From contig JAJYUB010000016.1 of assembly GCA_021792795.1 (NCBI GenBank), positions 1-64,000 of the forward strand: DNA of 64,000 nucleotides. Reading direction: 5' to 3'. Below the pieces are notes generated by a model. That model was given only the letters and a program-made list of their open reading frames with translations, made no database searches and was not told where the DNA came from. The position numbers and the translations under genes were made by a program. Source of the DNA: Acidobacteriota bacterium (lineage in GTDB: Bacteria > Acidobacteriota > Terriglobia > Terriglobales > Acidobacteriaceae). Below, one piece after another: positions 1 to 64,000 of this stretch. How positions within the stretch are numbered: the stretch's first letter is position 1; the number at the start of each line of letters is the position of its first letter.

Positions 1-2
1 TT

Positions 3-260
3 GTTTGGACAACGGACGCACCGTATCGCGAAACAGCGGAGGAACTGGCGGAGCATGCAGCCAATGGAGCATTGGCTGTCGAGATGCAAGCGGCTTCACT
101 GTTTGCTTTCGCACAAGCGCGTCACGCGAACGTGGGTATGGTGGCCCATGTAACAAATGCCATCGACCATACTGGAGAGCCGTTCGATAAGGGATCGGAT
201 GAGCAAAGCTGGCACATCGCTCAGGCTATGTGCCGTGCTTGTAAATCCCTACTCAGATAA
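3..260 (+). CDS. Nucleoside phosphorylase family protein, C-terminal end (partial)
   Basis: Only the last 85 codons are in the window; the frame is open to the left edge and stops at 258-260. The visible part begins VWTTDAPYRET and continues with an AVEMQAASLFAFA stretch. This resembles the end of the purine/uridine phosphorylase superfamily, where the Met-Glu pair contacts the ribose and the TTDAPYRE loop helps form the active site. The substrate (uridine, purine nucleoside or methylthioadenosine) cannot be told from the fragment. The next gene is convergent, about 95 bp away. Confidence 0.75.
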   Translation, partial: VWTTDAPYRETAEELAEHAANGALAVEMQAASLFAFAQARHANVGMVAHVTNAIDHTGEPFDKGSDEQSWHIAQAMCRACKSLLR

Positions 261-354
261 CAACTACTCTCCTTTTTAACGAGGACAGCTCAGTCGAGCG
301 TCGTGCTGTGTCTCAGGTGCGCTATCCGTGTTTAATTTCTCGGATGGTCAAACG

Positions 355-3300
355 TTATCCTTCCTGTGCCTGTTTATCGAATCTGCCGAAGCGCAAAGCC
401 AAGCTCGGCAGCACCAGCAGATTGAGCGTGGTGGATGTAATCAGCCCTCCGAGGATGACAATGGCGAGTGGCCCTTCAATCTCCTGCCCGGCAGCTCCGC
501 TGCCAATGGCCAGGGGCAGCAGTCCAAGCGCTGTCACCAGTGCTGTCATCAGGATCGGAGCCAAGCGTTCCGATGCTCCATGAACGGCTGTTTCGTAGCC
601 CCACTCCATGCCTTCCACCTCGACCAGATGCTCGTAATGCGAAATCAGCATGATGGAGTTGCGCACGGTGATTCCAAAGAGGGTGACGAATCCAACCATC
701 GCTCCCAGCGAAAGCTCGCCCCCGCCAGCAAAGACAGCAAGAACGCCGCCGACCAGAGCAAAGGGAATATTCACCAGCACAAGGACCAGGTTGCGCCAAT
801 TCATCAGAACGATGGAAAGCAGCAGCATAATCCCAAGGGCAGCCAGGAGCGAATGGACAAGAAGGTCACGGCGCGACCGGGCCTGGGCCGCTGCGGTGCC
901 TGAAAACTGTACATAGTCTCCAGGCGCGAGATGCACTTTAGCCGCAATCTGTGCCTGTGCATTGTGTACGAATGCATCCGTGTTATTTCCGGCGACGTTG
1001 AGGGTGATTGTCTGGACCCGGCGAGCGCCGTCATGCAATATGTTGTACCGCCCAGAGGTTTGATACACGCTGGCCAGTTCGCCGAGAGGGACATAGATGC
1101 CGTCTGGGTTCTTGATGGGCAGCGCGGAGATCGAATCCACTCGATTGCGAGCATCTGGCGGCAAAATCACCGATACGGCGAAGACCCGGTTTCCCTCGTA
1201 AACATCGCCGACCTGTTCCCCCTGGTACGCGGTGCTCACATCCTGCAGAACGCTTACCGGATCGAAGCCCCAATGCAAGAGTGCCTGCGGGCGCAGTTTG
1301 ACTGCAATCTCCGGCGTTCCCGGCGGAGATTGCATCTGTACCTCGGTCGCTCCCGGTACTCCATTGAGCACACGCGCAACCTGCTGGGCCTCTTGATCCA
1401 GTTGGTCAAGGTCGGGGCCATAGATATTGACGACGACGGAGGCGGTGTAACCCGAAAGCGTCTCCTCGATACGTTCGGTCAGGAAAGTATTCAAGGAAAA
1501 AGAAAGACCGGAAAACTGTGTCAGGCTCTTGCGAATTTCTCCCTGTGCGGCTTCTTCCTGTTCGCCTCCCATCGGCTTCAGATCAACGTCCATTTCGCTG
1601 TAATTGGGTCCCCATGTATCGTCAGCCAGTTCGGTGCGACCTACATCTTGAGAGACCGACCTGATAAATGGCAGTTTCAATAGTGCGGCCGTCACTCTCC
1701 GTCCTTCCCGCAGAGAATCATCCAGAGACGTTCCCGGAATCGCGATCATATGGAGAATGTAATGACCTTCATGCAGTTCGGGAAGGAAGCTGGTTCCAAA
1801 GAAAGGCAAAGCGGCAATCCCGCAAATCGTAACGACGACAACGAAGCCGATCATCAATCCGGGGATTTGTTCTATGCGTCCGAGAATGGAAATATATCGC
1901 TTCTTCAACCAAGAGATAACTGGAGGTTCTTTCTTGCCGGGCGGACGATTTCCTAAAACCAGCATTGCAAGGGCTGGCGTGACAGTAAGCGCGACAACGA
2001 GCGATGCCATGATCGACAGGATGTACGCAATGCCAAGAGGAGCAAACAGCCTTCCCGCAATGCCGGAGAGGGTCAGGACCGGCGTGAAAACAAGCGCGAC
2101 AGCAAACGTAGCATAGACCACAGCGCTTCTGACTTCGATGGAAGCATCGAGCACTACGTTGAACGTTGGCCGTGGATTTTCCTTTGCAGCGTTTTCACGC
2201 AATCGACGCAGGATGTTTTCCACGTCGATCACAGCATCATCCACCACTTCGCCGATCGCAATGGCGAGTCCGCCCAGGGTCATCGTATTGAGCGAGAACC
2301 CCATGTGGTCCATCACCGTGACAGCGGCGAGCAGCGACAATGGGATCGCGGTACACGAAATTGCTGCGGTCCGAATGTCGAACAAGAACAGGAAAAGAAC
2401 AAGAATAACGAGCGCAGCACCGATCAGAAGAGACGTTCGGATGTTATGGATGGAGGTGTTGATGAAGTTTGCCGGCCTGAAGAGATCAGACCGCATATCG
2501 ATTCCTTGCTGCTGAAGCGCTGGATTGAGTTCCTGAAGCGCCTTCTCCACACGGCTGGTCACGTCCAAAGTGTTCGATCCGTACTGCGCGGCAACCACCA
2601 GAATAACGCCGGTTTTTCCTTCGACCGATGCCGCGCCGAAAGGCGGCGCTGCGCCTTCGCGTACATCCGCCACCTGTCCCAAGGTGACGTTTGCGCCATT
2701 CTGCCGCACCAGCACGGTCGATGCAATTTGCTCCGGGGTGAGGGACTGCCCTTCGGATTGGAGAATGAGCCGTTGGTTCCGGTTTTCGATGAATCCAGCG
2801 CCGAGAATGCCGGTAGCTTTTTGTGCGGCTGCGACAACTTCATTGAGCGAAAGATTGTATTTGACTAGCCGCTCTGGAAGGAACTGGACCTGCAATTGCT
2901 TGAGGTCGCCCCCAAAGACGTAGACGTCCGCCACGCCCGGAACGGCCAAGAGTCGAGGTCGAAGAGTCCAGTCGGCAGTTGTCCGCAATTGCATCAAGGA
3001 TTGTTTGTCTGAGGTAAGCCCCAGCACGAGTACCGTACTGGTGGATGAGGTGAGCGGCGTCATAATCGGAGCTTTGACGCCCAAAGGCAACTGACCCGCT
3101 ATGGTGGAAAGGCGCTCTGCTACAAGCTGGCGGTCCAGATAAATATCGTTGCCAGCCCGAAATACCACATCGATGACGGATAGCCCTTGGATGGAATTGG
3201 AGCGTAAAGAATCGATCCCGGTCACGCCATTGATGACGTTCTCAATGGGCTGTGTCACCAGCAGCTCCACTTGTTCAGGCGACAGCCCCGGCGCTTCCGT

Positions 3301-3450
3301 CTGTATCGAGACACGGGGAGGGGCAAACTCGGGAAACACGTCATACCTTGCTTGCGTCAGTGTGTAGAGGCCGTACCCTAACATGGCGAGGGCGAGCGAC
3401 AGAACGACACCGCGAAAACGGAGCGAGAAGCGAACGATGGCACTCAACAT
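355..3450 (-). CDS. RND efflux pump, heavy-metal (CusA/CzcA-like) inner-membrane permease
   Basis: A 1031-residue proton-driven RND transporter, the normal length for the family. It has an N-terminal membrane helix, two large periplasmic regions and helix 4 reading LAIAIGEVVDDAVIDVEN. The acidic residues there (about D404, D405, D409, E411) resemble the proton relay of heavy-metal (HME) pumps rather than drug pumps. I chose the ATG at 3450, preceded by AGAGGA; the longer frame would start at a TTG at 3471. It is the last gene of a minus-strand operon, 21 nt after the adaptor gene. It lacks the CusA methionine triad seen in the second pump at 30210-33362, so the substrate is more likely a divalent cation such as Co, Zn, Cd or Ni than Cu(I); this is inference. 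Confidence 0.85.
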   Translation of the reverse strand: MLSAIVRFSLRFRGVVLSLALAMLGYGLYTLTQARYDVFPEFAPPRVSIQTEAPGLSPEQVELLVTQPIENVINGVTGIDSLRSNSIQGLSVIDVVFRAGNDIYLDRQLVAERLSTIAGQLPLGVKAPIMTPLTSSTSTVLVLGLTSDKQSLMQLRTTADWTLRPRLLAVPGVADVYVFGGDLKQLQVQFLPERLVKYNLSLNEVVAAAQKATGILGAGFIENRNQRLILQSEGQSLTPEQIASTVLVRQNGANVTLGQVADVREGAAPPFGAASVEGKTGVILVVAAQYGSNTLDVTSRVEKALQELNPALQQQGIDMRSDLFRPANFINTSIHNIRTSLLIGAALVILVLFLFLFDIRTAAISCTAIPLSLLAAVTVMDHMGFSLNTMTLGGLAIAIGEVVDDAVIDVENILRRLRENAAKENPRPTFNVVLDASIEVRSAVVYATFAVALVFTPVLTLSGIAGRLFAPLGIAYILSIMASLVVALTVTPALAMLVLGNRPPGKKEPPVISWLKKRYISILGRIEQIPGLMIGFVVVVTICGIAALPFFGTSFLPELHEGHYILHMIAIPGTSLDDSLREGRRVTAALLKLPFIRSVSQDVGRTELADDTWGPNYSEMDVDLKPMGGEQEEAAQGEIRKSLTQFSGLSFSLNTFLTERIEETLSGYTASVVVNIYGPDLDQLDQEAQQVARVLNGVPGATEVQMQSPPGTPEIAVKLRPQALLHWGFDPVSVLQDVSTAYQGEQVGDVYEGNRVFAVSVILPPDARNRVDSISALPIKNPDGIYVPLGELASVYQTSGRYNILHDGARRVQTITLNVAGNNTDAFVHNAQAQIAAKVHLAPGDYVQFSGTAAAQARSRRDLLVHSLLAALGIMLLLSIVLMNWRNLVLVLVNIPFALVGGVLAVFAGGGELSLGAMVGFVTLFGITVRNSIMLISHYEHLVEVEGMEWGYETAVHGASERLAPILMTALVTALGLLPLAIGSGAAGQEIEGPLAIVILGGLITSTTLNLLVLPSLALRFGRFDKQAQEG

Positions 3451-3471
3451 TGTGTTTTCCTCTAACTCCAA

Positions 3472-4518
3472 TCAGTCCTGGTCCGCCTGAATCTGAGAGC
3501 GAAACTCTTCCGACAGCAAGGTCTGCGCGCCTTTGGTAACGACGCGCGATCCTGGACGAATCCCCTGCCTTTGGAACCAGCCCTTCCCAACCGGGCTGGA
3601 AATCTGGACCGATGTGCGCACGAATTTACCCGCTGATTCTTCGACATAACACCAGGCGCTTCCTTGCGACCACACCACCGCGCCCGAGGGGATGACGGCC
3701 CCGTTTTGCGGCGGTCCCGCTGGCAGGAAAACGCTGAGGTTGATTCCCGGAACCAGGCCAGGATGCGGTGCGAGGAGATAGAGAAGGCTTGGCACTTGCA
3801 GACGTGGATCGAGTTGCGGAAGGACTGATACAAAGCGGCCGGGCGCATGAGTGCCGTCCGCATACTGCACCACCGCCTGCCGGGGTGCGGCAAACGAGCG
3901 GGATGCCGTGCCTGTCACCTGCAGCAGAAACGTCCGCTGCATCAACAGAGCATCCAGTTGCGGTGAGTTCTCCGCGAGCCAGCCGGCAACGACCGGACCC
4001 CAGTGGAGCAAGGTCGCGCTTTTCAAGATCGTGATGCTCTGCTGCGCATTCTGCACCAGGGCTGCATCGCTCTCAGCGGTTGCGCGGGCCGCCTCGACCG
4101 CCTTGTCCGAGGCGTTCTTGCCATTCTGGTTCAATTGGCGCAAACGTTCATACTCTGTCGAAGATGCACGAGCGCTCGCGCGTGCTCGAAGCAGGTTCGT
4201 AGCGGATGTGTTGTAGCTGGCCTTCAAATCAAGGAGTGGCTGAAGCTGCACGACAACGCCCGTTGCCTGATTTTCCAATTCCTGCCTGTCGGGGTTCACA
4301 ACGGCGGTGACAATGCCGTTTGCTTTTTGTGCCGCAGCATCGAATGTGAGCACCGTATGCCCGTTCTCCGACGTGACGCGGGACGCAGCCTGAACCGGAG
4401 CGTCGCGTTGCGCCTCGGCAGCCTGCTCGGAACGTCCCGCAAGAAAACCCCAGATCAGCCCACCAGCAATGGCGATACATATCAGAGAAAGGATGACGAT
4501 ACGGAAAATCGATTTCAT
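3472..4518 (-). CDS. RND efflux periplasmic adaptor (membrane fusion protein)
   Basis: A 348-residue HlyD/CusB-type adaptor that would bridge the inner-membrane pump and the outer-membrane channel. The N-terminus has a single hydrophobic anchor (IVILSLICIAIAGGLIWGF). An Ala/Gln/Arg-rich coiled-coil hairpin follows (roughly residues 90-165), then beta-barrel and membrane-proximal domains rich in Val and Gly. It is short for an adaptor and has no extra metal-binding domain. Its start overlaps the stop of the upstream channel gene by 4 nt (ATGA type) and the pump gene follows, so the three are one transcript in the order channel, adaptor, pump. Confidence 0.8.
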   Translation of the reverse strand: MKSIFRIVILSLICIAIAGGLIWGFLAGRSEQAAEAQRDAPVQAASRVTSENGHTVLTFDAAAQKANGIVTAVVNPDRQELENQATGVVVQLQPLLDLKASYNTSATNLLRARASARASSTEYERLRQLNQNGKNASDKAVEAARATAESDAALVQNAQQSITILKSATLLHWGPVVAGWLAENSPQLDALLMQRTFLLQVTGTASRSFAAPRQAVVQYADGTHAPGRFVSVLPQLDPRLQVPSLLYLLAPHPGLVPGINLSVFLPAGPPQNGAVIPSGAVVWSQGSAWCYVEESAGKFVRTSVQISSPVGKGWFQRQGIRPGSRVVTKGAQTLLSEEFRSQIQADQD

Positions 4519-5939
4519 CGGTGACTCCTTGTGAAACTTAGCTGCTGCCGTGGTGCGATCGGGGGAAAGGCCGGTGTGGTTCCGGGGTCGATTGGTCGCT
4601 GGAGAGCATCTTCCAGCAAACCGAGAGCAAGCTGCGCTTGATGAAGGGCGTTCAATTCAGCACCTTCCGCAGCAGCCGTTTGAAGCTTGGCGGCGATCAC
4701 CGTAAACTGCTCTGTCTCGCCGGACTGAAGCAGACGGGTGGCTGCCTGTTGCTGCTCTTCCAATTGGGAAACGGACTGCTTGCTTTGCTGAAGCGCTGCA
4801 TCGGCGGCGGCATATTGCGCCAGCGCATTGTTCGTGTCCGAGATGACCGTGCTTTGAATAGCGAGAAGGCGTGCCCCAGCTACTTTGCGTTGCGCTTCCG
4901 CTTCGGCGATCGGGCCTTGGTTGTGATTGCGTATGGGCAAAACGGACGAGAGGTTGAGCGAAATGAAGTGAGAGGCTTCTTCATAGGCGTAACCCGGTCC
5001 AAGATCGATGTCTGGGTATTGGCGTGCGATTTGGAGCTGCAAAGCGGATTGTGCCGCCTCATACTGCTCCAGAGCGCGTTGCACATCCAGCCTGTTCCGT
5101 ACAGCCGCTTCACGAATTGCTTGCGATGGCAGCAAGGCGACCGCAGGCGGATGATCGAGGTCCGGCCAAGTCAAATTCTTCCCATCGAGCGCTGAATCGG
5201 GAATTCCGATGGCCGCTGCCAGAGCAGCGTGGGTGGTATTCACCTGACCTTCCGCCGTGCGAATTGCTTGACGAAGGCTGGTCAGCTCGATTCGCGCCGT
5301 TGTCACTTGAGGCAGCGCAATCTCGCCAGCGCGGAAGCGTGTTTCGATCATCTGCGCATACTTGGTTTGCAACGACTCCTGTTCCAGTAGCAGATCTGCT
5401 GTTCTTTTTGCGTATAGATGATCCGCCAGCGCCAAACGGACCCGGCTGCGCACGACCCAGGCGGTTTGGGCGATCTGAAGGCGGCTCGCCTGGCTCAGAT
5501 GGGTTGCGTTCGCAATCCGGTAACCGCGCTTGCCAGCAGTTTCAATCGGCAGCGAGAAATCAAATGCCATGATGGGTTGGCTGGCCGGTGGAGATTGATA
5601 ACCGGGTCCGACACTTACAGTCGGATTCGGTTTCATCGCGGCGGTTTGAATCGCCGCCTCGGCAGAAGCCGCATTCGCGCGAGCTACGTCCAGATCGGGA
5701 TTAAAGTAGTAAGCAGCTAAAGTCAATGAATCGAGGTCCCAAGTTTTAAGCGGCCATACCGGTGTCTGAAAACCGCCATTTTGATTCATCCATGACCGCA
5801 AATCGGGGTCGTCCAGGCTGCGGTTATAAAGACTGCTAGCCAAAGCCGCAGGCGAGATGGGAGCTGCATGGTATTTATACGGAGCACAGCCCGCGAGAAA
5901 CACAGCGGCAAGCAGCGCCCACATTGCAATGGGTTTCAT
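4515..5939 (-). CDS. TolC-family outer-membrane efflux lipoprotein
   Basis: A 474-residue outer-membrane factor. The start MKPIAMWALLAAVFLAGCAPY is a lipoprotein signal with lipobox LAGC (Cys about residue 18). The body has the two repeated helical segments typical of TolC/CusC channels, rich in Ala, Gln and Leu (for example the DVARANAASAEAAI and QYAAADAALQQSKQS regions). It is the first gene of the efflux operon and overlaps the adaptor gene by 4 nt. It would form the exit duct through the outer membrane and periplasm. Confidence 0.85.
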   Translation of the reverse strand: MKPIAMWALLAAVFLAGCAPYKYHAAPISPAALASSLYNRSLDDPDLRSWMNQNGGFQTPVWPLKTWDLDSLTLAAYYFNPDLDVARANAASAEAAIQTAAMKPNPTVSVGPGYQSPPASQPIMAFDFSLPIETAGKRGYRIANATHLSQASRLQIAQTAWVVRSRVRLALADHLYAKRTADLLLEQESLQTKYAQMIETRFRAGEIALPQVTTARIELTSLRQAIRTAEGQVNTTHAALAAAIGIPDSALDGKNLTWPDLDHPPAVALLPSQAIREAAVRNRLDVQRALEQYEAAQSALQLQIARQYPDIDLGPGYAYEEASHFISLNLSSVLPIRNHNQGPIAEAEAQRKVAGARLLAIQSTVISDTNNALAQYAAADAALQQSKQSVSQLEEQQQAATRLLQSGETEQFTVIAAKLQTAAAEGAELNALHQAQLALGLLEDALQRPIDPGTTPAFPPIAPRQQLSFTRSHR

Positions 5940-6019
5940 GGATACTCCTGAGAGCCAAAGTTCGAGATAAGCGCAGACAGACTGCCGCGAATGAACTGGA
6001 GACAGGAAAAAAGCCGGGA

Positions 6020-6424
6020 CTAGATGCGGAGGGAGATTGCGCTTAGAGGTGGGGAGAACAGAAGGCGTTCGCGTTCAAATGTTTCGTGTTGGCGCCATGC
6101 GCCATGCGATAGACCCAGAAGCCCCAGAGGAAGCATTCCGGATAACGACAAGCAAAAGCTGAACAGGCGGCGGATCAATACCGCAATGCCGACACAGAAG
6201 ATCAGCATGGAACTGAGCATCATCAGCAGGAACTCTGGATCGGTCGGGAAAAGTTTCGTGTCGTGGATGTCGAAAGCTTCATGATCAGCGCTCCCATCAT
6301 GACCATAATGAGGACGCCGACGGAAAAGCCGATAATGCGCTTCCACTGCACACCTCGATGATACCTCAGCCAGTGCGAAGCACTCAATGCAACCGATAGC
6401 CGGTTCGATCGGAATATGATTTAG
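6020..6424 (-). pseudogene. Possible small two-helix membrane protein, broken by a frameshift
   Basis: No single intact frame covers this stretch, but two adjacent minus-strand frames look protein-like. One frame, from about 6350, reads VQWKRIIGFSVGVLIMVMMG, a membrane helix, and stops shortly after. The neighbouring frame continues with FDIHDTKLFPTDPEFLL, a second helix (MMLSSMLIFCVGIAVLI) and a polar tail ending at 6020. A single-base change would join them into a protein of about 110 residues. It lies just upstream of the efflux operon on the same strand, so it may have been an accessory protein of that system. Sequencing error is an alternative. The family is not recognised. Confidence 0.35.
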
Positions 6425-6431
6425 GAACCGT

Positions 6432-7076
6432 ATGTCGGAACTGTTTCAAATTCGCACCCCGCTTCCTGAAAGTCAGATATGCGCCCCCGTGCGTCATGCC
6501 GCCACTGCGGTCTTCTGGCTTCAAGGGATAACGCTGGCATGGATGCTGGTGGAAACCGCGGTCTCACTATACGCCGCAGTGGAAGCTCACAGCCCGGCCA
6601 TGCTTGCCTTCGGTTCCGATAGCATTGTTGAGCTGTTTTCTGCCAGCGTAGTGCTCTTGCAGTTCCTACCGCGAGTCTCGATTTCGGAACGGATAGCTGG
6701 CCGCATTGCCGGGGTTCTTCTCTTTTTTCTTGCGCTGGTCGTATTGCTGATCGCGGCTCTATCGTTGGTGCTGCATCTGCGGCCTGAAACAAGTTGCGCA
6801 GGAATCGGAATCACCATTGCGGCCATTATCGCAATGCCAATCCTTGCTGCCCTAAAGCGCCGGGAGGCGCGGCGGAGAAATAATCTAGCCTTGGCGGCGG
6901 ATGCGACCCAATCCGCTACCTGTGCATATCTGGCCTTCATCACTTTGGTTGGACTCTTGCTAAATGCCGTCTTCCATATCGCATGGTTCGATCCCATCGC
7001 CGCATTGGTTGCGATCCCATTCCTGCTCAAAGAGGGTCAGGCAGCTTGGCGGGGAAAGCCTTGCCGTTGTTGCTAA
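6432..7076 (+). CDS. Cation-efflux (CDF-like) membrane protein without cytoplasmic tail
   Basis: A 214-residue membrane protein with about five or six helices. Features typical of cation diffusion facilitators are FGSDSIVELFSA in an early helix and LAADATQSATCAY in a later one, where the Asp residues would bind the transported metal. The long C-terminal cytoplasmic domain of classical CDF proteins is missing; the protein ends in GKPCRCC, a possible metal-binding tail. The start ATG has an AGGA six bases upstream. It is divergent from the RND operon, which suggests one metal-resistance locus. Substrate unknown. Confidence 0.7.
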   Translation: MSELFQIRTPLPESQICAPVRHAATAVFWLQGITLAWMLVETAVSLYAAVEAHSPAMLAFGSDSIVELFSASVVLLQFLPRVSISERIAGRIAGVLLFFLALVVLLIAALSLVLHLRPETSCAGIGITIAAIIAMPILAALKRREARRRNNLALAADATQSATCAYLAFITLVGLLLNAVFHIAWFDPIAALVAIPFLLKEGQAAWRGKPCRCC

Positions 7077-7317
7077 CGGCCTCTTCGCTTTGAACTGACC
7101 CGTCCTTAATTCCACAACTACAAAAGCTCGGTAGGCGCTACGCGCGCCTTTCCCCCACTTCGTGCCGCTCCGGTGGGCGGCCCAGCGCATAAAACCGCGC
7201 TGAACGGGCCTCTCCGAGTCTGTTCGGGCCAGCGCCGTCTGCGCGCCAAACGATGGTACGTGTTTGGCACTTGTCGCGCCCACCCTCCAGCCTCCCACCT
7301 CCGCTGCCCTCGTTCTG

Positions 7318-7392
7318 CCTTGGTGTCCGTTTGTCCGGGTTTGTCCGCTGCGCTTTGTGAAGGACAAACCACTCCCAAACGGGACACCAAGG
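7318..7392 (+). promoter_or_regulatory. Large imperfect palindrome just upstream of the ArdC-like gene
   Basis: CCTTGGTGTCC at 7318-7328 pairs with GGACACCAAGG at 7382-7392. Further in, GTTTG pairs with CAAAC and GGTTTGTCC pairs with GGACAAACC. The two arms form a long interrupted stem with a loop of about 15 nt. The right arm runs into the purine-rich ribosome-binding region (AAGGAAGGG) of the gene starting at 7406. It could be an operator or an RNA hairpin controlling translation. Nothing else is recognised in the gap 7077-7405. Confidence 0.5.
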
Positions 7393-7405
7393 AAGGGCAA
7401 AAACA

Positions 7406-8317
7406 ATGGAATATCCAAGCAACAACAACCCCAACAACAACGGCAACCGTGGCAGTAAGGAAAAAACTGCCACACAACAACTCATCAAGCAGAATGTAGA
7501 CTTCCTCATCCAGCAGCTTGAGGCAGGAAAGAGCGAGGCGCTCACCGCCTACCTGAACGCCATGAGCCGTTTTCACAACTACTCTTTCGGCAACATTCTC
7601 GAAATCGCACGTCAAAAGCCCGACGCGACCCGCGTTGCCGGAATGTATGCGTGGAACCAGCTTGGCCGCAGAGTGAAGAAGGGCGAGCACGGCATCCGCA
7701 TTCTTGCCCCCATCATCGGCGTCAAGCGCAAGCCGCAGGAAGAGGCCGAAAAAGACCTCACCAAGCAGAATGTCGCTGTCTTGGTTGGCTTCCGTAATGC
7801 CTATGTCTTCGATGTTTCGCAGACCGATGGTGCAGAGCTTCCCGAACACGCCAGCGTCAAGGGCGACGTGGGAGAGAACCGCGAAAGACTGATTGACTTT
7901 ATCGGCGCTCAGAACATCGAGCTTGAGTTCAACGAGCGCATCGCGCCAGCAATGGGCGTGAGCTACGGCGGCAAGATCGTTCTCCTGCCGGGGCAGTCGA
8001 AAGCCGAGGAATTTTCAACCCTTGTGCATGAACTGGCGCACGAAATGTTACACAAGGCCGACCGCCGCACGACAACCACCAAAGTTGTCCGCGAAACCGA
8101 AGCCGAGGCCATCGCCTTTGTAGTCGGCAAGGCCGTTGGCCTACAGACGGGAACCGCGTCCGCTGATTACATCCAGCTTTACCACGGCAACGCGTCGCTG
8201 CTGGCTGAAAGTCTGGAGGTCATCCAGAAAGCATCCGCTGTCATTCTTTCAGCACTAGAAGCGAAACCGGAAGTCGAGGAGCAGGAACCGCAAGATGCAA
8301 TGGCAGTCGCCAGCTAG
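7406..8317 (+). CDS. ArdC-like antirestriction protein (ssDNA-binding domain plus zinc metallopeptidase-like domain)
   Basis: A 303-residue protein with two parts. Residues about 20-140 match the ArdC N-terminal single-strand-DNA-binding domain (YSFGNILEIARQKPDATRVAG, then GRRVKKGEHGIRILAP). Residues about 160-260 are an IrrE/M78-like metallopeptidase with HELAHEMLH (H208, E209, H212) and a downstream ETEAEA that supplies the third ligand. ArdC proteins are carried by plasmids and conjugative elements, where they protect incoming DNA from restriction. The N-terminus is a low-complexity Asn-rich stretch. The ParB-type gene follows 82 nt downstream. A cargo or transfer function for a mobile element is inferred. 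Confidence 0.85.
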   Translation: MEYPSNNNPNNNGNRGSKEKTATQQLIKQNVDFLIQQLEAGKSEALTAYLNAMSRFHNYSFGNILEIARQKPDATRVAGMYAWNQLGRRVKKGEHGIRILAPIIGVKRKPQEEAEKDLTKQNVAVLVGFRNAYVFDVSQTDGAELPEHASVKGDVGENRERLIDFIGAQNIELEFNERIAPAMGVSYGGKIVLLPGQSKAEEFSTLVHELAHEMLHKADRRTTTTKVVRETEAEAIAFVVGKAVGLQTGTASADYIQLYHGNASLLAESLEVIQKASAVILSALEAKPEVEEQEPQDAMAVAS

Positions 8318-8399
8318 TCCGCCGCAGTTCTATGGGCGGATGGCCAGCGGCTGTCCGCTCTCCCTATCCACGCACGTTCAACTACAGGAGAAGCGCATC

Positions 8400-9998
8400 A
8401 TGTCTACTCAAAACATCGCAGCTACCGAATACCGCAACCTTCCCCTTTCGATTCTCACTGAATCGAAAACCAACCCGCGTCGCATTTTCGAGGACGCGGC
8501 GCTGAAAGAACTGGCCGACAGTATCCGCAGCCAGGGCGTTCTCTCGCCTTTGCTTGTGCGGCCTTTGAACGAGCGCAGTTTTGAAATCGTTGCAGGAGCA
8601 CGGCGTTACCGCGCCGCGCAGATGGCCGAATCGGAAACCATTCCAGTTCGTATCGTCAATCTCACCGATGCCGAGGCGTTGGAGGCGCAATTGATCGAAA
8701 ACCTGCAACGCCGTGACGTTCACCCACTGGAGGAAGCGCAGGGCTTCCGCGCTTTGCTGAATCTGGAGGAGCCGAAATACAGCATCGAACAAATCGCCGC
8801 AAAAACGGGGAAATCTCCCATGTATTGCGCTCAACGAATCAAGCTGACGGAGCTCGCTCCCGCAGTGGTCGAGGCGTTCTACAAAGATGAGATTGGCGTG
8901 GGCCATGCCCTGCTACTGGCGAAACTGCAACTAGCCGAGCAGGAACAGGCACTTGCCGCTTGCTTCCGCGAGGACTGGGGAAGCGGCAACAAGAACAAAC
9001 GTATCCTGCTGCCCGTTCGCAACCTCAAGGACTGGATTGAGCACAACATCCTGCTCATCCTGAACGACGCGCCATTTTCAAAGAATGACGCAACCCTCAA
9101 CCCGCAAGCTGGCACTTGTTTGGATTGTCCGAAACGGACGGGACATAACAAGCTGCTATTCGCGGACGTGCGGCAGGACGCTTGCACCGACCCCGCTTGC
9201 TACCAGACGAAGGTGGACGCGCACGTTGCGAAAACCATCGCAGCCAAGCCGAAGCTCGTACAAATCTCCGCCGCTTACGGCCAACCAGCCGAAGGCAGCA
9301 CGGTAATTCCGCGCAACAAATATGTCGAGATCAACCAGGAGAAGCCTCAGAACGACAAACAGCGGGATTGGCCGGAGTACAAGACCTGCAAATCGATGAC
9401 CGAGGCCATCATCACGGAAGGCACCGAGAAAGGCGAACTCCGCAAAATCTGTGCCGATCCGAATTGCCCGGTTCACCATCCCAAGAAGCAAAAGCCAACC
9501 GTTGATGCCAATCGGAAGGCCGAGCAGGAGAAGCAGCGCCGCGCGGAAGCGCTGGCCCAAGCAACGGGCTTGCGTGTCCTGAATGCCATCATCGCCGCCG
9601 TTCCAGTGCGATTGATGAAACGCGACCTGCTTTTCATCGTGGAACGGGTTGCAACCATGCTGGACGAACGGCGGTTGGAAGTTGTCGCCCGCAATCGTGG
9701 CATCAAAAAGGCAAAAGAGAGTGATTCAACTCCAAAACTGCTATCTGCCTACATCCGCAAAGCCGACGAAGGCGAACTCGGACGGCTGCTGGTAGAGATG
9801 GTCATTCTTCACACAGCACGGACACAGCCCGATGCTGGCAACATGTTGAAGCAAGCAGCCGAGCATTACAAGGTGGACACCGACGCCATCGCGCTCAAAG
9901 TGAAGCAGGAGTTCACTGCAAAAGCAAAGGCGCAAGCGGCAAAGAAGGTGAATGTGAAAGCGCCATCCAAGCAATCGAAGAAATCGGCCGCTGCTTAA
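8400..9998 (+). CDS. ParB/RepB-family DNA-binding protein
   Basis: A 532-residue protein. The N-terminal ParB domain has the CTP-binding boxes TNPRR, GARRYRAAQ and ENLQRRDVHPLEEAQGF, followed by the helix-turn-helix region around IAAKTGKSPMYCAQRIKL. A middle section has paired cysteines (C240, C243 and a later CTDPAC), which suggests a small zinc-binding insert, and a CPVHHPKK motif. The C-terminus is Lys/Ala-rich. I used the ATG at 8400, with AGGAG upstream, because the longer frame adds an unconvincing 35 residues. No parA gene is adjacent, so its role may be transcription control or element maintenance rather than classical partition. Confidence 0.8.
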   Translation: MSTQNIAATEYRNLPLSILTESKTNPRRIFEDAALKELADSIRSQGVLSPLLVRPLNERSFEIVAGARRYRAAQMAESETIPVRIVNLTDAEALEAQLIENLQRRDVHPLEEAQGFRALLNLEEPKYSIEQIAAKTGKSPMYCAQRIKLTELAPAVVEAFYKDEIGVGHALLLAKLQLAEQEQALAACFREDWGSGNKNKRILLPVRNLKDWIEHNILLILNDAPFSKNDATLNPQAGTCLDCPKRTGHNKLLFADVRQDACTDPACYQTKVDAHVAKTIAAKPKLVQISAAYGQPAEGSTVIPRNKYVEINQEKPQNDKQRDWPEYKTCKSMTEAIITEGTEKGELRKICADPNCPVHHPKKQKPTVDANRKAEQEKQRRAEALAQATGLRVLNAIIAAVPVRLMKRDLLFIVERVATMLDERRLEVVARNRGIKKAKESDSTPKLLSAYIRKADEGELGRLLVEMVILHTARTQPDAGNMLKQAAEHYKVDTDAIALKVKQEFTAKAKAQAAKKVNVKAPSKQSKKSAAA

Positions 9999-10019
9999 CT
10001 TCCCGCATATAACTTTGCA

Positions 10020-10048
10020 AATTGGGTCTGCATTTTGCAGACCCAATT
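10020..10048 (+). terminator. Rho-independent terminator after the ParB-type gene
   Basis: AATTGGGTCTGC and its exact complement GCAGACCCAATT flank a 5-nt ATTTT loop, 21 nt after the stop codon; CTTTT follows. The 12-bp perfect stem makes this the clearest terminator in the window. The 275 bp between it and the next gene end (10325) show no convincing gene. Confidence 0.8.
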
Positions 10049-10324
10049 CTTTTGCCCGTCTGATTTAGCTGGCCGTATCGATGGTTGGTGGAGCGAGAAC
10101 GGTATCCACCGAGTGGTGATGCAGCGTGAATACCCAGAGTCCTGGTCCTCAACTCCTCTCTGGCAAATCACGCGGTGCTCGCGCACCGTACAGGACGATT
10201 TTGTCCTTGACAAAGCTTTCGTCCTTATCGATTCCCGCCCTGAAGCGTGCTGCCGCTCCGCGTCAGACCCGGCTTTGCCCACCCGACTGGCTAATCTAAG
10301 TGCGAAACCTGCCGTGGCATACCT

Positions 10325-11974
10325 TTACTCCATCCGCCACGGAGAGCGCTCGGGCCAGTGACGCAGCGCGTCGGTTGCCCAGGCGGTGGACTTGTCAGTG
10401 TGACAGGAAGTACATGGATTGGGAATTTTGTATTTGTCCGTCATGTCCGGGGTAATGAACTTGAACGTATGGGCATGTATAAACGCACCAGGAACTCCTT
10501 CCGTTTCGATCTTCGGCATGTGGCAGGAGACGCACTCGCTTCCCGGAGTGCCCGTCTTATGGTGCGTGTGCTCTTCCAGCGTCGCGGCGCGGGGGCCATT
10601 CGGCGACAGAGGGCCATGGCAGTCCAGACAAATCAAGTTTGCGGGCTTCCTCAATTCCGCATAATTGCTCGTGCCGTGAACATCATGGCAACTGGCGCAG
10701 GTAATTCTGTGCCGGTACATGACACTCTGCGCAAAATCGTTGCCCTGCATTCGGTTCTTGTGCGCTGTGCCGTCCGGGAAATAGTAAAAGGTCTGTTCTC
10801 CCAGTGTGTGATCTTGCAGCTTCCAGAAGTCTTGTAGTTTCAGGCCCACTTGGTAGCCAACCGGCCAGTCGTAATACTCGCCTTGGATCGGATTGATCAA
10901 GGGTTGCCCTTGCGAGTGGCACTGGATGCAGGTATCGTTGGCCGCGACGTAATCCATGCTTGCCGCATTCAGGATGTTGCCGCGAGATGGGTGCGCGACA
11001 TGCTCGCTGCCCGGCCCGTGGCACCGCTCGCAGCCAACATTCCATTCCGCCACTTGTTTGGTTTGGATGTTGTAGCCGACAGAATGGCAGCCGTTGCAGG
11101 TCGGCCCTGTGGGGTGGTCGCTGTTGTGGGGAGGATAGTGCGGCGCCCACCAGTCTTCGCCTTTTTTCACCAGGTAGGGCACCCATTTCTTATGCGCGAT
11201 GTCCCATTTTGCCGGCAACGGATAATACTCATCGCCGACCTGGGTGAAATAGTTCTGCTTCCAGATGCTGCCGTAAACGAATGCGATCTGCTGCGGCTTG
11301 AAATTTACAAAGGAGGGCGCATGGGAGAAATCCGCGAAGATGGCGTGGGGATCTTTGCGCGGATCGCGGACCACATTGGCCATCGGAGTTTTCTTCCAGC
11401 GTTGGTAAATCTGCGCGTGGCACTTTTCACATGATTGAGAGCCAACATAATGCGCCGAGGCGATGATGCTGGACTGTTGGCTTTTTTGTTGGCTCGTCAG
11501 TGGTCTCAGATTTCGGATGTAGAGCGCCAGTTTCCAACTGTTAGTATTTGACTGGCGGTGTGGATTGCCCCAGGCAGGCATTCCGGTGAGTTGGACGCCG
11601 TTTTCAATGATGTAGTGAATTTCCCCATCCGTGAGATTTTGCGTTTCCGGCAGACGCAAATCCGGCACCCGTGGATAGAGATTCAATCCGATTCGGGTCT
11701 TTCCGCTGCCATCGATTCCATGACAAATGGCGCAGCGGGTCACATAGAGTTCCCGCGCATCCTGCAGGGTTTCTGGAGTGGCTTCCAGCGGATTCTTCTG
11801 GTTACGAGCGTGGCGGGGAATCGCCAGATTGCGCACAGTTCGCGCCGCAACTATCTCAAATGCGGAGGGTTCGGTGGTAGCGCGAAAACCACGCCGTATC
11901 AATAGAAGCAAACAGATGGTTCCAACCATTGCAACCGCGAGAAATGTCAGGAGAAATGTCTTCCAGATTTTCAC
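10325..11974 (-). CDS. Nine-haem c-type cytochrome (mono-haem domain fused to multihaem domain)
   Basis: A 549-residue exported protein with an N-terminal signal or anchor helix (residues about 7-27). It has nine CXXCH haem motifs, at C81, C182, C293, C315, C349, C426, C449, C481 and C521. The first sits in a class I cytochrome c-like domain with a likely methionine ligand in TGMPAWG (M132). The other eight form a cytochrome c554/NrfA-like multihaem region. It should act in the periplasm or at the outer surface in electron transfer; the redox partner is unknown. The YncE-type gene ends 18 nt upstream on the same strand, so the two form an operon. Confidence 0.85.
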   Translation of the reverse strand: MKIWKTFLLTFLAVAMVGTICLLLLIRRGFRATTEPSAFEIVAARTVRNLAIPRHARNQKNPLEATPETLQDARELYVTRCAICHGIDGSGKTRIGLNLYPRVPDLRLPETQNLTDGEIHYIIENGVQLTGMPAWGNPHRQSNTNSWKLALYIRNLRPLTSQQKSQQSSIIASAHYVGSQSCEKCHAQIYQRWKKTPMANVVRDPRKDPHAIFADFSHAPSFVNFKPQQIAFVYGSIWKQNYFTQVGDEYYPLPAKWDIAHKKWVPYLVKKGEDWWAPHYPPHNSDHPTGPTCNGCHSVGYNIQTKQVAEWNVGCERCHGPGSEHVAHPSRGNILNAASMDYVAANDTCIQCHSQGQPLINPIQGEYYDWPVGYQVGLKLQDFWKLQDHTLGEQTFYYFPDGTAHKNRMQGNDFAQSVMYRHRITCASCHDVHGTSNYAELRKPANLICLDCHGPLSPNGPRAATLEEHTHHKTGTPGSECVSCHMPKIETEGVPGAFIHAHTFKFITPDMTDKYKIPNPCTSCHTDKSTAWATDALRHWPERSPWRME

Positions 11975-11992
11975 GCCAGCACCTCCACCCTC

Positions 11993-13015
11993 TTAGTTCC
12001 GACCAGTTGGCCGCATAATTCTCAACAAAGGATGTCCATCGATATTTTCAAGAGGAAAGTAGACGAGATGCGTCTGCGGATCGACGGCAACGGTGTGCGC
12101 ATGGGGCATATTGAACGATCCGAGGAGGGCCAGTTTCCTGCGGCCATATTGGAAGATCGTCACTGTGCCGGACTCAGCGGAGACATACAGCCGTTTCAGG
12201 CCCGGATCGAAGGCCAGCACGTCGGGATCGTCCCCCACCTCATACGTAGAAAGCACCTTCATCGCGTTCAAATCAACCACGGCAAGCGAATGGTTTTCCT
12301 CGCCGGCGGCGAAGGCCACATGGTCCGCCACATCGAGGGCAATTCCGTGCGGGTTCTCAATTCCGGGAAGTGTGTATCTGCCCAGGATTTTGTTGGTCGC
12401 CGGGTCGATGACGACGAGTTGGTTTACACCACGCACCGCCACTAGGATGTGCCCGGATACGGAATCGTAAACGGTGTTCCCCGCGCCGCCACCGAGAGGA
12501 ATCTTGGTGAGAAGACTGTTGCGGGTTGCGTCGATGACCGCGTCCACTCCGCCATGCTCGTCGGAAACAAATACCTTCTTTTCCCTGGGAGCGTAGGCGA
12601 GACCGTCGGGGTAATCGATCGGCCCTGCTTTGCCCACAATCTTGAGTGTCTGGGTGTCGACCGCGATGACCTGGTGGTCGCCTGTCGCCGATGCGAATAG
12701 GCGATGAACTTCTGGAGCGGCGAACACTCCATGCACCCGTTTGAAACCGTCGAGATTGGCGACTACCTCTCTTTTCGTAGTGTCGAAAACGACAAGCTGA
12801 TCGGCGTTCATGTGGGCGATATAGAGCCGGCCATTCACCGCATCGAAACTTTGATAATCGAACCGGACCGCCGGTCCGGGCATCGGCACATCGGCAACCA
12901 TGGTCAGCACGTTATTGGCAGGCTCTGCGGGCTGCGCGAGAGCCAGAAGAGGAGTCAGCGCCAACGATGCGGTCATGCAGCGTGCGAGGATATTGGAGTT
13001 TCGACAATTCGTCAT
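11993..13015 (-). CDS. Exported YncE-type beta-propeller protein
   Basis: A 340-residue protein with a signal peptide (MTASLALTPLLALAQP segment) and at least six repeats of the YVTN/YncE kind, such as NGRLYIAHMNADQLVVFDT and GHILVAVRGVNQLVVIDPAT. These form a seven-bladed propeller in known members. Such proteins are periplasmic or extracellular, and their ligands are mostly unknown. I preferred the ATG at 13015 (GGGA upstream) to the ATG at 13045. It is the first gene of the operon with the nine-haem cytochrome, so it may be a partner or substrate-binding protein of that electron-transfer system; that is inference. Confidence 0.75.
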   Translation of the reverse strand: MTNCRNSNILARCMTASLALTPLLALAQPAEPANNVLTMVADVPMPGPAVRFDYQSFDAVNGRLYIAHMNADQLVVFDTTKREVVANLDGFKRVHGVFAAPEVHRLFASATGDHQVIAVDTQTLKIVGKAGPIDYPDGLAYAPREKKVFVSDEHGGVDAVIDATRNSLLTKIPLGGGAGNTVYDSVSGHILVAVRGVNQLVVIDPATNKILGRYTLPGIENPHGIALDVADHVAFAAGEENHSLAVVDLNAMKVLSTYEVGDDPDVLAFDPGLKRLYVSAESGTVTIFQYGRRKLALLGSFNMPHAHTVAVDPQTHLVYFPLENIDGHPLLRIMRPTGRN

Positions 13016-13206
13016 TCGTAGACCATCCCATGCCTCATGCGGCAACTTTCGGATACTTGTTATTGAGCCTCAACCGTCCCGTGTCTGATTAAAGACTTCT
13101 TTGCCGTGGAAATATATACTTCCAGCAAAACCTCTAAAACATCGCCGCCCGAAACCGTGGGCGGGAATAAAGGCACCCGCCCCGGCTCGGTCTTGGTTCA
13201 AAAAAG

Positions 13207-13578
13207 CTATTGACAACTCGTGCTGATCATCTTGAGACTCATCACCTGTACGTCGGCATATTCGCCGCCGCCCTCTTCTGCTCTTTCTCCTTCCTCGTCC
13301 TCACCGGGCGCCCGAGTGATTTTGCCAATCACAGTTACCTCGTGGCCCAGGTGCTCGGCTAATTTGACTTTCGCGCTCTTCACCCCGTATTTCTTGCCGT
13401 TCTGAGTGATGGCGAATTCGTTTGCAGACTCACCCTTCGCCAGGCAACCGGTTATTGTTACTGTTTTTCCCTTTCCTTCTTGCGACCTGTTCGATTGACT
13501 CCAGGCCACAAACGTAATTGGCGTCAGACTGAGGATGGCTACCACCGCCAGCAGATGCCGAATAATATTTGTCTTCAT
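13207..13578 (-). CDS. Small exported hypothetical protein
   Basis: A 123-residue protein with a signal peptide (HLLAVVAILSLTPITFVAWSQ). The core has a pattern common in small acidobacterial exported proteins: VTITGCLAKGESANEF, then GKKYGV, then LGHEVTVIGKI. It resembles a short OB-like beta barrel. Acidic and Gly-rich residues (GEDEEGERAEEGGGEY) follow. Function unknown. It is transcribed away from the two-component system, with 232 bp of shared upstream DNA. Confidence 0.55.
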   Translation of the reverse strand: MKTNIIRHLLAVVAILSLTPITFVAWSQSNRSQEGKGKTVTITGCLAKGESANEFAITQNGKKYGVKSAKVKLAEHLGHEVTVIGKITRAPGEDEEGERAEEGGGEYADVQVMSLKMISTSCQ

Positions 13579-13630
13579 CTTCCACCTCCATTGAGTGATG
13601 ATCGAATGACCATTTCACTCCGTAATTTGT

Positions 13631-13645
13631 GTGGCATTTTGCCAC
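13631..13645 (+). promoter_or_regulatory. Perfect short inverted repeat in the divergent promoter region
   Basis: GTGGCA, three T, TGCCAC: a perfect 6-bp inverted repeat between the small exported protein (minus) and the response regulator (plus). It may be an operator or the top of a small hairpin. There is no independent evidence of function. Confidence 0.3.
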
Positions 13646-13703
13646 GCAAGCCTTACGCCTGCCTTACCGTCTTTGTTTATAGTCGCAATTACCAGAGCCG
13701 ATT

Positions 13704-13752
13704 CTGAAGATGTCCTGAATATCTCCTTACTTCGCCGTAAGGATATCTTCAG
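13704..13752 (+). promoter_or_regulatory. Candidate response-regulator binding repeats
   Basis: Two adjacent 11-bp direct repeats, CTGAAGATGTC (13704-13714) and CTGAATATCTC (13715-13725), lie about 90 bp before the response-regulator start. A third copy occurs in inverted orientation as GATATCTTCAG (13742-13752). An inverted pair, CCTTAC and GTAAGG, sits between them. Tandem sites with a helical-turn spacing are typical of OmpR-family regulators, so autoregulation is likely. Confidence 0.45.
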
Positions 13753-13810
13753 CAAGAATTCAGAGCACTTCAGTGCGAAGCGTCTGTATACCAGAAGGAG
13801 GACACAGACC

Positions 13811-14494
13811 ATGCAGATTCTCGTGATCGAAGACGAACCGAAAGTCGGCCACGCCGTGCAGGAAGGCTTGCAGGCTGAGGGCTACGAAGTCGTCCTTGCC
13901 GGGACCGGAGAGGAAGGATTCTTTCTCGCCAGCAGCCGCGCGTTTGATTTGATCGTGCTGGACATTATGCTGCCAGGCCGCGATGGATTGGAGGTGCTGG
14001 CGGCGCTTCGCAGGCAGAATTCGGGTGCCCAGGTCCTGATCCTCACCGCGAAAGACGCGATCGAAGATCGTGTCGCAGGATTGGATACAGGAGCGGACGA
14101 CTACCTGGTCAAGCCATTTGCATTCCCGGAATTGAGTGCGCGGATTCGCGCTCTCCTGCGCAGAGGCAAATCGGAGCCGGCGATCCCACTCAAGATTGGC
14201 GACCTGGAGATCGACCCTGTAACGAGAGCGGTGGTGCGTAAGGGTACACGTTTGGATCTCACCGTGCGGGAGTTTGAACTGCTGGAATATCTCGCACGAA
14301 ACCATCGGAGAGTCGTTTCGCGTGAAATGCTGGCGCGCGATGTATGGAAGGAGCCTGGGAGAGCCACTCCGCTGGACAACGTGATCGATGTGCATGTGGC
14401 GCGTCTCCGGAAGAAACTGGACGACCCGTTTGCAGGCAAGCTGTTGCATACCGTCCGCGGAGTCGGATTCATCTTGAGCGAGGAAATTCCATGA
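13811..14494 (+). CDS. OmpR-family response regulator
   Basis: A 227-residue two-component regulator. The receiver domain has the acidic pocket E7-D8, the phosphorylated Asp D51 (LDIMLPGRDG), T79 and K101 (YLVKPF). The C-terminal winged-helix DNA-binding domain runs from about residue 125 to the end (LTVREFELLEYLARN, VDVHVARLRKKLDDP-type region). The start at 13811 follows a strong AGGAGG; a longer frame to 13631 lacks these signals. Its stop overlaps the histidine-kinase start by 4 nt (ATGA), giving a coupled pair. Confidence 0.92.
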   Translation: MQILVIEDEPKVGHAVQEGLQAEGYEVVLAGTGEEGFFLASSRAFDLIVLDIMLPGRDGLEVLAALRRQNSGAQVLILTAKDAIEDRVAGLDTGADDYLVKPFAFPELSARIRALLRRGKSEPAIPLKIGDLEIDPVTRAVVRKGTRLDLTVREFELLEYLARNHRRVVSREMLARDVWKEPGRATPLDNVIDVHVARLRKKLDDPFAGKLLHTVRGVGFILSEEIP

Positions 14495-15918
14495 GCAGAT
14501 TTGCCGGGAGAACTCTTAGGCTCCGATTGACCATTCTCTATGGAGCCTTGCTTGCGTTGGCACTTGCGCTCTATGCGGCGGGAACCTCTCTTTATCTCCT
14601 GCACGATTTAAGAAAACAACAAGACGCAAGCCTGGATCGTGAGATTGAAACGGTGGAAGGCCTCATCGACCTTTCTCCAGATGGAAGAGTTGAACTTCGT
14701 TCGGAGGAAGGAGAAGCGCGCGAAGGAGGGCCCGAACGCGGATATCTGTTGGAGATCTGGACTGCCAGCGGTAAGCCAATGTATCTGAGCGAAGGACTGA
14801 AGGGTAATTCCTTGGGACCGGCTCCAGATGCGGCACAGAAGCCTTTTGACATGTCTCCGCATACCTACCGATTGCGTAATGGGGCGAGAGTGCGGGCGGC
14901 GGCACGTCGGCATGGGATTGAAGGTCGTGTTCTTCTGCTTCGGCTTGCCGTCAGCGAGGAGCCGCTGTGGGACGAGTTCTGGGACATGGTATCGGTGCTG
15001 GCACTTGGCCTTCCGATCATGGTGTTGCTGATTGGTTTTTCCGGATATGCCCTTGCTGGACACGCCCTTCAACCTGTGGACCAGATGGCGCAGCGTGCCA
15101 GGAAGATCAGCGCGGAACGCCTCAACGAACGTCTGACCATACAGAATCCCGGCGACGAGCTGGGGCATCTTGGACACGCCTTCAACGAGACGCTGGCGCG
15201 TCTGGAGAAATCTTTCGAGCAACTCCGCCGCTTTACTGCGGATGCCTCCCATGAACTGCGTACTCCACTGACGGCGATTCGCAGCGTAGGCGAGGTCGCA
15301 CTGCAGAACACGGGAGATGCGGCCTATTACCGGGACATTATCGGCAGCATGTTGGAAGAGGTGAACCGTCTCACCCGCCTGGTGGAAAGCCTGCTGACGA
15401 TGTCAAGGGCCGACGCGGGGCAGATTCAACTGCAACGCACCTCGGTGGGAGTTCTCGATCTGGCCAAGGAAGCGGCGGCATTGCTCGAAGTGCTGGCTGA
15501 GGAGAAACATCAAACGATTGTCGTGGACGGAGATCCATCTCTCGCGGTACGCGCTGACCGGCTCATCCTGCGTCAGGCATTGATCAATCTCATCGACAAC
15601 GCGGTGAAGTATTCCCCATCCGGCGGAGAGATTGAAGTGCGTATCGGGGCACTGGGAAAAGATGTCCTGATCGAAGTGCGGGACAGTGGTCCGGGCATTT
15701 CAGCGGAGCACGCGGAGAAAGTTTTTCAGCGTTTTTACCGGATCGATAAGGCGCGCACGCGCGCCGAAGGCGGTACAGGTCTTGGCCTGTCTATCGTGGA
15801 GTGGGCCGTGTCCGCCAATGGAGGCAGCGTAGAACTAAATCGCGGATCTGGTCCCGGCTGCACATTCACCATACGCCTTCCCTTACACACGATGGAAAGC
15901 ACTGCGCAAAACGCATGA
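14491..15918 (+). CDS. Sensor histidine kinase (HAMP type)
   Basis: A 475-residue inner-membrane kinase. It has two membrane helices (about residues 12-35 and 165-190) around a periplasmic sensor region, then a HAMP linker, a phosphoacceptor His (H254, in ASHELRTPL) and an HATPase domain with LINLIDNAVKYSP, DSGPGIS and GGTGLGLSIVEW. It belongs with the preceding response regulator. Its stop codon overlaps by 4 nt (ATGA) the ATG of the DUF5916 protein that follows, which is unusual and suggests the kinase and that outer-membrane protein are made together. Confidence 0.92.
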   Translation: MSRFAGRTLRLRLTILYGALLALALALYAAGTSLYLLHDLRKQQDASLDREIETVEGLIDLSPDGRVELRSEEGEAREGGPERGYLLEIWTASGKPMYLSEGLKGNSLGPAPDAAQKPFDMSPHTYRLRNGARVRAAARRHGIEGRVLLLRLAVSEEPLWDEFWDMVSVLALGLPIMVLLIGFSGYALAGHALQPVDQMAQRARKISAERLNERLTIQNPGDELGHLGHAFNETLARLEKSFEQLRRFTADASHELRTPLTAIRSVGEVALQNTGDAAYYRDIIGSMLEEVNRLTRLVESLLTMSRADAGQIQLQRTSVGVLDLAKEAAALLEVLAEEKHQTIVVDGDPSLAVRADRLILRQALINLIDNAVKYSPSGGEIEVRIGALGKDVLIEVRDSGPGISAEHAEKVFQRFYRIDKARTRAEGGTGLGLSIVEWAVSANGGSVELNRGSGPGCTFTIRLPLHTMESTAQNA

Positions 15919-18314
15919 ACTTCGTCCGTGCCGGGAAGATCAAGAAAGGGATGGTAGCCTTTTGCCGGATCGCCTGGATCGCGAGAACATTTGCCTATAT
16001 CCCAGACGAGTGTAGCCCTATATCCCCGCCAAATGCCAGCCACGAGAAACGAGCGCTCACTTACCTGCGTGAGTTAAGACGCTCCCTTTTGCTGATATCC
16101 ACAATCATTGTGATTTTGCAGTTGGTATCGTTTTCATGTGCTGGACAACTCATTTCGAATAACCAGCGTGTTTCCGTACCGCGCGTTGTGACCGCTGTAA
16201 GGGCCACCACTCCGCCTCACCTAAATGGACACCTTGACCAGACATGGTCTCATGCGGCGATCATCACTCATTTCCGGCAGCAATTTCCACATGAAGGAAC
16301 AACACCGACACAACGTACAGTGGTCAAGATTCTGTATGACAGCCAAAACCTGTACATAGGCGTTCATTGCTTCGATTCTTCTCCCAAGAAAATCGTAGCG
16401 ACGGAGCTTCAGCGGGATGGAACTTTCAACACCGATGATTACGTTTCGTTCCTGATCTCTCCGAACAACGATGGACAAAGTGGATACATTTTCACCGTCA
16501 ATCCCTTGGGAACACAGTTCGACTCCTACATTTCGGAAGAGGGCGTATTGCTCGACCCGAATTGGGACGGAATTTGGCGCTCCGATGCTCACATTACGTC
16601 TGATGGATGGACGGCGACCCTCGCAATCCCGTTCGCAACCATGAATTTTAAGACATCTCCCGATGCGACCATTGGATTCAACGTGCTTCGGTTTATCCGT
16701 AGGAACAATGAAAAGGACTTGTGGCAGAGTTGGAGAATTATTTATGGGCTGTATCGCATTTCAGAGGCAGGAGAAATAGGTGGGCTTAAACATATAGGAA
16801 ACGGCCGTTTGATTCTACTCCAACCATTTGCGTTGGGTGGATTCATCACCAACCCCAATGGCAACATACCGGGGCAAAGTGCTACAGGCAACACCAATCA
16901 AAATGACATTCAATCTCAAAATAGTGCTGGTTTTAATTTCATGTACGGAATTCGTAGTGATCTGGTTGCGAACCTGACGGTGAATCCGGACTTCTCCAAT
17001 GCGGAGGTTGACCAGCAATATGTCAATACGACCCCATTTCCCGAAGCGCTGCCGGAAACCAGACCCTTCTTTCTGGAAAATGAAGGCATCTTCCAGTTCG
17101 GCAATCTAGACAGAAGAGATACGAGCCAACTGTTTTACAGTCGCGCCATTGGTATTGACCCGGTCACAGGGTTGCAGGTTCCGGTCAACGTTGGCGGCAA
17201 AGTTACAGGGGCTCTCGGCTCGTTCGATCTCGGCGTGCTGGACGTGCGCACGGGCCAGACAAGCTTTGCGAAACCTACCAATTATTCGATTGGAAGATTG
17301 AAATGGAGGACACTCTCCGAGAGTTATCTTGGTGCAATCTTTACTAACAAAGATAGCAGCGACCAGTCCGACCCTTATAACCGCGCCTTCGGCGGGGACG
17401 CCAACTTTATCCTCTGGAAAGAACTCACTCTCAATGGCTACTGGGCCAAATCGCAATCCTCTCAGAACACTCTGAAACATAAGGATTCAGCATATTCGAC
17501 AAATATGGACTTTACCAACAACTGGATGCGATTTCTTCTCGAACGCTCCCGCGTGGATGCCAACTTTAATCCGGAAGTTGGGTTTGTGAATCGGACCGAT
17601 CTGATTACCGATTATGCGAAGCTGGAATTTACTCCGCGTCCTAAGTCGGGTCCTGTCCGCGAATACAACTTCCAGGGATGGATATATTACCAACCCAGCA
17701 CCGAAGGTGTGTTGCAAACGCAGGAATGGCAAACCACATTCCGTATTTTGTTCCAGAACGGGTCTTATACGGACGATGATCTTTTCGATAACTTCATCCA
17801 GTATCTTTCTCAGCCATTCAACATTTTTAAGAATGTAAATATACCGGCGGGTGTGTACCACTATGATCGGCACCAGTTCACCTTCGGCTCAAATCAAGAC
17901 AAGAAGTTCGTGTATCGATTGTTTGAGCGATTCGGAACTTACTACGACGGTTCTATGAATGAAACGCGCGTTCATGGCATCTGGCATCCGACCGAACATA
18001 TTTTTACCGACGACTCTGAGACATGGGACCGTTTCAAGCTCCCTACGGGCCTCTATAACGTGTTCGTGGCTTCTTATCAGGGGGGCTACTCGTTCAACCG
18101 ATTCATTACTATGTCGGCTCTGGTGCAGCAGAATTCAGTCCAGCAAAATCCATGGAGCACGAATCTACGCTTTCAATACGAATATCGCCCGGACAGCTTT
18201 TTGTACGTGATCTACAACCAGGGAAGCCAATTTATTAGCACCCAGGCAGGCAACCCAAACCTGCCATCACAGAACATTTTTACGGTAAAGCTCACATATT
18301 CATTCTTGCGTTGA
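15915..18314 (+). CDS. DUF5916 outer-membrane protein, copy 1
   Basis: A 799-residue exported protein. After about 75 residues with a signal-like helix (LLLISTIIVILQLVSFSCAGQL) comes a CBM9-like domain (about residues 87-280: PPHLNGHLDQTW, DGWTATLAIPFATMNF). The rest is a DUF5916 beta-barrel-like domain (ETRPFFLENEGIFQFG, VGFVNRTD) ending in a terminal phenylalanine-containing strand, FTVKLTYSFLR, typical of outer-membrane barrels. The family is usually linked to carbohydrate or peptide handling, but its function is not established. The start ATG overlaps the kinase stop. The next gene is a close paralogue. Base composition and codon use look less GC-rich than in the neighbours. Confidence 0.8.
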   Translation: MNFVRAGKIKKGMVAFCRIAWIARTFAYIPDECSPISPPNASHEKRALTYLRELRRSLLLISTIIVILQLVSFSCAGQLISNNQRVSVPRVVTAVRATTPPHLNGHLDQTWSHAAIITHFRQQFPHEGTTPTQRTVVKILYDSQNLYIGVHCFDSSPKKIVATELQRDGTFNTDDYVSFLISPNNDGQSGYIFTVNPLGTQFDSYISEEGVLLDPNWDGIWRSDAHITSDGWTATLAIPFATMNFKTSPDATIGFNVLRFIRRNNEKDLWQSWRIIYGLYRISEAGEIGGLKHIGNGRLILLQPFALGGFITNPNGNIPGQSATGNTNQNDIQSQNSAGFNFMYGIRSDLVANLTVNPDFSNAEVDQQYVNTTPFPEALPETRPFFLENEGIFQFGNLDRRDTSQLFYSRAIGIDPVTGLQVPVNVGGKVTGALGSFDLGVLDVRTGQTSFAKPTNYSIGRLKWRTLSESYLGAIFTNKDSSDQSDPYNRAFGGDANFILWKELTLNGYWAKSQSSQNTLKHKDSAYSTNMDFTNNWMRFLLERSRVDANFNPEVGFVNRTDLITDYAKLEFTPRPKSGPVREYNFQGWIYYQPSTEGVLQTQEWQTTFRILFQNGSYTDDDLFDNFIQYLSQPFNIFKNVNIPAGVYHYDRHQFTFGSNQDKKFVYRLFERFGTYYDGSMNETRVHGIWHPTEHIFTDDSETWDRFKLPTGLYNVFVASYQGGYSFNRFITMSALVQQNSVQQNPWSTNLRFQYEYRPDSFLYVIYNQGSQFISTQAGNPNLPSQNIFTVKLTYSFLR

Positions 18315-18328
18315 GTGAGGTGCGCCTT

Positions 18329-20863
18329 ATGGATAAGCATCTACACACACGGCGTGCCAGACCAGAAATACTACACCCTTGTCCGCCCCCAGGGCTCGCG
18401 TCGATTGTCAGCCTTTCACAACATCGGCGACTGGGGAAGAAGCCTCACAACAGCAGACACGGTCCAGCCTACGCCAATCTGGATATGAACCTCTCGCCCA
18501 TATTCTTGCTTGCCACTCTGCGAATGAACGGAAAACGAATTTACGCCCTAACCTCAATGACTGCTTGTCTGAATGCGTTGATGAAAGCCGCGTGTTGCCG
18601 CGATAGGGGAGCGCTTGCTTGGGTGCATCAGATCAGGTGTGTCTTCTGGGTGATAACAGCAGCAACGCTACTTCTGCAATGCTTCTCAACTTCATGCGCA
18701 GGGCAACTTGTTTCGAGCAAAACTTTCGTTTCAGCGCCGCGCGTTGTGACCGCTGTAAGGGCTGCCACTCCGCCTCATCTCAAGGGATACCTTGACCAGA
18801 CATGGTCCGATGCGGCACTCATCACGACTCTGCGGCAGCAGTATCCCCATGAAGGAACTCAGCCGACGCAACGCACAGAGGTCAGGATTCTCTATGACAG
18901 CAAAAATCTGTACCTGGGCGTTCATTGCTTCGATTCCTCGCCCAAGAAAATCGTAGCGACGGAGCTTCAGCGGGATGGGACTTTCAAAACCGATGATTAC
19001 GTTTCCTTCCTGATCTCTCCGAACAACGATGGCCAAAGTGGATATATTTTCACCATCAATCCCTTGGGAACACAGTTCGACTCCTACATTTCGGAGGAGG
19101 GCGTGTTGCTCGACCCGAATTGGAACGGGATTTGGCACTCGGATGCCCACATTACGTCCGATGGATGGACAGCAACGCTCGCAATCCCATTCGCCACCAT
19201 GAATTTTAAGGCATCTCCCGATGCGACCATTGGATTCAACGTGCTTCGGTTTATCCGTAGAAACAACGAAAAGGACTTGTGGCAGAGTTGGCGAATCATT
19301 TATGGGCTGTATCGCATTTCAGAGGCAGGAGAAATAGGCGGGCTTAAACATATAGGAAACGGGCGTTTGATTTTACTTCAGCCATTTGCGCTGGGCGGAT
19401 TCATTACCAACCCCAGCGGCAACATACCAGCTTCAAGTCCCACAAGCAGCACCAAGCAAAATAACATCGAACCCAACAACAGCGCTGGGTTCAATTTCAA
19501 ATATGGGATTCGTAGCAATCTGGTAGCAAACTTAACAGTGAATCCGGATTTTTCGGACGCGGAGGTTGACCCGCAGCTTATCAATACAACCCCGTTTCCC
19601 GAAGCACTGCCGGAAACCAGGCCTTTCTTTCTGGAAAATGAGGGCATTTTTCAGTTCGGCACCCAGGACACAAGCCAACTGTTTTACAGTCGCGCCATCG
19701 GCATCGATCCGGTGACGGGGTTACAGATCCCTGTCAACGTAGGGGTCAAGGTCACGGGTGCTCTGGGTGCGTTCGATCTCGGCGTGCTGGACGCACGAAC
19801 TGGACAGACAAGTTTTGCAAAACCAACCAACTATGCCGTTGGCCGCCTCAAGTATAGATTGCTTTCCGAAAGTTATCTTGGCGCAATCTTCACCGAAAAG
19901 GACAGCAGCGACAAGTCCGACCCTTATAACCGCGCATTCGGCGGCGACGCCAACTTTATCCTCTGGAAAGAGCTCACCCTGAATGGCTATTGGGCCAAAT
20001 CACAGTCCTCCCAAGCCACCCTGAAGCATGACGACGCAGCATATTCGGAAAACGTAAACTTTACCAACGACTGGATGCAACTGCAACTGGAGCGTTCCCG
20101 CGTGGATGCGAACTTCAACCCAGAGGTCGGATTTGTGAACCGGACTGACCTGGTCACCGATCTAGCGGACTTGGAATTTATCCGGCGTCCTAAGTCGGGA
20201 CCTGTCCGTGAATACGATTGGGAAGCATTCATCAACTACCAGCCAAGCACGGAAGGTGTGCTACAGACCCAGGAGTGGCAGACCACATTTCGTATCGTTT
20301 TCCAGAACGGCGCTTACACGGATGATGACCTTTTCGACAACTTCATCCAATATCTCCCCCAACCCTTCAACCTTTTCAAAAATGTTTACATACCGGCGGG
20401 GGTGTATCACTATGATCGGCACCAGCTCACCTTCGGATCGAATCAGGACAAAAAGTTTGTCTATCGACTGTTCGAGCGGTTTGGCAGCTACTACAATGGC
20501 TCACTGAATGAGGCGCGCGCGCATGGCATCTGGCATCCGAACGCGCATATATTTACCGACAACTCAGAGACATGGGACCGCTTCAATCTCCCTACAGGTC
20601 TGTACAACGTTTTCGTCGCCTCGTATCAGGGAGGCTACTCGTTCAACCGGTTTGTCACCATGTCTGCCCTCGTGCAGCAGAATTCTATCCAGCAGTACCC
20701 CTGGAGCACGAATCTGCGGCTCCAATACGAATATCGTCCAGACAGCTTTCTCTACGTGATCTACAACCAGGGCAGCCAATTCAATAGTATCGAGGCTGGA
20801 AATCCAAACCTGCCGTCACAGAAGACCTTCACGGTAAAACTTACATATTCATTCTTGCGTTGA
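18329..20863 (+). CDS. DUF5916 outer-membrane protein, copy 2 (tandem paralogue)
   Basis: 844 residues, with the same layout as copy 1: signal region ending in FSTSCAGQL, CBM9-like domain, DUF5916 barrel and the same C-terminal FTVKLTYSFLR. Large blocks are identical to copy 1, and the main differences are in the N-terminal 130 residues and scattered surface positions. I used the ATG at 18329, which follows GAGGTG; the frame also has ATGs at 18485 and later, so the true start is uncertain. It begins 14 nt after copy 1 and is probably co-transcribed. A recent duplication is clear. Confidence 0.8.
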   Translation: MDKHLHTRRARPEILHPCPPPGLASIVSLSQHRRLGKKPHNSRHGPAYANLDMNLSPIFLLATLRMNGKRIYALTSMTACLNALMKAACCRDRGALAWVHQIRCVFWVITAATLLLQCFSTSCAGQLVSSKTFVSAPRVVTAVRAATPPHLKGYLDQTWSDAALITTLRQQYPHEGTQPTQRTEVRILYDSKNLYLGVHCFDSSPKKIVATELQRDGTFKTDDYVSFLISPNNDGQSGYIFTINPLGTQFDSYISEEGVLLDPNWNGIWHSDAHITSDGWTATLAIPFATMNFKASPDATIGFNVLRFIRRNNEKDLWQSWRIIYGLYRISEAGEIGGLKHIGNGRLILLQPFALGGFITNPSGNIPASSPTSSTKQNNIEPNNSAGFNFKYGIRSNLVANLTVNPDFSDAEVDPQLINTTPFPEALPETRPFFLENEGIFQFGTQDTSQLFYSRAIGIDPVTGLQIPVNVGVKVTGALGAFDLGVLDARTGQTSFAKPTNYAVGRLKYRLLSESYLGAIFTEKDSSDKSDPYNRAFGGDANFILWKELTLNGYWAKSQSSQATLKHDDAAYSENVNFTNDWMQLQLERSRVDANFNPEVGFVNRTDLVTDLADLEFIRRPKSGPVREYDWEAFINYQPSTEGVLQTQEWQTTFRIVFQNGAYTDDDLFDNFIQYLPQPFNLFKNVYIPAGVYHYDRHQLTFGSNQDKKFVYRLFERFGSYYNGSLNEARAHGIWHPNAHIFTDNSETWDRFNLPTGLYNVFVASYQGGYSFNRFVTMSALVQQNSIQQYPWSTNLRLQYEYRPDSFLYVIYNQGSQFNSIEAGNPNLPSQKTFTVKLTYSFLR

Positions 20864-20921
20864 GTAAAAGCGAACTGAAGGAAAATCGGCTACAAGTATT
20901 GTGTTTCCAGAAGGACGCCAC

Positions 20922-20952
20922 ATCTCTTTTCTACTACGCCGGAAAAGGAGAT
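20922..20952 (+). terminator. Possible bidirectional terminator between convergent genes
   Basis: ATCTCTTTTC and GGAAAAGGAGAT are near-complementary arms with one bulge, in the 120 bp between the end of DUF5916 copy 2 (plus) and the end of the LysR gene (minus). A run of U follows only weakly. Confidence 0.3.
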
Positions 20953-20984
20953 ATGCCTGAAAGCTGGTATCAGAGTTCAATTAC

Positions 20985-21920
20985 TTAGCCAATCGGCAAT
21001 TGCAATTGCGCCGGTGGCTTTTGCTCCTCAATCCGCTTCATAAACGTGCGGACAAATTCGCTGACAAGCCGCGATTCATTGCTGACTAAAGTTGCCAAAT
21101 GTATTTCGAGATAGAGGTGTTCGTCCAATAGAGGTATACGGATGAGACCATCACGCACAACTCGGTCAGCCCCAGCGGGCGTGAACCAGGCGAGCAGAGC
21201 GTCGTCTGTCAGCAACGCGGCGGCTTGGTCGGACTGGCTGACTTGGTGAACGATATTTGGTTTCAGTCGTTCAATTTCCATTCGCTGCAAAATCAGATCG
21301 TGAAGCGGAGGATGTACGTGGCGATTGAAGAACACCCAGGGATATTTCGCTACTTCATTCAACCTGACAACGCTCTTCGCAGCGAGTGGATGTCTGGAGC
21401 GAACCATGATTATGAAGGGCTCAGTCGCCACTCGCACGCTTGTTATGGACGCGCTCGGAGGCGGTGAGGTGATCAAAGCAAGGTCAACTTGATGATGTTG
21501 CAACTGCTGGAGAATCTCGCATGAATATGCTGTGGTGATTTCGCGAGAGAGATTACGATACAGGCGCAACTCAGTGGAATGGAGCAGTTCTATCAGGTGC
21601 GGAGATAAGAACGCGGATGCACCTATCCTCAGCTTGTGATGCTCGCCATATTTTGCTTCTTGTGCGTCATGAACGCCTTGATAGTACGACTGAATGCTTA
21701 TTTGCACCCGTTCCACGAAGAATCGTCCGGAGGTGGTGATTACCGTGCCGCCAGCGCCTCTAGTGAATAGTTTTGCTTTTACACGTCGCTCTATCGTTCG
21801 CAGTCGTTTACTGAAGGCTGGTTCAGTGATGCCGACTCGCTCTGCTGCTTGCGTCAAGTTGCCCTCTTCGTGTAGGGCGACAACCAATTCGAGGTCCCGA
21901 ATTTTGATGTGCCCCGACAT
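20985..21920 (-). CDS. LysR-family transcriptional regulator
   Basis: A 311-residue LTTR. The N-terminal winged helix-turn-helix (ELVVALHEEGNLTQAAERVGI, TEPAFSKRLRTIERRV) is followed by the substrate-binding domain (KLRIGASAFLSP onward). I used the ATG at 21920 before GHIKIRDLELV; the longer frame adds nine residues. It lies next to the excisionase/integrase pair but points the other way, and its target could be the DUF5916 genes or a chromosomal locus. The inducer is unknown. Confidence 0.85.
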   Translation of the reverse strand: MSGHIKIRDLELVVALHEEGNLTQAAERVGITEPAFSKRLRTIERRVKAKLFTRGAGGTVITTSGRFFVERVQISIQSYYQGVHDAQEAKYGEHHKLRIGASAFLSPHLIELLHSTELRLYRNLSREITTAYSCEILQQLQHHQVDLALITSPPPSASITSVRVATEPFIIMVRSRHPLAAKSVVRLNEVAKYPWVFFNRHVHPPLHDLILQRMEIERLKPNIVHQVSQSDQAAALLTDDALLAWFTPAGADRVVRDGLIRIPLLDEHLYLEIHLATLVSNESRLVSEFVRTFMKRIEEQKPPAQLQLPIG

Positions 21921-22244
21921 CGCCCATGCACCTCTGCAATTTCCCACTCCTGTGCATATTTAAGCTGAACAGCCGACTATTCCGGCAATCTATTGATGAG
22001 TGATACAGGAATTGGTACGGGGACACAAGATGCCCAAAGTCTGTTTTGTTTACATCATTTTCAACTTAGCCCCCTAAAGTTTTGCTGTAATTTGCCGAGC
22101 GAACATGGCGCGTCCGCAAATCCAAAAGGTTATGGCCAAATTCCAAAAGGTTATTGGACTGGAATATGGCTCCTGATGCAGGGTTAGGAGCAATGAGCGC
22201 GGGGGAACATTTGGCGCTCTGCGTCATTTATCGGAGGTCAGAGC
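21921..22244. other. Intergenic region between lysR and excisionase, with repeats
   Basis: The 324 bp hold no gene. The notable content is the pair of TCCAAAAGGTTAT repeats described separately. A GGAGG-type site (CGGAGGTCAGAGC) lies just before the excisionase start at 22245. Confidence 0.4.
22121..22154 (+). repeat. Two 13-bp direct repeats 21 bp apart upstream of excisionase
   Basis: TCCAAAAGGTTAT occurs at 22121-22133 and again at 22142-22154. The 21-bp period is two DNA turns, so two proteins could bind on one face. The location, about 90 bp upstream of the excisionase gene, fits arm-type integrase or excisionase sites, or an operator. Confidence 0.5.
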
Positions 22245-22490
22245 ATGAGCCCGATACCTGCACCCAGTGAAGAGAAATCCGCATCATCCAAACGCCCACC
22301 ATCCCGCTATGCCGACGCTCCTGAGCGCCTGATCGACAGCGAGGAGGCAGCAGCCATCATCGGCATTCATCCGAAAACGCTCCAGAAGATGGCACGCCGG
22401 GGACAGATTCGCGGTGTGCATGTGGGCAAACTGTGGCGCTTTCGCGCCTCAACGATTGAAGAATGGATTGCACGCGAACTTGCGAGCTGA
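22245..22490 (+). CDS. Excisionase-type helix-turn-helix protein
   Basis: An 81-residue protein with a MerR-like HTH_17/excisionase domain in residues 28-75: LIDSEEAAAIIGIHPKTLQKM, then RGQIRGVHVGKLWRFR and WIAREL. Such proteins direct excision of integrated elements or serve as small regulators. The integrase gene begins 103 nt downstream on the same strand, the classic xis-int order. The first 25 residues are Pro/Ser-rich and probably disordered. Confidence 0.75.
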   Translation: MSPIPAPSEEKSASSKRPPSRYADAPERLIDSEEAAAIIGIHPKTLQKMARRGQIRGVHVGKLWRFRASTIEEWIARELAS

Positions 22491-22593
22491 ATCTGCCCAC
22501 TTTTTGCACCGTAAATCCTTTGGTGACGTATGGCTGTTTGGACTAGGCTGAATGTAAGGCCAACCGTGCTCGCCAACGGAAAAGGAGAAGTAT

Positions 22594-23814
22594 ATGAGGC
22601 GTGCACGACACCAAAAAGGAAGTTTGCAGCGAGTCAAGCGTCAGTCCGGCGAAGCAGTTTGGATCTTTCGCTGGTATGAAGTGCAACTCGACGGGACCAA
22701 ACGCTACCGCAAGGCGGTGATCGGATCGGTGCAGGAATACAAGACTGAAGCCGAAGCGCAGAAAGCAGCGGATACGTTGCGGTTGGAAATCAACGAACAA
22801 ACCCCGCGACAACAGTTGCAGGCGATCAGTATGGAAACGCTGGTCGAACATTACCGGCAGCATGAACTGCCGGACATTGTCCACGGCACGCGGCCCTTGG
22901 GCAGCCAGGCCGTGGAAGATGAGACACGAAAGGCCTTTTCGACACAGGCGACGTATGCAGGCTATCTGCGCAAATGGATTCTTCCACGCTGGCGATCGTA
23001 CAGACTCGCCGACGTGAAAGCAGTCCAGGTTGAACAGTGGCTCAAGTCGTTGCCGGTTGCCCGAGGAACGAAGGCCAAGATACGGAACATTATGAGTGCT
23101 CTTTACAGTCACGCACAGCGCTGGGAATGGACCACAGCCAATCCCATAACGCATGTGCGCCAGAGCGCCAAACGTTCCCGTGTTCCAACAGTACTCACGC
23201 CTGTCGAACTGCAAGACTTTCTGGCTAATCTGGCAGACCCGGCCAAGACGGCGGTGTTGTTAGGTGCGTTGACGGGCTTGCGTGTCGGAGAACTGTTGGG
23301 CCTCAAATGGTCGGACATCGATTTCGAGAAGTTGGAAATCTGTGTCGTCCGGGATGTGGTCAAACAGCGGATTGAGCGCTGCAAGACGGAAGCATCGAAA
23401 AAAGCGATTCCGATAGATGCGGAATTGGCAGAAACGCTGTGGTCCTGGCGGCTTCGCTGCGCTTACAACCAGCCGGAGGATTGGGTTTTCGCCAGTCCTC
23501 AAACGAAAGGGAAGCAACCGTATTGGCCAAGCTCGCTCTATCGGGTTGCTTTGCAGCCGGCCCTCAAGGCTGCGGGCATTACGGAACCAGTGGGCTGGCA
23601 CACGCTGCGGCATACTTTCGGAACCCTGATGAAAGCCAACGGCGAAGACGTGAAGACGATTCAGGAACTTCTCCGCCATGCCAACTTCAAGGTGACGATG
23701 GATGTGTACACGCAGGCGGTCACGGATGTGAAGCGCACGGCGCACAGCCGGGTGGCACGGCAAATCATGGGACCAATTGCGGAGAAAGACGAAGAGGAAA
23801 AGGACGATGAGTAA
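22594..23814 (+). CDS. Tyrosine recombinase / integrase
   Basis: 406 residues. The N-terminal arm-binding and core-binding regions (residues about 1-190) are followed by the catalytic domain. Catalytic residues are R230 (TGLRVGELLGLKW), H336 and R339 (HTLRH), H362 (LLRHANF) and the nucleophile Y372 (MDVYTQAV). A beta-hairpin lysine is likely near K264-K270. All key residues are present, so it should be active. The gene ends 75 bp from the 3' end of tRNA-Glu, the usual position for an integrase that uses the tRNA as attachment site. Confidence 0.93.
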   Translation: MRRARHQKGSLQRVKRQSGEAVWIFRWYEVQLDGTKRYRKAVIGSVQEYKTEAEAQKAADTLRLEINEQTPRQQLQAISMETLVEHYRQHELPDIVHGTRPLGSQAVEDETRKAFSTQATYAGYLRKWILPRWRSYRLADVKAVQVEQWLKSLPVARGTKAKIRNIMSALYSHAQRWEWTTANPITHVRQSAKRSRVPTVLTPVELQDFLANLADPAKTAVLLGALTGLRVGELLGLKWSDIDFEKLEICVVRDVVKQRIERCKTEASKKAIPIDAELAETLWSWRLRCAYNQPEDWVFASPQTKGKQPYWPSSLYRVALQPALKAAGITEPVGWHTLRHTFGTLMKANGEDVKTIQELLRHANFKVTMDVYTQAVTDVKRTAHSRVARQIMGPIAEKDEEEKDDE

Positions 23815-23888
23815 GAGCGGGTTTTCCTTATCGAACCCTTTCAAACCCTCGGGTTTTGGCTCGATTTTCGCTAACTTGTTTGTTTTGT

Positions 23889-23914
23889 TGGCGTCCCCGA
23901 CGGGATTTGAACCC
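23889..23914. other. Probable attachment core inside the tRNA-Glu 3' end
   Basis: The T-arm and acceptor part of the tRNA-Glu gene face the integrase. Elements of this type normally recombine within such a tRNA 3' end and leave a direct repeat at the other end of the element. No second copy was found by eye in the window, so the far end is probably to the left of position 1, or degraded. Confidence 0.4.
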
Positions 23915-23966
23915 GTGTTATCGCCGTGAAAGGGCGGTGTCCTAGGCCGGGCTAGACGACGGGGAC
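23889..23966 (-). tRNA. tRNA-Glu (anticodon TTC)
   Basis: Read on the minus strand, the gene begins GTCCCCG (acceptor), with a D-arm containing TCGTCTAG, the anticodon loop CTTTCAC (TTC) and a T-arm around GGGTTCAAATCCC. It closes with CGGGGAC, discriminator G and an encoded CCA (23889-23891). The anticodon stem reads CCGCC against GGCGA, so the outer 27-43 pair is C-A rather than the C-G of E. coli tRNA-Glu. Confidence 0.93.
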
Positions 23967-24103
23967 GCGTAGGTTGCTACAAGGTGTGGATCGCTTCTTC
24001 ACCTTCATCGATCTACGGTGCTTGAATGCGAGGAGTTGATTCCCCTCGCACAGGATTCCCCTCCCGAGTCCGGTTCGAGAGGAAATCAGATCCTGCATCA
24101 TTG

Positions 24104-24132
24104 AGCGTATCAATCGCTCCCAGCAGTGTCAA
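24104..24132 (-). promoter_or_regulatory. Possible promoter for tRNA-Glu
   Basis: On the minus strand TTGACA (24127-24132) is followed after 17 nt by TACGCT (24104-24109). The -35 box is perfect and the -10 box poor. It lies about 140 bp upstream of the tRNA and downstream of the polyketide synthase gene. No credible gene is seen in 23967-24233. Confidence 0.35.
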
Positions 24133-24233
24133 AGGATTGCAAGCCAGCCGCACACAACGATCGTTCCCAAAAAATCCAACAACATCGCCGCACCGATCGG
24201 ACCGCGCCAAACTGCCCTTCAACACCCAGGCCT

Positions 24234-25283
24234 TTACCAGCGCAGCAGCACCAGTTCTGAACAGAACCCTGGTCCGACCGCAGCCAGAATGCTATAGCTG
24301 CCGGCGGGCGGTTTGCGATTCAACATGTAATCTTCCAGCACCAGCAGCACGGAGGCAGAAGACATGTTTCCGTTATTGCGCAAACAATCCCATGACGGAG
24401 CGAAGGCTTCGCGCGGCAGTCCCAACGCCTCCGCCGATGCGTCCAGCACCTTGGGCCCTCCCGTGTGCATGATCCAGCTGCCAATGTCGCTGCGCTTCAT
24501 GCCAAACCCAGCCAGGAACTTGTCGACATCGCCAGGAAAATTCTTATGGATTGCATCCGGCACGTCGGGCGACAGAACAATTTGGAAGCCTTCTTCCGAG
24601 ATGTCCCATCCCATCAAATGTTCCGTATTGCGATAAAAACTCGACTGGTGCCCGAGAATTTCAGGCCCCTTCGCTGTAACGTTGTCGCCGGCAACAATCA
24701 CTGCTGCCGAACCATCGGCAAACAGGCCGGAGGCAATCATGTTCGCGACGGACAAATCCATCCGTTGCCAGGTCAGTGAACAAAGCTCAACCGAAAGCAG
24801 CACTGCAATCCGATCCGGGTAGGCTTGCACATAATCCGCAGCCTGTCCAATGCCAGCGGCGCCGGCAACGCAGCCCAGGCCGAAAATTGGAGTGCGCCGC
24901 ATGTCCAGCGGCAGGTCCATCACGTTGCTGAGCTTGGCGTCGAGCGAAGGAGCGGAGATCCCTGTAACGGAAACAATAATGATGGCGCCAATTTCCTCTT
25001 TCTTGCGACCTGCGCGCTCCAACGCGGTGGTAATGGCACGCTCGCCCAGCTCGACCGCTGCCTTGATCCAGCGATTGTTGGCGTCGCCCCACGTCTCAAT
25101 CGAGGCATACTCGTCAATGGGATACGCCAGGTGGCGCTTTTCTACGCATACCCGCTGATGCAGCCGCTCTAAAACGTCCGGCTTGTCGAGCTTGTCTTTC
25201 CAGTGCTGGCACAATGTTTCAAATATCTTCTGCTGGCTGTAATACCATTCCGGCATTGCGCTAGCGACACTTGCAATTCTCAT
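24234..25283 (-). CDS. Type III polyketide synthase (chalcone-synthase family)
   Basis: 349 residues, typical of bacterial type III PKS. The catalytic triad is visible: C138 in FGLGCVAGAAG, H273 in IMHTGGPKVLD and N306 in NNGNMSSASVLLVLEDY. The enzyme would extend an acyl-CoA starter with malonyl-CoA to make a pyrone, resorcinol or similar aromatic. The usual partner genes (isoprenylcysteine-type methyltransferase, FAD hydroxylase) are absent next to it. An exported protein and a class I methyltransferase lie upstream on the same strand, but a 313-bp gap separates the PKS from them. Starter and product unknown. Confidence 0.9.
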   Translation of the reverse strand: MRIASVASAMPEWYYSQQKIFETLCQHWKDKLDKPDVLERLHQRVCVEKRHLAYPIDEYASIETWGDANNRWIKAAVELGERAITTALERAGRKKEEIGAIIIVSVTGISAPSLDAKLSNVMDLPLDMRRTPIFGLGCVAGAAGIGQAADYVQAYPDRIAVLLSVELCSLTWQRMDLSVANMIASGLFADGSAAVIVAGDNVTAKGPEILGHQSSFYRNTEHLMGWDISEEGFQIVLSPDVPDAIHKNFPGDVDKFLAGFGMKRSDIGSWIMHTGGPKVLDASAEALGLPREAFAPSWDCLRNNGNMSSASVLLVLEDYMLNRKPPAGSYSILAAVGPGFCSELVLLRW

Positions 25284-25596
25284 TCGATGTACTTCTCTTT
25301 CGCTCGTTTCTTATTCCTTGAAGAGTGGCTCCTATTGAGACTATCAGCACGATGGTTCGCTGGCCACGGGTTCATGGTCATCGTTCGAGATGATCAAGTC
25401 GCAGTCGAAGCCGTAGATGGCAGCCGAATCGTGGCGTATAAATCTGCCGAAACGCGGACCGACCCGACAGACTGGAATCCTATTCTTAAGACCAATTACG
25501 ATTGTCTATTATTTCCCGCTGGATTGCACACATGTTTGCAGCCTCCGTTCCGCCGCGTCGCATTGCCGCAGATGGATTCGGGCTTTTTCGTCATGA
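25284..25596. other. Intergenic region upstream of the type III PKS
   Basis: No gene with recognisable features was seen on either strand in these 313 bp. It should contain the PKS promoter (minus strand). An AT-richer patch lies near 25490-25510, but no convincing -35/-10 pair was found. Confidence 0.3.
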
Positions 25597-26598
25597 TTAC
25601 GGTTGGACCGGACGGGAAGACCCATGAATCTCTCTTTCATCGGCCATGTAGACGAGCAAGCCCTTGTTTGCCAGCGATTTCGAGTAACCCTCGACAAGTT
25701 GCCGATAATAATCGTCGGCGGAAAACTCGAACGATTTCTTGCTTTCAGGCTTCAGCGGCACCAGTTCAAGATCCACCGGACTCATGGTGAGCAGTGCAAA
25801 CTTCATTGTGCCTCCACGAAAATAAATGTAGCTCTCCGCTCTAGTCGGCGGGTTTTCGGCCGCGGATTGTCTGTCGCCATCATGCTGTTTGCCGTTGCCA
25901 AACACCAGATTCAACTCACTGCCGGAAATGTTGACATCGTGCAAATACCCGTGGACATGCGGCGAGGGGAACATCTGGTCGATCGGAAAGACGATGTCGT
26001 TGCCGACAATCTGGAAAGATTGCTGCCGTTCCGGCTGGGCCACCCTGGAAATCTTAATGCCCAGCACATCCAGTAGATCTTGATGAATCACTCCAGCCAC
26101 TGTCATATTCGTCATATGCATTCGCATATTGCCATCCGGGGTCGCGTGCAGCGTGGCCGTCGCGGAAAATGGCACATCCACCACTTTATAAAAATCGCCT
26201 TTCACCTGAATCGACTGGTCTGGATTGAAGGTAAAACCCAGATTTTTCAGGGGGGTCTTCGCGCGCGGCAAAATGAAACCGTTTGCCAGTGCCGTCAGGT
26301 CCGCCGACGAAATGCTGGTGGTCGCCGTCTGCATGTTTAACGAGAAAGAGTTTTTATCGTCGAGCGAAACTATCGCGTTTCTTCGCGAGGGCGTGACAAC
26401 CCCATCGAGGCAGGCGATCTGCAACACCACGTTGTCCATGACGCGAAACAGGACATTGTGCATGTGGATATGGATGACGCGATCATGCACCGATGAGCGA
26501 ACGGCGCCGTGCGAATGACTCGATGCGTCGCCGGCCGTCGTCGCAAAAGCCAGGATGTACAGGAAAAGCGGCACCCCCCTAAATATTCTGGGTTTCAA
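25597..26598 (-). CDS. Exported hypothetical protein
   Basis: 333 residues with an N-terminal signal peptide (GVPLFLYILAFATTAGDASS) and a His-rich segment after it (HSHGAVRSSVHDRVIHIHMH). The middle alternates beta-strand-like segments (VKGDFYKVVDVPFSATATLHATPDG, LLDVLGIKI), somewhat like the lipid-binding LmeA/DUF2993 fold. That likeness is weak, and I do not claim it. It lies upstream of, and co-oriented with, the type III PKS. Function unknown. Confidence 0.55.
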   Translation of the reverse strand: MKPRIFRGVPLFLYILAFATTAGDASSHSHGAVRSSVHDRVIHIHMHNVLFRVMDNVVLQIACLDGVVTPSRRNAIVSLDDKNSFSLNMQTATTSISSADLTALANGFILPRAKTPLKNLGFTFNPDQSIQVKGDFYKVVDVPFSATATLHATPDGNMRMHMTNMTVAGVIHQDLLDVLGIKISRVAQPERQQSFQIVGNDIVFPIDQMFPSPHVHGYLHDVNISGSELNLVFGNGKQHDGDRQSAAENPPTRAESYIYFRGGTMKFALLTMSPVDLELVPLKPESKKSFEFSADDYYRQLVEGYSKSLANKGLLVYMADEREIHGSSRPVQP

Positions 26599-26729
26599 GC
26601 GCGTGGGCCCTCCGCGACTGTGACTCCGGCGATCAATTGTCTGGATAAGCTATCCACGATGAAGTAGGATGCGGATTGGCCGGCGGACGGCGGACGAAGC
26701 CATCGCCGGAAGGGTCCGATTGTCTTGAT

Positions 26730-27371
26730 TTATTGGCGTCCGGCGCGCTTCTGCGCAACCACCAGGCCACGAGGAGTGGGCAGCAGAACGACCGAGAGCA
26801 GGCCCTCCGCTTCCATTTTCAGCGCGGCTTCGCGAACGATCTTCAAATGAGAACTGGCATCGTGCATCAGAATAATGCCGTGCGGCTTGATCTGCGGCAG
26901 AAATCGCTTGACTTCCTGCTCCCGTATGGGCAGATCGCTGTCGCTGAAAAGCAGATCGATGCCGCCGTCCACCTGCATTTCCAGACTGGATTCATTGCGG
27001 AGGTCAATCCATTCCGCAAGGCCGGAACTGGCGACGTTTTCCCGCGCCTTGGCATAGACAACCGGGTCAAACTCGCAACTCACGATCCTGCCAAAACCAT
27101 TGCGCTTCAACCCTTCCGCAATCCAGAGCGTGCTGATCCCGAGAAAGGAGCCGGTCTCGACCACGAGATTTGGCTTGGTGGTCGTGATCAGGGTTCGGAG
27201 AAATTCCAGCACCTCCGCCTCGGCCGTCATCGAGTCGTACATGCTCCAATGTTCGGGGTGGGGGCATTCGGCGGTCGGGCGGTGATACTCCGGCAGCAGA
27301 GCGCCCTTGGCGAGCTCCGCCTGCCGCATGACTTTATGTTCCTGCTTCAGTTCTTTCTTGAAAAACCGCAT
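26730..27371 (-). CDS. Class I SAM-dependent methyltransferase
   Basis: 213 residues. The SAM-binding motif I is LVVETGSFLGISTLWIAEGL (residues about 70-90), followed by the acidic end of strand 2 (IVSCEFDP) and the DLLFSDSD and ILMHDASSH segments. The pattern resembles the O-methyltransferase/CmcI-type group. The substrate is unknown. It sits between an exported protein and rpmB on the same strand, 46 bp after rpmB. Confidence 0.75.
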   Translation of the reverse strand: MRFFKKELKQEHKVMRQAELAKGALLPEYHRPTAECPHPEHWSMYDSMTAEAEVLEFLRTLITTTKPNLVVETGSFLGISTLWIAEGLKRNGFGRIVSCEFDPVVYAKARENVASSGLAEWIDLRNESSLEMQVDGGIDLLFSDSDLPIREQEVKRFLPQIKPHGIILMHDASSHLKIVREAALKMEAEGLLSVVLLPTPRGLVVAQKRAGRQ

Positions 27372-27416
27372 AAAGGAAGGATTTTTGGACGGCGGAAGAT
27401 ACAGCCTGGCGGAGAC

Positions 27417-27605
27417 TTACGCCTTGACGACTTTGCCGGACTTGATGCAGCCGGTGCAGACGCGGATACGCTTGTTCGCGGTATTCACCTTCGCCTTGAC
27501 GGTCTGGAGATTGACATTCCAGCGGCGACGGGTCACGTTGTGCGCGTGGGAAACGTTGTTGCCGAACTGCGGCTTCTTCCCGCAAATTTCACATATCTGT
27601 GCCAT
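27417..27605 (-). CDS. rpmB: 50S ribosomal protein L28
   Basis: 62 residues starting MAQICEICGKKPQFGNNVSHAHN, the L28 signature, with a conserved NVTRRRWNVNLQ segment. Two CXXC pairs (C5/C8 and C50/C53) mark it as the zinc-binding form of L28. The start ATG at 27605 gives the usual length; the frame extends further upstream but without homology. Component of the large ribosomal subunit. Confidence 0.95.
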   Translation of the reverse strand: MAQICEICGKKPQFGNNVSHAHNVTRRRWNVNLQTVKAKVNTANKRIRVCTGCIKSGKVVKA

Positions 27606-27900
27606 GATCTGTATCCTGTATCCTGCAAATGTGGATGTGTCTTTAGGAATTGCGCCCCGCAGCACGCCGCATCGGAATGTCCGACACGCCAGGAGTTTTC
27701 TGTTTGCAGAAAATCCCCTTCGACCCAAGGTATAAGTGTACAGAAAACATGGCCCGTGGGCAATCTCGACATGTCACAGCGCGGCAACGCTGGATCCGGA
27801 GGCCATGAAGTTTCTCGCTTCGATCTTTGCAACACTACTGTAAGAATTGCTCCCTGTGAAGACCCAGAATTCTTCCCAATCCGGTCCACCGAAAAGCCAA
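27606..27900. other. Divergent region between rpmB and the glycosyltransferase
   Basis: 295 bp without a credible gene. It should carry promoters for both flanking genes. No clear -35/-10 pair or operator was recognised. Confidence 0.3.
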
Positions 27901-29253
27901 ATGTGCGCTGTTCCGGCTCCATCTCAATCGACCCACTTTCGATCGACATGGACAGTGTTCTGGGTCGCGTTTCTGGTGCGCGTGTTGTACATGACGCTGG
28001 CCCACACCTATCACTTCCGGACAGATGGCGACCACTTTCAGTTCGGTTGGGAAATGGGCCGCGTCGCCAGGGCGCTGGCGACCGGCCACGGATACGCGGA
28101 CCCATTCATCGGCCACACCGGACCCACCACCTGGGTCCCTCCGTTGTACCCGCTGCTGCTCGCAGGAATATTCAAGATCTTCGGCGTCTACACGCTGCGT
28201 TCGGCCTGGGTCGTCTTAGCCGTCAACAGCTTCTTCTCCGCTCTTACCACGCTCACCATCTATGAAATTGCCGCCCGCTGCTTCAACCGCCGCGTCGCTG
28301 TGTGGTCGGCGTGGATCTGGGCCCTGTATCCGGCGGCCATGCAATATGCGGTCCGCTGGGTCTGGGAGATGACGCTGAGCACTTGGCTGCTGACCGTGAT
28401 TCTGGTGCTCGCCCTGCGCATGCGTCGCATTGGGGAGACCTCAGCCGATACCGCCGAGGCGGATGCGGGTTCTAGAGACGACGGTCGCACCCTGCAACGC
28501 TGGTTGATCTTCGGCCTTCTTTGGGGAATCCTGGGTCTCAGCAATCCTTCCCTGCTGCTGTATCTGCCAGCGTGCGGGCTGTGGGTGCTGTATGGAACAC
28601 ATCATCTTCGAAAACAGGTCGGATTCGCAGTGCTGGCGGCGCTCGCGTTTATTCTTTGCATTTCCCCATGGATCGTTCGCAACGCTTTGGTCTTCCACAA
28701 ATTTATTCCCATGCGCGCCAACTTCGGGGCGGAGATGTATCTGGGCAATGGCCCCGGCGCCATGGGTTTCCTGATGGAATACAACCACCCCTATGAGGCC
28801 CCGGACCAGCTTCGCCTCTACAAAGAAATGGGCGAAGTGGCCTATGCTCAGATGCGCGGCCGGCTGGCTTGGAAATATGTTGAGGGCGATCCAAGTCTGT
28901 TTCTGCGCAATTCTCTCAAACGGCTCTATTTTTTCTGGATCAGTGTTCCCCACCCTACTGGGGACAAATGGTACATCGAGCCTTTCCGGGTCGCCAATTT
29001 TGCCGTCGCCAGCATTGCCGGACTTTTCGGTCTTGCCTTGGCGTTGAAGCGCCGCAAGCCGGCTGTATGGTTGTTTGCGTGGGCCTTTTTGCTGGTCCCG
29101 CCGATCTACTATTTCGTCACCGTTCACGCCAGGTTCCGCGATCCGCTGGAGCCTCTGATTGCAATTTTGGCGGTCTACCTATTTCAATCCGCGGAAAGGC
29201 GCTGGCCGCAGTGGCTTCACACCGACAGAACGGTTGACGCACCCCGGCCCTAA
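27901..29253 (+). CDS. GT39/ArnT-like membrane glycosyltransferase
   Basis: About 450 residues, polytopic (around ten helices). The N-terminal loop HTYHFRTDGDHFQFGWEMGR has the acidic pair expected in GT-C enzymes of the ArnT/PMT type, followed by TGHGYADPF and a PPLYPLLLAGIFKIFG helix. Such enzymes move a sugar from a polyprenyl-phosphate donor in the inner membrane. I chose the ATG at 27901; a GTG at 27856 and a TTG at 27847 are possible alternatives. Acceptor unknown. Confidence 0.75.
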   Translation: MCAVPAPSQSTHFRSTWTVFWVAFLVRVLYMTLAHTYHFRTDGDHFQFGWEMGRVARALATGHGYADPFIGHTGPTTWVPPLYPLLLAGIFKIFGVYTLRSAWVVLAVNSFFSALTTLTIYEIAARCFNRRVAVWSAWIWALYPAAMQYAVRWVWEMTLSTWLLTVILVLALRMRRIGETSADTAEADAGSRDDGRTLQRWLIFGLLWGILGLSNPSLLLYLPACGLWVLYGTHHLRKQVGFAVLAALAFILCISPWIVRNALVFHKFIPMRANFGAEMYLGNGPGAMGFLMEYNHPYEAPDQLRLYKEMGEVAYAQMRGRLAWKYVEGDPSLFLRNSLKRLYFFWISVPHPTGDKWYIEPFRVANFAVASIAGLFGLALALKRRKPAVWLFAWAFLLVPPIYYFVTVHARFRDPLEPLIAILAVYLFQSAERRWPQWLHTDRTVDAPRP

Positions 29254-29275
29254 CCAGTATCCTTAATTGGTTAGG
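29249..29275 (+). terminator. Possible terminator at the end of the glycosyltransferase gene
   Basis: CCTAACCA and TGGTTAGG, a perfect 8-bp inverted repeat with an 11-nt loop, overlaps the stop codon. There is no strong U run after it, so it may instead stabilise the 3' end. Confidence 0.35.
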
Positions 29276-29416
29276 CGATTCGCTTCGCGCATGCGTTCTG
29301 CAATGCGCTGGATGGATCCAGATTTCCGCAGCATCCACTGCGGCCCAAGGGACAAATGTTCCGCCTGAAATTTTTGGCGCCCGGCGCAAGCTAGAGGGTG
29401 CGGAGGAGTTCGAGTT

Positions 29417-29752
29417 ATGTACGCAATTATTCGCACCGGCGGGAAGCAGTACCGTGTCGCGCCCGGGGACGTACTGCGGGTGGAAAAGCTGGCGCAGGCC
29501 GAAGGCAACATCGAATTCACTGAGGTGCTGGCCGCCTCCACAGATGGCCAGGATGGCGCCGGTTTGGCCAAGCCAAACTCCGCCAAGGTGCTGGCGTCGG
29601 TGGTCAACGAAGGACGCGCGAAGAAGATATTGGTCTTCCACTTCAAGCGGAAAAAGCAATACAAAAAAATGCAGGGGCACCGCCAGTCCTACACCGAAAT
29701 CAAGATCCACGAGATTCAGGTCGACGGGCAAACTTTTACCGCCGCCAGTTAA
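29417..29752 (+). CDS. rplU: 50S ribosomal protein L21
   Basis: 111 residues beginning MYAIIRTGGKQYRVAPGDVL, the L21 signature, with the conserved KKILVFHFKRKKQYKKMQGHRQ region in the C-terminal half. A GGAGGA lies 8 nt before the ATG. It is followed by rpmA 82 bp downstream, the conserved rplU-rpmA order. The GTPase gene obg, often next in line, is not here. Confidence 0.97.
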   Translation: MYAIIRTGGKQYRVAPGDVLRVEKLAQAEGNIEFTEVLAASTDGQDGAGLAKPNSAKVLASVVNEGRAKKILVFHFKRKKQYKKMQGHRQSYTEIKIHEIQVDGQTFTAAS

Positions 29753-29770
29753 ACGCTAAGCGCCTCGGCA

Positions 29771-29790
29771 GTCCGATTTTCACATCGGAC
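29771..29790 (+). other. Perfect hairpin between rplU and rpmA
   Basis: GTCCGAT, loop TTTCAC, ATCGGAC: a 7-bp perfect stem in the rplU-rpmA gap. It could be a processing or attenuation structure. There is no U run, so a full terminator is unlikely. Confidence 0.4.
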
Positions 29791-29834
29791 GGAAACAAGA
29801 TTGAACTTCAAGAACTGTATCCAAGGATGGAACG

Positions 29835-30101
29835 ATGGCACATAAAAAAGGATTGGGCAGTTCCCGGAACGGGCGCGATTCAAATTCGCAGCGGCTGGGA
29901 GTGAAACGGTTTGGCGGTGAGGTTGTCACCGGCGGTTCGATCATCGTGCGCCAGCGGGGCACCCGCCTGAAGCCGGGCCTGAACGTGGGTCTGGGCAGCG
30001 ACGACACGCTCTATGCCAAGATCGACGGACGCGTGCGCTTTGTGGACCGCGGACGTACCGGGCGCTTTGTCGCCGTCGACCCGATTCCTGCCGAGGCATA
30101 A
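29835..30101 (+). CDS. rpmA: 50S ribosomal protein L27
   Basis: 88 residues starting [20 protein letters not shown], the classic L27 N-terminus, whose tail reaches the peptidyl-transferase centre. [18 protein letters not shown] follows. There is no N-terminal extension of the cleaved Firmicutes type. It follows rplU and is then convergent with the cus operon. Confidence 0.97.
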
Positions 30102-30209
30102 ACCCGCGGTCGTTTGAAGATGCGCCGCCATTCCGAGCGCAGCTATATGCCCGTCATTCTGGTCCCACAACTCGATAAAGTGCGGCCATGAGACGCGATT
30201 CGGCGTGGG

Positions 30210-33200
30210 TCACCGGTCTGGGTTTGCAGTGGACCGGCTTTGGCGCAATTCCCTGCGCTTGATGAGCAGAAAAAACACAGGAACAAGAATCAGCACATGG
30301 ATGGTGGATGTAATCATTCCACCGACGATCGGGGCGGCGATGGGTTTCATCGCGTCTGAGCCGATGCCGGTTTCCCAGAGGATCGGCGTCAGGCTCAGGA
30401 TGACCGCCGTCACTGTCATCAACTTGGGCCGCAGGCGCTGCACCGCGCCGTCAATGACGGCCTGCTCCAGATCGGCTTCATTCATCGGCGAATCCTGGGC
30501 GAGACGGCTCTGGAATGCCTCATCCAGGTACACCACCATCACCACGCCGGTTTCGACCGCGATGCCGAACAGCGCGATGTAGCCCACCGCAACGGCAACG
30601 CTGAAGTTGTAGTGAAGTATCCATTGCAGCAGCAGTCCTCCGGTCATGGCGTAGATCGTGGGAAAGATAAGCACCAGCGCTTCCGTCACGGAATGAAAGA
30701 CCATGTACAACAGCATGAAGATCGCGAAAAAGACGATCGGCAGGATGAGTTTCAGGCGCTGTTTTGCCTCTAGCTCAAACTGATACTCGCCCGACCATTG
30801 GAAGGTGTAGTTCGCGGGCAATTTGAGTTTGTCGTGAATCTGCTTATCGGCCTGCGCAACGAACCCGCCGTAATTCGCGGTATTCAGGTCGATATAGATG
30901 TAACCGGTCAGCGCGCCATCTTCATCGCGGACCATCGCCGGGCCTTTGGAGAATGAAATCTTCGCTACCTGTCCAAGAGGAATCTGCGCGCCTGACGGCG
31001 TACCGATTAGAACTCCTCGCATCCGCTCGATGCTGTCTCGGAAACCTTGTTGATAGCGGACGTTGATCGGAAAGCGCTCCCGCCCCTGGATGTTCTCGGC
31101 GATGTCCTGGCCGCCGATTCCAGAGGACACTGCTGTCTGGACATCCGCGATGGTCAGTCCGTAACGCGCAGCTTCCTCTCGATTGACCGCGACGTTGACA
31201 TAAAAGCCCTCCGCCACCTTTTCGGCAAAAATAGAACTGACCTGCGGCATGCTCGCAAGGACAGTCTGAATCTGCGACGCAAGTTGCTGGATGCCGTCTA
31301 CAGTGGTCCCCTGCACCTTGATGCCGAGTGGCGTTTTAATGCCGGTCAGCTCCATGTCCAGCCGGTTTTCCACCGGCATGGTCCAGGTATTCGACAACCC
31401 GGGAAACTGGAGCTTGGCATCCATTGTCTGGATAAGCTTTTCGTAGGTCATGCCTGCCGGCCATTGACTGCGCGGTTTCAGCATCAACGTAGTATCGAAC
31501 ATATCCAAAGGCGCATTGTCTGTTGCGCTGTCCGAGCGTCCTACGGCGCCGAAGACGCTCTCAATCTCAGGGAAAGTTCGCAGGATTTTGTCTTGCTCCT
31601 GCAGCAGCACTGTGGCTTGGCCAATGGAAAGTCCCGGTAGCGCTGTCGGCATATACAATGTCGAGCCTTCAAACAGCGACGGCATGAACTGGCTGCCCAG
31701 GCGAAAAGCGAGCGGAAGCGTGAGCAGCAGAAAAAGTAGATTCACCGCAATCGTGAGCTTGCGATGGCGCAGGCAGAAACGGAGAATTGGCCGGTAAATG
31801 GCCTGCGTAACACGCGAGATAGGATTGGCGCTTTCCGGACGCAACCGGCCACGGATCAGCATCACCATCAGCACCGGAACCAGAGTGATGGCAAGGATGG
31901 AGGAGCAGGCTTCGGAGAGCGTCTTGCTCCACGCCAGTGGGCGGAACATCCGTCCCGACTGCGCCTGGAGCATAAAGACCGGCAAGAAGGACACGATGAT
32001 AATCAGCAGCGAGAAGAACAACGCCGGACCGACCTGCTTGGCGGCTTTGATCAAAACGGTGCGGCGTTCCGGCTCCGTAAGTGGAGTTTTGCTGTCCTGC
32101 TGCCGCTCCGACAGATGGCGATAGCCATTTTCGACCATCACAATCGACGCATCGACAAGGACCCCGATGGCGAGTGCCAGGCCGCCCAGCGACATGATGT
32201 TCGACGTGACGCCGAGAAAGTAAATCGGAAGGAACGATACCAGGACTGCAATGGGCAACGCGATGATGGCGATGAGCGCCGAGCGAAAGTGGAACAGAAA
32301 AACAACGATGATCAGGCTGACAATGGCGGCTTCTTCCAGTAGGTCGCGCTGCAGCGTTTTGATCGATGCTTCGATCAGGCCGGAGCGGTCGTAGCCGGAC
32401 ATGATTTCGACCCCCGGAGGAAGCGAAGGCGCGATCTCACGCAGTTTTTTCTTGACGCCTTCAATTACCTTCAAAGCGTTCTCGCCCTGGCGCATGACAA
32501 TGATGCCGCCGACGGTCTGGCCATCGCCATTCCATTCGGCAACGCCTTCGCGAATATCTGGGCCATACGAGACGGTGCCGACATCGCGCACCAGCACGGG
32601 CGTCCCATTCTTGCTGCCAACCGCGACCAACCGCAGGTCGTCGAGCGAGTGAAGATAGCCAAGCCCGCGGACCATGTACTCCGCGCCGCTTTGGTCGAGT
32701 ACCCGTCCGCCGACTTCGTTTGTGCTCTGCTTGACTTTGTCGATCACGGTGGACAAAGGGATTCCATAGGCCAGCAGCTTATTGGGATCGAGTTGCACCT
32801 GATACTGGCGCACGTAGCCGCCGATGGTGGCGACCTCAGCCACTCCGGGCACGGTTTCCAACTCATAGCGCAAATGCCAGTCTTGTAGAGTGCGCAGGTC
32901 GGCTAGATTTAGATTGTGACTCTTGTCGACGATTGCGTATTCATAGACCCAGCCTGCGCCGGTGGCATCGGGCCCAATTACCGGATGAACGTTCGCCGGG
33001 ATCTGACCGCTGATCTGCTGCAGGTATTCAAGGACTCGCGACCGTGCCCAGTAAAGGTCCGTGCCATCTTTGAAGACGATATAAACGTAGGAATCGCCGA
33101 ACATGGTCTGCGCGCGAACGGCTTTCACGCGTGGTGCAGAGAGAAAGGCGGTGACGATGGGATAGGTGACCTGATCTTCGATGACATCCGGTGGTTCTCC

Positions 33201-33362
33201 GCTCCAACTCGTATGGACAATCACCTGCACATCCGAGATGTCCGGCAATGCATCGAGAGGCAGATGTTTCAGCGACCAGATACCAGCCAGTGTCAGGAAA
33301 AGCACCGCAGTGAAGACGAGGAAGCGGTTGCGGGCGCAGAGTTCAATGATTTTTGAAATCAC
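30210..33362 (-). CDS. cusA: Copper/silver efflux RND pump CusA
   Basis: A 1050-residue inner-membrane RND exporter for Cu(I)/Ag(I). The three periplasmic copper ligands of E. coli CusA are all present: M571 (LYMPTALPG), M621 (DMFDTTLML) and M670 (RLDMELTGIKTP), two residues off the E. coli numbering. The proton-relay Asp in helix 4 is D404 (VLVDASIVMVEN). It is the last gene of the minus-strand cus operon, starting 2 nt after the cusB stop. It is clearly a different clade from the pump at 355-3450. Confidence 0.92.
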   Translation of the reverse strand: MISKIIELCARNRFLVFTAVLFLTLAGIWSLKHLPLDALPDISDVQVIVHTSWSGEPPDVIEDQVTYPIVTAFLSAPRVKAVRAQTMFGDSYVYIVFKDGTDLYWARSRVLEYLQQISGQIPANVHPVIGPDATGAGWVYEYAIVDKSHNLNLADLRTLQDWHLRYELETVPGVAEVATIGGYVRQYQVQLDPNKLLAYGIPLSTVIDKVKQSTNEVGGRVLDQSGAEYMVRGLGYLHSLDDLRLVAVGSKNGTPVLVRDVGTVSYGPDIREGVAEWNGDGQTVGGIIVMRQGENALKVIEGVKKKLREIAPSLPPGVEIMSGYDRSGLIEASIKTLQRDLLEEAAIVSLIIVVFLFHFRSALIAIIALPIAVLVSFLPIYFLGVTSNIMSLGGLALAIGVLVDASIVMVENGYRHLSERQQDSKTPLTEPERRTVLIKAAKQVGPALFFSLLIIIVSFLPVFMLQAQSGRMFRPLAWSKTLSEACSSILAITLVPVLMVMLIRGRLRPESANPISRVTQAIYRPILRFCLRHRKLTIAVNLLFLLLTLPLAFRLGSQFMPSLFEGSTLYMPTALPGLSIGQATVLLQEQDKILRTFPEIESVFGAVGRSDSATDNAPLDMFDTTLMLKPRSQWPAGMTYEKLIQTMDAKLQFPGLSNTWTMPVENRLDMELTGIKTPLGIKVQGTTVDGIQQLASQIQTVLASMPQVSSIFAEKVAEGFYVNVAVNREEAARYGLTIADVQTAVSSGIGGQDIAENIQGRERFPINVRYQQGFRDSIERMRGVLIGTPSGAQIPLGQVAKISFSKGPAMVRDEDGALTGYIYIDLNTANYGGFVAQADKQIHDKLKLPANYTFQWSGEYQFELEAKQRLKLILPIVFFAIFMLLYMVFHSVTEALVLIFPTIYAMTGGLLLQWILHYNFSVAVAVGYIALFGIAVETGVVMVVYLDEAFQSRLAQDSPMNEADLEQAVIDGAVQRLRPKLMTVTAVILSLTPILWETGIGSDAMKPIAAPIVGGMITSTIHVLILVPVFFLLIKRRELRQSRSTANPDR

Positions 33363-33364
33363 GG

Positions 33365-34933
33365 TTACATGCCTCCTTCAACGTCCATATGGAGCAGCTT
33401 GGTCGCAAGCATTTTCCCGTTCTGCTGCGCGGCAATGGTGGTCTGCCAACTGCCGCCGGAACCGAGATTGCCATGGCCTTCATACAAGCCGTTGCCTTTG
33501 TCGCTGAGCGTGACGGTCGTTTTCATTGCGGACATGCCCATTGCGGCCATCGCTGGCATATAGAACGTGACCGCCACCTGTGCGCCAGCGATCGGCTCTC
33601 CAGATGCATTGGTGAGTTGCACGCGAAAGATATTGCCTCCTTTATGCGGTGGATTGGGGTCGGTGGTGAAATCGATTTTGGCTTGCGCGCTCGGTGCGGA
33701 GTTATTGCTTCCCGCGCCGGGCGGAGGAGCAAAGGAACCCGCGGCAGCTTGTAGCTGGCTCTCCGAATCGATCAGGAAGTTCGCCGAAGTGACAATCTTC
33801 TGGTGGACTTTGAGACCCTTCAGCACCACATATTCATCCCCTGCGCGCGGACCGAGCACCACTTCCTTAGGATCGAGGTTGCCATCGCCCTGATCGAGAA
33901 AAACCAACTGGCGGGTCCCCGTTTGAAAGACTGCGGATGCGGGGACCGTGAGCTGCCGTCCCAGCGGAGCTTTCAGATCGACATTCACAAACATGCCGGG
34001 CTTCAGCTTCAGACCGCGATTGGCAATCGCTAACCGGACGCGCACGGTCCGCGTTGCCAGATCGACCTGGGGCAGGATGTCATCGATGCTTCCAGAGAAG
34101 GTTCGTCCCGGATACGAATCGACGGTGATGGAAGCTGCATCTCCAGGCTTCAGCCGTCCCACGTCATCTTGAAACACGTTGGCGTACACCCACACCGTGG
34201 ACAGATCGGCAATCGTGTACAACTTGGTGTCCGGCTGCACGTACGCGTTGGGCAAGGCATTGCGCTCGATAATGTAGCCGGAGACCGGCGAGTCGATCGC
34301 GATATTGCGCTGCACTTTTCCGCTTTGCTCCAGGTCTGCGATCGCCTGCGCGGGAACGCCGAATTGCCGCAGCCGCTCCTCCGCGGCCTGCAGCAGCCAG
34401 CCGCTCTCGTGCGCGGCCATGCCATGCGCGTCCTGCGAAAAACTCTTCTGGTCCTGCCGGGCCAGCAGATATTCCTGCTCGCTGCTGACCAGGTCCGGGC
34501 TGTAGACGGTGAACAGGCGCTGCCCTCGGCGCACATACTGGTAGGTCGCATTCGCAAACACATCCTGAATCCACCCCGGAAAGCGCGTCTGCACATACGA
34601 GAGCAGGCGTTCGTCGATATCGACATTCCCGGTGGCCCGGACATCGTAGTCAAGCTGCTTGTACTCGACCGTCCCGGTCTCCACCCCAATGCTCTGCATC
34701 CGTCGCGGCGTAACTTGCACCGGGACCAACGCAGGCTCGCCCTTCGAGGGCACAGCGCTTCCTGGCGGCATGGGCTGTGCAGGCACTGCGGGTCCGCGCG
34801 CCACGACCGGACTGCCAGAAGCTTGCGAAGCGCTGCGATCACGGGGCAACAGGACATGGAGAAGCGCTGCCGCAAGCAAAACGCAGACAGCAACGGCCGA
34901 CACAAGCGCAATCTGATACGTGCGGGTCTTCAC
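33365..34933 (-). CDS. cusB: Copper/silver efflux adaptor CusB with C-terminal Met-rich domain
   Basis: 522 residues. An N-terminal signal/anchor (ALVSAVAVCVLLAAALLHVLLP) is followed by a CusB-type adaptor (YDVRATGNVDIDERLLSYVQ, barrel-sandwich and beta-barrel domains, GYIIERNALPNAYVQ). After the adaptor proper, about residues 422-522 form an extra beta-sandwich-like domain resembling FixH/YtkA. It contains a methionine cluster (YMPAMAAMGMSAM). No separate cusF gene is present, so this domain may deliver Cu(I) to the pump; that is inference. It overlaps cusC by 4 nt. Confidence 0.85.
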   Translation of the reverse strand: MKTRTYQIALVSAVAVCVLLAAALLHVLLPRDRSASQASGSPVVARGPAVPAQPMPPGSAVPSKGEPALVPVQVTPRRMQSIGVETGTVEYKQLDYDVRATGNVDIDERLLSYVQTRFPGWIQDVFANATYQYVRRGQRLFTVYSPDLVSSEQEYLLARQDQKSFSQDAHGMAAHESGWLLQAAEERLRQFGVPAQAIADLEQSGKVQRNIAIDSPVSGYIIERNALPNAYVQPDTKLYTIADLSTVWVYANVFQDDVGRLKPGDAASITVDSYPGRTFSGSIDDILPQVDLATRTVRVRLAIANRGLKLKPGMFVNVDLKAPLGRQLTVPASAVFQTGTRQLVFLDQGDGNLDPKEVVLGPRAGDEYVVLKGLKVHQKIVTSANFLIDSESQLQAAAGSFAPPPGAGSNNSAPSAQAKIDFTTDPNPPHKGGNIFRVQLTNASGEPIAGAQVAVTFYMPAMAAMGMSAMKTTVTLSDKGNGLYEGHGNLGSGGSWQTTIAAQQNGKMLATKLLHMDVEGGM

Positions 34934-36288
34934 GGTTTCACCTCCAGTGTGGTGGTCTGGGCCTCGTCGAGAGGAGTTCCTGTGGCGAGTTCGAGATCGG
35001 CGAGGCGCGTGTCGAAGTCGGCCACCGCCTGCACCCAGGCAAGATCGATATCGATGACGGTCATCTGGCTGTCGAGCAGATCGAGAAAGTCGGTTTTGTC
35101 GTTCTCGTATGCGATCACGCTCGACTGCAGTGTGGCTTTGGCCTGCGGCTGGAGCTGGTCGCGATACAGCAGCGCGAACTTCTGCGCGGCCTCTGCCTGG
35201 ACCAGCGCCTCCTGGACCTGGCCAAAGGCGGCATTGCGCAGCTCGGCCAGCTCGGCGTCCTGTTCGGTGGCACTTGCTGTGGCTTCGGCAATCTCCGCAT
35301 CGTGCTTGCGATGATTCAACCAGGGCAGATTCATCGAACCCTCCACCATGTAGTTGTTGCGCAGCGCGGTCGTCGGCGGCATCAACATGTATCCTCCGGA
35401 AACCGTGAAGTCGGGAACGTAAGCCTTCTTGGCCAGCGCCTGCTCTTTGTGGCTGCGCTCGGCGGCTACTTGAGCCATGACCAAATCGGGCCGGGAGTGA
35501 AGCGCCAGTGCTTCCAGCCTCTGCTCGTCCGGCAGCGGCGCCAACACCGCGTACACTCCTTGTACGTTGAGCGGCGCGGCCGGATCGCGTCCCAGCAGCG
35601 TGTTGAGGCGCGAGCGAGCCAGTTCCGCGTCCCGATCGAAGCGAATCATGTGTTCCGCCAACTGCGTCAGCGCAACCTGCGCCTTCAAGATGTCCTGCTG
35701 CGGAACTTTTCCCACCGCGTACTTGATTCGCGCCGCCTCAATGGCCTGGCGAGCGATGGCGATGTGCTGTTGGTGGACCCGCAATTCGTCGGCGGCAAGC
35801 AGCATGTCATCGAACGCTTTGTGGACGCGTACGCGAACTTCCAGTCGCGTCTGCTGCAACTCGGCCTTCGATTCGGCCACGTCGGACTGTGCCACGCTGG
35901 TGCGCAGCCCCCGCTTGCCAGGCCCAGGCAGCGTCTCGGTGACGCTGAACATGTTCTGCGCGTCGTTGAAGTTCCACGGCTGTTGCAGTGGCACTCCCCA
36001 TCCGCGATACATCGCGATGGGATCGTCGAGCGCGCCGGCGGCGGGAACATGCGCTTCGGCGATGACAACTCGCCGGACAGCCACTTCAATCTCTGGGTTC
36101 CCGATGAGGGCGATCCGTTCGACATCGTCCAGTGTTAAGACCGGCCCGGAAGCCTGCGGAGGATTGCTTTCCTCCAGCAACGCGGCCAGGCCGCCCAGCC
36201 CATCGCTTTTGTTAAGCGCTTGCGCATGGGCCATGCAAACAGACGCAGCCAGCAGAAGAGCACAAATGACAGTGGTAAAAGTTTTCAT
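34930..36288 (-). CDS. cusC: Outer-membrane efflux channel of the Cus system (TolC family)
   Basis: 452 residues with a signal peptide (TVICALLLAASVCMAHAQ) and two TolC repeats rich in Ala, Gln and Leu (for example VAESKAELQQTRLEVRVRV and ATEQDAELAELRNAAFGQV). There is no lipobox Cys, unlike many CusC proteins. It comes second in the operon and overlaps cusB by 4 nt. It forms the outer-membrane duct for copper export with CusB and CusA. Confidence 0.82.
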   Translation of the reverse strand: MKTFTTVICALLLAASVCMAHAQALNKSDGLGGLAALLEESNPPQASGPVLTLDDVERIALIGNPEIEVAVRRVVIAEAHVPAAGALDDPIAMYRGWGVPLQQPWNFNDAQNMFSVTETLPGPGKRGLRTSVAQSDVAESKAELQQTRLEVRVRVHKAFDDMLLAADELRVHQQHIAIARQAIEAARIKYAVGKVPQQDILKAQVALTQLAEHMIRFDRDAELARSRLNTLLGRDPAAPLNVQGVYAVLAPLPDEQRLEALALHSRPDLVMAQVAAERSHKEQALAKKAYVPDFTVSGGYMLMPPTTALRNNYMVEGSMNLPWLNHRKHDAEIAEATASATEQDAELAELRNAAFGQVQEALVQAEAAQKFALLYRDQLQPQAKATLQSSVIAYENDKTDFLDLLDSQMTVIDIDLAWVQAVADFDTRLADLELATGTPLDEAQTTTLEVKP

Positions 36289-36397
36289 CGCTCCCTCGTA
36301 GGAACATGCAGTTCACGACCAGTTCGGGCGTCCGTGCTGCGCGCAGACGCAGAACGACGCGCGAAGACGCAATTTCAGCCTGCGGATGAAGGGAGTC

Positions 36398-36769
36398 CTA
36401 GATTCGGAGTATGGAGGCGCCTGCGGATGAGAGGATCGACGGAGGCGGCGCAAAAGCACTTTCGTGCAGGGCGCTTGTCCTGGCGGGCACGGGCAACCTG
36501 GCTGGATGCGACACAAAAGCGAGCTGCTGTGCATGTTCAGAAAAATAAGAAAGCACGGGAGTGGTCGCCGGATTCTGCGGATGGACCTGGCAACATGAAC
36601 TATTCGGATTCATCGCGGACGGGTTGCAGGCCTGTGCCATGCTGTGGCAGCACGCATGTTGCCCCATCGGCTGCATCGCCCGCAGACACGCCGACACCGG
36701 CATCGCGATCCATAGGACCGTCATCGCCAGCATCAACCACGCGCCTCGTCTGCTTTTGTCCACTCGCAT
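36398..36769 (-). CDS. Small exported Cys/His/Met-rich protein heading the cus operon
   Basis: 123 residues. A signal peptide (RRGAWLMLAMTVLWIAMPVSA) is followed by a compact metal-ligand cluster: C28, M32, M35, H38, C40, C41, H42, M44, C48, M53, C59, C60 and H63. The rest (70-123) is Pro/Ala-rich and probably disordered. It is the first gene of the operon, 109 bp before cusC. A periplasmic Cu(I)-binding role is inferred from the ligands and position; no named family is claimed. A TTGACA/TACACT pair lies directly on the ATG, so a shorter start is possible. Confidence 0.6.
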   Translation of the reverse strand: MRVDKSRRGAWLMLAMTVLWIAMPVSACLRAMQPMGQHACCHSMAQACNPSAMNPNSSCCQVHPQNPATTPVLSYFSEHAQQLAFVSHPARLPVPARTSALHESAFAPPPSILSSAGASILRI

Positions 36770-36797
36770 AGTGTAAACCCCGCGCCTTATCTGTCAA
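36770..36797 (-). promoter_or_regulatory. Candidate promoter of the cus operon
   Basis: On the minus strand TTGACA (36792-36797) and TACACT (36770-36775) are 16 nt apart, a good -35/-10 match. The predicted transcription start would fall near 36763, just inside the annotated first gene. This would make the ATG at 36769 questionable and favour a downstream start such as the ATG at 36733. Confidence 0.45.
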
Positions 36798-36823
36798 TAT
36801 GAGACTTCTATAGCGGAATTCGC

Positions 36824-36839
36824 TGTGATCGAAATCACA
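36824..36839 (-). promoter_or_regulatory. CRP/FNR-type palindrome upstream of the cus operon
   Basis: TGTGA, six bases, TCACA: an exact match to the E. coli CRP half-sites. Its centre (36831.5) lies about 68 bp upstream of the predicted cus transcription start, close to class I activator positions. The other neighbouring gene (malic enzyme, plus strand) starts 305 bp away. The remainder of 36770-37144 shows no gene. Confidence 0.45.
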
Positions 36840-37144
36840 CACGTAGAATCGCATGATCGCCAATTGTCGCATGGTCCGCGTTTGAAGAGGGTGGGATCAG
36901 CAAACGGACCTGTCGCAAGATGGCCCCCAAGACGACTTGTCCGGCTCCGGCGACCAGGTAATTCCTTTCGACGTTTAACTGGACAACTGTGGCGAGTTCC
37001 AGACAGGTTCGCACAATCTCTCCGGATTTCTTGTGCATCTACGCCGGGAGATGGCGCGCGTGGGCCTCGGTATCGCAAGTACAAAACTGGGCCCGGCTCA
37101 AACTCCCGAACGAGAGTAATCTCGATAGGGAGAAAAAAACTGCC

Positions 37145-39406
37145 ATGGTCCGCGATGAAGATGCATTCGAGTATCACTCATCCAACCCGCCGGGAAAAAT
37201 TTCGATCGTCGCAACAAAACCTTGCCTGACGCAGCGCGATTTAAGTCTGGCCTACACCCCAGGGGTCGCCGCTCCTTGTCTGGCCATCCACCGGGAACCG
37301 GACCTGGTCTACAAGTACACAGCGAAGTCGAATCTGGTTGCCGTAGTTTCAAATGGGACTGCGGTCCTCGGGTTGGGGAACATTGGTCCGGCGGCGGGCA
37401 AGCCGGTGATGGAGGGGAAGGCGGTCCTCTTCAAACGTTTCGCGGATATCGATGTCTTCGATCTTGAGTTGGACGCGAACGATCCTCAGGACGTCATCCG
37501 TGCGTGCCAGATGCTGGGGCCCACATTCGGCGGGATCAACCTGGAGGACATCAAGGCGCCCGAGTGCTTCATCATTGAAACGGAACTGCACCGGACCATG
37601 AAGATTCCGGTCTTCCACGACGACCAGCACGGCACAGCGATTATCTCCGGCGCGGCATTGCTGAATGGGCTGGAGGTGGCCGGAAAAGACATCAACCGCG
37701 CGCGGATTGTTGTCAATGGCGCGGGAGCAAGCGCGATTGCATGCGCGGAGCACTTTATTCTGCTGGGCGCGTTGCCTGAAAATATTCTGATGTGCGACTC
37801 CAAAGGGGTCCTATATGAGGGACGCCAGGAGGGCCTCAATCCTTACAAGGCGCGGTTCCTGCGAAAGACGCACCTCCGCACTCTTTCCGACGCGCTGGTC
37901 GATGCGGATGCCTTCATCGGGCTTTCCGCGGCTGGTTGCGTCACGGCGGAGATGCTGCGTCGAATGGGATCGAATCCTTTGGTTTTTGCCTTGGCAAATC
38001 CGGACCCGGAGATTCCTTATGCGGAAGCGATTGCGGCCAGACCGGATGCCATTGTCGCCACAGGCAGATCGGACTATCCGAATCAAGTGAACAATGTTCT
38101 CGGCTTCCCAGGAATTTTCCGCGGAGCGCTCGATGCGCGCGCCACTGGAATCAACGAAGAGATGATGCTCGCGGCCACCCGCACTCTTGCGGATTTGGCC
38201 AAGCACGACGTTCCCGAATCGGTGTGCAGAATCTATGGGCTGGAGGACCTTGGATTTGGCCCGAGCTACATTATCCCCAAGCCATTCGATCCCAGGGTTG
38301 TTGTTCGTGTCGCGGCCGCCGTGGTTGCAGCAGCAATGCAATCGGGAGTTGCCCGCGTCGACCTTGACCTGGAGGACTACCGCCATGACCTGGAGAAACG
38401 TCTGGGCGGCGATCCCGGCGTCACCAGGGTCCTCATTCAAAAAGCGCGCGCGAAACCCTGTCGTATTGTATTTCCAGAGGGGGGAAATCCGACCGTTCTA
38501 CGCGCGTGCCGCGTCCTGGTTGACGAGGGGATTGCCAGGCCTGTGCTGCTCGGAAACGCGAAAGAGATTCGAGAGCGCGCCACCGGCCTGCACCTGGATC
38601 TTGCCGCATTGGAGATCGTCGATGCCGCAACCCATCCTCAGTTGTCGTCGTATGCCGATGAACTGTTTCGATTGCGACAGCGCAAGGGGGTCACGCGAAC
38701 GGAAGCCAGCGGACTGGTCCGAAGCTGCAATGTTCTGGGCGCTTTGATGGTACAACGCGGCGACGCGGACGCTCTTGTGACGGGTTTAACCACCCACTAT
38801 CCAGACACCATTCGGCCATTGTTGCAAATCATCCCCCTACGGCCAGACGTGCGACGGGCCTCCGGCTTGTACCTGACCATCACGCCTCGAGGCAAGCTGT
38901 ACTTTTTGGCCGACTGCACGGTCAACATCCAACCTTCCTCCGAGGACCTAGCGGAGATCGCCATTTGTGCCGCCAGTACCGCCCGCCGCTTCGACGTTGA
39001 GCCCCGGGTTGCCTTGCTGTCGTTCTCCAACTTTGGAAGCAGTCGCCATGAGTCCTCCGACAGAGTGCGCCTGGCAGTTGAGATGGTCCGCCGCAGGTGT
39101 CCAGACCTTCTGGTCGATGGTGAAATGCAGGCGGACACAGCCGTGCTGCCCGAACGGATTGATACCACCTATCCTTTCAGTCCGCTGCGGGGCGGGGCGA
39201 ACGTTCTCGTCTTCCCCAGCCTGGATGCCGGAAACATCGTCTACAAGTTGCTCGCCTCACTGGGCGGAATGCAAATGATCGGCCCCATCTTGATGGGCCT
39301 CTCCCGGCCGGTCCATGTCCTTCAACGCGATTCCTCGGTTTCGGACATCGTCCATCTGGCAGCGCTGGCTGCCGTCGAGGCGCAGGAGACCTTGCGATCC
39401 CCCTAG
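37145..39406 (+). CDS. maeB: NADP-dependent malic enzyme (MaeB type, with phosphotransacetylase-like domain)
   Basis: 753 residues in two domains. Residues about 1-430 are malic enzyme, with Y37 ([11 protein letters not shown]) and K92 ([13 protein letters not shown]) as the catalytic pair, metal ligands in FHDDQHGTA, and the NADP-binding [13 protein letters not shown] loop. Residues about 435-750 are a phosphotransacetylase-like domain that in MaeB proteins binds acetyl-CoA as a regulator. The reaction is malate plus NADP to pyruvate, CO2 and NADPH. I used the ATG at 37145; the longer frame to 36989 has no homology. Confidence 0.93.
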
Positions 39407-39621
39407 CCCGAATACCGGTCACGTACTATCGGTGAACCCAATTGCAGTCCGTTGCCGTCTGTCTCTGACGGATGGTACCCTGCTTATATCGTGTCCGGGA
39501 TACCTTCATTGTCGATCGCCACGGTATTGAGTTTCGCCACTGGTACTGGGGCTAGCGAAATCTCAATGGCCTATCACGGGCCTAAGTTTTGGTTCTGTCT
39601 TTAAGTTATTGTTCTAAATTC

Positions 39622-39697
39622 GCCGACGTAGCTCAGTTGGTAGAGCAGCTGATTCGTAATCAGCAGGTCGTCAGTTCAAGTCTGACCGTCGGCTCCA
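39622..39697 (+). tRNA. tRNA-Thr (anticodon CGT)
   Basis: GCCGACG acceptor, D-arm GCTCAGTTGGTAGAGC, anticodon arm CTGATTCGTAATCAG with anticodon CGT, T-arm around CAGTTCAAGTCTG, closing CGTCGGC, discriminator T and an encoded CCA. All stems pair well. The 215 bp between the malic enzyme and this tRNA contain only a weak CCGTC/GACGG hairpin near 39455. Confidence 0.95.
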
Positions 39698-39882
39698 GAT
39701 TCCACTCCTCCCGTTCCGCATCGACATTCAACTCCCTTCTGCTCCGCGCCCAATCGAAGAAATGGATCTGCACCGTCGTTCAGGCACTCATTTCTTACTG
39801 CGCGACGAACCATCCATTCCCGCGACGGCAAAAAAGCGGCCCTCAAACTTCGCGGGCCGCCAGAGTCTTGCAGGCAACAAAG

Positions 39883-40043
39883 TCAGAACTGGAACTTCGC
39901 CTGCAATTGGGCCGTTCGCGGACAAGCGCCGTTGACGCCTGGGCCGCCGGCAATCTTCGCGATAATGCCTGTTGTTTTTGGCGTGCCCAGGTTCCGGTGG
40001 TTGTAGATGTTGAAGACCTGGGCCTCAAAGTCAAACAAACACT
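39883..40043 (-). pseudogene. Remnant of a TonB-dependent (Oar-like) receptor, C-terminal end
   Basis: On the minus strand a frame ending at 39883 reads FEAQVFNIYNHRNLGTP, then NGACPRTAQLQAKFQF and stop. This is the typical final strand and outer-membrane sorting signal of acidobacterial Oar-like TonB receptors, which run to about 1000 residues. The frame is closed by a stop about 50 codons upstream, so only the tail survives. The sequences at 39698-39882 and 40044-40271 hold no gene. Confidence 0.55.
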
Positions 40044-40239
40044 TTTATACGGCTGATATCGGGGCACTCGATCGGAAGCGCTTTTACCATTTCAAAAGAA
40101 GGCAAAATGTCTTCGGCCTGTGTGGCGGCGCCAGTCATCACAGGCTAAGAGTTGTGCCTGGCCGGCCCCGGGCGGAACCGGCAAGCGGAAGGATAGTTGG
40201 CCTGATTTTCGAGTCATCCCAGGCATCTTCGCAACCTCC

Positions 40240-40245
40240 TATAAT
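40240..40245 (+). promoter_or_regulatory. Perfect TATAAT -10 box before the SMP-30 gene
   Basis: TATAAT at 40240-40245 lies 27 nt before the chosen start. The expected -35 position (40217-40222) does not match TTGACA, so this is a weak or activator-dependent promoter candidate for the sugar-acid cluster. Confidence 0.4.
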
Positions 40246-40271
40246 GGCTAGAAAGTTGGGAGATGATTGGC

Positions 40272-41117
40272 ATGAAAAAAGCCCCGATTCTGGATATCTC
40301 CGCATTCGAGGTTTTTGCGGAGGGTCTGGACCACGCCGAGGGCCTGGCCTTCGATTCTGAGGGTAATCTATGGGCCGGCGGGGAGCTCGGCCAGATTTAC
40401 CGAATCGATTCGAATGCCTCAGTCAGTGAAGTTGCGCGCTTGGGCGGCTTTTGCCTGGGCCTAACCTTCTCCCCGAAACAAGACCTTTTTATCTGTAATT
40501 CCGGGTTGGGCGCGCTGCAACAAGTGGATCGCAGCGGACGTTTGCTGTCTTCGCTGGATCGAGTTGCCGATCGAAGATTATTGACGCCGAACTTCTCTGT
40601 CTTCGATTCCGAAGGAAATCTCTACTTCAGCGACTCCGGGACCTGGGGCGTAAAAAATGGGTGCATCTATCGTTTGCGGGCGAATGGGAGGACGGAATAC
40701 TTTGCCGGACCGTTTGCATTCCCGAATGGACTCGCGCTCAGCGCGGATGAGACCTCGTTGTACATTGCCCAGAGTTTGCAAGACAACGTGCTGCGCCTTC
40801 CGATTCTCTCCAATGGAAGCGCAGGCCAGCCGGAGGTATATGCGGAAGGTTTGGCCCGCGTGCCCGATGGCTTGGCGTTCGATGCATCCGGAAACCTGTA
40901 TGTGACCTGTTATGCGACCCATAACCTTTATCGAGTTTCTCCGCAGCGGGAAGCCGCCGTACTGGCCTTCGATCCCTTGGGGACCATGCTCGCCTGTCCA
41001 ACCAACGTCGCCTTCGGCCCCGCGGACTCCGATGTGCTGTATGTGGCGAACCTCGCTCGTTGGCACATCTGTCGCGTCCACGTCGGCGAGCGCGGCCAGA
41101 AAATGGCCAATCAATAA
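40272..41117 (+). CDS. SMP-30/gluconolactonase-family protein
   Basis: 281 residues with a six-bladed propeller pattern (HAEGLAFDSEGNLWAGGELG, PNGLALSADETSLYIAQSL, PDGLAFDASGNLYVTCYA). The acidic and Asn residues in these loops bind the divalent metal in lactonases of this family. The likely role is to open a sugar-acid lactone at the head of the cluster that follows. The ATG at 40272 has GGGAG nine bases upstream, which makes it better than the ATG at 40263. Confidence 0.82.
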   Translation: MKKAPILDISAFEVFAEGLDHAEGLAFDSEGNLWAGGELGQIYRIDSNASVSEVARLGGFCLGLTFSPKQDLFICNSGLGALQQVDRSGRLLSSLDRVADRRLLTPNFSVFDSEGNLYFSDSGTWGVKNGCIYRLRANGRTEYFAGPFAFPNGLALSADETSLYIAQSLQDNVLRLPILSNGSAGQPEVYAEGLARVPDGLAFDASGNLYVTCYATHNLYRVSPQREAAVLAFDPLGTMLACPTNVAFGPADSDVLYVANLARWHICRVHVGERGQKMANQ

Positions 41118-41201
41118 CGCCCGAGAAGTTGTCCCTCTGTTCCGGCGGCACTCGTCCGCGCGATCGAACTTCTGAAATACTGAATACTTGGACGTGACAG
41201 G

Positions 41202-42023
41202 ATGACAGTGATGCGGATGGAAGGCAAGGTTGCCGTTGTGACCGGGGGCGCTGCCGGTATCGGCCAGGCGACCGCGCAAAAATTGTGCGACTTGGGCGCC
41301 TCGGTGGCGATCCTGGATCGCAATGCGGAAGCAGGAGAGGAGTCGGTTGCCGCGCTCGAAAAGTCAGGTTACACCGCCAGCTATTTTTCTTGTGATGTCA
41401 CCGTTGAGTCCGAAGTGAAGACCGCTATTGCTGCAGCAGTTGCGCGCTATGGTGGCCTGCATATTCTGGTCAGCAACGCCGGCATTCAGCGCTATGGCGA
41501 TGTCGTCACCACCACCCCCAAGCTCTGGGACGAGACCATGGACGTCCACGTCAAGGGCTGCTTTCACGCAACGAAATATGCCATCCCCGCCATGCTGGCG
41601 TCCGGCGGCGGAGCGATTGTGATCGTGGCCTCCGTGCAGAGTTTTACCGCCATCAACAATTCAGTGGCGTATGTCGCGGCCAAACACGCGCTGCTGGGAA
41701 TCACCCGCTCCATTGCGCTCGATTTCGCCTCCCGAAATGTCCGCGCAAACTGTGTTTGCCCGGGAGCCATCGATACGCCCATGTTGCGCCAGACCGCGCA
41801 CTTGACCGGTTCCCCGGAAAAAATGCTGGAGGCGATTGGTCGGATGCACGCTCTTGGAAGGATTGGACTTCCCGAAGAAGTCGCCAACGCGATCGCCTTC
41901 CTCGCCAGCGACGAGGCGTCCTTTATTACCGGGACAAGCCTTATCGTGGATGGAGGACTCCTGGTTCCCACCGGCGGCATGGGCTTTCAGGAATCCGGCA
42001 TTGGAACGGAAGGAAAACAGTGA
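41202..42023 (+). CDS. SDR-family oxidoreductase (sugar or sugar-acid dehydrogenase)
   Basis: 273 residues, a complete classical short-chain dehydrogenase. It has the cofactor loop VTGGAAGIG (residues 13-21), NAG at 92-94, the catalytic Ser144, Tyr157 and Lys161 (AYVAAKHALLG), and a C-terminal GTSLIVDGGLL. It is probably NAD(P)-dependent. Its stop overlaps the start of the shortened second SDR by 4 nt (GTGA). The cluster context suggests oxidation of a sugar or aldonate. Confidence 0.87.
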   Translation: MTVMRMEGKVAVVTGGAAGIGQATAQKLCDLGASVAILDRNAEAGEESVAALEKSGYTASYFSCDVTVESEVKTAIAAAVARYGGLHILVSNAGIQRYGDVVTTTPKLWDETMDVHVKGCFHATKYAIPAMLASGGGAIVIVASVQSFTAINNSVAYVAAKHALLGITRSIALDFASRNVRANCVCPGAIDTPMLRQTAHLTGSPEKMLEAIGRMHALGRIGLPEEVANAIAFLASDEASFITGTSLIVDGGLLVPTGGMGFQESGIGTEGKQ

Positions 42024-42295
42024 CCAAGGCCGGAAAATTGGCAGGCAAAATTGCCATCGTCGCAGGATCTTCCGCGGGGATTGGCCGCGCCTCCTGCCTG
42101 CTGTTTGCAATGAAAGACGCAAGCGTCGCCGCCGTCGATTGCGACGCCGATGGCAATGCGAAGCCGGTCGAGGAAATCCGCGGCCTTGGCGGCATCGCGG
42201 AGGCCCGCGCCGCGCTCTACCTTATCTCCATCTCCGGCGATGCCAGCTTTGTCGCCGGATCGGCGTTTCAAATTGACGGAGGAATGTCGCTTTGA
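42020..42295 (+). pseudogene. Internally deleted SDR-family protein
   Basis: 91 residues. It starts as a normal SDR (GKIAIVAGSSAGIGRA) but jumps from about residue 55 straight to an SDR C-terminus (ALYLISISGDASFVAGSAFQIDGGMSL). About 160 residues, including NAG and the Ser-Tyr-Lys centre, are missing. The frame stays open across the junction, so a short protein could still be made, but it cannot be an active dehydrogenase. A GTG start overlaps the previous stop, which shows it was once coupled to the upstream gene. Confidence 0.75.
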
Positions 42296-42404
42296 ACCCG
42301 GATACTGTTGCTCATACAATCGAAACCTCGATTTCCTATCAGCAAAAATACAAAAGCAAACGAAACTCAACCGGCTCTTGCGCCCGCCAGGAGAAGTTGT
42401 CACG

Positions 42405-43265
42405 ATGCGATTGATACGATTTGGCCCCCCTGGAAACGAAAAGCCTGGCGTGATCGACGACACTGGAACCCGTCGCGATCTCTCCGCCCACTTCAACGAC
42501 TGGGACATGGCTTTCTTCGGTTCCTCAAACATGCCACGCCTGGCTGAAATCCTCAAGCGGGAGACTACCGCCATGCCCGCCGTGCCCGAGACCGAGCGTT
42601 GGGCTGCTCCCATCGCGCGTCCGCCTAAAGTCATCTGCATTGGGCTGAATTATTCCGATCACGCCGCGGAATCGGGTATGCCAATTCCCGCCGAGCCCAT
42701 CGTCTTTATGAAGGCTTCCAACACCGTCGTCGGCCCCTTTGACGATCTGCGAATTCCTCGCGGCGGCGACAAGACCGACTGGGAAGTCGAGCTGGGCGTT
42801 GTGATCGGCAAGGAGGCCCGGTATCTGGCGTCGCCCGCGGACGCATCCGCCCACATCGCAGGATATTGCCTGACGCACGACGTGTCGGAGCGTGCCTTTC
42901 AACTGGAACGCGGCGGCCAGTGGACCAAAGGGAAGAGTTGCGACACCTTCAACCCGCTCGGCCCGTGGCTCTCCACGCCCGACGAGGTTCCCAATCCCGA
43001 CGCCCTCAAGATGAAACTCTGGGTCAACGGCGAGCTGCGCCAGAATGGCTCGACTGAGAAGATGATCTTCAATCCAGCCTTCCTGGTGCATTACTTGTCC
43101 CAATTCATGACGCTCGAACCGGGCGATCTCATTTCAACGGGCACGCCTCCCGGTGTCGGCCTCGGCATGAAGCCGCCAAAGTTCCTCCAGGCCGGCGACG
43201 TTGTCGAGCTGGAGATTGACCGCCTTGGCCGGCAGAAGCAGCGTTGTGTTCCCGCGGTATTTTGA
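42405..43265 (+). CDS. Fumarylacetoacetate hydrolase-family protein
   Basis: 286 residues. The FAH fold is shown by VICIGLNYSDHAAESG, by the metal-ligand segment WEVELGVVIGKEARYL, by HDVSERAFQLERGGQWTKGK and by GDLISTGTPPGVGLGMKPP. The family hydrolyses or decarboxylates acyl-pyruvate-like compounds. Next to lactonase, dehydrogenase and dehydratase genes, the best guess is a 2,4-diketo-3-deoxy sugar-acid hydrolase; that is inference. The ATG at 42405 follows GGAGA. Confidence 0.85.
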   Translation: MRLIRFGPPGNEKPGVIDDTGTRRDLSAHFNDWDMAFFGSSNMPRLAEILKRETTAMPAVPETERWAAPIARPPKVICIGLNYSDHAAESGMPIPAEPIVFMKASNTVVGPFDDLRIPRGGDKTDWEVELGVVIGKEARYLASPADASAHIAGYCLTHDVSERAFQLERGGQWTKGKSCDTFNPLGPWLSTPDEVPNPDALKMKLWVNGELRQNGSTEKMIFNPAFLVHYLSQFMTLEPGDLISTGTPPGVGLGMKPPKFLQAGDVVELEIDRLGRQKQRCVPAVF

Positions 43266-43359
43266 AATCGCTCCGTTTTGTCGTCGTAGGTGGACCTGAA
43301 AACCCGCTGCGGCAATGTTCCAATGGCCCCTGAAGAATGAAATCCAGGATGGTGTCGCA

Positions 43360-44409
43360 ATGAAAATGAGTTTTCGTTGGTACGGGAAATCCGATCCTGT
43401 CAGGCTGGAATACATCCGGCAAATCCCAGGCATGCACGGCATCGTGGCCGCCATCTACGACGTGCCGTTAGGCGAAGTCTGGCCGGTCGAGAAAATTCTC
43501 GACCTCAAGAATTCCATCACCGCCCACGGCTTCGCGTTTGAGGTCGTCGAAAGCGTCCCCATTCACGAGGACATCAAGCTCGGCAAGCCCAGCCGCGATC
43601 GTTGGATCCGGAATTACTGCGAAATCCTCCAGCGCCTCGCCGCCGCCGGCGTCAAGGTGGTCTGCTACAATTTCATGCCGGTCTTCGACTGGATGCGCAC
43701 CACCCTCGACCGCAAGCTCCCCGACGGTTCCACCAGCACTGCCTTCGATGTCGATGTGGCGTTCAACGTCGATCTCGGCAAAGGCGTGACGCTGCCCGGT
43801 TGGGACACAGCCTACACCCCGGAACAATTTCGCGCGTTGATGGCTGCCTATACTTCCGTGGGTGAAAAAGAACTCTGGCAGAACCTCGAATATTTTCTGC
43901 AGCGCGTTATTCCGGTCGCCGCATCTGCCGGCATCAAGATGGCGCTGCATCCGGACGATCCGCCTCGTCCGATTTTCGGCCTGCCGCGAATCGTCAAAAA
44001 TCGCAACGACCTGCGCCGAATGTTAGATGCCGTCGATGCCCCGGCCAACGGCCTGACGCTCTGCTCAGGTGCCCTCGGCGCGGATGTCCGCAACGACATC
44101 GTCGCCATGGTCAAGGAGTTTGGCGCAGAAAAACGCATTCACTTCGCCCACCTTCGCAACATCAAAGTGGATGAGCGCGGCAACTTCCAGGAAACCGCGC
44201 ACTACTCCTCCGCCGGCTCGCTCGACATGGCGGCCATCGTTCGCGCCTACGCCGAAACTGGCTTCGACGGCTACGCCCGGCCCGACCACGGCCGCATGAT
44301 CTGGGGAGAAAAAGGCAACGCCAGCTATGGTCTTTACGATCGCGCCCTCGGCGCCGTCTACCTGAACGGCCTCTGGGAAGCCAGCACGAAAATCCTCAAC
44401 AAGCGATAG
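43360..44409 (+). CDS. uxuA: Mannonate dehydratase
   Basis: 349 residues matching UxuA: start [20 protein letters not shown], the [14 protein letters not shown] segment, [30 protein letters not shown] and [11 protein letters not shown] with the metal-binding His and Asp residues. UxuA converts D-mannonate to 2-keto-3-deoxygluconate. It is the last gene of the plus-strand sugar-acid cluster. An upstream ATG at 43315 would add 15 residues; 43360 fits the family better and has AGGA upstream. Confidence 0.92.
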
Positions 44410-44463
44410 TTTGACGGTGGCCCATTCAAGCCCGTTTTTGGCTTGAGTGGGAATGAAGATAGT

Positions 44464-44520
44464 GTCATCCCGACCGTAGGTCGTCCGTCCCGGCGGACGG
44501 ACGTAGCGGAGGGACATGCG
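44464..44520. repeat. REP-like intergenic repeat, copy 1
   Basis: GTCATCCCGACCG (44464-44476) is followed by a perfect palindrome GTCCGTCC-CGGC-GGACGGAC (44483-44502) and AGCGGAGGGACATGCG. A related block occurs at 53499-53580. The units sit between convergent or adjacent gene ends, as REP-type elements do. Confidence 0.55.
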
Positions 44521-44551
44521 TTTTTCTCCGCATAGCGACAATCTCAAGAAT

Positions 44552-46033
44552 CTAACCCTGACCCGACCCAACACGGGTGCCACGCTGAAACGGCCATTCT
44601 CGTTCAATGAAGGCCCGCACTCCGTAAATCGTCAATCCCGTCAGCAAAAGTCCCGTTGCAAATTCAATTTCCTTTGAAAGATCCTTGCCGTGGACCAGCA
44701 CAAACAAAAATCCGGCAATGGCCAGCAGGGCCGGCATGGGATACCACGGCATCTTGAATGGATTTGGCTGGCCACCCAGATGGCTGCGAAATGCGACCAG
44801 CCCCACCGCCTGCAATAAGAATTGAAATACGATGCGGGTGATGATCAGCGCCGCAATCAGGTCGGGCAGACGAAACAGGCAAAAGAAAACGGAAACCGCT
44901 CCCAACACCAGCAACGACACAGTAGGGAAGTGTTTCGTCTGGTGCAGCGTGGCGAAGCTCGTAAAGTAATTCTTGTCCACAGCGGCGGCATACGGCACGC
45001 GAGAGTATCCCAGCAGCACCGCAAACACCGACGCGAACGCGGTCCATACAATCAAAACCGCCATGGCCTTGCCCGCCCACGGTCCATACAGGCGCTGCAT
45101 CACCACCGCAATCACGGAGCTGCGCGTCGAGATCGCTCCCGGCGCCAGAAACTCATGCACCGGGATCACCCGCAGCACGCTTATATTCAAAAACACATAC
45201 AGGCTGGCAACAATCACGATCGACCAGAAAATCGCGCGTGGAATGATGCGCCGTGGGTCCTTCACTTCTCCCGCGAGAAAGCAAATGTTGTAGTAGCCAC
45301 CGTAGTTGTAAATGGCGATCAGCAGTCCCGCGCTGAACCCGCCGACGCCGTGCTCCGCGGAAAATGCGCTTGCGTGTCCTGCCGTTCCCCCCATGTGCGC
45401 CAACCCGGAAACAATCACCCACACAATCGCCAGCAGCACCCCAATCGACAGCACCCGCGAAATTCGCCCCACCGCTTGAATGCCGTTATAAATCAGCCAG
45501 GTCGCCAGGCCGCACGCCAGCATCGCGACAATCGATCCCAGCGTCACCGTCAGGCGCACATGGAACCATCCGCCGGGCCCAACCTCATACGTAAACCAGG
45601 AAAGATTCAGCCTCGGCCACAAATAGGCCGCGTATTGCGAAAGACCCACCGCTCCTGAAGCCGTCGACAGCGGCGCGCTGAACGTCAGTTGCCAGATATA
45701 CAAAAATGAAAGCAGCCGCCCCCACCGCTCGACCCCGTACAGCCGATTCAAATACAGATAACTCCCGCCCGACTCCGGAAAACGTGTTCCCAGTTCAGCC
45801 CATACCATGCCGTCGCACAGCGCCAGTACGGCCCCAAAAATCCATCCCAGGAGGGCGCGGTTTCCCAGCGCCGCCACCATCAGCGGCAGCGTGATGAACG
45901 GCCCCACGCCAATCATGTTCAGCACGTTCAGATTGATCGCGGTCGTCAGTCCAATGCCGCGGACCAGCGACGGGGGCCCCGTCGTCCCGCCTGCAACCGC
46001 CGCCGAGTTCGATGAAGATTCCGTAGCCATCAT
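44552..46033 (-). CDS. APC-family amino-acid/polyamine permease
   Basis: About 493 residues with twelve predicted helices. The first helix has the broken-helix motif typical of APC carriers (NLNVLNMIGVGPFITLP), followed by GWIFGAVLALCDGMVWAELGTRFPESGGSYLYL, the classical start of these transporters. The substrate is not evident. The frame is open to 46141; the pair of ATGs at 46033 and 46030 gives the natural start but has no strong ribosome-binding site. It is convergent with the uxuA cluster and divergent from the PIG-L gene. Confidence 0.82.
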   Translation of the reverse strand: MMATESSSNSAAVAGGTTGPPSLVRGIGLTTAINLNVLNMIGVGPFITLPLMVAALGNRALLGWIFGAVLALCDGMVWAELGTRFPESGGSYLYLNRLYGVERWGRLLSFLYIWQLTFSAPLSTASGAVGLSQYAAYLWPRLNLSWFTYEVGPGGWFHVRLTVTLGSIVAMLACGLATWLIYNGIQAVGRISRVLSIGVLLAIVWVIVSGLAHMGGTAGHASAFSAEHGVGGFSAGLLIAIYNYGGYYNICFLAGEVKDPRRIIPRAIFWSIVIVASLYVFLNISVLRVIPVHEFLAPGAISTRSSVIAVVMQRLYGPWAGKAMAVLIVWTAFASVFAVLLGYSRVPYAAAVDKNYFTSFATLHQTKHFPTVSLLVLGAVSVFFCLFRLPDLIAALIITRIVFQFLLQAVGLVAFRSHLGGQPNPFKMPWYPMPALLAIAGFLFVLVHGKDLSKEIEFATGLLLTGLTIYGVRAFIEREWPFQRGTRVGSGQG

Positions 46034-46200
46034 TAGGTGTTCTGTGGGAGAAACTGGCCCGCGTCTGAGATTATGGAGTGTACGAAAAAGATGATGATCG
46101 CAGCCAATTCTCGAACCGTTTCGCGCCCTGCGAGTGTCCAATCGTCATTGCACGTTGTTTCAGAAATGCCATTCCCTGGTCGTCCGCAAAGGTCATACGA

Positions 46201-49032
46201 ATGAATCGACGTTCAGCCAAGCAATCCATCGGCATCGCACTGGTTGCATGTGCCGCATGGATCACGATACCAGCTTTCGGCCAAACATCCGCCAAAGTCG
46301 GACCGGATCCGAATGCTCGCGCCATCCAACTCAATCGCGGCGCGGCGGCCCTCTGGCGGACGCTCCGCGAACTGCATACGCGCGCCAGCCTCATCATGTT
46401 CACCGCCCATCCGGACGATGAAGACGGCGGCGTGCTCACCTATGTAAGTCGCGAGGTTGGCGCCGACACATCTTTGTTCACGCTGAATCGCGGCGAGGGC
46501 GGCCAGAATGTGATGTCGTCGGATTTCTGGGACCAGTTGGGCATCGTGCGCACGGAAGAACTGCTGGCCGCCGATCGCTACTACGGCGTCCATCAATATT
46601 GGTCGCGCGCCGCCGACTTTGGTTTTACCAAAACCAAAGAGGAGGCCATGCAGAAGTGGGGCTATGACCGCGTCCTTTACGATTCCGTTCGCGTCGTCCG
46701 TCTGACTCGTCCGCTGGTGGTTACGTCCGTCTTTTCCGGCAATGTTTCCGACGGCCACGGCCAGCACCAGGTCTCCGGCCAAATGGCGCAGGAGGTCTAC
46801 AACGCCGCCGCCGATCCAAAAATGTTTCCCGATCAAATTCGCGCCGGCCTTCGTCCCTGGGCCCCGCTCAAGATGTATGTGCGCACGCCCTTCGCCACCA
46901 TCTCTTCCCAGGGCGTGTTCGACTATGCCACCGGCCACTGGGCCCCGGCGCGCTTTCATAACTACATCGACAACACCTGGATTGAAGGCAAGCCCTCGCC
47001 CACGCTGGCGATTCCAGTCGGCCAATACGATCCGGCCCTAGGGCTTTCCTATTTGCAAATCGCGCGGGAAGGATGGGGCCAGCAAAAATCGCAGAACGGC
47101 GGCTACGGCATCCCCGCTCCCGGCCCCGATTCGTCGCCCTATCGTCTCTACGCGTCGCGCGTCCCAGCCACGCCCAAAGAAACCGGCTTCTTCGATGGAA
47201 TCGATGTTTCGCTCGCCGGTATTGCGGACTACGCTCCCGCGGACCAGGCTGGATGGATTCGCGCCAAGCTGACTTCCATCAATGCGCTTGTGGAGCAGGC
47301 CATCCAGAATTTCTCCATCGACGCGCCCGAAAAAATCGCGCCGCTACTGGCCAGCGGACTTCTCCAGACCCAAGCGCTCATCGATGCAGTCCAACATAAA
47401 CCTCTGCCGGAAGACGCTCGCTATAACATGCTGCATGAGCTCCGCGTGAAGAGAGTGCAATTCAACACCGCTCTCACCCAGGCGCTTGGTCTTAGCATGG
47501 AAGCGGTAGTTTCAAACGGCGGCGGCGCGGGACGTGGGCGTTTCGGCCGAGGGGGCTCGAACACTTTCCAGTCGGCCATTCCAGGCCAATCGTTTCAAGT
47601 CCGCGTGCATCTTGACGATCAGGGGACCGATCCAGTCGCCATGAAAGATGTCCACCTCTTCACCACGCCAGATAAAGACTGGAAGCTTTCCGCTCTCGGC
47701 GCCGCGCCAACTTCTTTAAGTGCGGGCGATGCCGAGGATGTTGGCTTCTCCGTCACCGTACCCGCCGACGCGACCATTACCAGACCGTACTTCACGCGCC
47801 CCAACCTGGAGCAGCCCTACTACGACGTATCGAATCCTGCGTATCTCAACCGCTCGTGGATGCCCTATCCTCTCGCCGCCCGCGCTACTTTTACCTATCG
47901 AGGAGCGGAAATTGTCCTCGATAGGGTCGTCCAGACCGTGCAAGCGGTACACGGTTCCGGTCCCGTCTTGGACCCCATGCTGGTGGCGCCGGCAATTTCG
48001 GTGTGGGTGTCGCCCAAGGCCGGCATCGTTCCGCTTACCAGTAAGTCATTCACAATTCGCGCGCAGGTTCGTAGCAATGTGGAGGGTCTCGCGGCCGGCA
48101 GCGTTGCTCTGAATCTACCCAAGGGCTGGACATCGAATCCTGCGACGGCGGAATTTACCACTCAGCAAAATAGCGGAGAACAGAACATAGAATTCGAAGT
48201 GGTCCCGAAGAAGGTCGAAGCCAAGCCATATCGCATCGCGGTCACTGCCACCTATCAAGGACACGCCTATAGCTCCGGTTCAACTGCTGTCGGCTACACA
48301 GGTCTTCGTTCCTACCCCTATTATCGCGACGCGACCTACCAAACTACAGGGGTCGATATCCATCTACCCTTCGGCCTGACTGTGGGCTATGTGGCTGGAA
48401 CCGGGGACAGTCTTGCCGCTTCGCTTCAGGACCTAGGCATTCAAACTACATTTCTGTCCGCCCAGGACATAGCGACCGGCAATCTTGATAGTTTTCGCGC
48501 CATTGTTCTCGGCGTGCGCGCTTATGCTGTGCGTCCGGAGTTGAAGACCTTCAACGCGCGACTACTCCAATATGTAAAGAATGGCGGCACGCTCATCGTC
48601 CAATACAATCTCACGGAGTTAGGCGATACCTCCGGCCCTTATCCATTCCAGCTCGGCGGCAACCCGGAAAAAGTCATTGACGAAAACTCGCAAGTATCGT
48701 TTCTCGATCCCAGCTACCCCGCGCTGACATGGCCCAATCGAATTACTACGCATGATTTTGACGGCTGGGTGGAAGAACGCGGCCACGGTTTCATGCGCAC
48801 CTGGGATCCACGCTATACTGCGCCCACCGAGACCCACGATCCAAACCAGGCCCCGCAAAAAGGCGGCCTTCTCATCGCTCCCTATGGAAAGGGTTTCTAT
48901 GTCTACGATGCCTACGCTTTCTATCGCCAACTACCCGAAGGCGTCCCCGGGGCCTATCGCATGTTCGTCAACTTACTAAGTCTGTCCAGTAATTCAGGAA
49001 TGCAGAAACTGGCCGCTGCCGGGACAAACTAG
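46201..49032 (+). CDS. Large exported PIG-L (LmbE-like) deacetylase-family protein
   Basis: 943 residues with a signal peptide (SIGIALVACAAWITIPAFGQ). The PIG-L domain starts near residue 60 with the zinc motif FTAHPDDEDGG (H70, D72, D73). After about residue 300 come long beta-rich regions, including a QSFQVRVHLDDQGTDPVAMK domain and a C-terminal GATase1-like segment (FRAIVLGVRAYAVRPELKTF, GGTLIVQYN). This layout is common in acidobacterial exported PIG-L proteins. A GlcNAc-type de-N-acetylase role is expected, but the substrate is unknown. Confidence 0.8.
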   Translation: MNRRSAKQSIGIALVACAAWITIPAFGQTSAKVGPDPNARAIQLNRGAAALWRTLRELHTRASLIMFTAHPDDEDGGVLTYVSREVGADTSLFTLNRGEGGQNVMSSDFWDQLGIVRTEELLAADRYYGVHQYWSRAADFGFTKTKEEAMQKWGYDRVLYDSVRVVRLTRPLVVTSVFSGNVSDGHGQHQVSGQMAQEVYNAAADPKMFPDQIRAGLRPWAPLKMYVRTPFATISSQGVFDYATGHWAPARFHNYIDNTWIEGKPSPTLAIPVGQYDPALGLSYLQIAREGWGQQKSQNGGYGIPAPGPDSSPYRLYASRVPATPKETGFFDGIDVSLAGIADYAPADQAGWIRAKLTSINALVEQAIQNFSIDAPEKIAPLLASGLLQTQALIDAVQHKPLPEDARYNMLHELRVKRVQFNTALTQALGLSMEAVVSNGGGAGRGRFGRGGSNTFQSAIPGQSFQVRVHLDDQGTDPVAMKDVHLFTTPDKDWKLSALGAAPTSLSAGDAEDVGFSVTVPADATITRPYFTRPNLEQPYYDVSNPAYLNRSWMPYPLAARATFTYRGAEIVLDRVVQTVQAVHGSGPVLDPMLVAPAISVWVSPKAGIVPLTSKSFTIRAQVRSNVEGLAAGSVALNLPKGWTSNPATAEFTTQQNSGEQNIEFEVVPKKVEAKPYRIAVTATYQGHAYSSGSTAVGYTGLRSYPYYRDATYQTTGVDIHLPFGLTVGYVAGTGDSLAASLQDLGIQTTFLSAQDIATGNLDSFRAIVLGVRAYAVRPELKTFNARLLQYVKNGGTLIVQYNLTELGDTSGPYPFQLGGNPEKVIDENSQVSFLDPSYPALTWPNRITTHDFDGWVEERGHGFMRTWDPRYTAPTETHDPNQAPQKGGLLIAPYGKGFYVYDAYAFYRQLPEGVPGAYRMFVNLLSLSSNSGMQKLAAAGTN

Positions 49033-49127
49033 ATCCGATGAAGTTGTCGATCTGCTCCGCTCAGTCCACCAGCGACGGCCCATGCGACCGTGTTCTGGAA
49101 GGCCGAGTTCTGCGCGGTCGATTTGAC

Positions 49128-49542
49128 TCACTGGCAGTTCATGGTCGCGGTTCCAGACACCATAGGTACGGTTCTGGGTCCCAAGCGGAAGTGTAGGATC
49201 GCTGGGAGCGCTGGCGGTGATCGTGACCACAGGAGGAACACCGCCGCAGAGCGCGAGCCCCGTGGTGGGATTGATTCCCGCGCAGACAGACCCAACGCAA
49301 AGGGCTGGCACTGCCGTCCATCTCCCCTTCCACAGGGCTGGCAATGGAGTCACAGTGGTTGGCGGCGCGCTGAAAGTTCCCGTGGCAACAAATTGCACTG
49401 GCAGGTTGAGATCCTTGGCGGTGGCTACCGCTGGGCTGACGGAAATCGACACCAGCGTCCGGCTTGGTCCCATTCCGCATCCCAGGGTTGCAGCCAATAA
49501 GGAGAGAAGCGTTGCGGAACATCCAACGCGGATAGGATGCAT
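49128..49542 (-). pseudogene. Ig-like (BIG2-type) lipoprotein with a C-terminal frameshift
   Basis: Starts MHPIRVGCSATLLSLLAAT with lipobox LGC, then a bacterial Ig-like segment (LVSISVSPAVATAKDLNLPVQFVATGTF). The uninterrupted frame runs to 48994 and overlaps the PIG-L gene. The normal ending of this family, VPMVSGTATMNCQ and stop, is in the next frame and ends at 49128. Dropping one base near CAGAACCGTACC (about 49160-49172) restores it. Either the gene is frameshifted or the base is a sequencing error. Probably an outer-membrane or surface lipoprotein. Confidence 0.6.
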
Positions 49543-49639
49543 ACGGCGCCTCCAGAAAATAGGGCCGACTACTAACCCCAAAGTCTAGCAGATGTGCCGG
49601 TCGAGTCAATGTTGAAGGAACAGCGGAAATTAGGTGTGG

Positions 49640-49882
49640 CTACTTCAACTCGCCCGCAGTTTCATCGGCCTGCGGAAACGTCTCCGCCTTGCGGTTCCCA
49701 TCTTTCTGCTTCAGCAGGACCTGGATTTTGCCTTCCGCAGCCTCCAAATCTCCCTTGCAGGCATTCGACAATTTCACGCCTTCTTCGAACAGCCGCACCG
49801 ATTCTTCCAGCGGCAGGTCGCCCCGCTCCAGCTTGCCGACGATCGCTTCCAACTGCTTCAACGACTCTTCAAAGCTTGCCAA
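49640..49882 (-). CDS. xseB: Exodeoxyribonuclease VII small subunit
   Basis: 80 residues, with the typical XseB pattern SFEESLKQLEAIVGKLERGD and LPLEESVRLFEEGVKLSNAC, a short helical protein that assembles with XseA into the ssDNA exonuclease. It overlaps the end of the homocysteine methyltransferase gene by 14 nt on the same strand, so the two are co-transcribed. xseA is not in the window. Confidence 0.92.
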   Translation of the reverse strand: MASFEESLKQLEAIVGKLERGDLPLEESVRLFEEGVKLSNACKGDLEAAEGKIQVLLKQKDGNRKAETFPQADETAGELK

Positions 49883-51821
49883 GGTTGACTCCCTGTTCCA
49901 TTCTCGCGCCTGTCTCCAGCGCTGATGCGCGCTCCTCCGCTTCCGCTCTGCCTGCCGCGGAACGACCGGCGAGTACGCTCTCCATCACGGTCAACGCAGC
50001 TTCAAATCGACCCGACGGCGCGCTGACCTGCACGCCCTGCACCATGCCGCGCGCCGCAAGCAGCATCTCTTGCGCGATCTTCACGCCTTCCGCGCGGGCC
50101 AGCTCCGGCGTATCGGCCTGCTGCATGCGCAACAGAATTTCATCCGGCACGAAGACGCGCAAATCGTTCCGCATAAATTCCGCATTGCGCAAGCTTACCA
50201 GCGGCCAGATGCCGGCAATCACGGGCACGCGAAACTGCTCGACCCGCTTCAAAAATGCTTCCAGCAGCCGCAGGTCGAACACCGGCTGCGTGATGGCATA
50301 CTCCGCGCCTGCCTCCACCTTGTAGGCAAAGCGGCGCACTTCATTGTCCAGGTCCGGCACGCCCGGATTGGCCGCGACCCCGATCGCAAATCCGGTCGAC
50401 GCGCCAATGGAGTTGCCGCCAATGTCCAGGCCGTTGTTCAGATTGCGGACAATGTTCACCAACCCAATTGCATCCACGTCGAACACCGCCGTCGCGTCCG
50501 GATAATTGCCCAGCTTGGGCGGGTCGCCGGTGAGGCAAAGAATGTTGCGCAGTCCCAGCGAGGCCGCGCCCAGCAGGTCCGACTGAATGCTCAACACGTT
50601 GCGGTCGCGGCAGGTGTAGTGCAGCACGCTTTCGATGCCAACCTGCTGCTGCACCTGCAGGCACAGGCTCAACGCGCTCATACGGGCCGAGGCGCGCGGC
50701 GAATCCGGAACGTTGATCGCCTCCACGCCATGCTGCGCCAGCATGGTCGCGGCCTGCAACTCGCGCTGCGCGCTGATGCCCCGCGGGGGAACAATCTCCA
50801 CCAGCGCGACAAACCTGCCCGCCACCAGATCGGCTCCAAGCTTCGATCGCTGTTCCAGCGGCGGTGGCGTTACAGCATTCTGCACGGTCACGGTCGCGGC
50901 CGCCACCGGGCCGCTCTTGCGCGCGTCCAGCGCCCGCAATGCCGAACGCATGGCGCGAATGTGGCTGGGCGTCGTCCCGCAACATCCCCCCACAAACTGC
51001 ACTCCTGCCTGCGCAAATTTGCGCACAAAGCTGGCCATGTATTCCGGCGAGCAGAGATAAATGTTTCGCCCATCCACGGCGCGAGGCATTCCCGCATTCG
51101 GCATGGCCACCAGCGGCAGCGTTGTCGCCGTCCGCATCCGCTCAATCGCGCTTAGAATCGTCGCCGGTCCCGCGCTGCAATTGCAGCCCACCGCGTCCGC
51201 GCCCCACTCCGTCAATTTTTTCGCCGCCGCTTCCGGCGAGGAGCCGTCCAGCGTATTGCCCTCCTCGTCGATCGTCATCATCGCCAGGATGGGCAGCCCC
51301 GGCGCGGCTTCCCGCGCCGCCAGAACAGCCTGATGCACTTCGTTCAGCGACGTCATCGTCTCCAACACCAGCAGATCGACGCCGCCTTCCGCCAGCGCGC
51401 GAATCTGCTCGGCGAACGCCGCCCGCGCCTCTTCAAACGCAACTTTTCCCAGCGGCTCAATCTGCACCCCGATCGGCCCCACCGCGCCGGCAACATAGGC
51501 CTGCGTGGCCTGCTTGTCTCGTATCTGGTCCGCGGCCTGCCGGGCAATCTTGGCCCCGGCGACATTGATCTCGTGTACTTTGTCCTGCAGCCCGTGCCGT
51601 TGCAGCCGAAATCGATTGCCCCCAAACGTGTTGGTCTCAATGATCTCTGCTCCGGCCTGAAGATATTCCTCGTGGATCGCCCGAATCAGGTCCGGCTGCG
51701 ACAGATTCAACTCGTCGTAGCAACGATGAATAAACACGCCGCGTTCGTACAGCATGGTGCCCATGGCGCCGTCGCAAAGTACGCTTCGCGTTTGGAACAG
51801 TTCACTCAAGCTTGTTGGCAT
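49869..51821 (-). CDS. Bifunctional homocysteine S-methyltransferase / methylenetetrahydrofolate reductase
   Basis: 650 residues. Residues about 1-295 are a homocysteine methyltransferase (CDGAMGTMLYERG, zinc ligands C213, C280 and C281 in VGCNCSAGP and GGCCGTTP). Residues about 330-620 are a MetF-like reductase (VEIVPPRG, LCLTGDPPKLG, EYAITQPVFD). Together they make 5-methyl-THF and transfer methyl to homocysteine to form methionine. The fused form is known in several bacterial groups. The divergent gene starts at 51948. Confidence 0.93.
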   Translation of the reverse strand: MPTSLSELFQTRSVLCDGAMGTMLYERGVFIHRCYDELNLSQPDLIRAIHEEYLQAGAEIIETNTFGGNRFRLQRHGLQDKVHEINVAGAKIARQAADQIRDKQATQAYVAGAVGPIGVQIEPLGKVAFEEARAAFAEQIRALAEGGVDLLVLETMTSLNEVHQAVLAAREAAPGLPILAMMTIDEEGNTLDGSSPEAAAKKLTEWGADAVGCNCSAGPATILSAIERMRTATTLPLVAMPNAGMPRAVDGRNIYLCSPEYMASFVRKFAQAGVQFVGGCCGTTPSHIRAMRSALRALDARKSGPVAAATVTVQNAVTPPPLEQRSKLGADLVAGRFVALVEIVPPRGISAQRELQAATMLAQHGVEAINVPDSPRASARMSALSLCLQVQQQVGIESVLHYTCRDRNVLSIQSDLLGAASLGLRNILCLTGDPPKLGNYPDATAVFDVDAIGLVNIVRNLNNGLDIGGNSIGASTGFAIGVAANPGVPDLDNEVRRFAYKVEAGAEYAITQPVFDLRLLEAFLKRVEQFRVPVIAGIWPLVSLRNAEFMRNDLRVFVPDEILLRMQQADTPELARAEGVKIAQEMLLAARGMVQGVQVSAPSGRFEAALTVMESVLAGRSAAGRAEAEERASALETGARMEQGVNLGKL

Positions 51822-51947
51822 CGAAATTCGTCCGTCTGCTTATCCTAGTTGCTGCGGCGCGGAAGCGCCACATCGGGCCGTCTGGTATACACTAGCCTTT
51901 CAGCCAGGAACGTTGAAAGTGCCCTCGAATTGGAGCATTGAGCTTTG

Positions 51948-53477
51948 ATGAGTCGCAGTAGCTTTGTCCGCGTTGTCCTCAGTGTCGTCACCGCCACAAG
52001 CATCTTCTGGATGATAGGCTGCCTTGGCCAGAATTCGTTTCTCGCCGGCCGCCCCTTCCCGCCCAGCACCATTCTTGAAAGGGTCCTGGTGGCCATTCAA
52101 AATCCGTCTCCGCTGTCTACCGGCGCGTTGCAGATTTTGGACGCGCGCTACGACATTCGAAACGCCGAGAACGGCAGCGTCCCGGATTTCTTCGTCAGCG
52201 GGTACAAGGGCAACTTGCCCAGCCTCATTCTCAACTATCCTGAGCAGTCCGCAGGGTATGTCTACGCCTCTGGCGATGGCAGTTTGACGGCCCTGAATTA
52301 CGGCAGCGAGTCGGCGACGGGGAGCATCGGCGCGCAACTTCCCGGCCTTTCCAGCAGCATATTTGTTCCATCGAGTGGCTCCTACATCGTCGCCGCCAGC
52401 CAGACAGCGCAATACGTGACCGTGATTGATCGCGTGCAGGGCGTGGCCGTCTACCTCAACCTTCCCAACGTGTACAAAGTGGAAGTGAACCCCAGCGCCA
52501 CCGTGATGCTGGCATTTGTGCAGAACAATAACTTCGCGTATCGCATCATCCACTTGCAACAGCCCAATGGAAATGTCGCGCCAGTGCCGACCTTTCCGAA
52601 TGAGGCCAACTGGCCCAAGGGCGTCGCCCCGGTGGATTGCCAGCCAATCAACCTGCCCGTCTATTGCGTCGTTCCCGTGCTCGACCAGAATGGCAATCCC
52701 ATCGTCTTCGATCGGCCCTATAACACCATCTTTTCTTCCGACGGCACCACCGGCTGGCTCCTCAATTGCGGCCCGGAATGCGGCGGCCAGCAGTCGAGCG
52801 TCAGCTTTCTCAATATGGGCGTCCTCGACATCTATAACTTTCCGGGAAGCTCCTACCCCGCTCCGCCCGCAAACCCTGCGCCGCCAACCGAGGAGCAGCG
52901 AATCCCCGTGCCCGGCGGCGCCACCATGGCCTTGTACGGCCCACCAGTAAACCTCGCCCAACAGACATATCCTGCGCCCGGCGGCGCCATCCTCTATGTC
53001 TCGGGTCAGCAATTGCAAAAGGATGGCCTGTTCGAGGGATTTCTGTCGGTCGTGAATTTGGCCTCCAGTCAGGTGACCGCGACCTATCCCATCTCCGATG
53101 GCACCCACACCAAGATGCTGTTCGGCGACGACAATACCTTGTGGATCGGCTCCCAGCTTTGCCAGACCGGCGAACGCGTCGCGACGAACCAGAAGGAAAC
53201 CGGTTGCCTGACCATGTTCAACCTGGCCACCAATTCCGTGTTGGTCGAACCTTGGTATGGCGATTTGACGGGCCTCTGCGCCATTCTCCAGTGGCACAAG
53301 ATGTACACCGCCTACGGCGGCCAGATTCACATCTACGCCACCACCTCCAATGTCGGCATCACTACCTCCACCGTCGGCTATTCGGCTGGCAGCGAGCTAT
53401 ATAACGGCAATGCCACCGTGCAGGGAACTGCCTTTGACGTCGCCTACATGGATGCGATTACCAATGCCTCCGATTGA
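51948..53477 (+). CDS. Beta-propeller-like lipoprotein
   Basis: 509 residues. A signal peptide with lipobox IGC (VVTATSIFWMIGCLGQ) is followed by propeller-like repeats (ADNTLWIGS-type, SGSYIVAASQTAQYVTVIDRVQGVAVYLNLPN, GAILYVSGQQLQKDGLFEGF). Similar proteins in acidobacteria are exported and often carry bacterial Ig or YVTN repeats. Function unknown. An upstream TTG at 51945 is one codon earlier. It is divergent from the methionine-synthesis gene. Confidence 0.6.
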   Translation: MSRSSFVRVVLSVVTATSIFWMIGCLGQNSFLAGRPFPPSTILERVLVAIQNPSPLSTGALQILDARYDIRNAENGSVPDFFVSGYKGNLPSLILNYPEQSAGYVYASGDGSLTALNYGSESATGSIGAQLPGLSSSIFVPSSGSYIVAASQTAQYVTVIDRVQGVAVYLNLPNVYKVEVNPSATVMLAFVQNNNFAYRIIHLQQPNGNVAPVPTFPNEANWPKGVAPVDCQPINLPVYCVVPVLDQNGNPIVFDRPYNTIFSSDGTTGWLLNCGPECGGQQSSVSFLNMGVLDIYNFPGSSYPAPPANPAPPTEEQRIPVPGGATMALYGPPVNLAQQTYPAPGGAILYVSGQQLQKDGLFEGFLSVVNLASSQVTATYPISDGTHTKMLFGDDNTLWIGSQLCQTGERVATNQKETGCLTMFNLATNSVLVEPWYGDLTGLCAILQWHKMYTAYGGQIHIYATTSNVGITTSTVGYSAGSELYNGNATVQGTAFDVAYMDAITNASD

Positions 53478-53498
53478 GCGCCATTGCGGGTGCTCCAG

Positions 53499-53640
53499 GT
53501 CCGCCGCGGCGGACGGACCTGGGCTGAAGGCAGCACAATTCCAGAAGAACAGTCATCCCGACCGAAGTGGAGGGACCTGCGGTTCCCACGATCGGCGACA
53601 TATGGGTGTGCCTGAGTCTGCCCTGAGCTTGTCGAAGGGT
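53499..53640. repeat. REP-like intergenic repeat, copy 2, with an adjacent Thr-Leu-like hairpin unit
   Basis: A perfect palindrome GTCCGCCG-CGGCGGAC (53499-53514), AGTCATCCCGACCG (53551-53564) and GTGGAGGGACCTGCGG match the block at 44464-44520. A second unit, CCCTGAGCTTGTCGAAGGG (53621-53639), is a hairpin of a kind found repeatedly in many genomes. It lies in the 219-bp gap between two genes. Confidence 0.5.
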
Positions 53641-53696
53641 CTCGACTCTGAGACCTGGGATTCTGCAGCATCGAACATGTCTCCTGGTTCAACGCC

Positions 53697-54413
53697 ATGA
53701 TCCAGCCCGTCGACATCCTCGCCATTGCAGCCCACCGTGACGATGTTGAGCAGACTTGCGGCGGGACGCTGCTTCAGTCCTCTGCCATCGGCCTCCGCAC
53801 CGCCATCCTCGACCTGACCCAGGGCGAAGCCGGTACGCGCGGCACGGTTGAACAGCGTGCGGCGGAAGCTGAAGAAGCCGCCGGAATTCTACGCGCTTCC
53901 TGGCGTCACGCCCTCGACCTTCCCGATGGCCGACTGGAAAATACCTGGGAGAACCGCCTGAAGATTGCCGCCGTGCTGCGCCAGGCGCAACCTCGCGTGG
54001 TGATCTTGCCCTACTGGCAGGCGCGCCATCCCGATCACGCCATCGCCGCGACCCTTGGCTATGAGGCCTGCTTCGTCGCCGGCCTCGCCAAGGTCCAAAC
54101 GGACGCGCCGCCCCATCGTCCCTTCAAAATTCTCTACGCCAGCCTGTATGCGGATGTCCGTCCCACCTTTGTCGTCGATATCACCGCGCATGTCGAGCAG
54201 CGCTTCCAATCGCTGATGGCCTATCGCTCGCAATACGAAAATCAACCGTCTGGCGGCAAGCTTTTTGTCCCTCAGGAAGAGATTCGCGAGCACGCCCTCG
54301 CCCTGGCCCGCTTCTATGGAATGCTGGGCGGCGTCCGTTATGCGGAACCGTTCGTCCAAAAGGAAATCGGCCTGGTCGAGGACCTGACAATCATCCCTGT
54401 GCAGTCGATCTAA
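53697..54413 (+). CDS. bshB1: Bacillithiol biosynthesis deacetylase BshB1 (PIG-L family)
   Basis: 238 residues. Zinc site IAAHRDDVEQTCGG (H, D, D present, although the usual Pro is Arg), then DLTQGEAGTRGT, LDLPDGRLEN and PYWQARHPDH with the second zinc His. These match BshB1, which removes acetyl from GlcNAc-malate in bacillithiol synthesis. bshA and bshC are not nearby. The ATG at 53697 gives the normal family length. Confidence 0.85.
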   Translation: MIQPVDILAIAAHRDDVEQTCGGTLLQSSAIGLRTAILDLTQGEAGTRGTVEQRAAEAEEAAGILRASWRHALDLPDGRLENTWENRLKIAAVLRQAQPRVVILPYWQARHPDHAIAATLGYEACFVAGLAKVQTDAPPHRPFKILYASLYADVRPTFVVDITAHVEQRFQSLMAYRSQYENQPSGGKLFVPQEEIREHALALARFYGMLGGVRYAEPFVQKEIGLVEDLTIIPVQSI

Positions 54414-54431
54414 AGCGGCGATGCGCGCGGA

Positions 54432-54824
54432 TCATTCTCCCGCAGGCGCAGTCGCCTCAGGGTGCAGTTGCGCGTCCCACTGGTTCTTTCCGTTTCCGTC
54501 CAGCGTCAGCGTCAGCGTTCCTTGCTGCCCCTGCGCCACGTAGGGGCCTTTGCCGGAGTGAGGTTGTTGCTTGCTGTCGGAGAACTCGACCTTCATGCGT
54601 CCCGCATCCTGGAGTTGTAGGCGATAGATATACGTCTCTCCGGGAGCGAGGCCCGAAATTCCAAAGCTGGCGCTTGGATAGTCGACTTCGATGTTATACA
54701 GTTCCGTCGTGCCCGAGTTGACGACCCGCGCCTCGACCAGCTTCGAGCGGCAGCCCACCACCAATACCAGGCTGGTGAACACAAACAGCCGCAAGAATCC
54801 GCGCAGTCGATTCCGCCTACTCAT
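54432..54824 (-). CDS. Small lipoprotein of unknown function
   Basis: 130 residues with an N-terminal lipoprotein signal, lipobox VVGC (FVFTSLVLVVGCRS). It then has a single beta-rich domain: VVNSGTTELYNIEVDYPSAS, LAPGETYIYRLQL and GTLTLTLDGNGKNQWDAQL. It is convergent with bshB1, with 18 bp between. No named family recognised. Confidence 0.65.
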   Translation of the reverse strand: MSRRNRLRGFLRLFVFTSLVLVVGCRSKLVEARVVNSGTTELYNIEVDYPSASFGISGLAPGETYIYRLQLQDAGRMKVEFSDSKQQPHSGKGPYVAQGQQGTLTLTLDGNGKNQWDAQLHPEATAPAGE

Positions 54825-54945
54825 CTTTCCAGTGTAGGCGAGAATGATTTGCCCTCCCGACGGAACAGCGACAATCCGGACGGTGCCGGGTGCCCCAGGT
54901 TCGCGCAGCTAACCTGGGATGAAGTGGCTTCCCTGAATCGGCAGC

Positions 54946-55971
54946 CTACTCTTTCTTCGCGTCCGCCAGCTTGCGCACAGTCTTTACGATCTCCGGTAGG
55001 CGGCTATACGCAGCCACGCATCGCAGCCACAGTTTATTGTCCAGTCCCGGCGACCCGCTCATCACCTTCCCCGGCGGAACATCGTGCGACACCGCGCTTT
55101 GCGCCGTCAGGACCGATCCATCGCCGATGGAACAGTGTCCTGCCACTGCGGCTTGGCCTGCCAGAATCACATTCTTTCCCAAATGCGAAGAGCCGGCCAG
55201 CCCCACCTGAGAACACAGCAGCGTATTTTCTCCCACCGTGCATCCATGGCCCACCTGCACCAGGTTGTCGACTTTCACGCCCGCGCTGATCCGCGTTTCT
55301 CCCACGCTGGCACGATCGATGCAGGCGTTGGCCTGCACCTCCACGCGATCTTCCAGGATTGCCGGGCCCGACTGCGGAATTTTATACCAGCGCCCCTCGT
55401 CGTTTTTCGCGAATCCGAATCCGTCCGCGCCGATCACGGCGCCATTTTGCAACGTCACAGCATCGCCCAACTTGCATCCCTCGCGCACCACCGCATGCGC
55501 GTGCGCAAAAAAATGTTTTCCGATGCGAACGTTGGGATAGATCACGACATGGGCCAGCAACACCGCCGCATCGCCAATCTCTACATTGGCTTCGATCACC
55601 GCATACGCGCCCACGTGGCAATCGCGGCCCAGCCTTGCTGTGGGGTGAATGATCGCAGTGGGATGAATGCCAGCGGAATATAGAGGCGGCTGATAGAAAA
55701 TTTCAATGGCGCGCGCAAAGGCCAGATAAGGGTTCGCGGTCCGCAACGTTGCCGCCGCGATCGCAGGGAAGTCCTCGGTCACCAGCACCGCAGCGGCTTG
55801 GGCGGTTTTCGTCAGCGCCGCATATTTTGGGTTGGCAACAAACGTTACTTGATGCGCGCCCGCTTCTTCAATGCCCGCCACACCTGTTATTTCGATGGTT
55901 TCGGGCGCAGGATTCTCCGCGCTGCCTTGCAAACGCGCGTTCAGTCGGCGTGCCAGCTCTGCCAGTTGCAT
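54946..55971 (-). CDS. lpxD: UDP-3-O-acyl-glucosamine N-acyltransferase LpxD
   Basis: 341 residues. The N-terminal uridine-binding domain is followed by left-handed beta-helix hexapeptide repeats (TAIIHPTARLGRDCHVGAYAVIEAN). The conserved GADGFGFA loop and a catalytic His near residue 242 (QVGHGCTVGENT) match LpxD. It adds the second acyl chain in lipid A synthesis and indicates a Gram-negative outer membrane. I used the ATG at 55971; the longer frame adds 35 non-homologous residues. It follows the EF-G-like gene on the same strand, 28 bp after it. Confidence 0.92.
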   Translation of the reverse strand: MQLAELARRLNARLQGSAENPAPETIEITGVAGIEEAGAHQVTFVANPKYAALTKTAQAAAVLVTEDFPAIAAATLRTANPYLAFARAIEIFYQPPLYSAGIHPTAIIHPTARLGRDCHVGAYAVIEANVEIGDAAVLLAHVVIYPNVRIGKHFFAHAHAVVREGCKLGDAVTLQNGAVIGADGFGFAKNDEGRWYKIPQSGPAILEDRVEVQANACIDRASVGETRISAGVKVDNLVQVGHGCTVGENTLLCSQVGLAGSSHLGKNVILAGQAAVAGHCSIGDGSVLTAQSAVSHDVPPGKVMSGSPGLDNKLWLRCVAAYSRLPEIVKTVRKLADAKKE

Positions 55972-55999
55972 GGGCTGATTGTATCCAAAGCGAAGAAGA

Positions 56000-58165
56000 T
56001 TATCCTTCGTCGTCCGGCACTGTCTGATGTTGCCTGGCCGCGGCCACCAGCTTTTCCTGCGTTTGCGGCAACACAAAGTCGTAGTGGTCCATCTCCATGT
56101 GGAAACTGCCCTGGCCTTGCGTCATCGCGGTCAGGTCGGCCCCGTAGCTCAACATGTCCGCCATGGGAGCTTCCGCCTGGATGACGGTCTGCCCGGGCAC
56201 CGAACTCGGTTCCATTCCCAGCACCCGGCCATGGCGTCCCGGCAGGTCCCCCATCACCGTGCCGGCAAAGTTTTCCGGCGTCTGGATCGTCACCCGCATC
56301 ACCGGTTCCAGCAGCGCAGGCCGCGCCCGTTCCATGCAATCGCGGAAGGCCAGCCGCCCCGCGATGCGGAAACTCATCTCGTTCGAATCCACTTCGTGAT
56401 ATGAGCCGTCGAACACCGTCACGCGAAAATCCACCATGGGATGCCCAGCGAGATGTCCGCGATCGGCCGCTTCCCGCACGCCCTTTTCAATCGCGGGAAC
56501 ATAATTGCGCGGGATCGCTCCGCCAAAAATGTCATTCACAAACTCGAACCCGCCGCCGCGCGGCAACGGCTCAATGCGAATCTTGCAGTCGCCAAACTGA
56601 CCATGCCCCCCCGACTGTTTCTTGTGCCGCCCATGGCCCTCCGCCTGCGCCCGGATGGTCTCCCGATACGGCACCTTGGGAGCTTTCAGCGTCACTTCGG
56701 TGTGATATCGCCGCCGCAATTTCGACACCACCACTTCAATGTGTTGTTGGCCGGTTCCTGCAATCAGAAACTCGTTCGTCTGCGGGTCGCGATAGAACCG
56801 GATCAGCGTATCTTCTTCCATAATGCGGTGCAGGGCATTCGCCAGCTTGTCCTCATCCGCGCGCGTTCGCGGCTCAATGGCAAATGCAATCGCCGGCTCC
56901 GGGTTCTGTACCTGCTCGTACAAAATGGCGTGACGGCTGTCTCCCAGCGTATCGCCGGTGTGGGTGCTGCGCAGCTTGGCCACCGCGCCCAGGTCGCCCG
57001 CATGTAGTTCCGTCACCGGCTGCGGCTTCTTGCCCTGCATGATGGATAGATGCGCCAGCTTTTCCTGCGCCTGCTGCTTGTAATTGAAGACTGAATCGTT
57101 GTCGTGGGCGCATCCGGTAAAAACTTTGAAGAAGGAAATCTGTCCCGCAAACGGATCGGAGATCGTTTTGAACACAAACAGGGATAGCGGCCCGTTGTCG
57201 ACCACCGGCTGGTCCTCTTTTTCCGCCGCCGCATCGCCGTTTCCCGGCTTCGCGCTCTTCGCAGCCAACGTGGTCGCGGGGACGGGCGCGCGTTCCACCG
57301 GCGCGGGCGCATAGACGCGGAAAAACTCCAGCAGGCGGTCGGCCCCAATGTTCTTCAGTCCGGAAGAGAACATTACCGGGAAAATGCGGTCCTCGCGGAT
57401 GGCTTCATGTAGCGCCGTCACCAGGTGTTCTTCGCTCAATGTTCCTTGATTGAAAAACTCTTCCAGCAACTCATCTTTTCCTTCAGCCACCAGTTCCACC
57501 AGCGCCTCATGCGCCGCTTGCGCTTGCTCCAGCATCTCTTTTGGAATTGCGATGGATTGACCGCGCCCCTTGGAAGTGTTGGAAGTGCTGGGACCGCTGG
57601 AAGCGCTGCGATACTCATAGGCCTGCATCGCGATTAAATCCACGGTCCCGGAAAACGACGGCCCCGCTCCAATCGGCAGCGCCACCGGCGTCACCGTGCG
57701 TCCAAAACTGGCCCGCAAACTTTCCAGTACTCCGTCCGGCTTGGCCCGCTCGCGGTCCATTCCGTTGATGACCAGAATGCGCGGCAGCTTGAATTCCTCC
57801 GCGTAGTCCCACACCCGCTGCGTCATCGGCTGCGGTCCCTCCACCGCATCCACAACCACCGCTACCGCTTCCACCGGCAGCATCGCCGCCCGCGCTTCCG
57901 GCACAAACATGTTGAAGCCGGGAGTATCGATCAGGTTGATCTTCACCCCGCTCCACTCGCAGAACGCGACCGCGTTCGCCAGCGTCACCCGCCGCGTGAT
58001 TTCCTCTTCGTCGTAGGCGGTCACCGCCGTCCCGTCCTCAACGCTGCCCATGGTTGGAATTGTGCCGGCGGTCGCCAGCAAGGCTTCAATCAGTGTGGTT
58101 TTTCCGCAGTGCGAATGGCCGACAAAGGCCAGGTTGCGAATCTCGTTGCCCAGGTACGTCTTCAT
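56000..58165 (-). CDS. EF-G-like translational GTPase (FusA2 type) with an altered G4 motif
   Basis: 721 residues with the EF-G domain order. G1 is GHSHCGKTT, G3 is DTPG (residues about 79-82), and G4 reads NGMD (coding bases 57755-57766) instead of the usual NKxD. Domains II-V follow, with an IEVVVSKLRRRY-type region and a C-terminal HMEMDHYDFVL end. It differs from canonical FusA and resembles the second EF-G paralogue of many bacteria, whose cell role is uncertain. A loss of guanine specificity is possible. lpxD follows 28 bp downstream. Confidence 0.85.
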   Translation of the reverse strand: MKTYLGNEIRNLAFVGHSHCGKTTLIEALLATAGTIPTMGSVEDGTAVTAYDEEEITRRVTLANAVAFCEWSGVKINLIDTPGFNMFVPEARAAMLPVEAVAVVVDAVEGPQPMTQRVWDYAEEFKLPRILVINGMDRERAKPDGVLESLRASFGRTVTPVALPIGAGPSFSGTVDLIAMQAYEYRSASSGPSTSNTSKGRGQSIAIPKEMLEQAQAAHEALVELVAEGKDELLEEFFNQGTLSEEHLVTALHEAIREDRIFPVMFSSGLKNIGADRLLEFFRVYAPAPVERAPVPATTLAAKSAKPGNGDAAAEKEDQPVVDNGPLSLFVFKTISDPFAGQISFFKVFTGCAHDNDSVFNYKQQAQEKLAHLSIMQGKKPQPVTELHAGDLGAVAKLRSTHTGDTLGDSRHAILYEQVQNPEPAIAFAIEPRTRADEDKLANALHRIMEEDTLIRFYRDPQTNEFLIAGTGQQHIEVVVSKLRRRYHTEVTLKAPKVPYRETIRAQAEGHGRHKKQSGGHGQFGDCKIRIEPLPRGGGFEFVNDIFGGAIPRNYVPAIEKGVREAADRGHLAGHPMVDFRVTVFDGSYHEVDSNEMSFRIAGRLAFRDCMERARPALLEPVMRVTIQTPENFAGTVMGDLPGRHGRVLGMEPSSVPGQTVIQAEAPMADMLSYGADLTAMTQGQGSFHMEMDHYDFVLPQTQEKLVAAARQHQTVPDDEG

Positions 58166-58479
58166 GCCAGTCCTCCAGGAACTTCAATGCTGGAGAAGGA
58201 CGCTCGCGCGCGAACACACGGAGGCCCCAGCAATTACGGGGGCTGGAACCACGCCTTCTCCGGGAGCGGATGTTTCTGCCGGCGGCATTGTGGCCGAGAT
58301 TTTTTCTCGCGGCCTCTTTTCAAAAACGCCGCGCAATCGTGCCGACAGAAATCGAATTCCGCTCGAAACCCTCACCGGACCCTGTGGCCAGCCGTCCCAT
58401 ACACGACCGCTCTGCCCAGCATCTCGGAAGAACTACGGAGTCTAGCATTGGCGCTTGCACGACGGCAAGTCGCCGGATC
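58166..58479. other. Intergenic region upstream of the EF-G-like gene
   Basis: 314 bp without a recognisable gene on either strand. It should contain the promoter for the EF-G-like gene (minus). A short CTTGC/GCAAG hairpin at about 58450-58465 could belong to the end of the upstream gene. Confidence 0.3.
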
Positions 58480-60306
58480 TTACGGCTTGATTGCCACCGT
58501 CGCCTTTCCCGCAGTGTTGTCCGTCGGAAGAAGATCGTCGCGTACCTCCACCTCGACTGCGTCTCCGATGTAGTTCGCATTTGCAACAGGGTGATATCGC
58601 ACGATTGCCCGCAGCCCATCGAGGTGTCGACACGTACTGAAGTGGTCTTCTCCATACCAAAGCGTGTCGGAGAATCCGAATTCGAAACGCCCCTTTACAT
58701 GGAAAGTGAGCGATGGACCATCGCTGCGAATCACCATCGTCCATGGCTGGTCTTTCCCACCGCAAGCCGTAGATTGAATCGTTCCCTCCGCCCGCTTGAT
58801 ATCGGGAAGCGTAAATTGTTCCACCAGGGGGACGCCCGCAGGCCGTTGTGTTGCGGGAATCGCATTCCATAACTCCACTGCTTCATTGCGGTCAGGGCCA
58901 CTCCAGTGTTTCGCGACGAACTCCGCGTACTGGGCCGCCTGAGTCGCTTTCCCCATGCGCAGCAATATCTGCCCCGTTAAGAGATGGTATCCGGCGCGCC
59001 ACGGCTCCAGTTCTTCCGCTTTTCGCGAAAGCGCCAGCGCACTTGCAAGATCGTTCTGGCGAATCGCAAGCCGAGCTAACTGGATGTACGCAGGTGCAAA
59101 CTGCCTATCCAACGATATAACCTGCAACAGCGCGGCGTGAAACGCTTCCTCATCCGCCGGAACGGTTGAAGTCGCGATGGGGGACAGCATTGTCTTGGCA
59201 AACGGAGAAAGATACAGAGACGGATCGAGCGCATAGGCTTGTGAAAATTCTTCCGCTGCCGCCCCATCCTCGCCATCGGCGAACAGCAGAAAGCCATTTT
59301 CCTCGTGGGCCAGTCCTAGTTTGGGATCATCTGTCAGCGCTTGCTTCACCAGTGGCCTTGCACTGGCCAAATCATGGCCCCACAAATGATATCCAGCTAA
59401 TTCGGCCTCGGTTTCAGCGACGGTAAGCTTCCTGACAGTGAAAGTCTTCTCGTCAACATGGGATTCATCCGGGACTATCGCTGCTGTGACGGCGAACAGA
59501 CGCGTCGATTCGTCAAGCCCTTTTTCTACCTCATCCAGGCTGCCAAAGACCCGCCGGAATGCTTGTTCCTGGTCCGTTCCAGTTTGCAATTCACGGAGAA
59601 ACTGATTGAGCTTGTCTCCATTACCCATCCCCGGTCCAAACGTCAGGTAATGGACCAGTGCCCACGACTCAAAATAGAACTGATTGACCTTGTCTTCGTC
59701 GTGGTAATACGGTGAGCTTTGCGTGATCGCCAACAAGGTCCTCAGCGGAATCATCGGCCGCTCTCGATTGATTTGGCGATCTGTGGGCGCGCCCAGCAGA
59801 ATCTTGGGGCCCTGAAATCGCGTATACCCATAAAACTCCGCCATGCCCTCATCCAGCCACGTCGGCAACCAGTGCGCATTCATATGAAGGATGGTATGGG
59901 TGTACTCGTGATAGACAACCGCATACGAGTTCACGCCGGTTGCCTGCGTATCCAGGCGGATCATCGCGTACTGTTTCTCCCATCCATGTTTGAACCAGCC
60001 GGCCGGTTTCGCGCCTTTGCCTTTCCAAATTCCAGGCTCCAGGTACTTGGCCGTAGCTTCGTCGCGCGCCACAAGGATCGTCAGGGGCGCACCGGACTCA
60101 AGGCGCAGATTCTCAGGCCGGCTGGCGAATACATATCGCATCTGTTCAAATTCATGCGCCGCGTGTCGGCCGTCCGCGTCACTGCCGTTTGTCAGCACAG
60201 TGAAATGCGGGCTGCGGACCTCCGTCCAGGGAGATACTTTGGCAACCGTCGTCGCAGGCAGAACAAACGGGAGGAAAATGGCAAACAATACAGATTGACA
60301 CTTCAT
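58480..60306 (-). CDS. Exported HExxH metallopeptidase-like protein with TPR-type repeats
   Basis: 608 residues with a signal peptide (SVLFAIFLPFVLPATTVA). An HEYTH motif at residues 133-137, with E153 (LDEGMAEFYG), matches the gluzincin peptidase pattern of the DUF1570 type. The second half (about 290-500) has TPR-like helical pairs (AELAGYHLWGHDLASARPLVKQ, EEFSQAYALDPSLYLSPF). Substrate unknown. I used the ATG at 60306; a TTG at 60312 would be two codons earlier. Confidence 0.7.
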   Translation of the reverse strand: MKCQSVLFAIFLPFVLPATTVAKVSPWTEVRSPHFTVLTNGSDADGRHAAHEFEQMRYVFASRPENLRLESGAPLTILVARDEATAKYLEPGIWKGKGAKPAGWFKHGWEKQYAMIRLDTQATGVNSYAVVYHEYTHTILHMNAHWLPTWLDEGMAEFYGYTRFQGPKILLGAPTDRQINRERPMIPLRTLLAITQSSPYYHDEDKVNQFYFESWALVHYLTFGPGMGNGDKLNQFLRELQTGTDQEQAFRRVFGSLDEVEKGLDESTRLFAVTAAIVPDESHVDEKTFTVRKLTVAETEAELAGYHLWGHDLASARPLVKQALTDDPKLGLAHEENGFLLFADGEDGAAAEEFSQAYALDPSLYLSPFAKTMLSPIATSTVPADEEAFHAALLQVISLDRQFAPAYIQLARLAIRQNDLASALALSRKAEELEPWRAGYHLLTGQILLRMGKATQAAQYAEFVAKHWSGPDRNEAVELWNAIPATQRPAGVPLVEQFTLPDIKRAEGTIQSTACGGKDQPWTMVIRSDGPSLTFHVKGRFEFGFSDTLWYGEDHFSTCRHLDGLRAIVRYHPVANANYIGDAVEVEVRDDLLPTDNTAGKATVAIKP

Positions 60307-60459
60307 GTGCAACCATCTTGTAGCACGGCCGCCTATAGGTCAATTGCAAAAATGGACCCGTCGATGGCCGCACATGGAGGTATTCATTGACACGTAGTAC
60401 ACAGTGCGTGCTCTTCGACGCAAAATGCGAGATACTGGAAATGGTCGATAATAATTTCT

Positions 60460-61038
60460 ATGGCAGAGACACACCCGGCGAAAGATCGCTATCTCTTCGG
60501 AAACCTCGAAAGCAGCGCATTGAATCAGCACAAAGTGCGCGAGGTCAACTATGGATATGACCAGAATGAGGGAGTCATCCTGACCTCGCTCGATACCGCG
60601 CTCAACTGGGTGCGCAAAAGCTCCATCTGGCCCATGACCTTCGGCCTGGCCTGCTGCGCCATTGAAATGATGTCCATGGGCGCCTCCCGTTTTGACGTTG
60701 CCCGCTTCGGCGCTGAAGTATTTCGACCCTCCCCGCGCCAGTCCGATCTCATGGTGATTGCCGGCCGCGTATCGAATAAAATGGCCCCCGTCATTCGTCG
60801 GCTCTACGACCAGATGCCCGATCCCAAATGGGTCATTTCCATGGGCGCCTGCGCCACCTCCGGCGGAGTTTTCAATAACTATGCACTCGTCCAGGGGGTC
60901 AACCAGGTCATTCCCGTCGACGTCTATGTTCCCGGCTGTCCCCCACGCCCGGAACAACTGATCTATGCGCTCACTTTGCTCCAGGAAAAGATCCTGCGGG
61001 AGCGCGGAACGGTAAGGAAAGTCTTGAACCTCGAATGA
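60460..61038 (+). CDS. nuoB: NADH-quinone oxidoreductase subunit B (lone gene)
   Basis: 192 residues with all four ligands of the N2 iron-sulfur cluster: C65 and C66 ([10 protein letters not shown]), C131 and C160 (VPGCPPRPE). The family motifs [10 protein letters not shown] and [17 protein letters not shown] are intact. It is NuoB of complex I. The neighbours are not nuoA, nuoC or nuoD, so this is an isolated gene, either an extra copy or part of a scattered complex. It should be functional. Confidence 0.93.
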
Positions 61039-61105
61039 CTGACTCCCGGCCGAAAAGAAAGCAGCCCATAACATGGGGGAACCATCTTCATATTAGTTTT
61101 AGTTC

Positions 61106-61133
61106 TTGGCGTCACGGTATCTCTTGGTATACT
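61106..61133 (+). promoter_or_regulatory. Candidate promoter with extended -10 for the OmpA-family gene
   Basis: TTGGCG (61106-61111), 16 nt, TATACT (61128-61133), with a TG one base before the -10 box. The predicted start is near 61140, leaving a leader of about 210 nt before the gene at 61352. The leader contains CCCC/GGGG and AGCGCTT/AAGCGCT arms that could fold. Confidence 0.45.
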
Positions 61134-61351
61134 TTGGAACTAGCCCCCTAAAAGCGGGGTCGCCATTTGATTCACTCTTAGGCCCGAATCGACGAGCGAT
61201 TCCTGTGGATTAGGATCGCTTCCGTTGGAAACGCAAGTCCGGACCGCGAGGCATCGGCACCTGTCCAGCGCTTGGGAATGGACGAAGCAAAGCGCTTGAA
61301 GTTTACAACCATGATTCAGTTTTTACACACAAAGTTGCGGAGGAGATAGGG

Positions 61352-63190
61352 ATGAAACATTCAAAATTGCGCGCCAAGGGCCGCTGGATAGCGGCTGTTT
61401 GCGTGTTGGGGTTGGGAACGACTCTGATGGCGCAGCAGGCAGCTAGTTCGTCGAGTTCAACTGCGCCCAACGCGCCTGCGCCGTCTACGACAATCAATCC
61501 GTCGCGCATCGATATTTTTCTTGGTTACTCTTACTTGGCGCCTCATGGCTACGTCAACGGATCGCGGTATCAGGACGTGAACCTTGGCGCCATCGGCAGC
61601 GGGGCCTATTTCTTCAATAAGTACCTAGGTGTCGAGGCCGGTTTGGCCTCCCATCCCGATGGTCCCGGCGACGGCTTTACCACCATCAATGCCGGCCCCA
61701 TCGCCCGCTTTCCGCTACAACAGGATGGCCTCACTCCATTCGTGCATGGCTTAGTCGGTACCACGCGTATTGGCGGCCCGAACTATGTCGGCTTCTACTC
61801 GGACGGATCTGGCCCCATCAATTTCGTGAACCCGTATCGCTGGGGTATGTCTTTGACGGCCGGCGGCGGAATGGATTTCCCGCTTCCCTTCTTCCAACAT
61901 AAGCTCTCCTGGCGTGTCTTCCAGGCCGACTATCAATACATGCATGCTTCCTTCGGCCCGGCCAACAGCTTTACCGATCCCAACCCGCCCGTCTCCCCTG
62001 GCGGTTCCACGCCTGTGTTCCGCAACGGCCTTCGGCCCGCCGATTCTACCACCGACCCCAACGCTATTGGCGGCGGCATCATCGGGGGTCGCGCCAATAT
62101 CAATGCGGCGCAGTTGAGCACCGGTTTGGTCTACCACATCGGCAGCATTCTTCCTCCTCCACCGATCGCCTATGCCGTTTCGCTTAGCCCTTCAGAAGTC
62201 TACCCGGGCGATCCGATTACGGTGTCCGGCAACGCGACCAACTTGAACCCCAAGAAGACGCCCGCCTATACGTGGACCTCCACCGGCGGCAAGATCAGCG
62301 GAACTTCGAACACCGCCACCGTCGATACCGCCGATCTCGCTCCCGGCACCTACACCGTCGCAGGTCACGTGACTGAAGGAAATAAGGCCGGCCAATCGGC
62401 AGACGCCAACGCCACTTTCACTGTCAAGCAGTTTGAGCCGCCAACCATCAGTTGCGAGGCCAATCCGACCACGCTCAATCCTGGCGATTCCTCGACGATT
62501 ACCGCCCACGGTGTCAGTCCGCAGAATCGTCCTCTCACCTACAGCTACAGCGCTTCCTCCGGTCAGGTCAGCGGCTCCAACACCACCGCAACCCTGAACA
62601 CCACTGGCGCTGCTCCCGGCGTCATCACCGTCACCTGCAATGTGGCCGACGATAAGGGTCAAACCGCATCCTCCACCACGGACGTGACGATCAATGCGCC
62701 GCCGCCGCCGCCGGCGCCGAAGACCGAGACCCTGTGCTCGATCAGCTTCGGTCGCGACAGGCGTCGCCCAGTCCGCGTCGACAACGAAGCCAAGGCTTGC
62801 CTGGACGATGTTGCTCTGAACCTGCAGCGCAGCGCCGATGCCAAGGCAGTCCTTGTCGGCAGCAGCGCTCCCAACGAGAAGCATGCCGACAAGCAGGCTG
62901 CGGAGCGTGCCGTCAACACCAAGGCCTACCTGGTCAACGAGAAGGGAATCGATCCTTCCCGCATCGATGTCCGCACCGGAAACGCCGGTTCCGACACCGT
63001 CCAGAATTACCTGGTCCCGTCGGGCGCCACCTTCGACAACGATGTACAGGGCACAACTCCCGTGGATACTTCCGCCGTCAAGGCTTCGAAGAATGCCTAC
63101 GGACACGGCCGCGCAACGTCCAAAACTCCGCACCGTCACCGTCACCACAAGGCGGCAGGTGCAACCACTGCGGCTCCTGCCAATCAATAA
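61352..63190 (+). CDS. OmpA-family protein with two Ig-like domains
   Basis: 612 residues with a signal peptide (IAAVCVLGLGTTLMAQ). Residues about 45-270 form an OmpA-like beta barrel (DIFLGYSYLAPHGYVNG, a final YHIGSI strand). Two Ig-like domains of the VSLSPSEVYPGDPITVSGNA type follow (about 275-365 and 368-450). The C-terminal OmpA/peptidoglycan-binding domain (about 455-560) contains SFGRDRRRPVRVDNEA and NEKHADKQAAERAV. It should anchor the outer membrane to peptidoglycan. GGAGGAGATAGGG is the ribosome-binding region. Confidence 0.85.
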   Translation: MKHSKLRAKGRWIAAVCVLGLGTTLMAQQAASSSSSTAPNAPAPSTTINPSRIDIFLGYSYLAPHGYVNGSRYQDVNLGAIGSGAYFFNKYLGVEAGLASHPDGPGDGFTTINAGPIARFPLQQDGLTPFVHGLVGTTRIGGPNYVGFYSDGSGPINFVNPYRWGMSLTAGGGMDFPLPFFQHKLSWRVFQADYQYMHASFGPANSFTDPNPPVSPGGSTPVFRNGLRPADSTTDPNAIGGGIIGGRANINAAQLSTGLVYHIGSILPPPPIAYAVSLSPSEVYPGDPITVSGNATNLNPKKTPAYTWTSTGGKISGTSNTATVDTADLAPGTYTVAGHVTEGNKAGQSADANATFTVKQFEPPTISCEANPTTLNPGDSSTITAHGVSPQNRPLTYSYSASSGQVSGSNTTATLNTTGAAPGVITVTCNVADDKGQTASSTTDVTINAPPPPPAPKTETLCSISFGRDRRRPVRVDNEAKACLDDVALNLQRSADAKAVLVGSSAPNEKHADKQAAERAVNTKAYLVNEKGIDPSRIDVRTGNAGSDTVQNYLVPSGATFDNDVQGTTPVDTSAVKASKNAYGHGRATSKTPHRHRHHKAAGATTAAPANQ

Positions 63191-63207
63191 CGATTGACAG
63201 AAGCATG

Positions 63208-63245
63208 AAAAGGGCCGGCCGGCTAGATACCCGGCTGGCCCTTTT
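63208..63245 (+). terminator. Rho-independent terminator after the OmpA-family gene
   Basis: AAAAGGGCCGGCCGG and CCGGCTGGCCCTTTT pair with one mismatch around a short loop, 18 nt after the stop codon, ending in a U run. It is a strong terminator and possibly acts in both directions. Confidence 0.8.
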
Positions 63246-63367
63246 CATTCCAGTGCCGAACCAAGCATTCTCGATTGGGCCCGCAGTCCAGCCAGCCAGG
63301 CATCCTGTGGGTGAATTTCGCTTCTCCCTCAACCTTCCAGGGCGATACGCATGGATGGATCGCAACC

Positions 63368-64000
63368 ATGAAACGAATCTTCCCCGCCATTACGGCAATG
63401 ATCCTGGGTCTGTTCAGTCTTTCTGGGACCGGCGCAGCCGCGCAGCAGTGGCAGAGCGTCGGCCCCTATGGCGGCGATGCCCGCAGCTTTGCCTACAGTC
63501 CGGCGGTCCCTTCCCGTGTCCTTCTCGGCACCACAAACAGTTGGGTGTATGAGTCGTACGACGCTCGACGGTGGACCCGCTTGAGCAAAATCTCCAACTC
63601 CGATTCCCTGGTCGTCGACCATATCGTCTTCGATGCATCGAATCCCCGGCGCGTCCTGGTGGGCGCGTGGAGATTGGACCAGCCTGGCGGCGGCATTTTT
63701 CTCAGCGAGGACGCAGGCCATCGCTGGACGCCCGTGGTGGGCATGCGGGGTCAGTCTGTCCGTGCTTTGGCTCAGGCCCGCTCCAATCCAAGGGTCTGGA
63801 TCGCTGGCACGTTGACGGGCGTTTATCGCAGCGAAGACGATGGACTGCACTGGAGCTTGATCAGTCCCCTGGGAAGCTCGGAAATCCATGAAGTGGAATC
63901 CGTTGCCATCGATCCTGAACACGCCATGATCGTCTACGCCGGCACCTGGCATTTGCCCTGGAAGACCCTGGACGGCGGTCGTACATGGCAGAGCATCAAG
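63368..64000 (+). CDS. Exported repeat protein, sialidase/photosystem-II-stability-like (partial)
   Basis: The first 211 residues of a protein cut by the window end. A signal peptide (AITAMILGLFSLSGTGAAAQ) is followed by propeller-type repeats of the BNR/YCF48 kind: PSRVLLGTTNSWVYES, GIFLSEDAGHRWTPV, GVYRSEDDGLHWSLI and TWHLPWKTLDGGRTWQS. The Asp-box-like SEDDGLHW and TLDGGRTW motifs are typical of this fold. Function unknown; similar proteins in acidobacteria are exported and large. Confidence 0.65.
   Translation, partial: MKRIFPAITAMILGLFSLSGTGAAAQQWQSVGPYGGDARSFAYSPAVPSRVLLGTTNSWVYESYDARRWTRLSKISNSDSLVVDHIVFDASNPRRVLVGAWRLDQPGGGIFLSEDAGHRWTPVVGMRGQSVRALAQARSNPRVWIAGTLTGVYRSEDDGLHWSLISPLGSSEIHEVESVAIDPEHAMIVYAGTWHLPWKTLDGGRTWQSIK

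Follow-up and report, generated by a model that had tools for sequence, protein, structure and literature searches.

The window (the whole stretch of 64,000 nucleotides that was analysed, from a soil acidobacterium) encodes an OmpR-type response regulator, a sensor histidine kinase and two DUF5916 proteins, all in the same direction, and three proteins encoded divergently from them (Table 1). The original prediction had named a response regulator, a sensor kinase and two CBM9/DUF5916 genes; all are present where it placed them, ATGA is found at both junctions, and the DUF5916 genes do form a tandem pair. The genes lie on an island that also contains RND efflux, cation efflux, ArdC, ParB and integrase genes and a tRNA-Glu. 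Apart from a 13-base chance match, no second copy of the tRNA-Glu end was found inside the window.

Table 1. Genes and sequence features of the locus, with positions in the window.
Feature	Position	Strand	Remarks
Nonahaem c-type cytochrome gene	10325..11974	-	Nine CXXCH
YncE/ChrK/ChrZ-type β-propeller gene	11993..13045	-	Identity 45% with Arthrobacter FB24 chrK and 42% with the pMOL28 gene
Gene for small secreted-type protein	13207..13578	-	No match in Pfam/NCBIfam
Mirrored TTCAG-N6-TTCAG	13704..13719	-	Faces divergent genes
Operator-like direct repeat TTCAG-N6-TTCAG	13748..13763	+	Ends 48 bases before regulator start
TATA after operator-like repeat	13787-13790	+	
Response regulator gene, OmpR-type	13811..14494	+	Best NCBIfam model TIGR01387, 243.8 bits
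Regulator/kinase ATGA stop/start overlap	14491..14494	+	Kept in relatives
Sensor histidine kinase gene, HAMP-HisKA-HATPase	14491..15918	+	Best model TIGR01386, 292.5 bits
ATGA at kinase stop	15915..15918	+	Incidental; present in relatives without DUF5916 there
DUF5916 gene 1	15915..18314	+	CBM9-like domain and predicted large barrel; start ATG 15915 or ATG 15951
3' coding remnant of Oar-type barrel gene	18442..18535	+	77% nucleotide identity to G002
DUF5916 gene 2	18581..20863	+	Copy with 84% identity; start taken to be ATG 18581; model mean pLDDT 86.8

The kinase falls 0.05 bit below the cut-off of 292.55 for TIGR01386, the heavy-metal sensor kinase model, and the regulator is 35 bits short of the 279.2 set for TIGR01387 (heavy-metal response regulator), which is nevertheless its best model. 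Both DUF5916 proteins score above the Pfam gathering cut-offs for PF19313 (DUF5916, cut-off 22.6; 48.3 bits for DUF5916-1 and 54.6 for DUF5916-2) and PF06452 (CBM9_1, cut-off 23.4; 27.2 and 25.4 bits). A Pfam scan at E 0.001 found only these two domains in them, and no plug or TonB-receptor domain. The dN/dS of the pair is 0.088, indicating purifying selection. The GC content is 0.50 in the DUF5916 stretch vs. 0.566 in the regulator-kinase stretch, as expected of a later or foreign addition, and this counts against the main reading given below.

The CBM9-like domain matches 7nwn, a carbohydrate-module fold, with a Z-score of 21.1, and the ethylbenzene dehydrogenase chain 2ivf_C with 14.9. A haem in this domain was considered and rejected, as CXXCH occurs in none of 68 DUF5916 rows and no histidine of DUF5916-2 is common to 70% of the rows. 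The matches of the barrel model are tied (PirA Z 16.7, Fiu 16.1, MtrB 16.0), and TonB-dependent transporters including YncD (6v81) are among them. DUF5916 relatives are present in 36 of 61 related genomes, and a search of the accessible literature found no paper containing the word 'DUF5916'.

Operator and divergent genes

The box upstream of the regulator scores 10/10 in ten of 12 promoters, including that of the window; this count leaves out G131, and the shuffle controls for the box were single-base, not dinucleotide, shuffles. Two wider kinases outside the 12 (L098 and L104, 34-35% identity) have boxes scoring 5/10 and 8/10, respectively. The exact box with TATA was found at eight sites in 398 family genomes, all of them preceding a regulator of the window type, while the reversed control gave no site in these genomes. 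An operator with a single conserved target makes the regulon directly testable. The mirrored box is found in register at six of the eight close loci with a divergent gene and at none of the four others, which were counted as lacking one. At three of these (G174, G028, and L116) the ORF upstream of the regulator is co-oriented with it, and L116 also has an antisense ORF; the contig of the fourth (L101) stops 246 bases short of the regulator. No sigma-70-type promoter was found on the plus strand between 13400 and 21100, where matches were fewer than in shuffles, an uninformative outcome. Neither DUF5916-1 nor DUF5916-2 has a TTCAG box of its own, which speaks against the main reading.

The propeller matches chrK and chrZ, which lie beside chr genes on chromate plasmids, and reaches only 55 of the 400 bits required by the YncE equivalog model. 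A propeller is encoded in the locus stretch at eight of the ten close kinase loci vs. none of the 13 with kinases of 42-46% identity (Fisher p 9e-5); a linkage between kinase and ChrK/ChrZ-type propeller is evident from the sequence. A 35% relative of the small secreted-type protein adjoins the propeller in L104. A multihaem cytochrome is encoded in the window and at five of the ten close kinase loci.

The kinase/DUF5916 junction

Only one of the two ATGA junctions is conserved. The stop codon of the regulator is overlapped by the kinase start at all 13 loci, as ATGA at 12 and GTGA at one, and here the stop-start overlap of the original prediction holds; that between kinase and DUF5916 is incidental. 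ATGA is found at the kinase stop in five of 12 relatives but serves as a gene start in L116 alone, and that gene is not a DUF5916 gene. The end of the window kinase, AACGCATGA, is also that of one kinase copy of the same-genus genome G002 and of the kinase in G072, and the ATG within it opens just 57 and 72 codons there, respectively, in the frame of no gene. The second G002 copy has an earlier kinase stop and nevertheless retains AAACGCATGA. Starting DUF5916-1 at ATG 15915 would put about 55 residues ahead of its hydrophobic signal segment, and the first 23 bases after the kinase stop in the window align with the old kinase-Oar spacer of G002. Because AACGCATGA follows the kinase also in relatives without DUF5916 at that place, the ATGA is read as the leftover of a deletion and not as a meaningful coupling.

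Translational coupling of the kinase to DUF5916-1 through this ATGA, as originally claimed, was therefore rejected: relatives carry the same ATGA without a DUF5916 gene there, and the overlap is absent from all 12 kinase relatives, as is an intact kinase-DUF5916 junction. Among 80 DUF5916 relatives, many with short flanks, no DUF5916 gene is overlapped by a kinase related to that of the window. The original prediction had itself proposed searching other genomes for such overlaps and named non-conservation as its refutation; the kinase-DUF5916 overlap proved to be largely unconserved.

An Oar-type outer-membrane barrel gene comes next to the kinase gene, on its downstream side, at nine of the ten close loci (six of the nine being orthologous at ≥52%), and the remaining locus has fossil pieces only; an intact DUF5916 gene follows the kinase at none of them. 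In the window, 94 bases of an Oar gene sit between the two DUF5916 copies, and fossils in G002 and G072 place DUF5916 downstream of kinase-Oar. At the sequence level these remnants show an ancestral order kinase-Oar-DUF5916, from which Oar was deleted in the window. The outer-membrane partner of the kinase is exchanged, being either Oar-type or DUF5916, and the fossils show the earlier presence of both. An ATGA overlap read from a single genome can be a deletion scar.

Chromate-type neighbourhoods and the proposed function

ChrA, ChrB, ChrF, or DUF1259 is encoded near DUF5916 relatives at 31 of 80 loci, compared with one of 20 control loci with DUF5916 paralogues and none of 13 kinase control loci. 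The 20 paralogue controls (18 of the same family; of the other two, one shares the order and one the class) have a mean length of 18.5 kb vs. 14.4 kb for the 80, which works against the reported difference. In the examined stretch of the other 49 relatives no Chr gene is found, which counts against the main reading, but many of the 80 loci are short or cut by a contig end, making absences there weak. Among the ten close kinase loci Chr genes are nearby only in L177 and L224, again to the disadvantage of that reading. L116 displays the order regulator-kinase-PF06439-ChrB-DUF1259-ChrA-propeller-DUF5916 with the same TTCAG box, and in G244/L224 Oar-kinase-regulator is divergent from propellers-RND-ChrB-DUF1259-ChrA; L101, like L116, has regulator-kinase and DUF5916 within one cluster. 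The isolate Acidobacteriaceae bacterium KBS 83 (L094) combines a cytochrome, ChrB, a propeller, and DUF5916. Going by gene content, clusters with ChrA, ChrB, and DUF1259 hold some of the close kinases and many DUF5916 genes of the window-type subfamily. L074, a control paralogue with 29% identity, is encoded divergently from a regulator and a kinase where Chr genes are lacking; DUF5916 is thus paired with two-component systems outside chromate clusters as well, a further point against the main reading.

Searches of the host genome (98% complete) found no ChrA (PF02417), ChrB_C (PF09828), or DUF1259/ChrL/ChrY (PF07485). The ChrA search was positive in nine of 14 control genomes and that for DUF1259 in one; for ChrB_C the 14 were silent too, the same search being positive in 62 of 398 family genomes. 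The host thus seems unable to run ChrA-type efflux. An enrichment of ChrB_C in genomes with a close kinase was not significant (3/10 vs. 59/388, p 0.19). Both results count against the main reading. In the accessible parts of the literature, no connection of DUF5916, DUF1259, or YncE to both chromate and two-component signalling came to light. A role for chrK and the induction of chrZ by chromate have been reported (PMC2751784; PMC2864759, the latter with 'no data given').

The best reading of the unit in the window is an envelope-stress module for metals or oxyanions (chromate-type) that is mobile and has been reduced. On balance it is somewhat probable that a heavy-metal (CusS/CopS-like) two-component system on an integrative metal-resistance island answers periplasmic metal or oxyanion (chromate-type) stress. 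The kinase would sense the stress via its periplasmic loop, and the phosphorylated regulator would bind the paired TTCAG boxes and switch on both the divergent propeller-cytochrome arm and its own operon, whose transcription would continue through DUF5916-1 and -2. The proteins encoded by these two genes, with a CBM9-like domain and a predicted 24-strand barrel, would be stress-induced outer-membrane channels completing the envelope route for exported or detoxified species; the barrels would then be output, not sensor. More tentatively, Acidobacteriota, and partly Gemmatimonadota, may possess an undescribed outer-membrane arm of chromate/oxyanion resistance, composed of a DUF5916/Oar barrel and a ChrK/ChrZ propeller and in some lineages placed under a dedicated two-component system with a TTCAG-N6-TTCAG operator. 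Such a module would move on tRNA-Glu islands with an exchangeable barrel, and persist here without ChrA. DUF5916 recurs beside genes for ChrA, ChrB, DUF1259, and ChrK/ChrZ, and this offers a first function that can be tested; it also suggests that chromate or oxyanion resistance in Gram-negative cells has an outer-membrane component.

The original prediction instead suggested a sensing or uptake unit, in which a ligand captured or imported by the DUF5916 barrels may be presented to the kinase. The adjacency and shared orientation of the genes, and a recurrent neighbourhood of sensor pair and outer-membrane proteins, do hold, and the CBM9-like domain has the carbohydrate-module fold. However, the sensor region of the window kinase has 88% identity to the same region in a kinase paired with Oar, which leaves the presentation of a ligand by the barrel unsupported; with an incidental overlap and no intact DUF5916 gene after the kinase at the ten close loci, this account is very improbable. 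The neighbourhood speaks for metal/oxyanion (chromate-type) stress and not for the sugars or peptides first suggested. There is a smaller but real chance that DUF5916-1 and -2 are unrelated cargo outside the control of the kinase, placed next to it when deletion and duplication reshaped a mobile island. The lower GC, the fossil Oar between the copies and the lack of an intact kinase-DUF5916 junction in 12 kinase relatives would all fit, but the G002 and G072 fossils put DUF5916 downstream of kinase-Oar already, L101 and L116 keep it in one cluster with regulator-kinase, and the copies are under purifying selection.

An uptake unit resembling E. coli yncD-yncE, a neighbourhood of barrel and propeller genes, would import a cofactor or metal chelate through the barrel with assistance from the propeller. 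Many loci combine a YncE-like propeller with a nearby barrel, either TonB-type (Oar) or DUF5916, and YncD is among the tied matches of the barrel model; the lack of plug and TonB-receptor domains at E 0.001, the low YncE score, and the 42-45% identity of the propeller to chr-adjacent propellers make such a unit improbable. A porin-cytochrome conduit of the MtrB kind, where the barrel sheathes the nonahaem cytochrome and chromate or metals are reduced outside the cell, was rejected as weak and is very improbable. MtrB and the barrel can be aligned along the full length of the latter (6r2q_B Z 16.0, rmsd 3.9, 377 residues) and the divergent arm supplies a cytochrome, but this score is tied with those of siderophore receptors, an ORF with at least four CXXCH occurs at just two of 80 DUF5916 loci, and the cytochrome is also encoded at Oar loci without an intact DUF5916 gene.

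Comparison with known systems

The two-component systems of the CusS/CopS/SilS type resemble the window pair in that TIGR01386 and TIGR01387 are the best NCBIfam models for its kinase and regulator, but differ in that both window proteins score below the cut-offs and have propeller and barrel partners. The Oar-type proteins (CarboxypepD_reg and OMP_b-brl_4) hold the slot after the kinase that is taken by DUF5916-1 in the window; they are of another Pfam family than DUF5916.

Arthrobacter sp. FB24 is a Gram-positive Actinomycete, and no outer-membrane barrel is therefore expected in its chromate determinant. The determinant on plasmid 3 comprises chrA, chrB, the propeller gene chrK, and the DUF1259 gene chrL (PMC2751784). 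ChrK belongs to the same propeller family as the window protein, and ChrA, ChrB, and DUF1259 are also encoded near many DUF5916 relatives. Unlike the window, FB24 shows no two-component system in the 15 kb covered, and it has the chrA, chrB, and DUF1259 genes, of which none was detected in the window host.

The chr cluster of Cupriavidus metallidurans pMOL28 is given as chrI B1 A1 C E F1 ... chrP (MFS), chrY, chrZ (PMC2864759). Among the genes listed, which cover 19 kb in an incomplete gene table, there is no DUF5916/Oar barrel and no two-component system. Five downstream genes are reported there to be chromate-induced, without data (PMC2864759). The MFS, DUF1259, and propeller genes of pMOL28 stand in a row, and the same set is found near DUF5916 relatives.

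Junctions of the regulator, kinase and DUF5916 genes

Both junctions in the window (Table) carry the ATGA overlaps on which the original prediction of translational coupling was based, but only one of them is conserved. The regulator/kinase overlap is kept in all 13 loci (ATGA in 12, GTGA in one), while the kinase/DUF5916-1 overlap is a scar, since ATGA is found there in relatives mostly without serving as a gene start.

Table. Features of the regulator-kinase-DUF5916 locus and its flanks
Feature	Position	Strand	Basis
Metal-resistance island, left part: RND pump, adaptor-like gene, outer-membrane factor, cation-efflux gene, ArdC-N, ParB	355-9998
Response regulator	13811-14494	+	gene call, domain search
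ATGA overlap regulator/kinase	14491-14494	+	sequence
Sensor kinase	14491-15918	+	gene call, domain search
ATGA overlap kinase/DUF5916-1	15915-15918	+	sequence
DUF5916/CBM9 gene 1 (DUF5916-1)	end 18314	+	gene call, domain search
DUF5916/CBM9 gene 2 (DUF5916-2)	end 20863	+	gene call, domain search
Metal-resistance island, right part: LysR, tyrosine integrase, tRNA-Glu	20985-23966

At a cut-off of E 1e-95, the kinase is found in 22 of the 398 family genomes. G002, a genome of the same genus as the window, has two copies of the module, with kinases 90% and 88% identical to that of the window, and in G072, from another genus, the identity is 82%. The kinase surroundings in both genomes are largely the same genes as in the window, but the next gene is different. 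The kinase of the first G002 copy and that of G072 both end in AACGCATGA, where the ATG starts no gene, only open stretches of 57 and 72 codons, respectively; the gene for the Oar-type outer-membrane barrel (Oar) in G002 starts 40 bases further on and in a different frame from this ATG. The second G002 copy has an earlier kinase stop, yet AAACGCATGA is still present. ATGA is found at the kinase stop in five of 12 relatives, and serves as a gene start in one of the 12, for a PF06439-type protein. The homology between the window and G002 extends 23 bases past the kinase stop and then breaks; read from the ATG at 15915, DUF5916-1 therefore begins with codons made of old spacer. This ATG may still start DUF5916-1 today, in that case as an accident of the window genome; an alternative start is the ATG at 15951. 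Judged from these alignments, the kinase-DUF5916 coupling is incidental.

Ten close kinase loci were compared (at least 57% identity, the window itself not counted). The gene after the kinase is an Oar orthologue in six, a distant Oar-type gene (25-27%) in three and DUF5916/Oar fossils in one, while an intact DUF5916 gene directly after the kinase is found in none of the ten. In its sensor region the window kinase shares 88% identity with the Oar-partnered G002 kinase, a value within the 85-100% spanned by its other parts. The proposal that barrels and kinase form a sensing or uptake unit is thus unsupported as stated.

Fossil genes and the DUF5916 pair

Downstream of the kinase, the second G002 copy has an intact Oar gene (865 aa) and then 55 bases with 80% identity to the 5' part of DUF5916-2. 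Window positions 18442-18535, between the DUF5916 genes, match the 3' region of Oar at 77% identity and, translated, match 29 Oar residues near the C-terminus (62% identity, E 1.6e-6). G072 has an Oar-like start after the kinase (recognised by eye), and then the last 53 DUF5916 residues at 89%. The simplest history would start from an ancestral order regulator-kinase-Oar-DUF5916: the window then lost Oar, the second G002 copy lost DUF5916, and G072 lost almost all of both genes. On contig 249 of genome G023 (L067 3-3148), a kinase piece (residues 64-240) is joined directly to the latter half of a DUF5916 gene, and ChrB and a transporter-like ORF, judged by eye to be MFS, come next; this fusion is either a deletion or an assembly join.

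The DUF5916-1 and DUF5916-2 proteins are 84% identical. Their divergence (dS 0.87, dN 0.077) shows that the duplication is not recent and that the copies are under purifying selection. Over roughly 600 bases early in the genes (window 16300-16900 compared with 18850-19450) the nucleotide identity is 0.90-0.93, against 0.78-0.83 elsewhere, as partial gene conversion would give. The GC content of the DUF5916 stretch is 0.50, versus 0.53-0.59 in the other window stretches measured.

The model of DUF5916-2 (mean pLDDT 86.8) consists of a CBM9-like domain, matching 7nwn with Z 21.1 and 2.4 Å over 176 residues, and a large barrel. Modelled alone (pLDDT 88.3), the barrel has 24 strands by our own count from the strand listing, and its fold matches are tied between PirA (Z 16.7), Fiu (16.1) and MtrB (16.0). 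No plug domain was found in either DUF5916 protein by Pfam search. The predicted fold supports an outer-membrane channel, and favours no particular substrate.

Operator-like boxes and mobile surroundings

The direct repeat TTCAG-N6-TTCAG lies some 61-67 bases ahead of the regulator. Ten of 12 aligned promoters (window included) match it at all ten bases, and the remaining two, G244 and G368, at nine and eight. Six loci have a mirrored box at -106 to -108 (9-10 of ten bases), and each of them has a divergent gene; the other two divergent loci have 7/10 at -104 (G244) and 8/10 out of register (G368). In the four loci for which no divergent gene is known, an in-register mirrored box is absent, though one of them, G174, shows a 9/10 match at -84. 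The direct and the mirrored copy are the only exact matches in the 64-kb window. The box combined with TATA gave eight sites in the 398 genomes (seven genomes), each immediately before this regulator, while the reversed-box control gave no sites in these genomes. This distribution fits autoregulation together with control of the divergent propeller-cytochrome arm by a regulator that we infer to bind the boxes.

Contig C89 of the host (L226 1335-4578) encodes another regulator-kinase pair, with a frame-broken propeller gene after it. A second exact box, without TATA, lies directly before this propeller, and is the host genome's only other exact CTTCAGNAANNNTTCAG match. Window positions 13207-13578 encode a small secreted-type protein without a family match; beyond the host, its single relative among the fetched loci (35% identity) is found near a propeller in L104.

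The module has RND efflux, cation efflux, ArdC and ParB genes to its left, and to its right a LysR gene and then an integrase adjoining tRNA-Glu. A related integrase in G002 abuts a 3' piece of tRNA-Glu, next to the same module. The locus is best read as a metal/oxyanion-stress module in a mobile and reduced version. In L065 (2980-4277) a window-related integrase lies beside a 3' tRNA-Glu piece, which is included in a 71-base match at 92%, and beside the cytochrome-propeller-regulator-kinase-Oar module.

DUF5916 barrels and chromate-resistance genes

The DUF5916 survey comprised 80 named relatives out of 169; going by their record titles, most belong to Acidobacteriota, and the remainder are Gemmatimonadetes and other groups. 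Neighbours were identified by gene clustering and pMOL28 query sequences, and representatives were checked by Pfam. ChrB was found in 18 of the 80 loci, ChrA in 14, ChrF in 17, DUF1259 in 22, MFS in 11 and the propeller in 24. At least one of ChrB, ChrA, ChrF and DUF1259 is present in 31 of 80, compared with one of 20 loci of other DUF5916 paralogues, which carries DUF1259, and none of 13 kinase loci. The difference has p 0.003 and, when pooled, 5e-5. These 31 comprise 23 of the 48 loci with about 40% or more identity to the query and eight of the 32 below.

A regulator related to that of the window is found near DUF5916 in five of the 80 loci. L116 encodes, in one direction, regulator, kinase, PF06439 protein, ChrB, DUF1259, ChrA, propeller and DUF5916, with the box at -67. 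In G244 (L224), Oar-kinase-regulator is divergent from propellers, outer-membrane factor, RND, HlyD, ChrB, DUF1259 and ChrA, followed by a second DUF1259-like gene and a cytochrome remnant. One control paralogue (L074 7593-11382 in G032, DUF5916 at 29%) is divergent to a regulator-kinase pair, then efflux-type genes, and has no Chr genes at the locus. Three Gemmatimonadetes DUF5916 genes (L164, L166 and L167; about 30% identity) have an MFS gene directly downstream of them, and DUF1259 in the locus too. As judged from gene neighbourhoods, the relatives of this locus connect DUF5916 barrels with clusters for chromate resistance; our literature searches on these families and chromate yielded no such link.

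ChrA, ChrB_C and DUF1259 were not detected in the host genome, and ChrB_C is not significantly enriched with the kinase (3 of 10 genomes with a close kinase versus 59 of 388 others, p 0.19); the window copy therefore does not export chromate unaided. It probably serves a broader metal/oxyanion or redox stress, or is in the course of being lost.

A ChrK/ChrZ-type propeller is found in eight of the ten close kinase loci, against none of 13 loci of 42-46% kinases. In Arthrobacter FB24, deletion of chrJ, chrK and chrL is described to lower chromate resistance, chrK being a YVTN/WD40 propeller (PMC2751784). For C. metallidurans, chrO, chrN, chrP, chrY and chrZ are named as chromate-induced in a paper that states this without data (PMC2864759). 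The propeller of the window was matched in 197 plasmid records, with those of Arthrobacter FB24 and Chr15 and of C. metallidurans pMOL28 among the best; in FB24 and pMOL28 the propeller sits together with chrB, chrA and DUF1259 genes in a single stretch.
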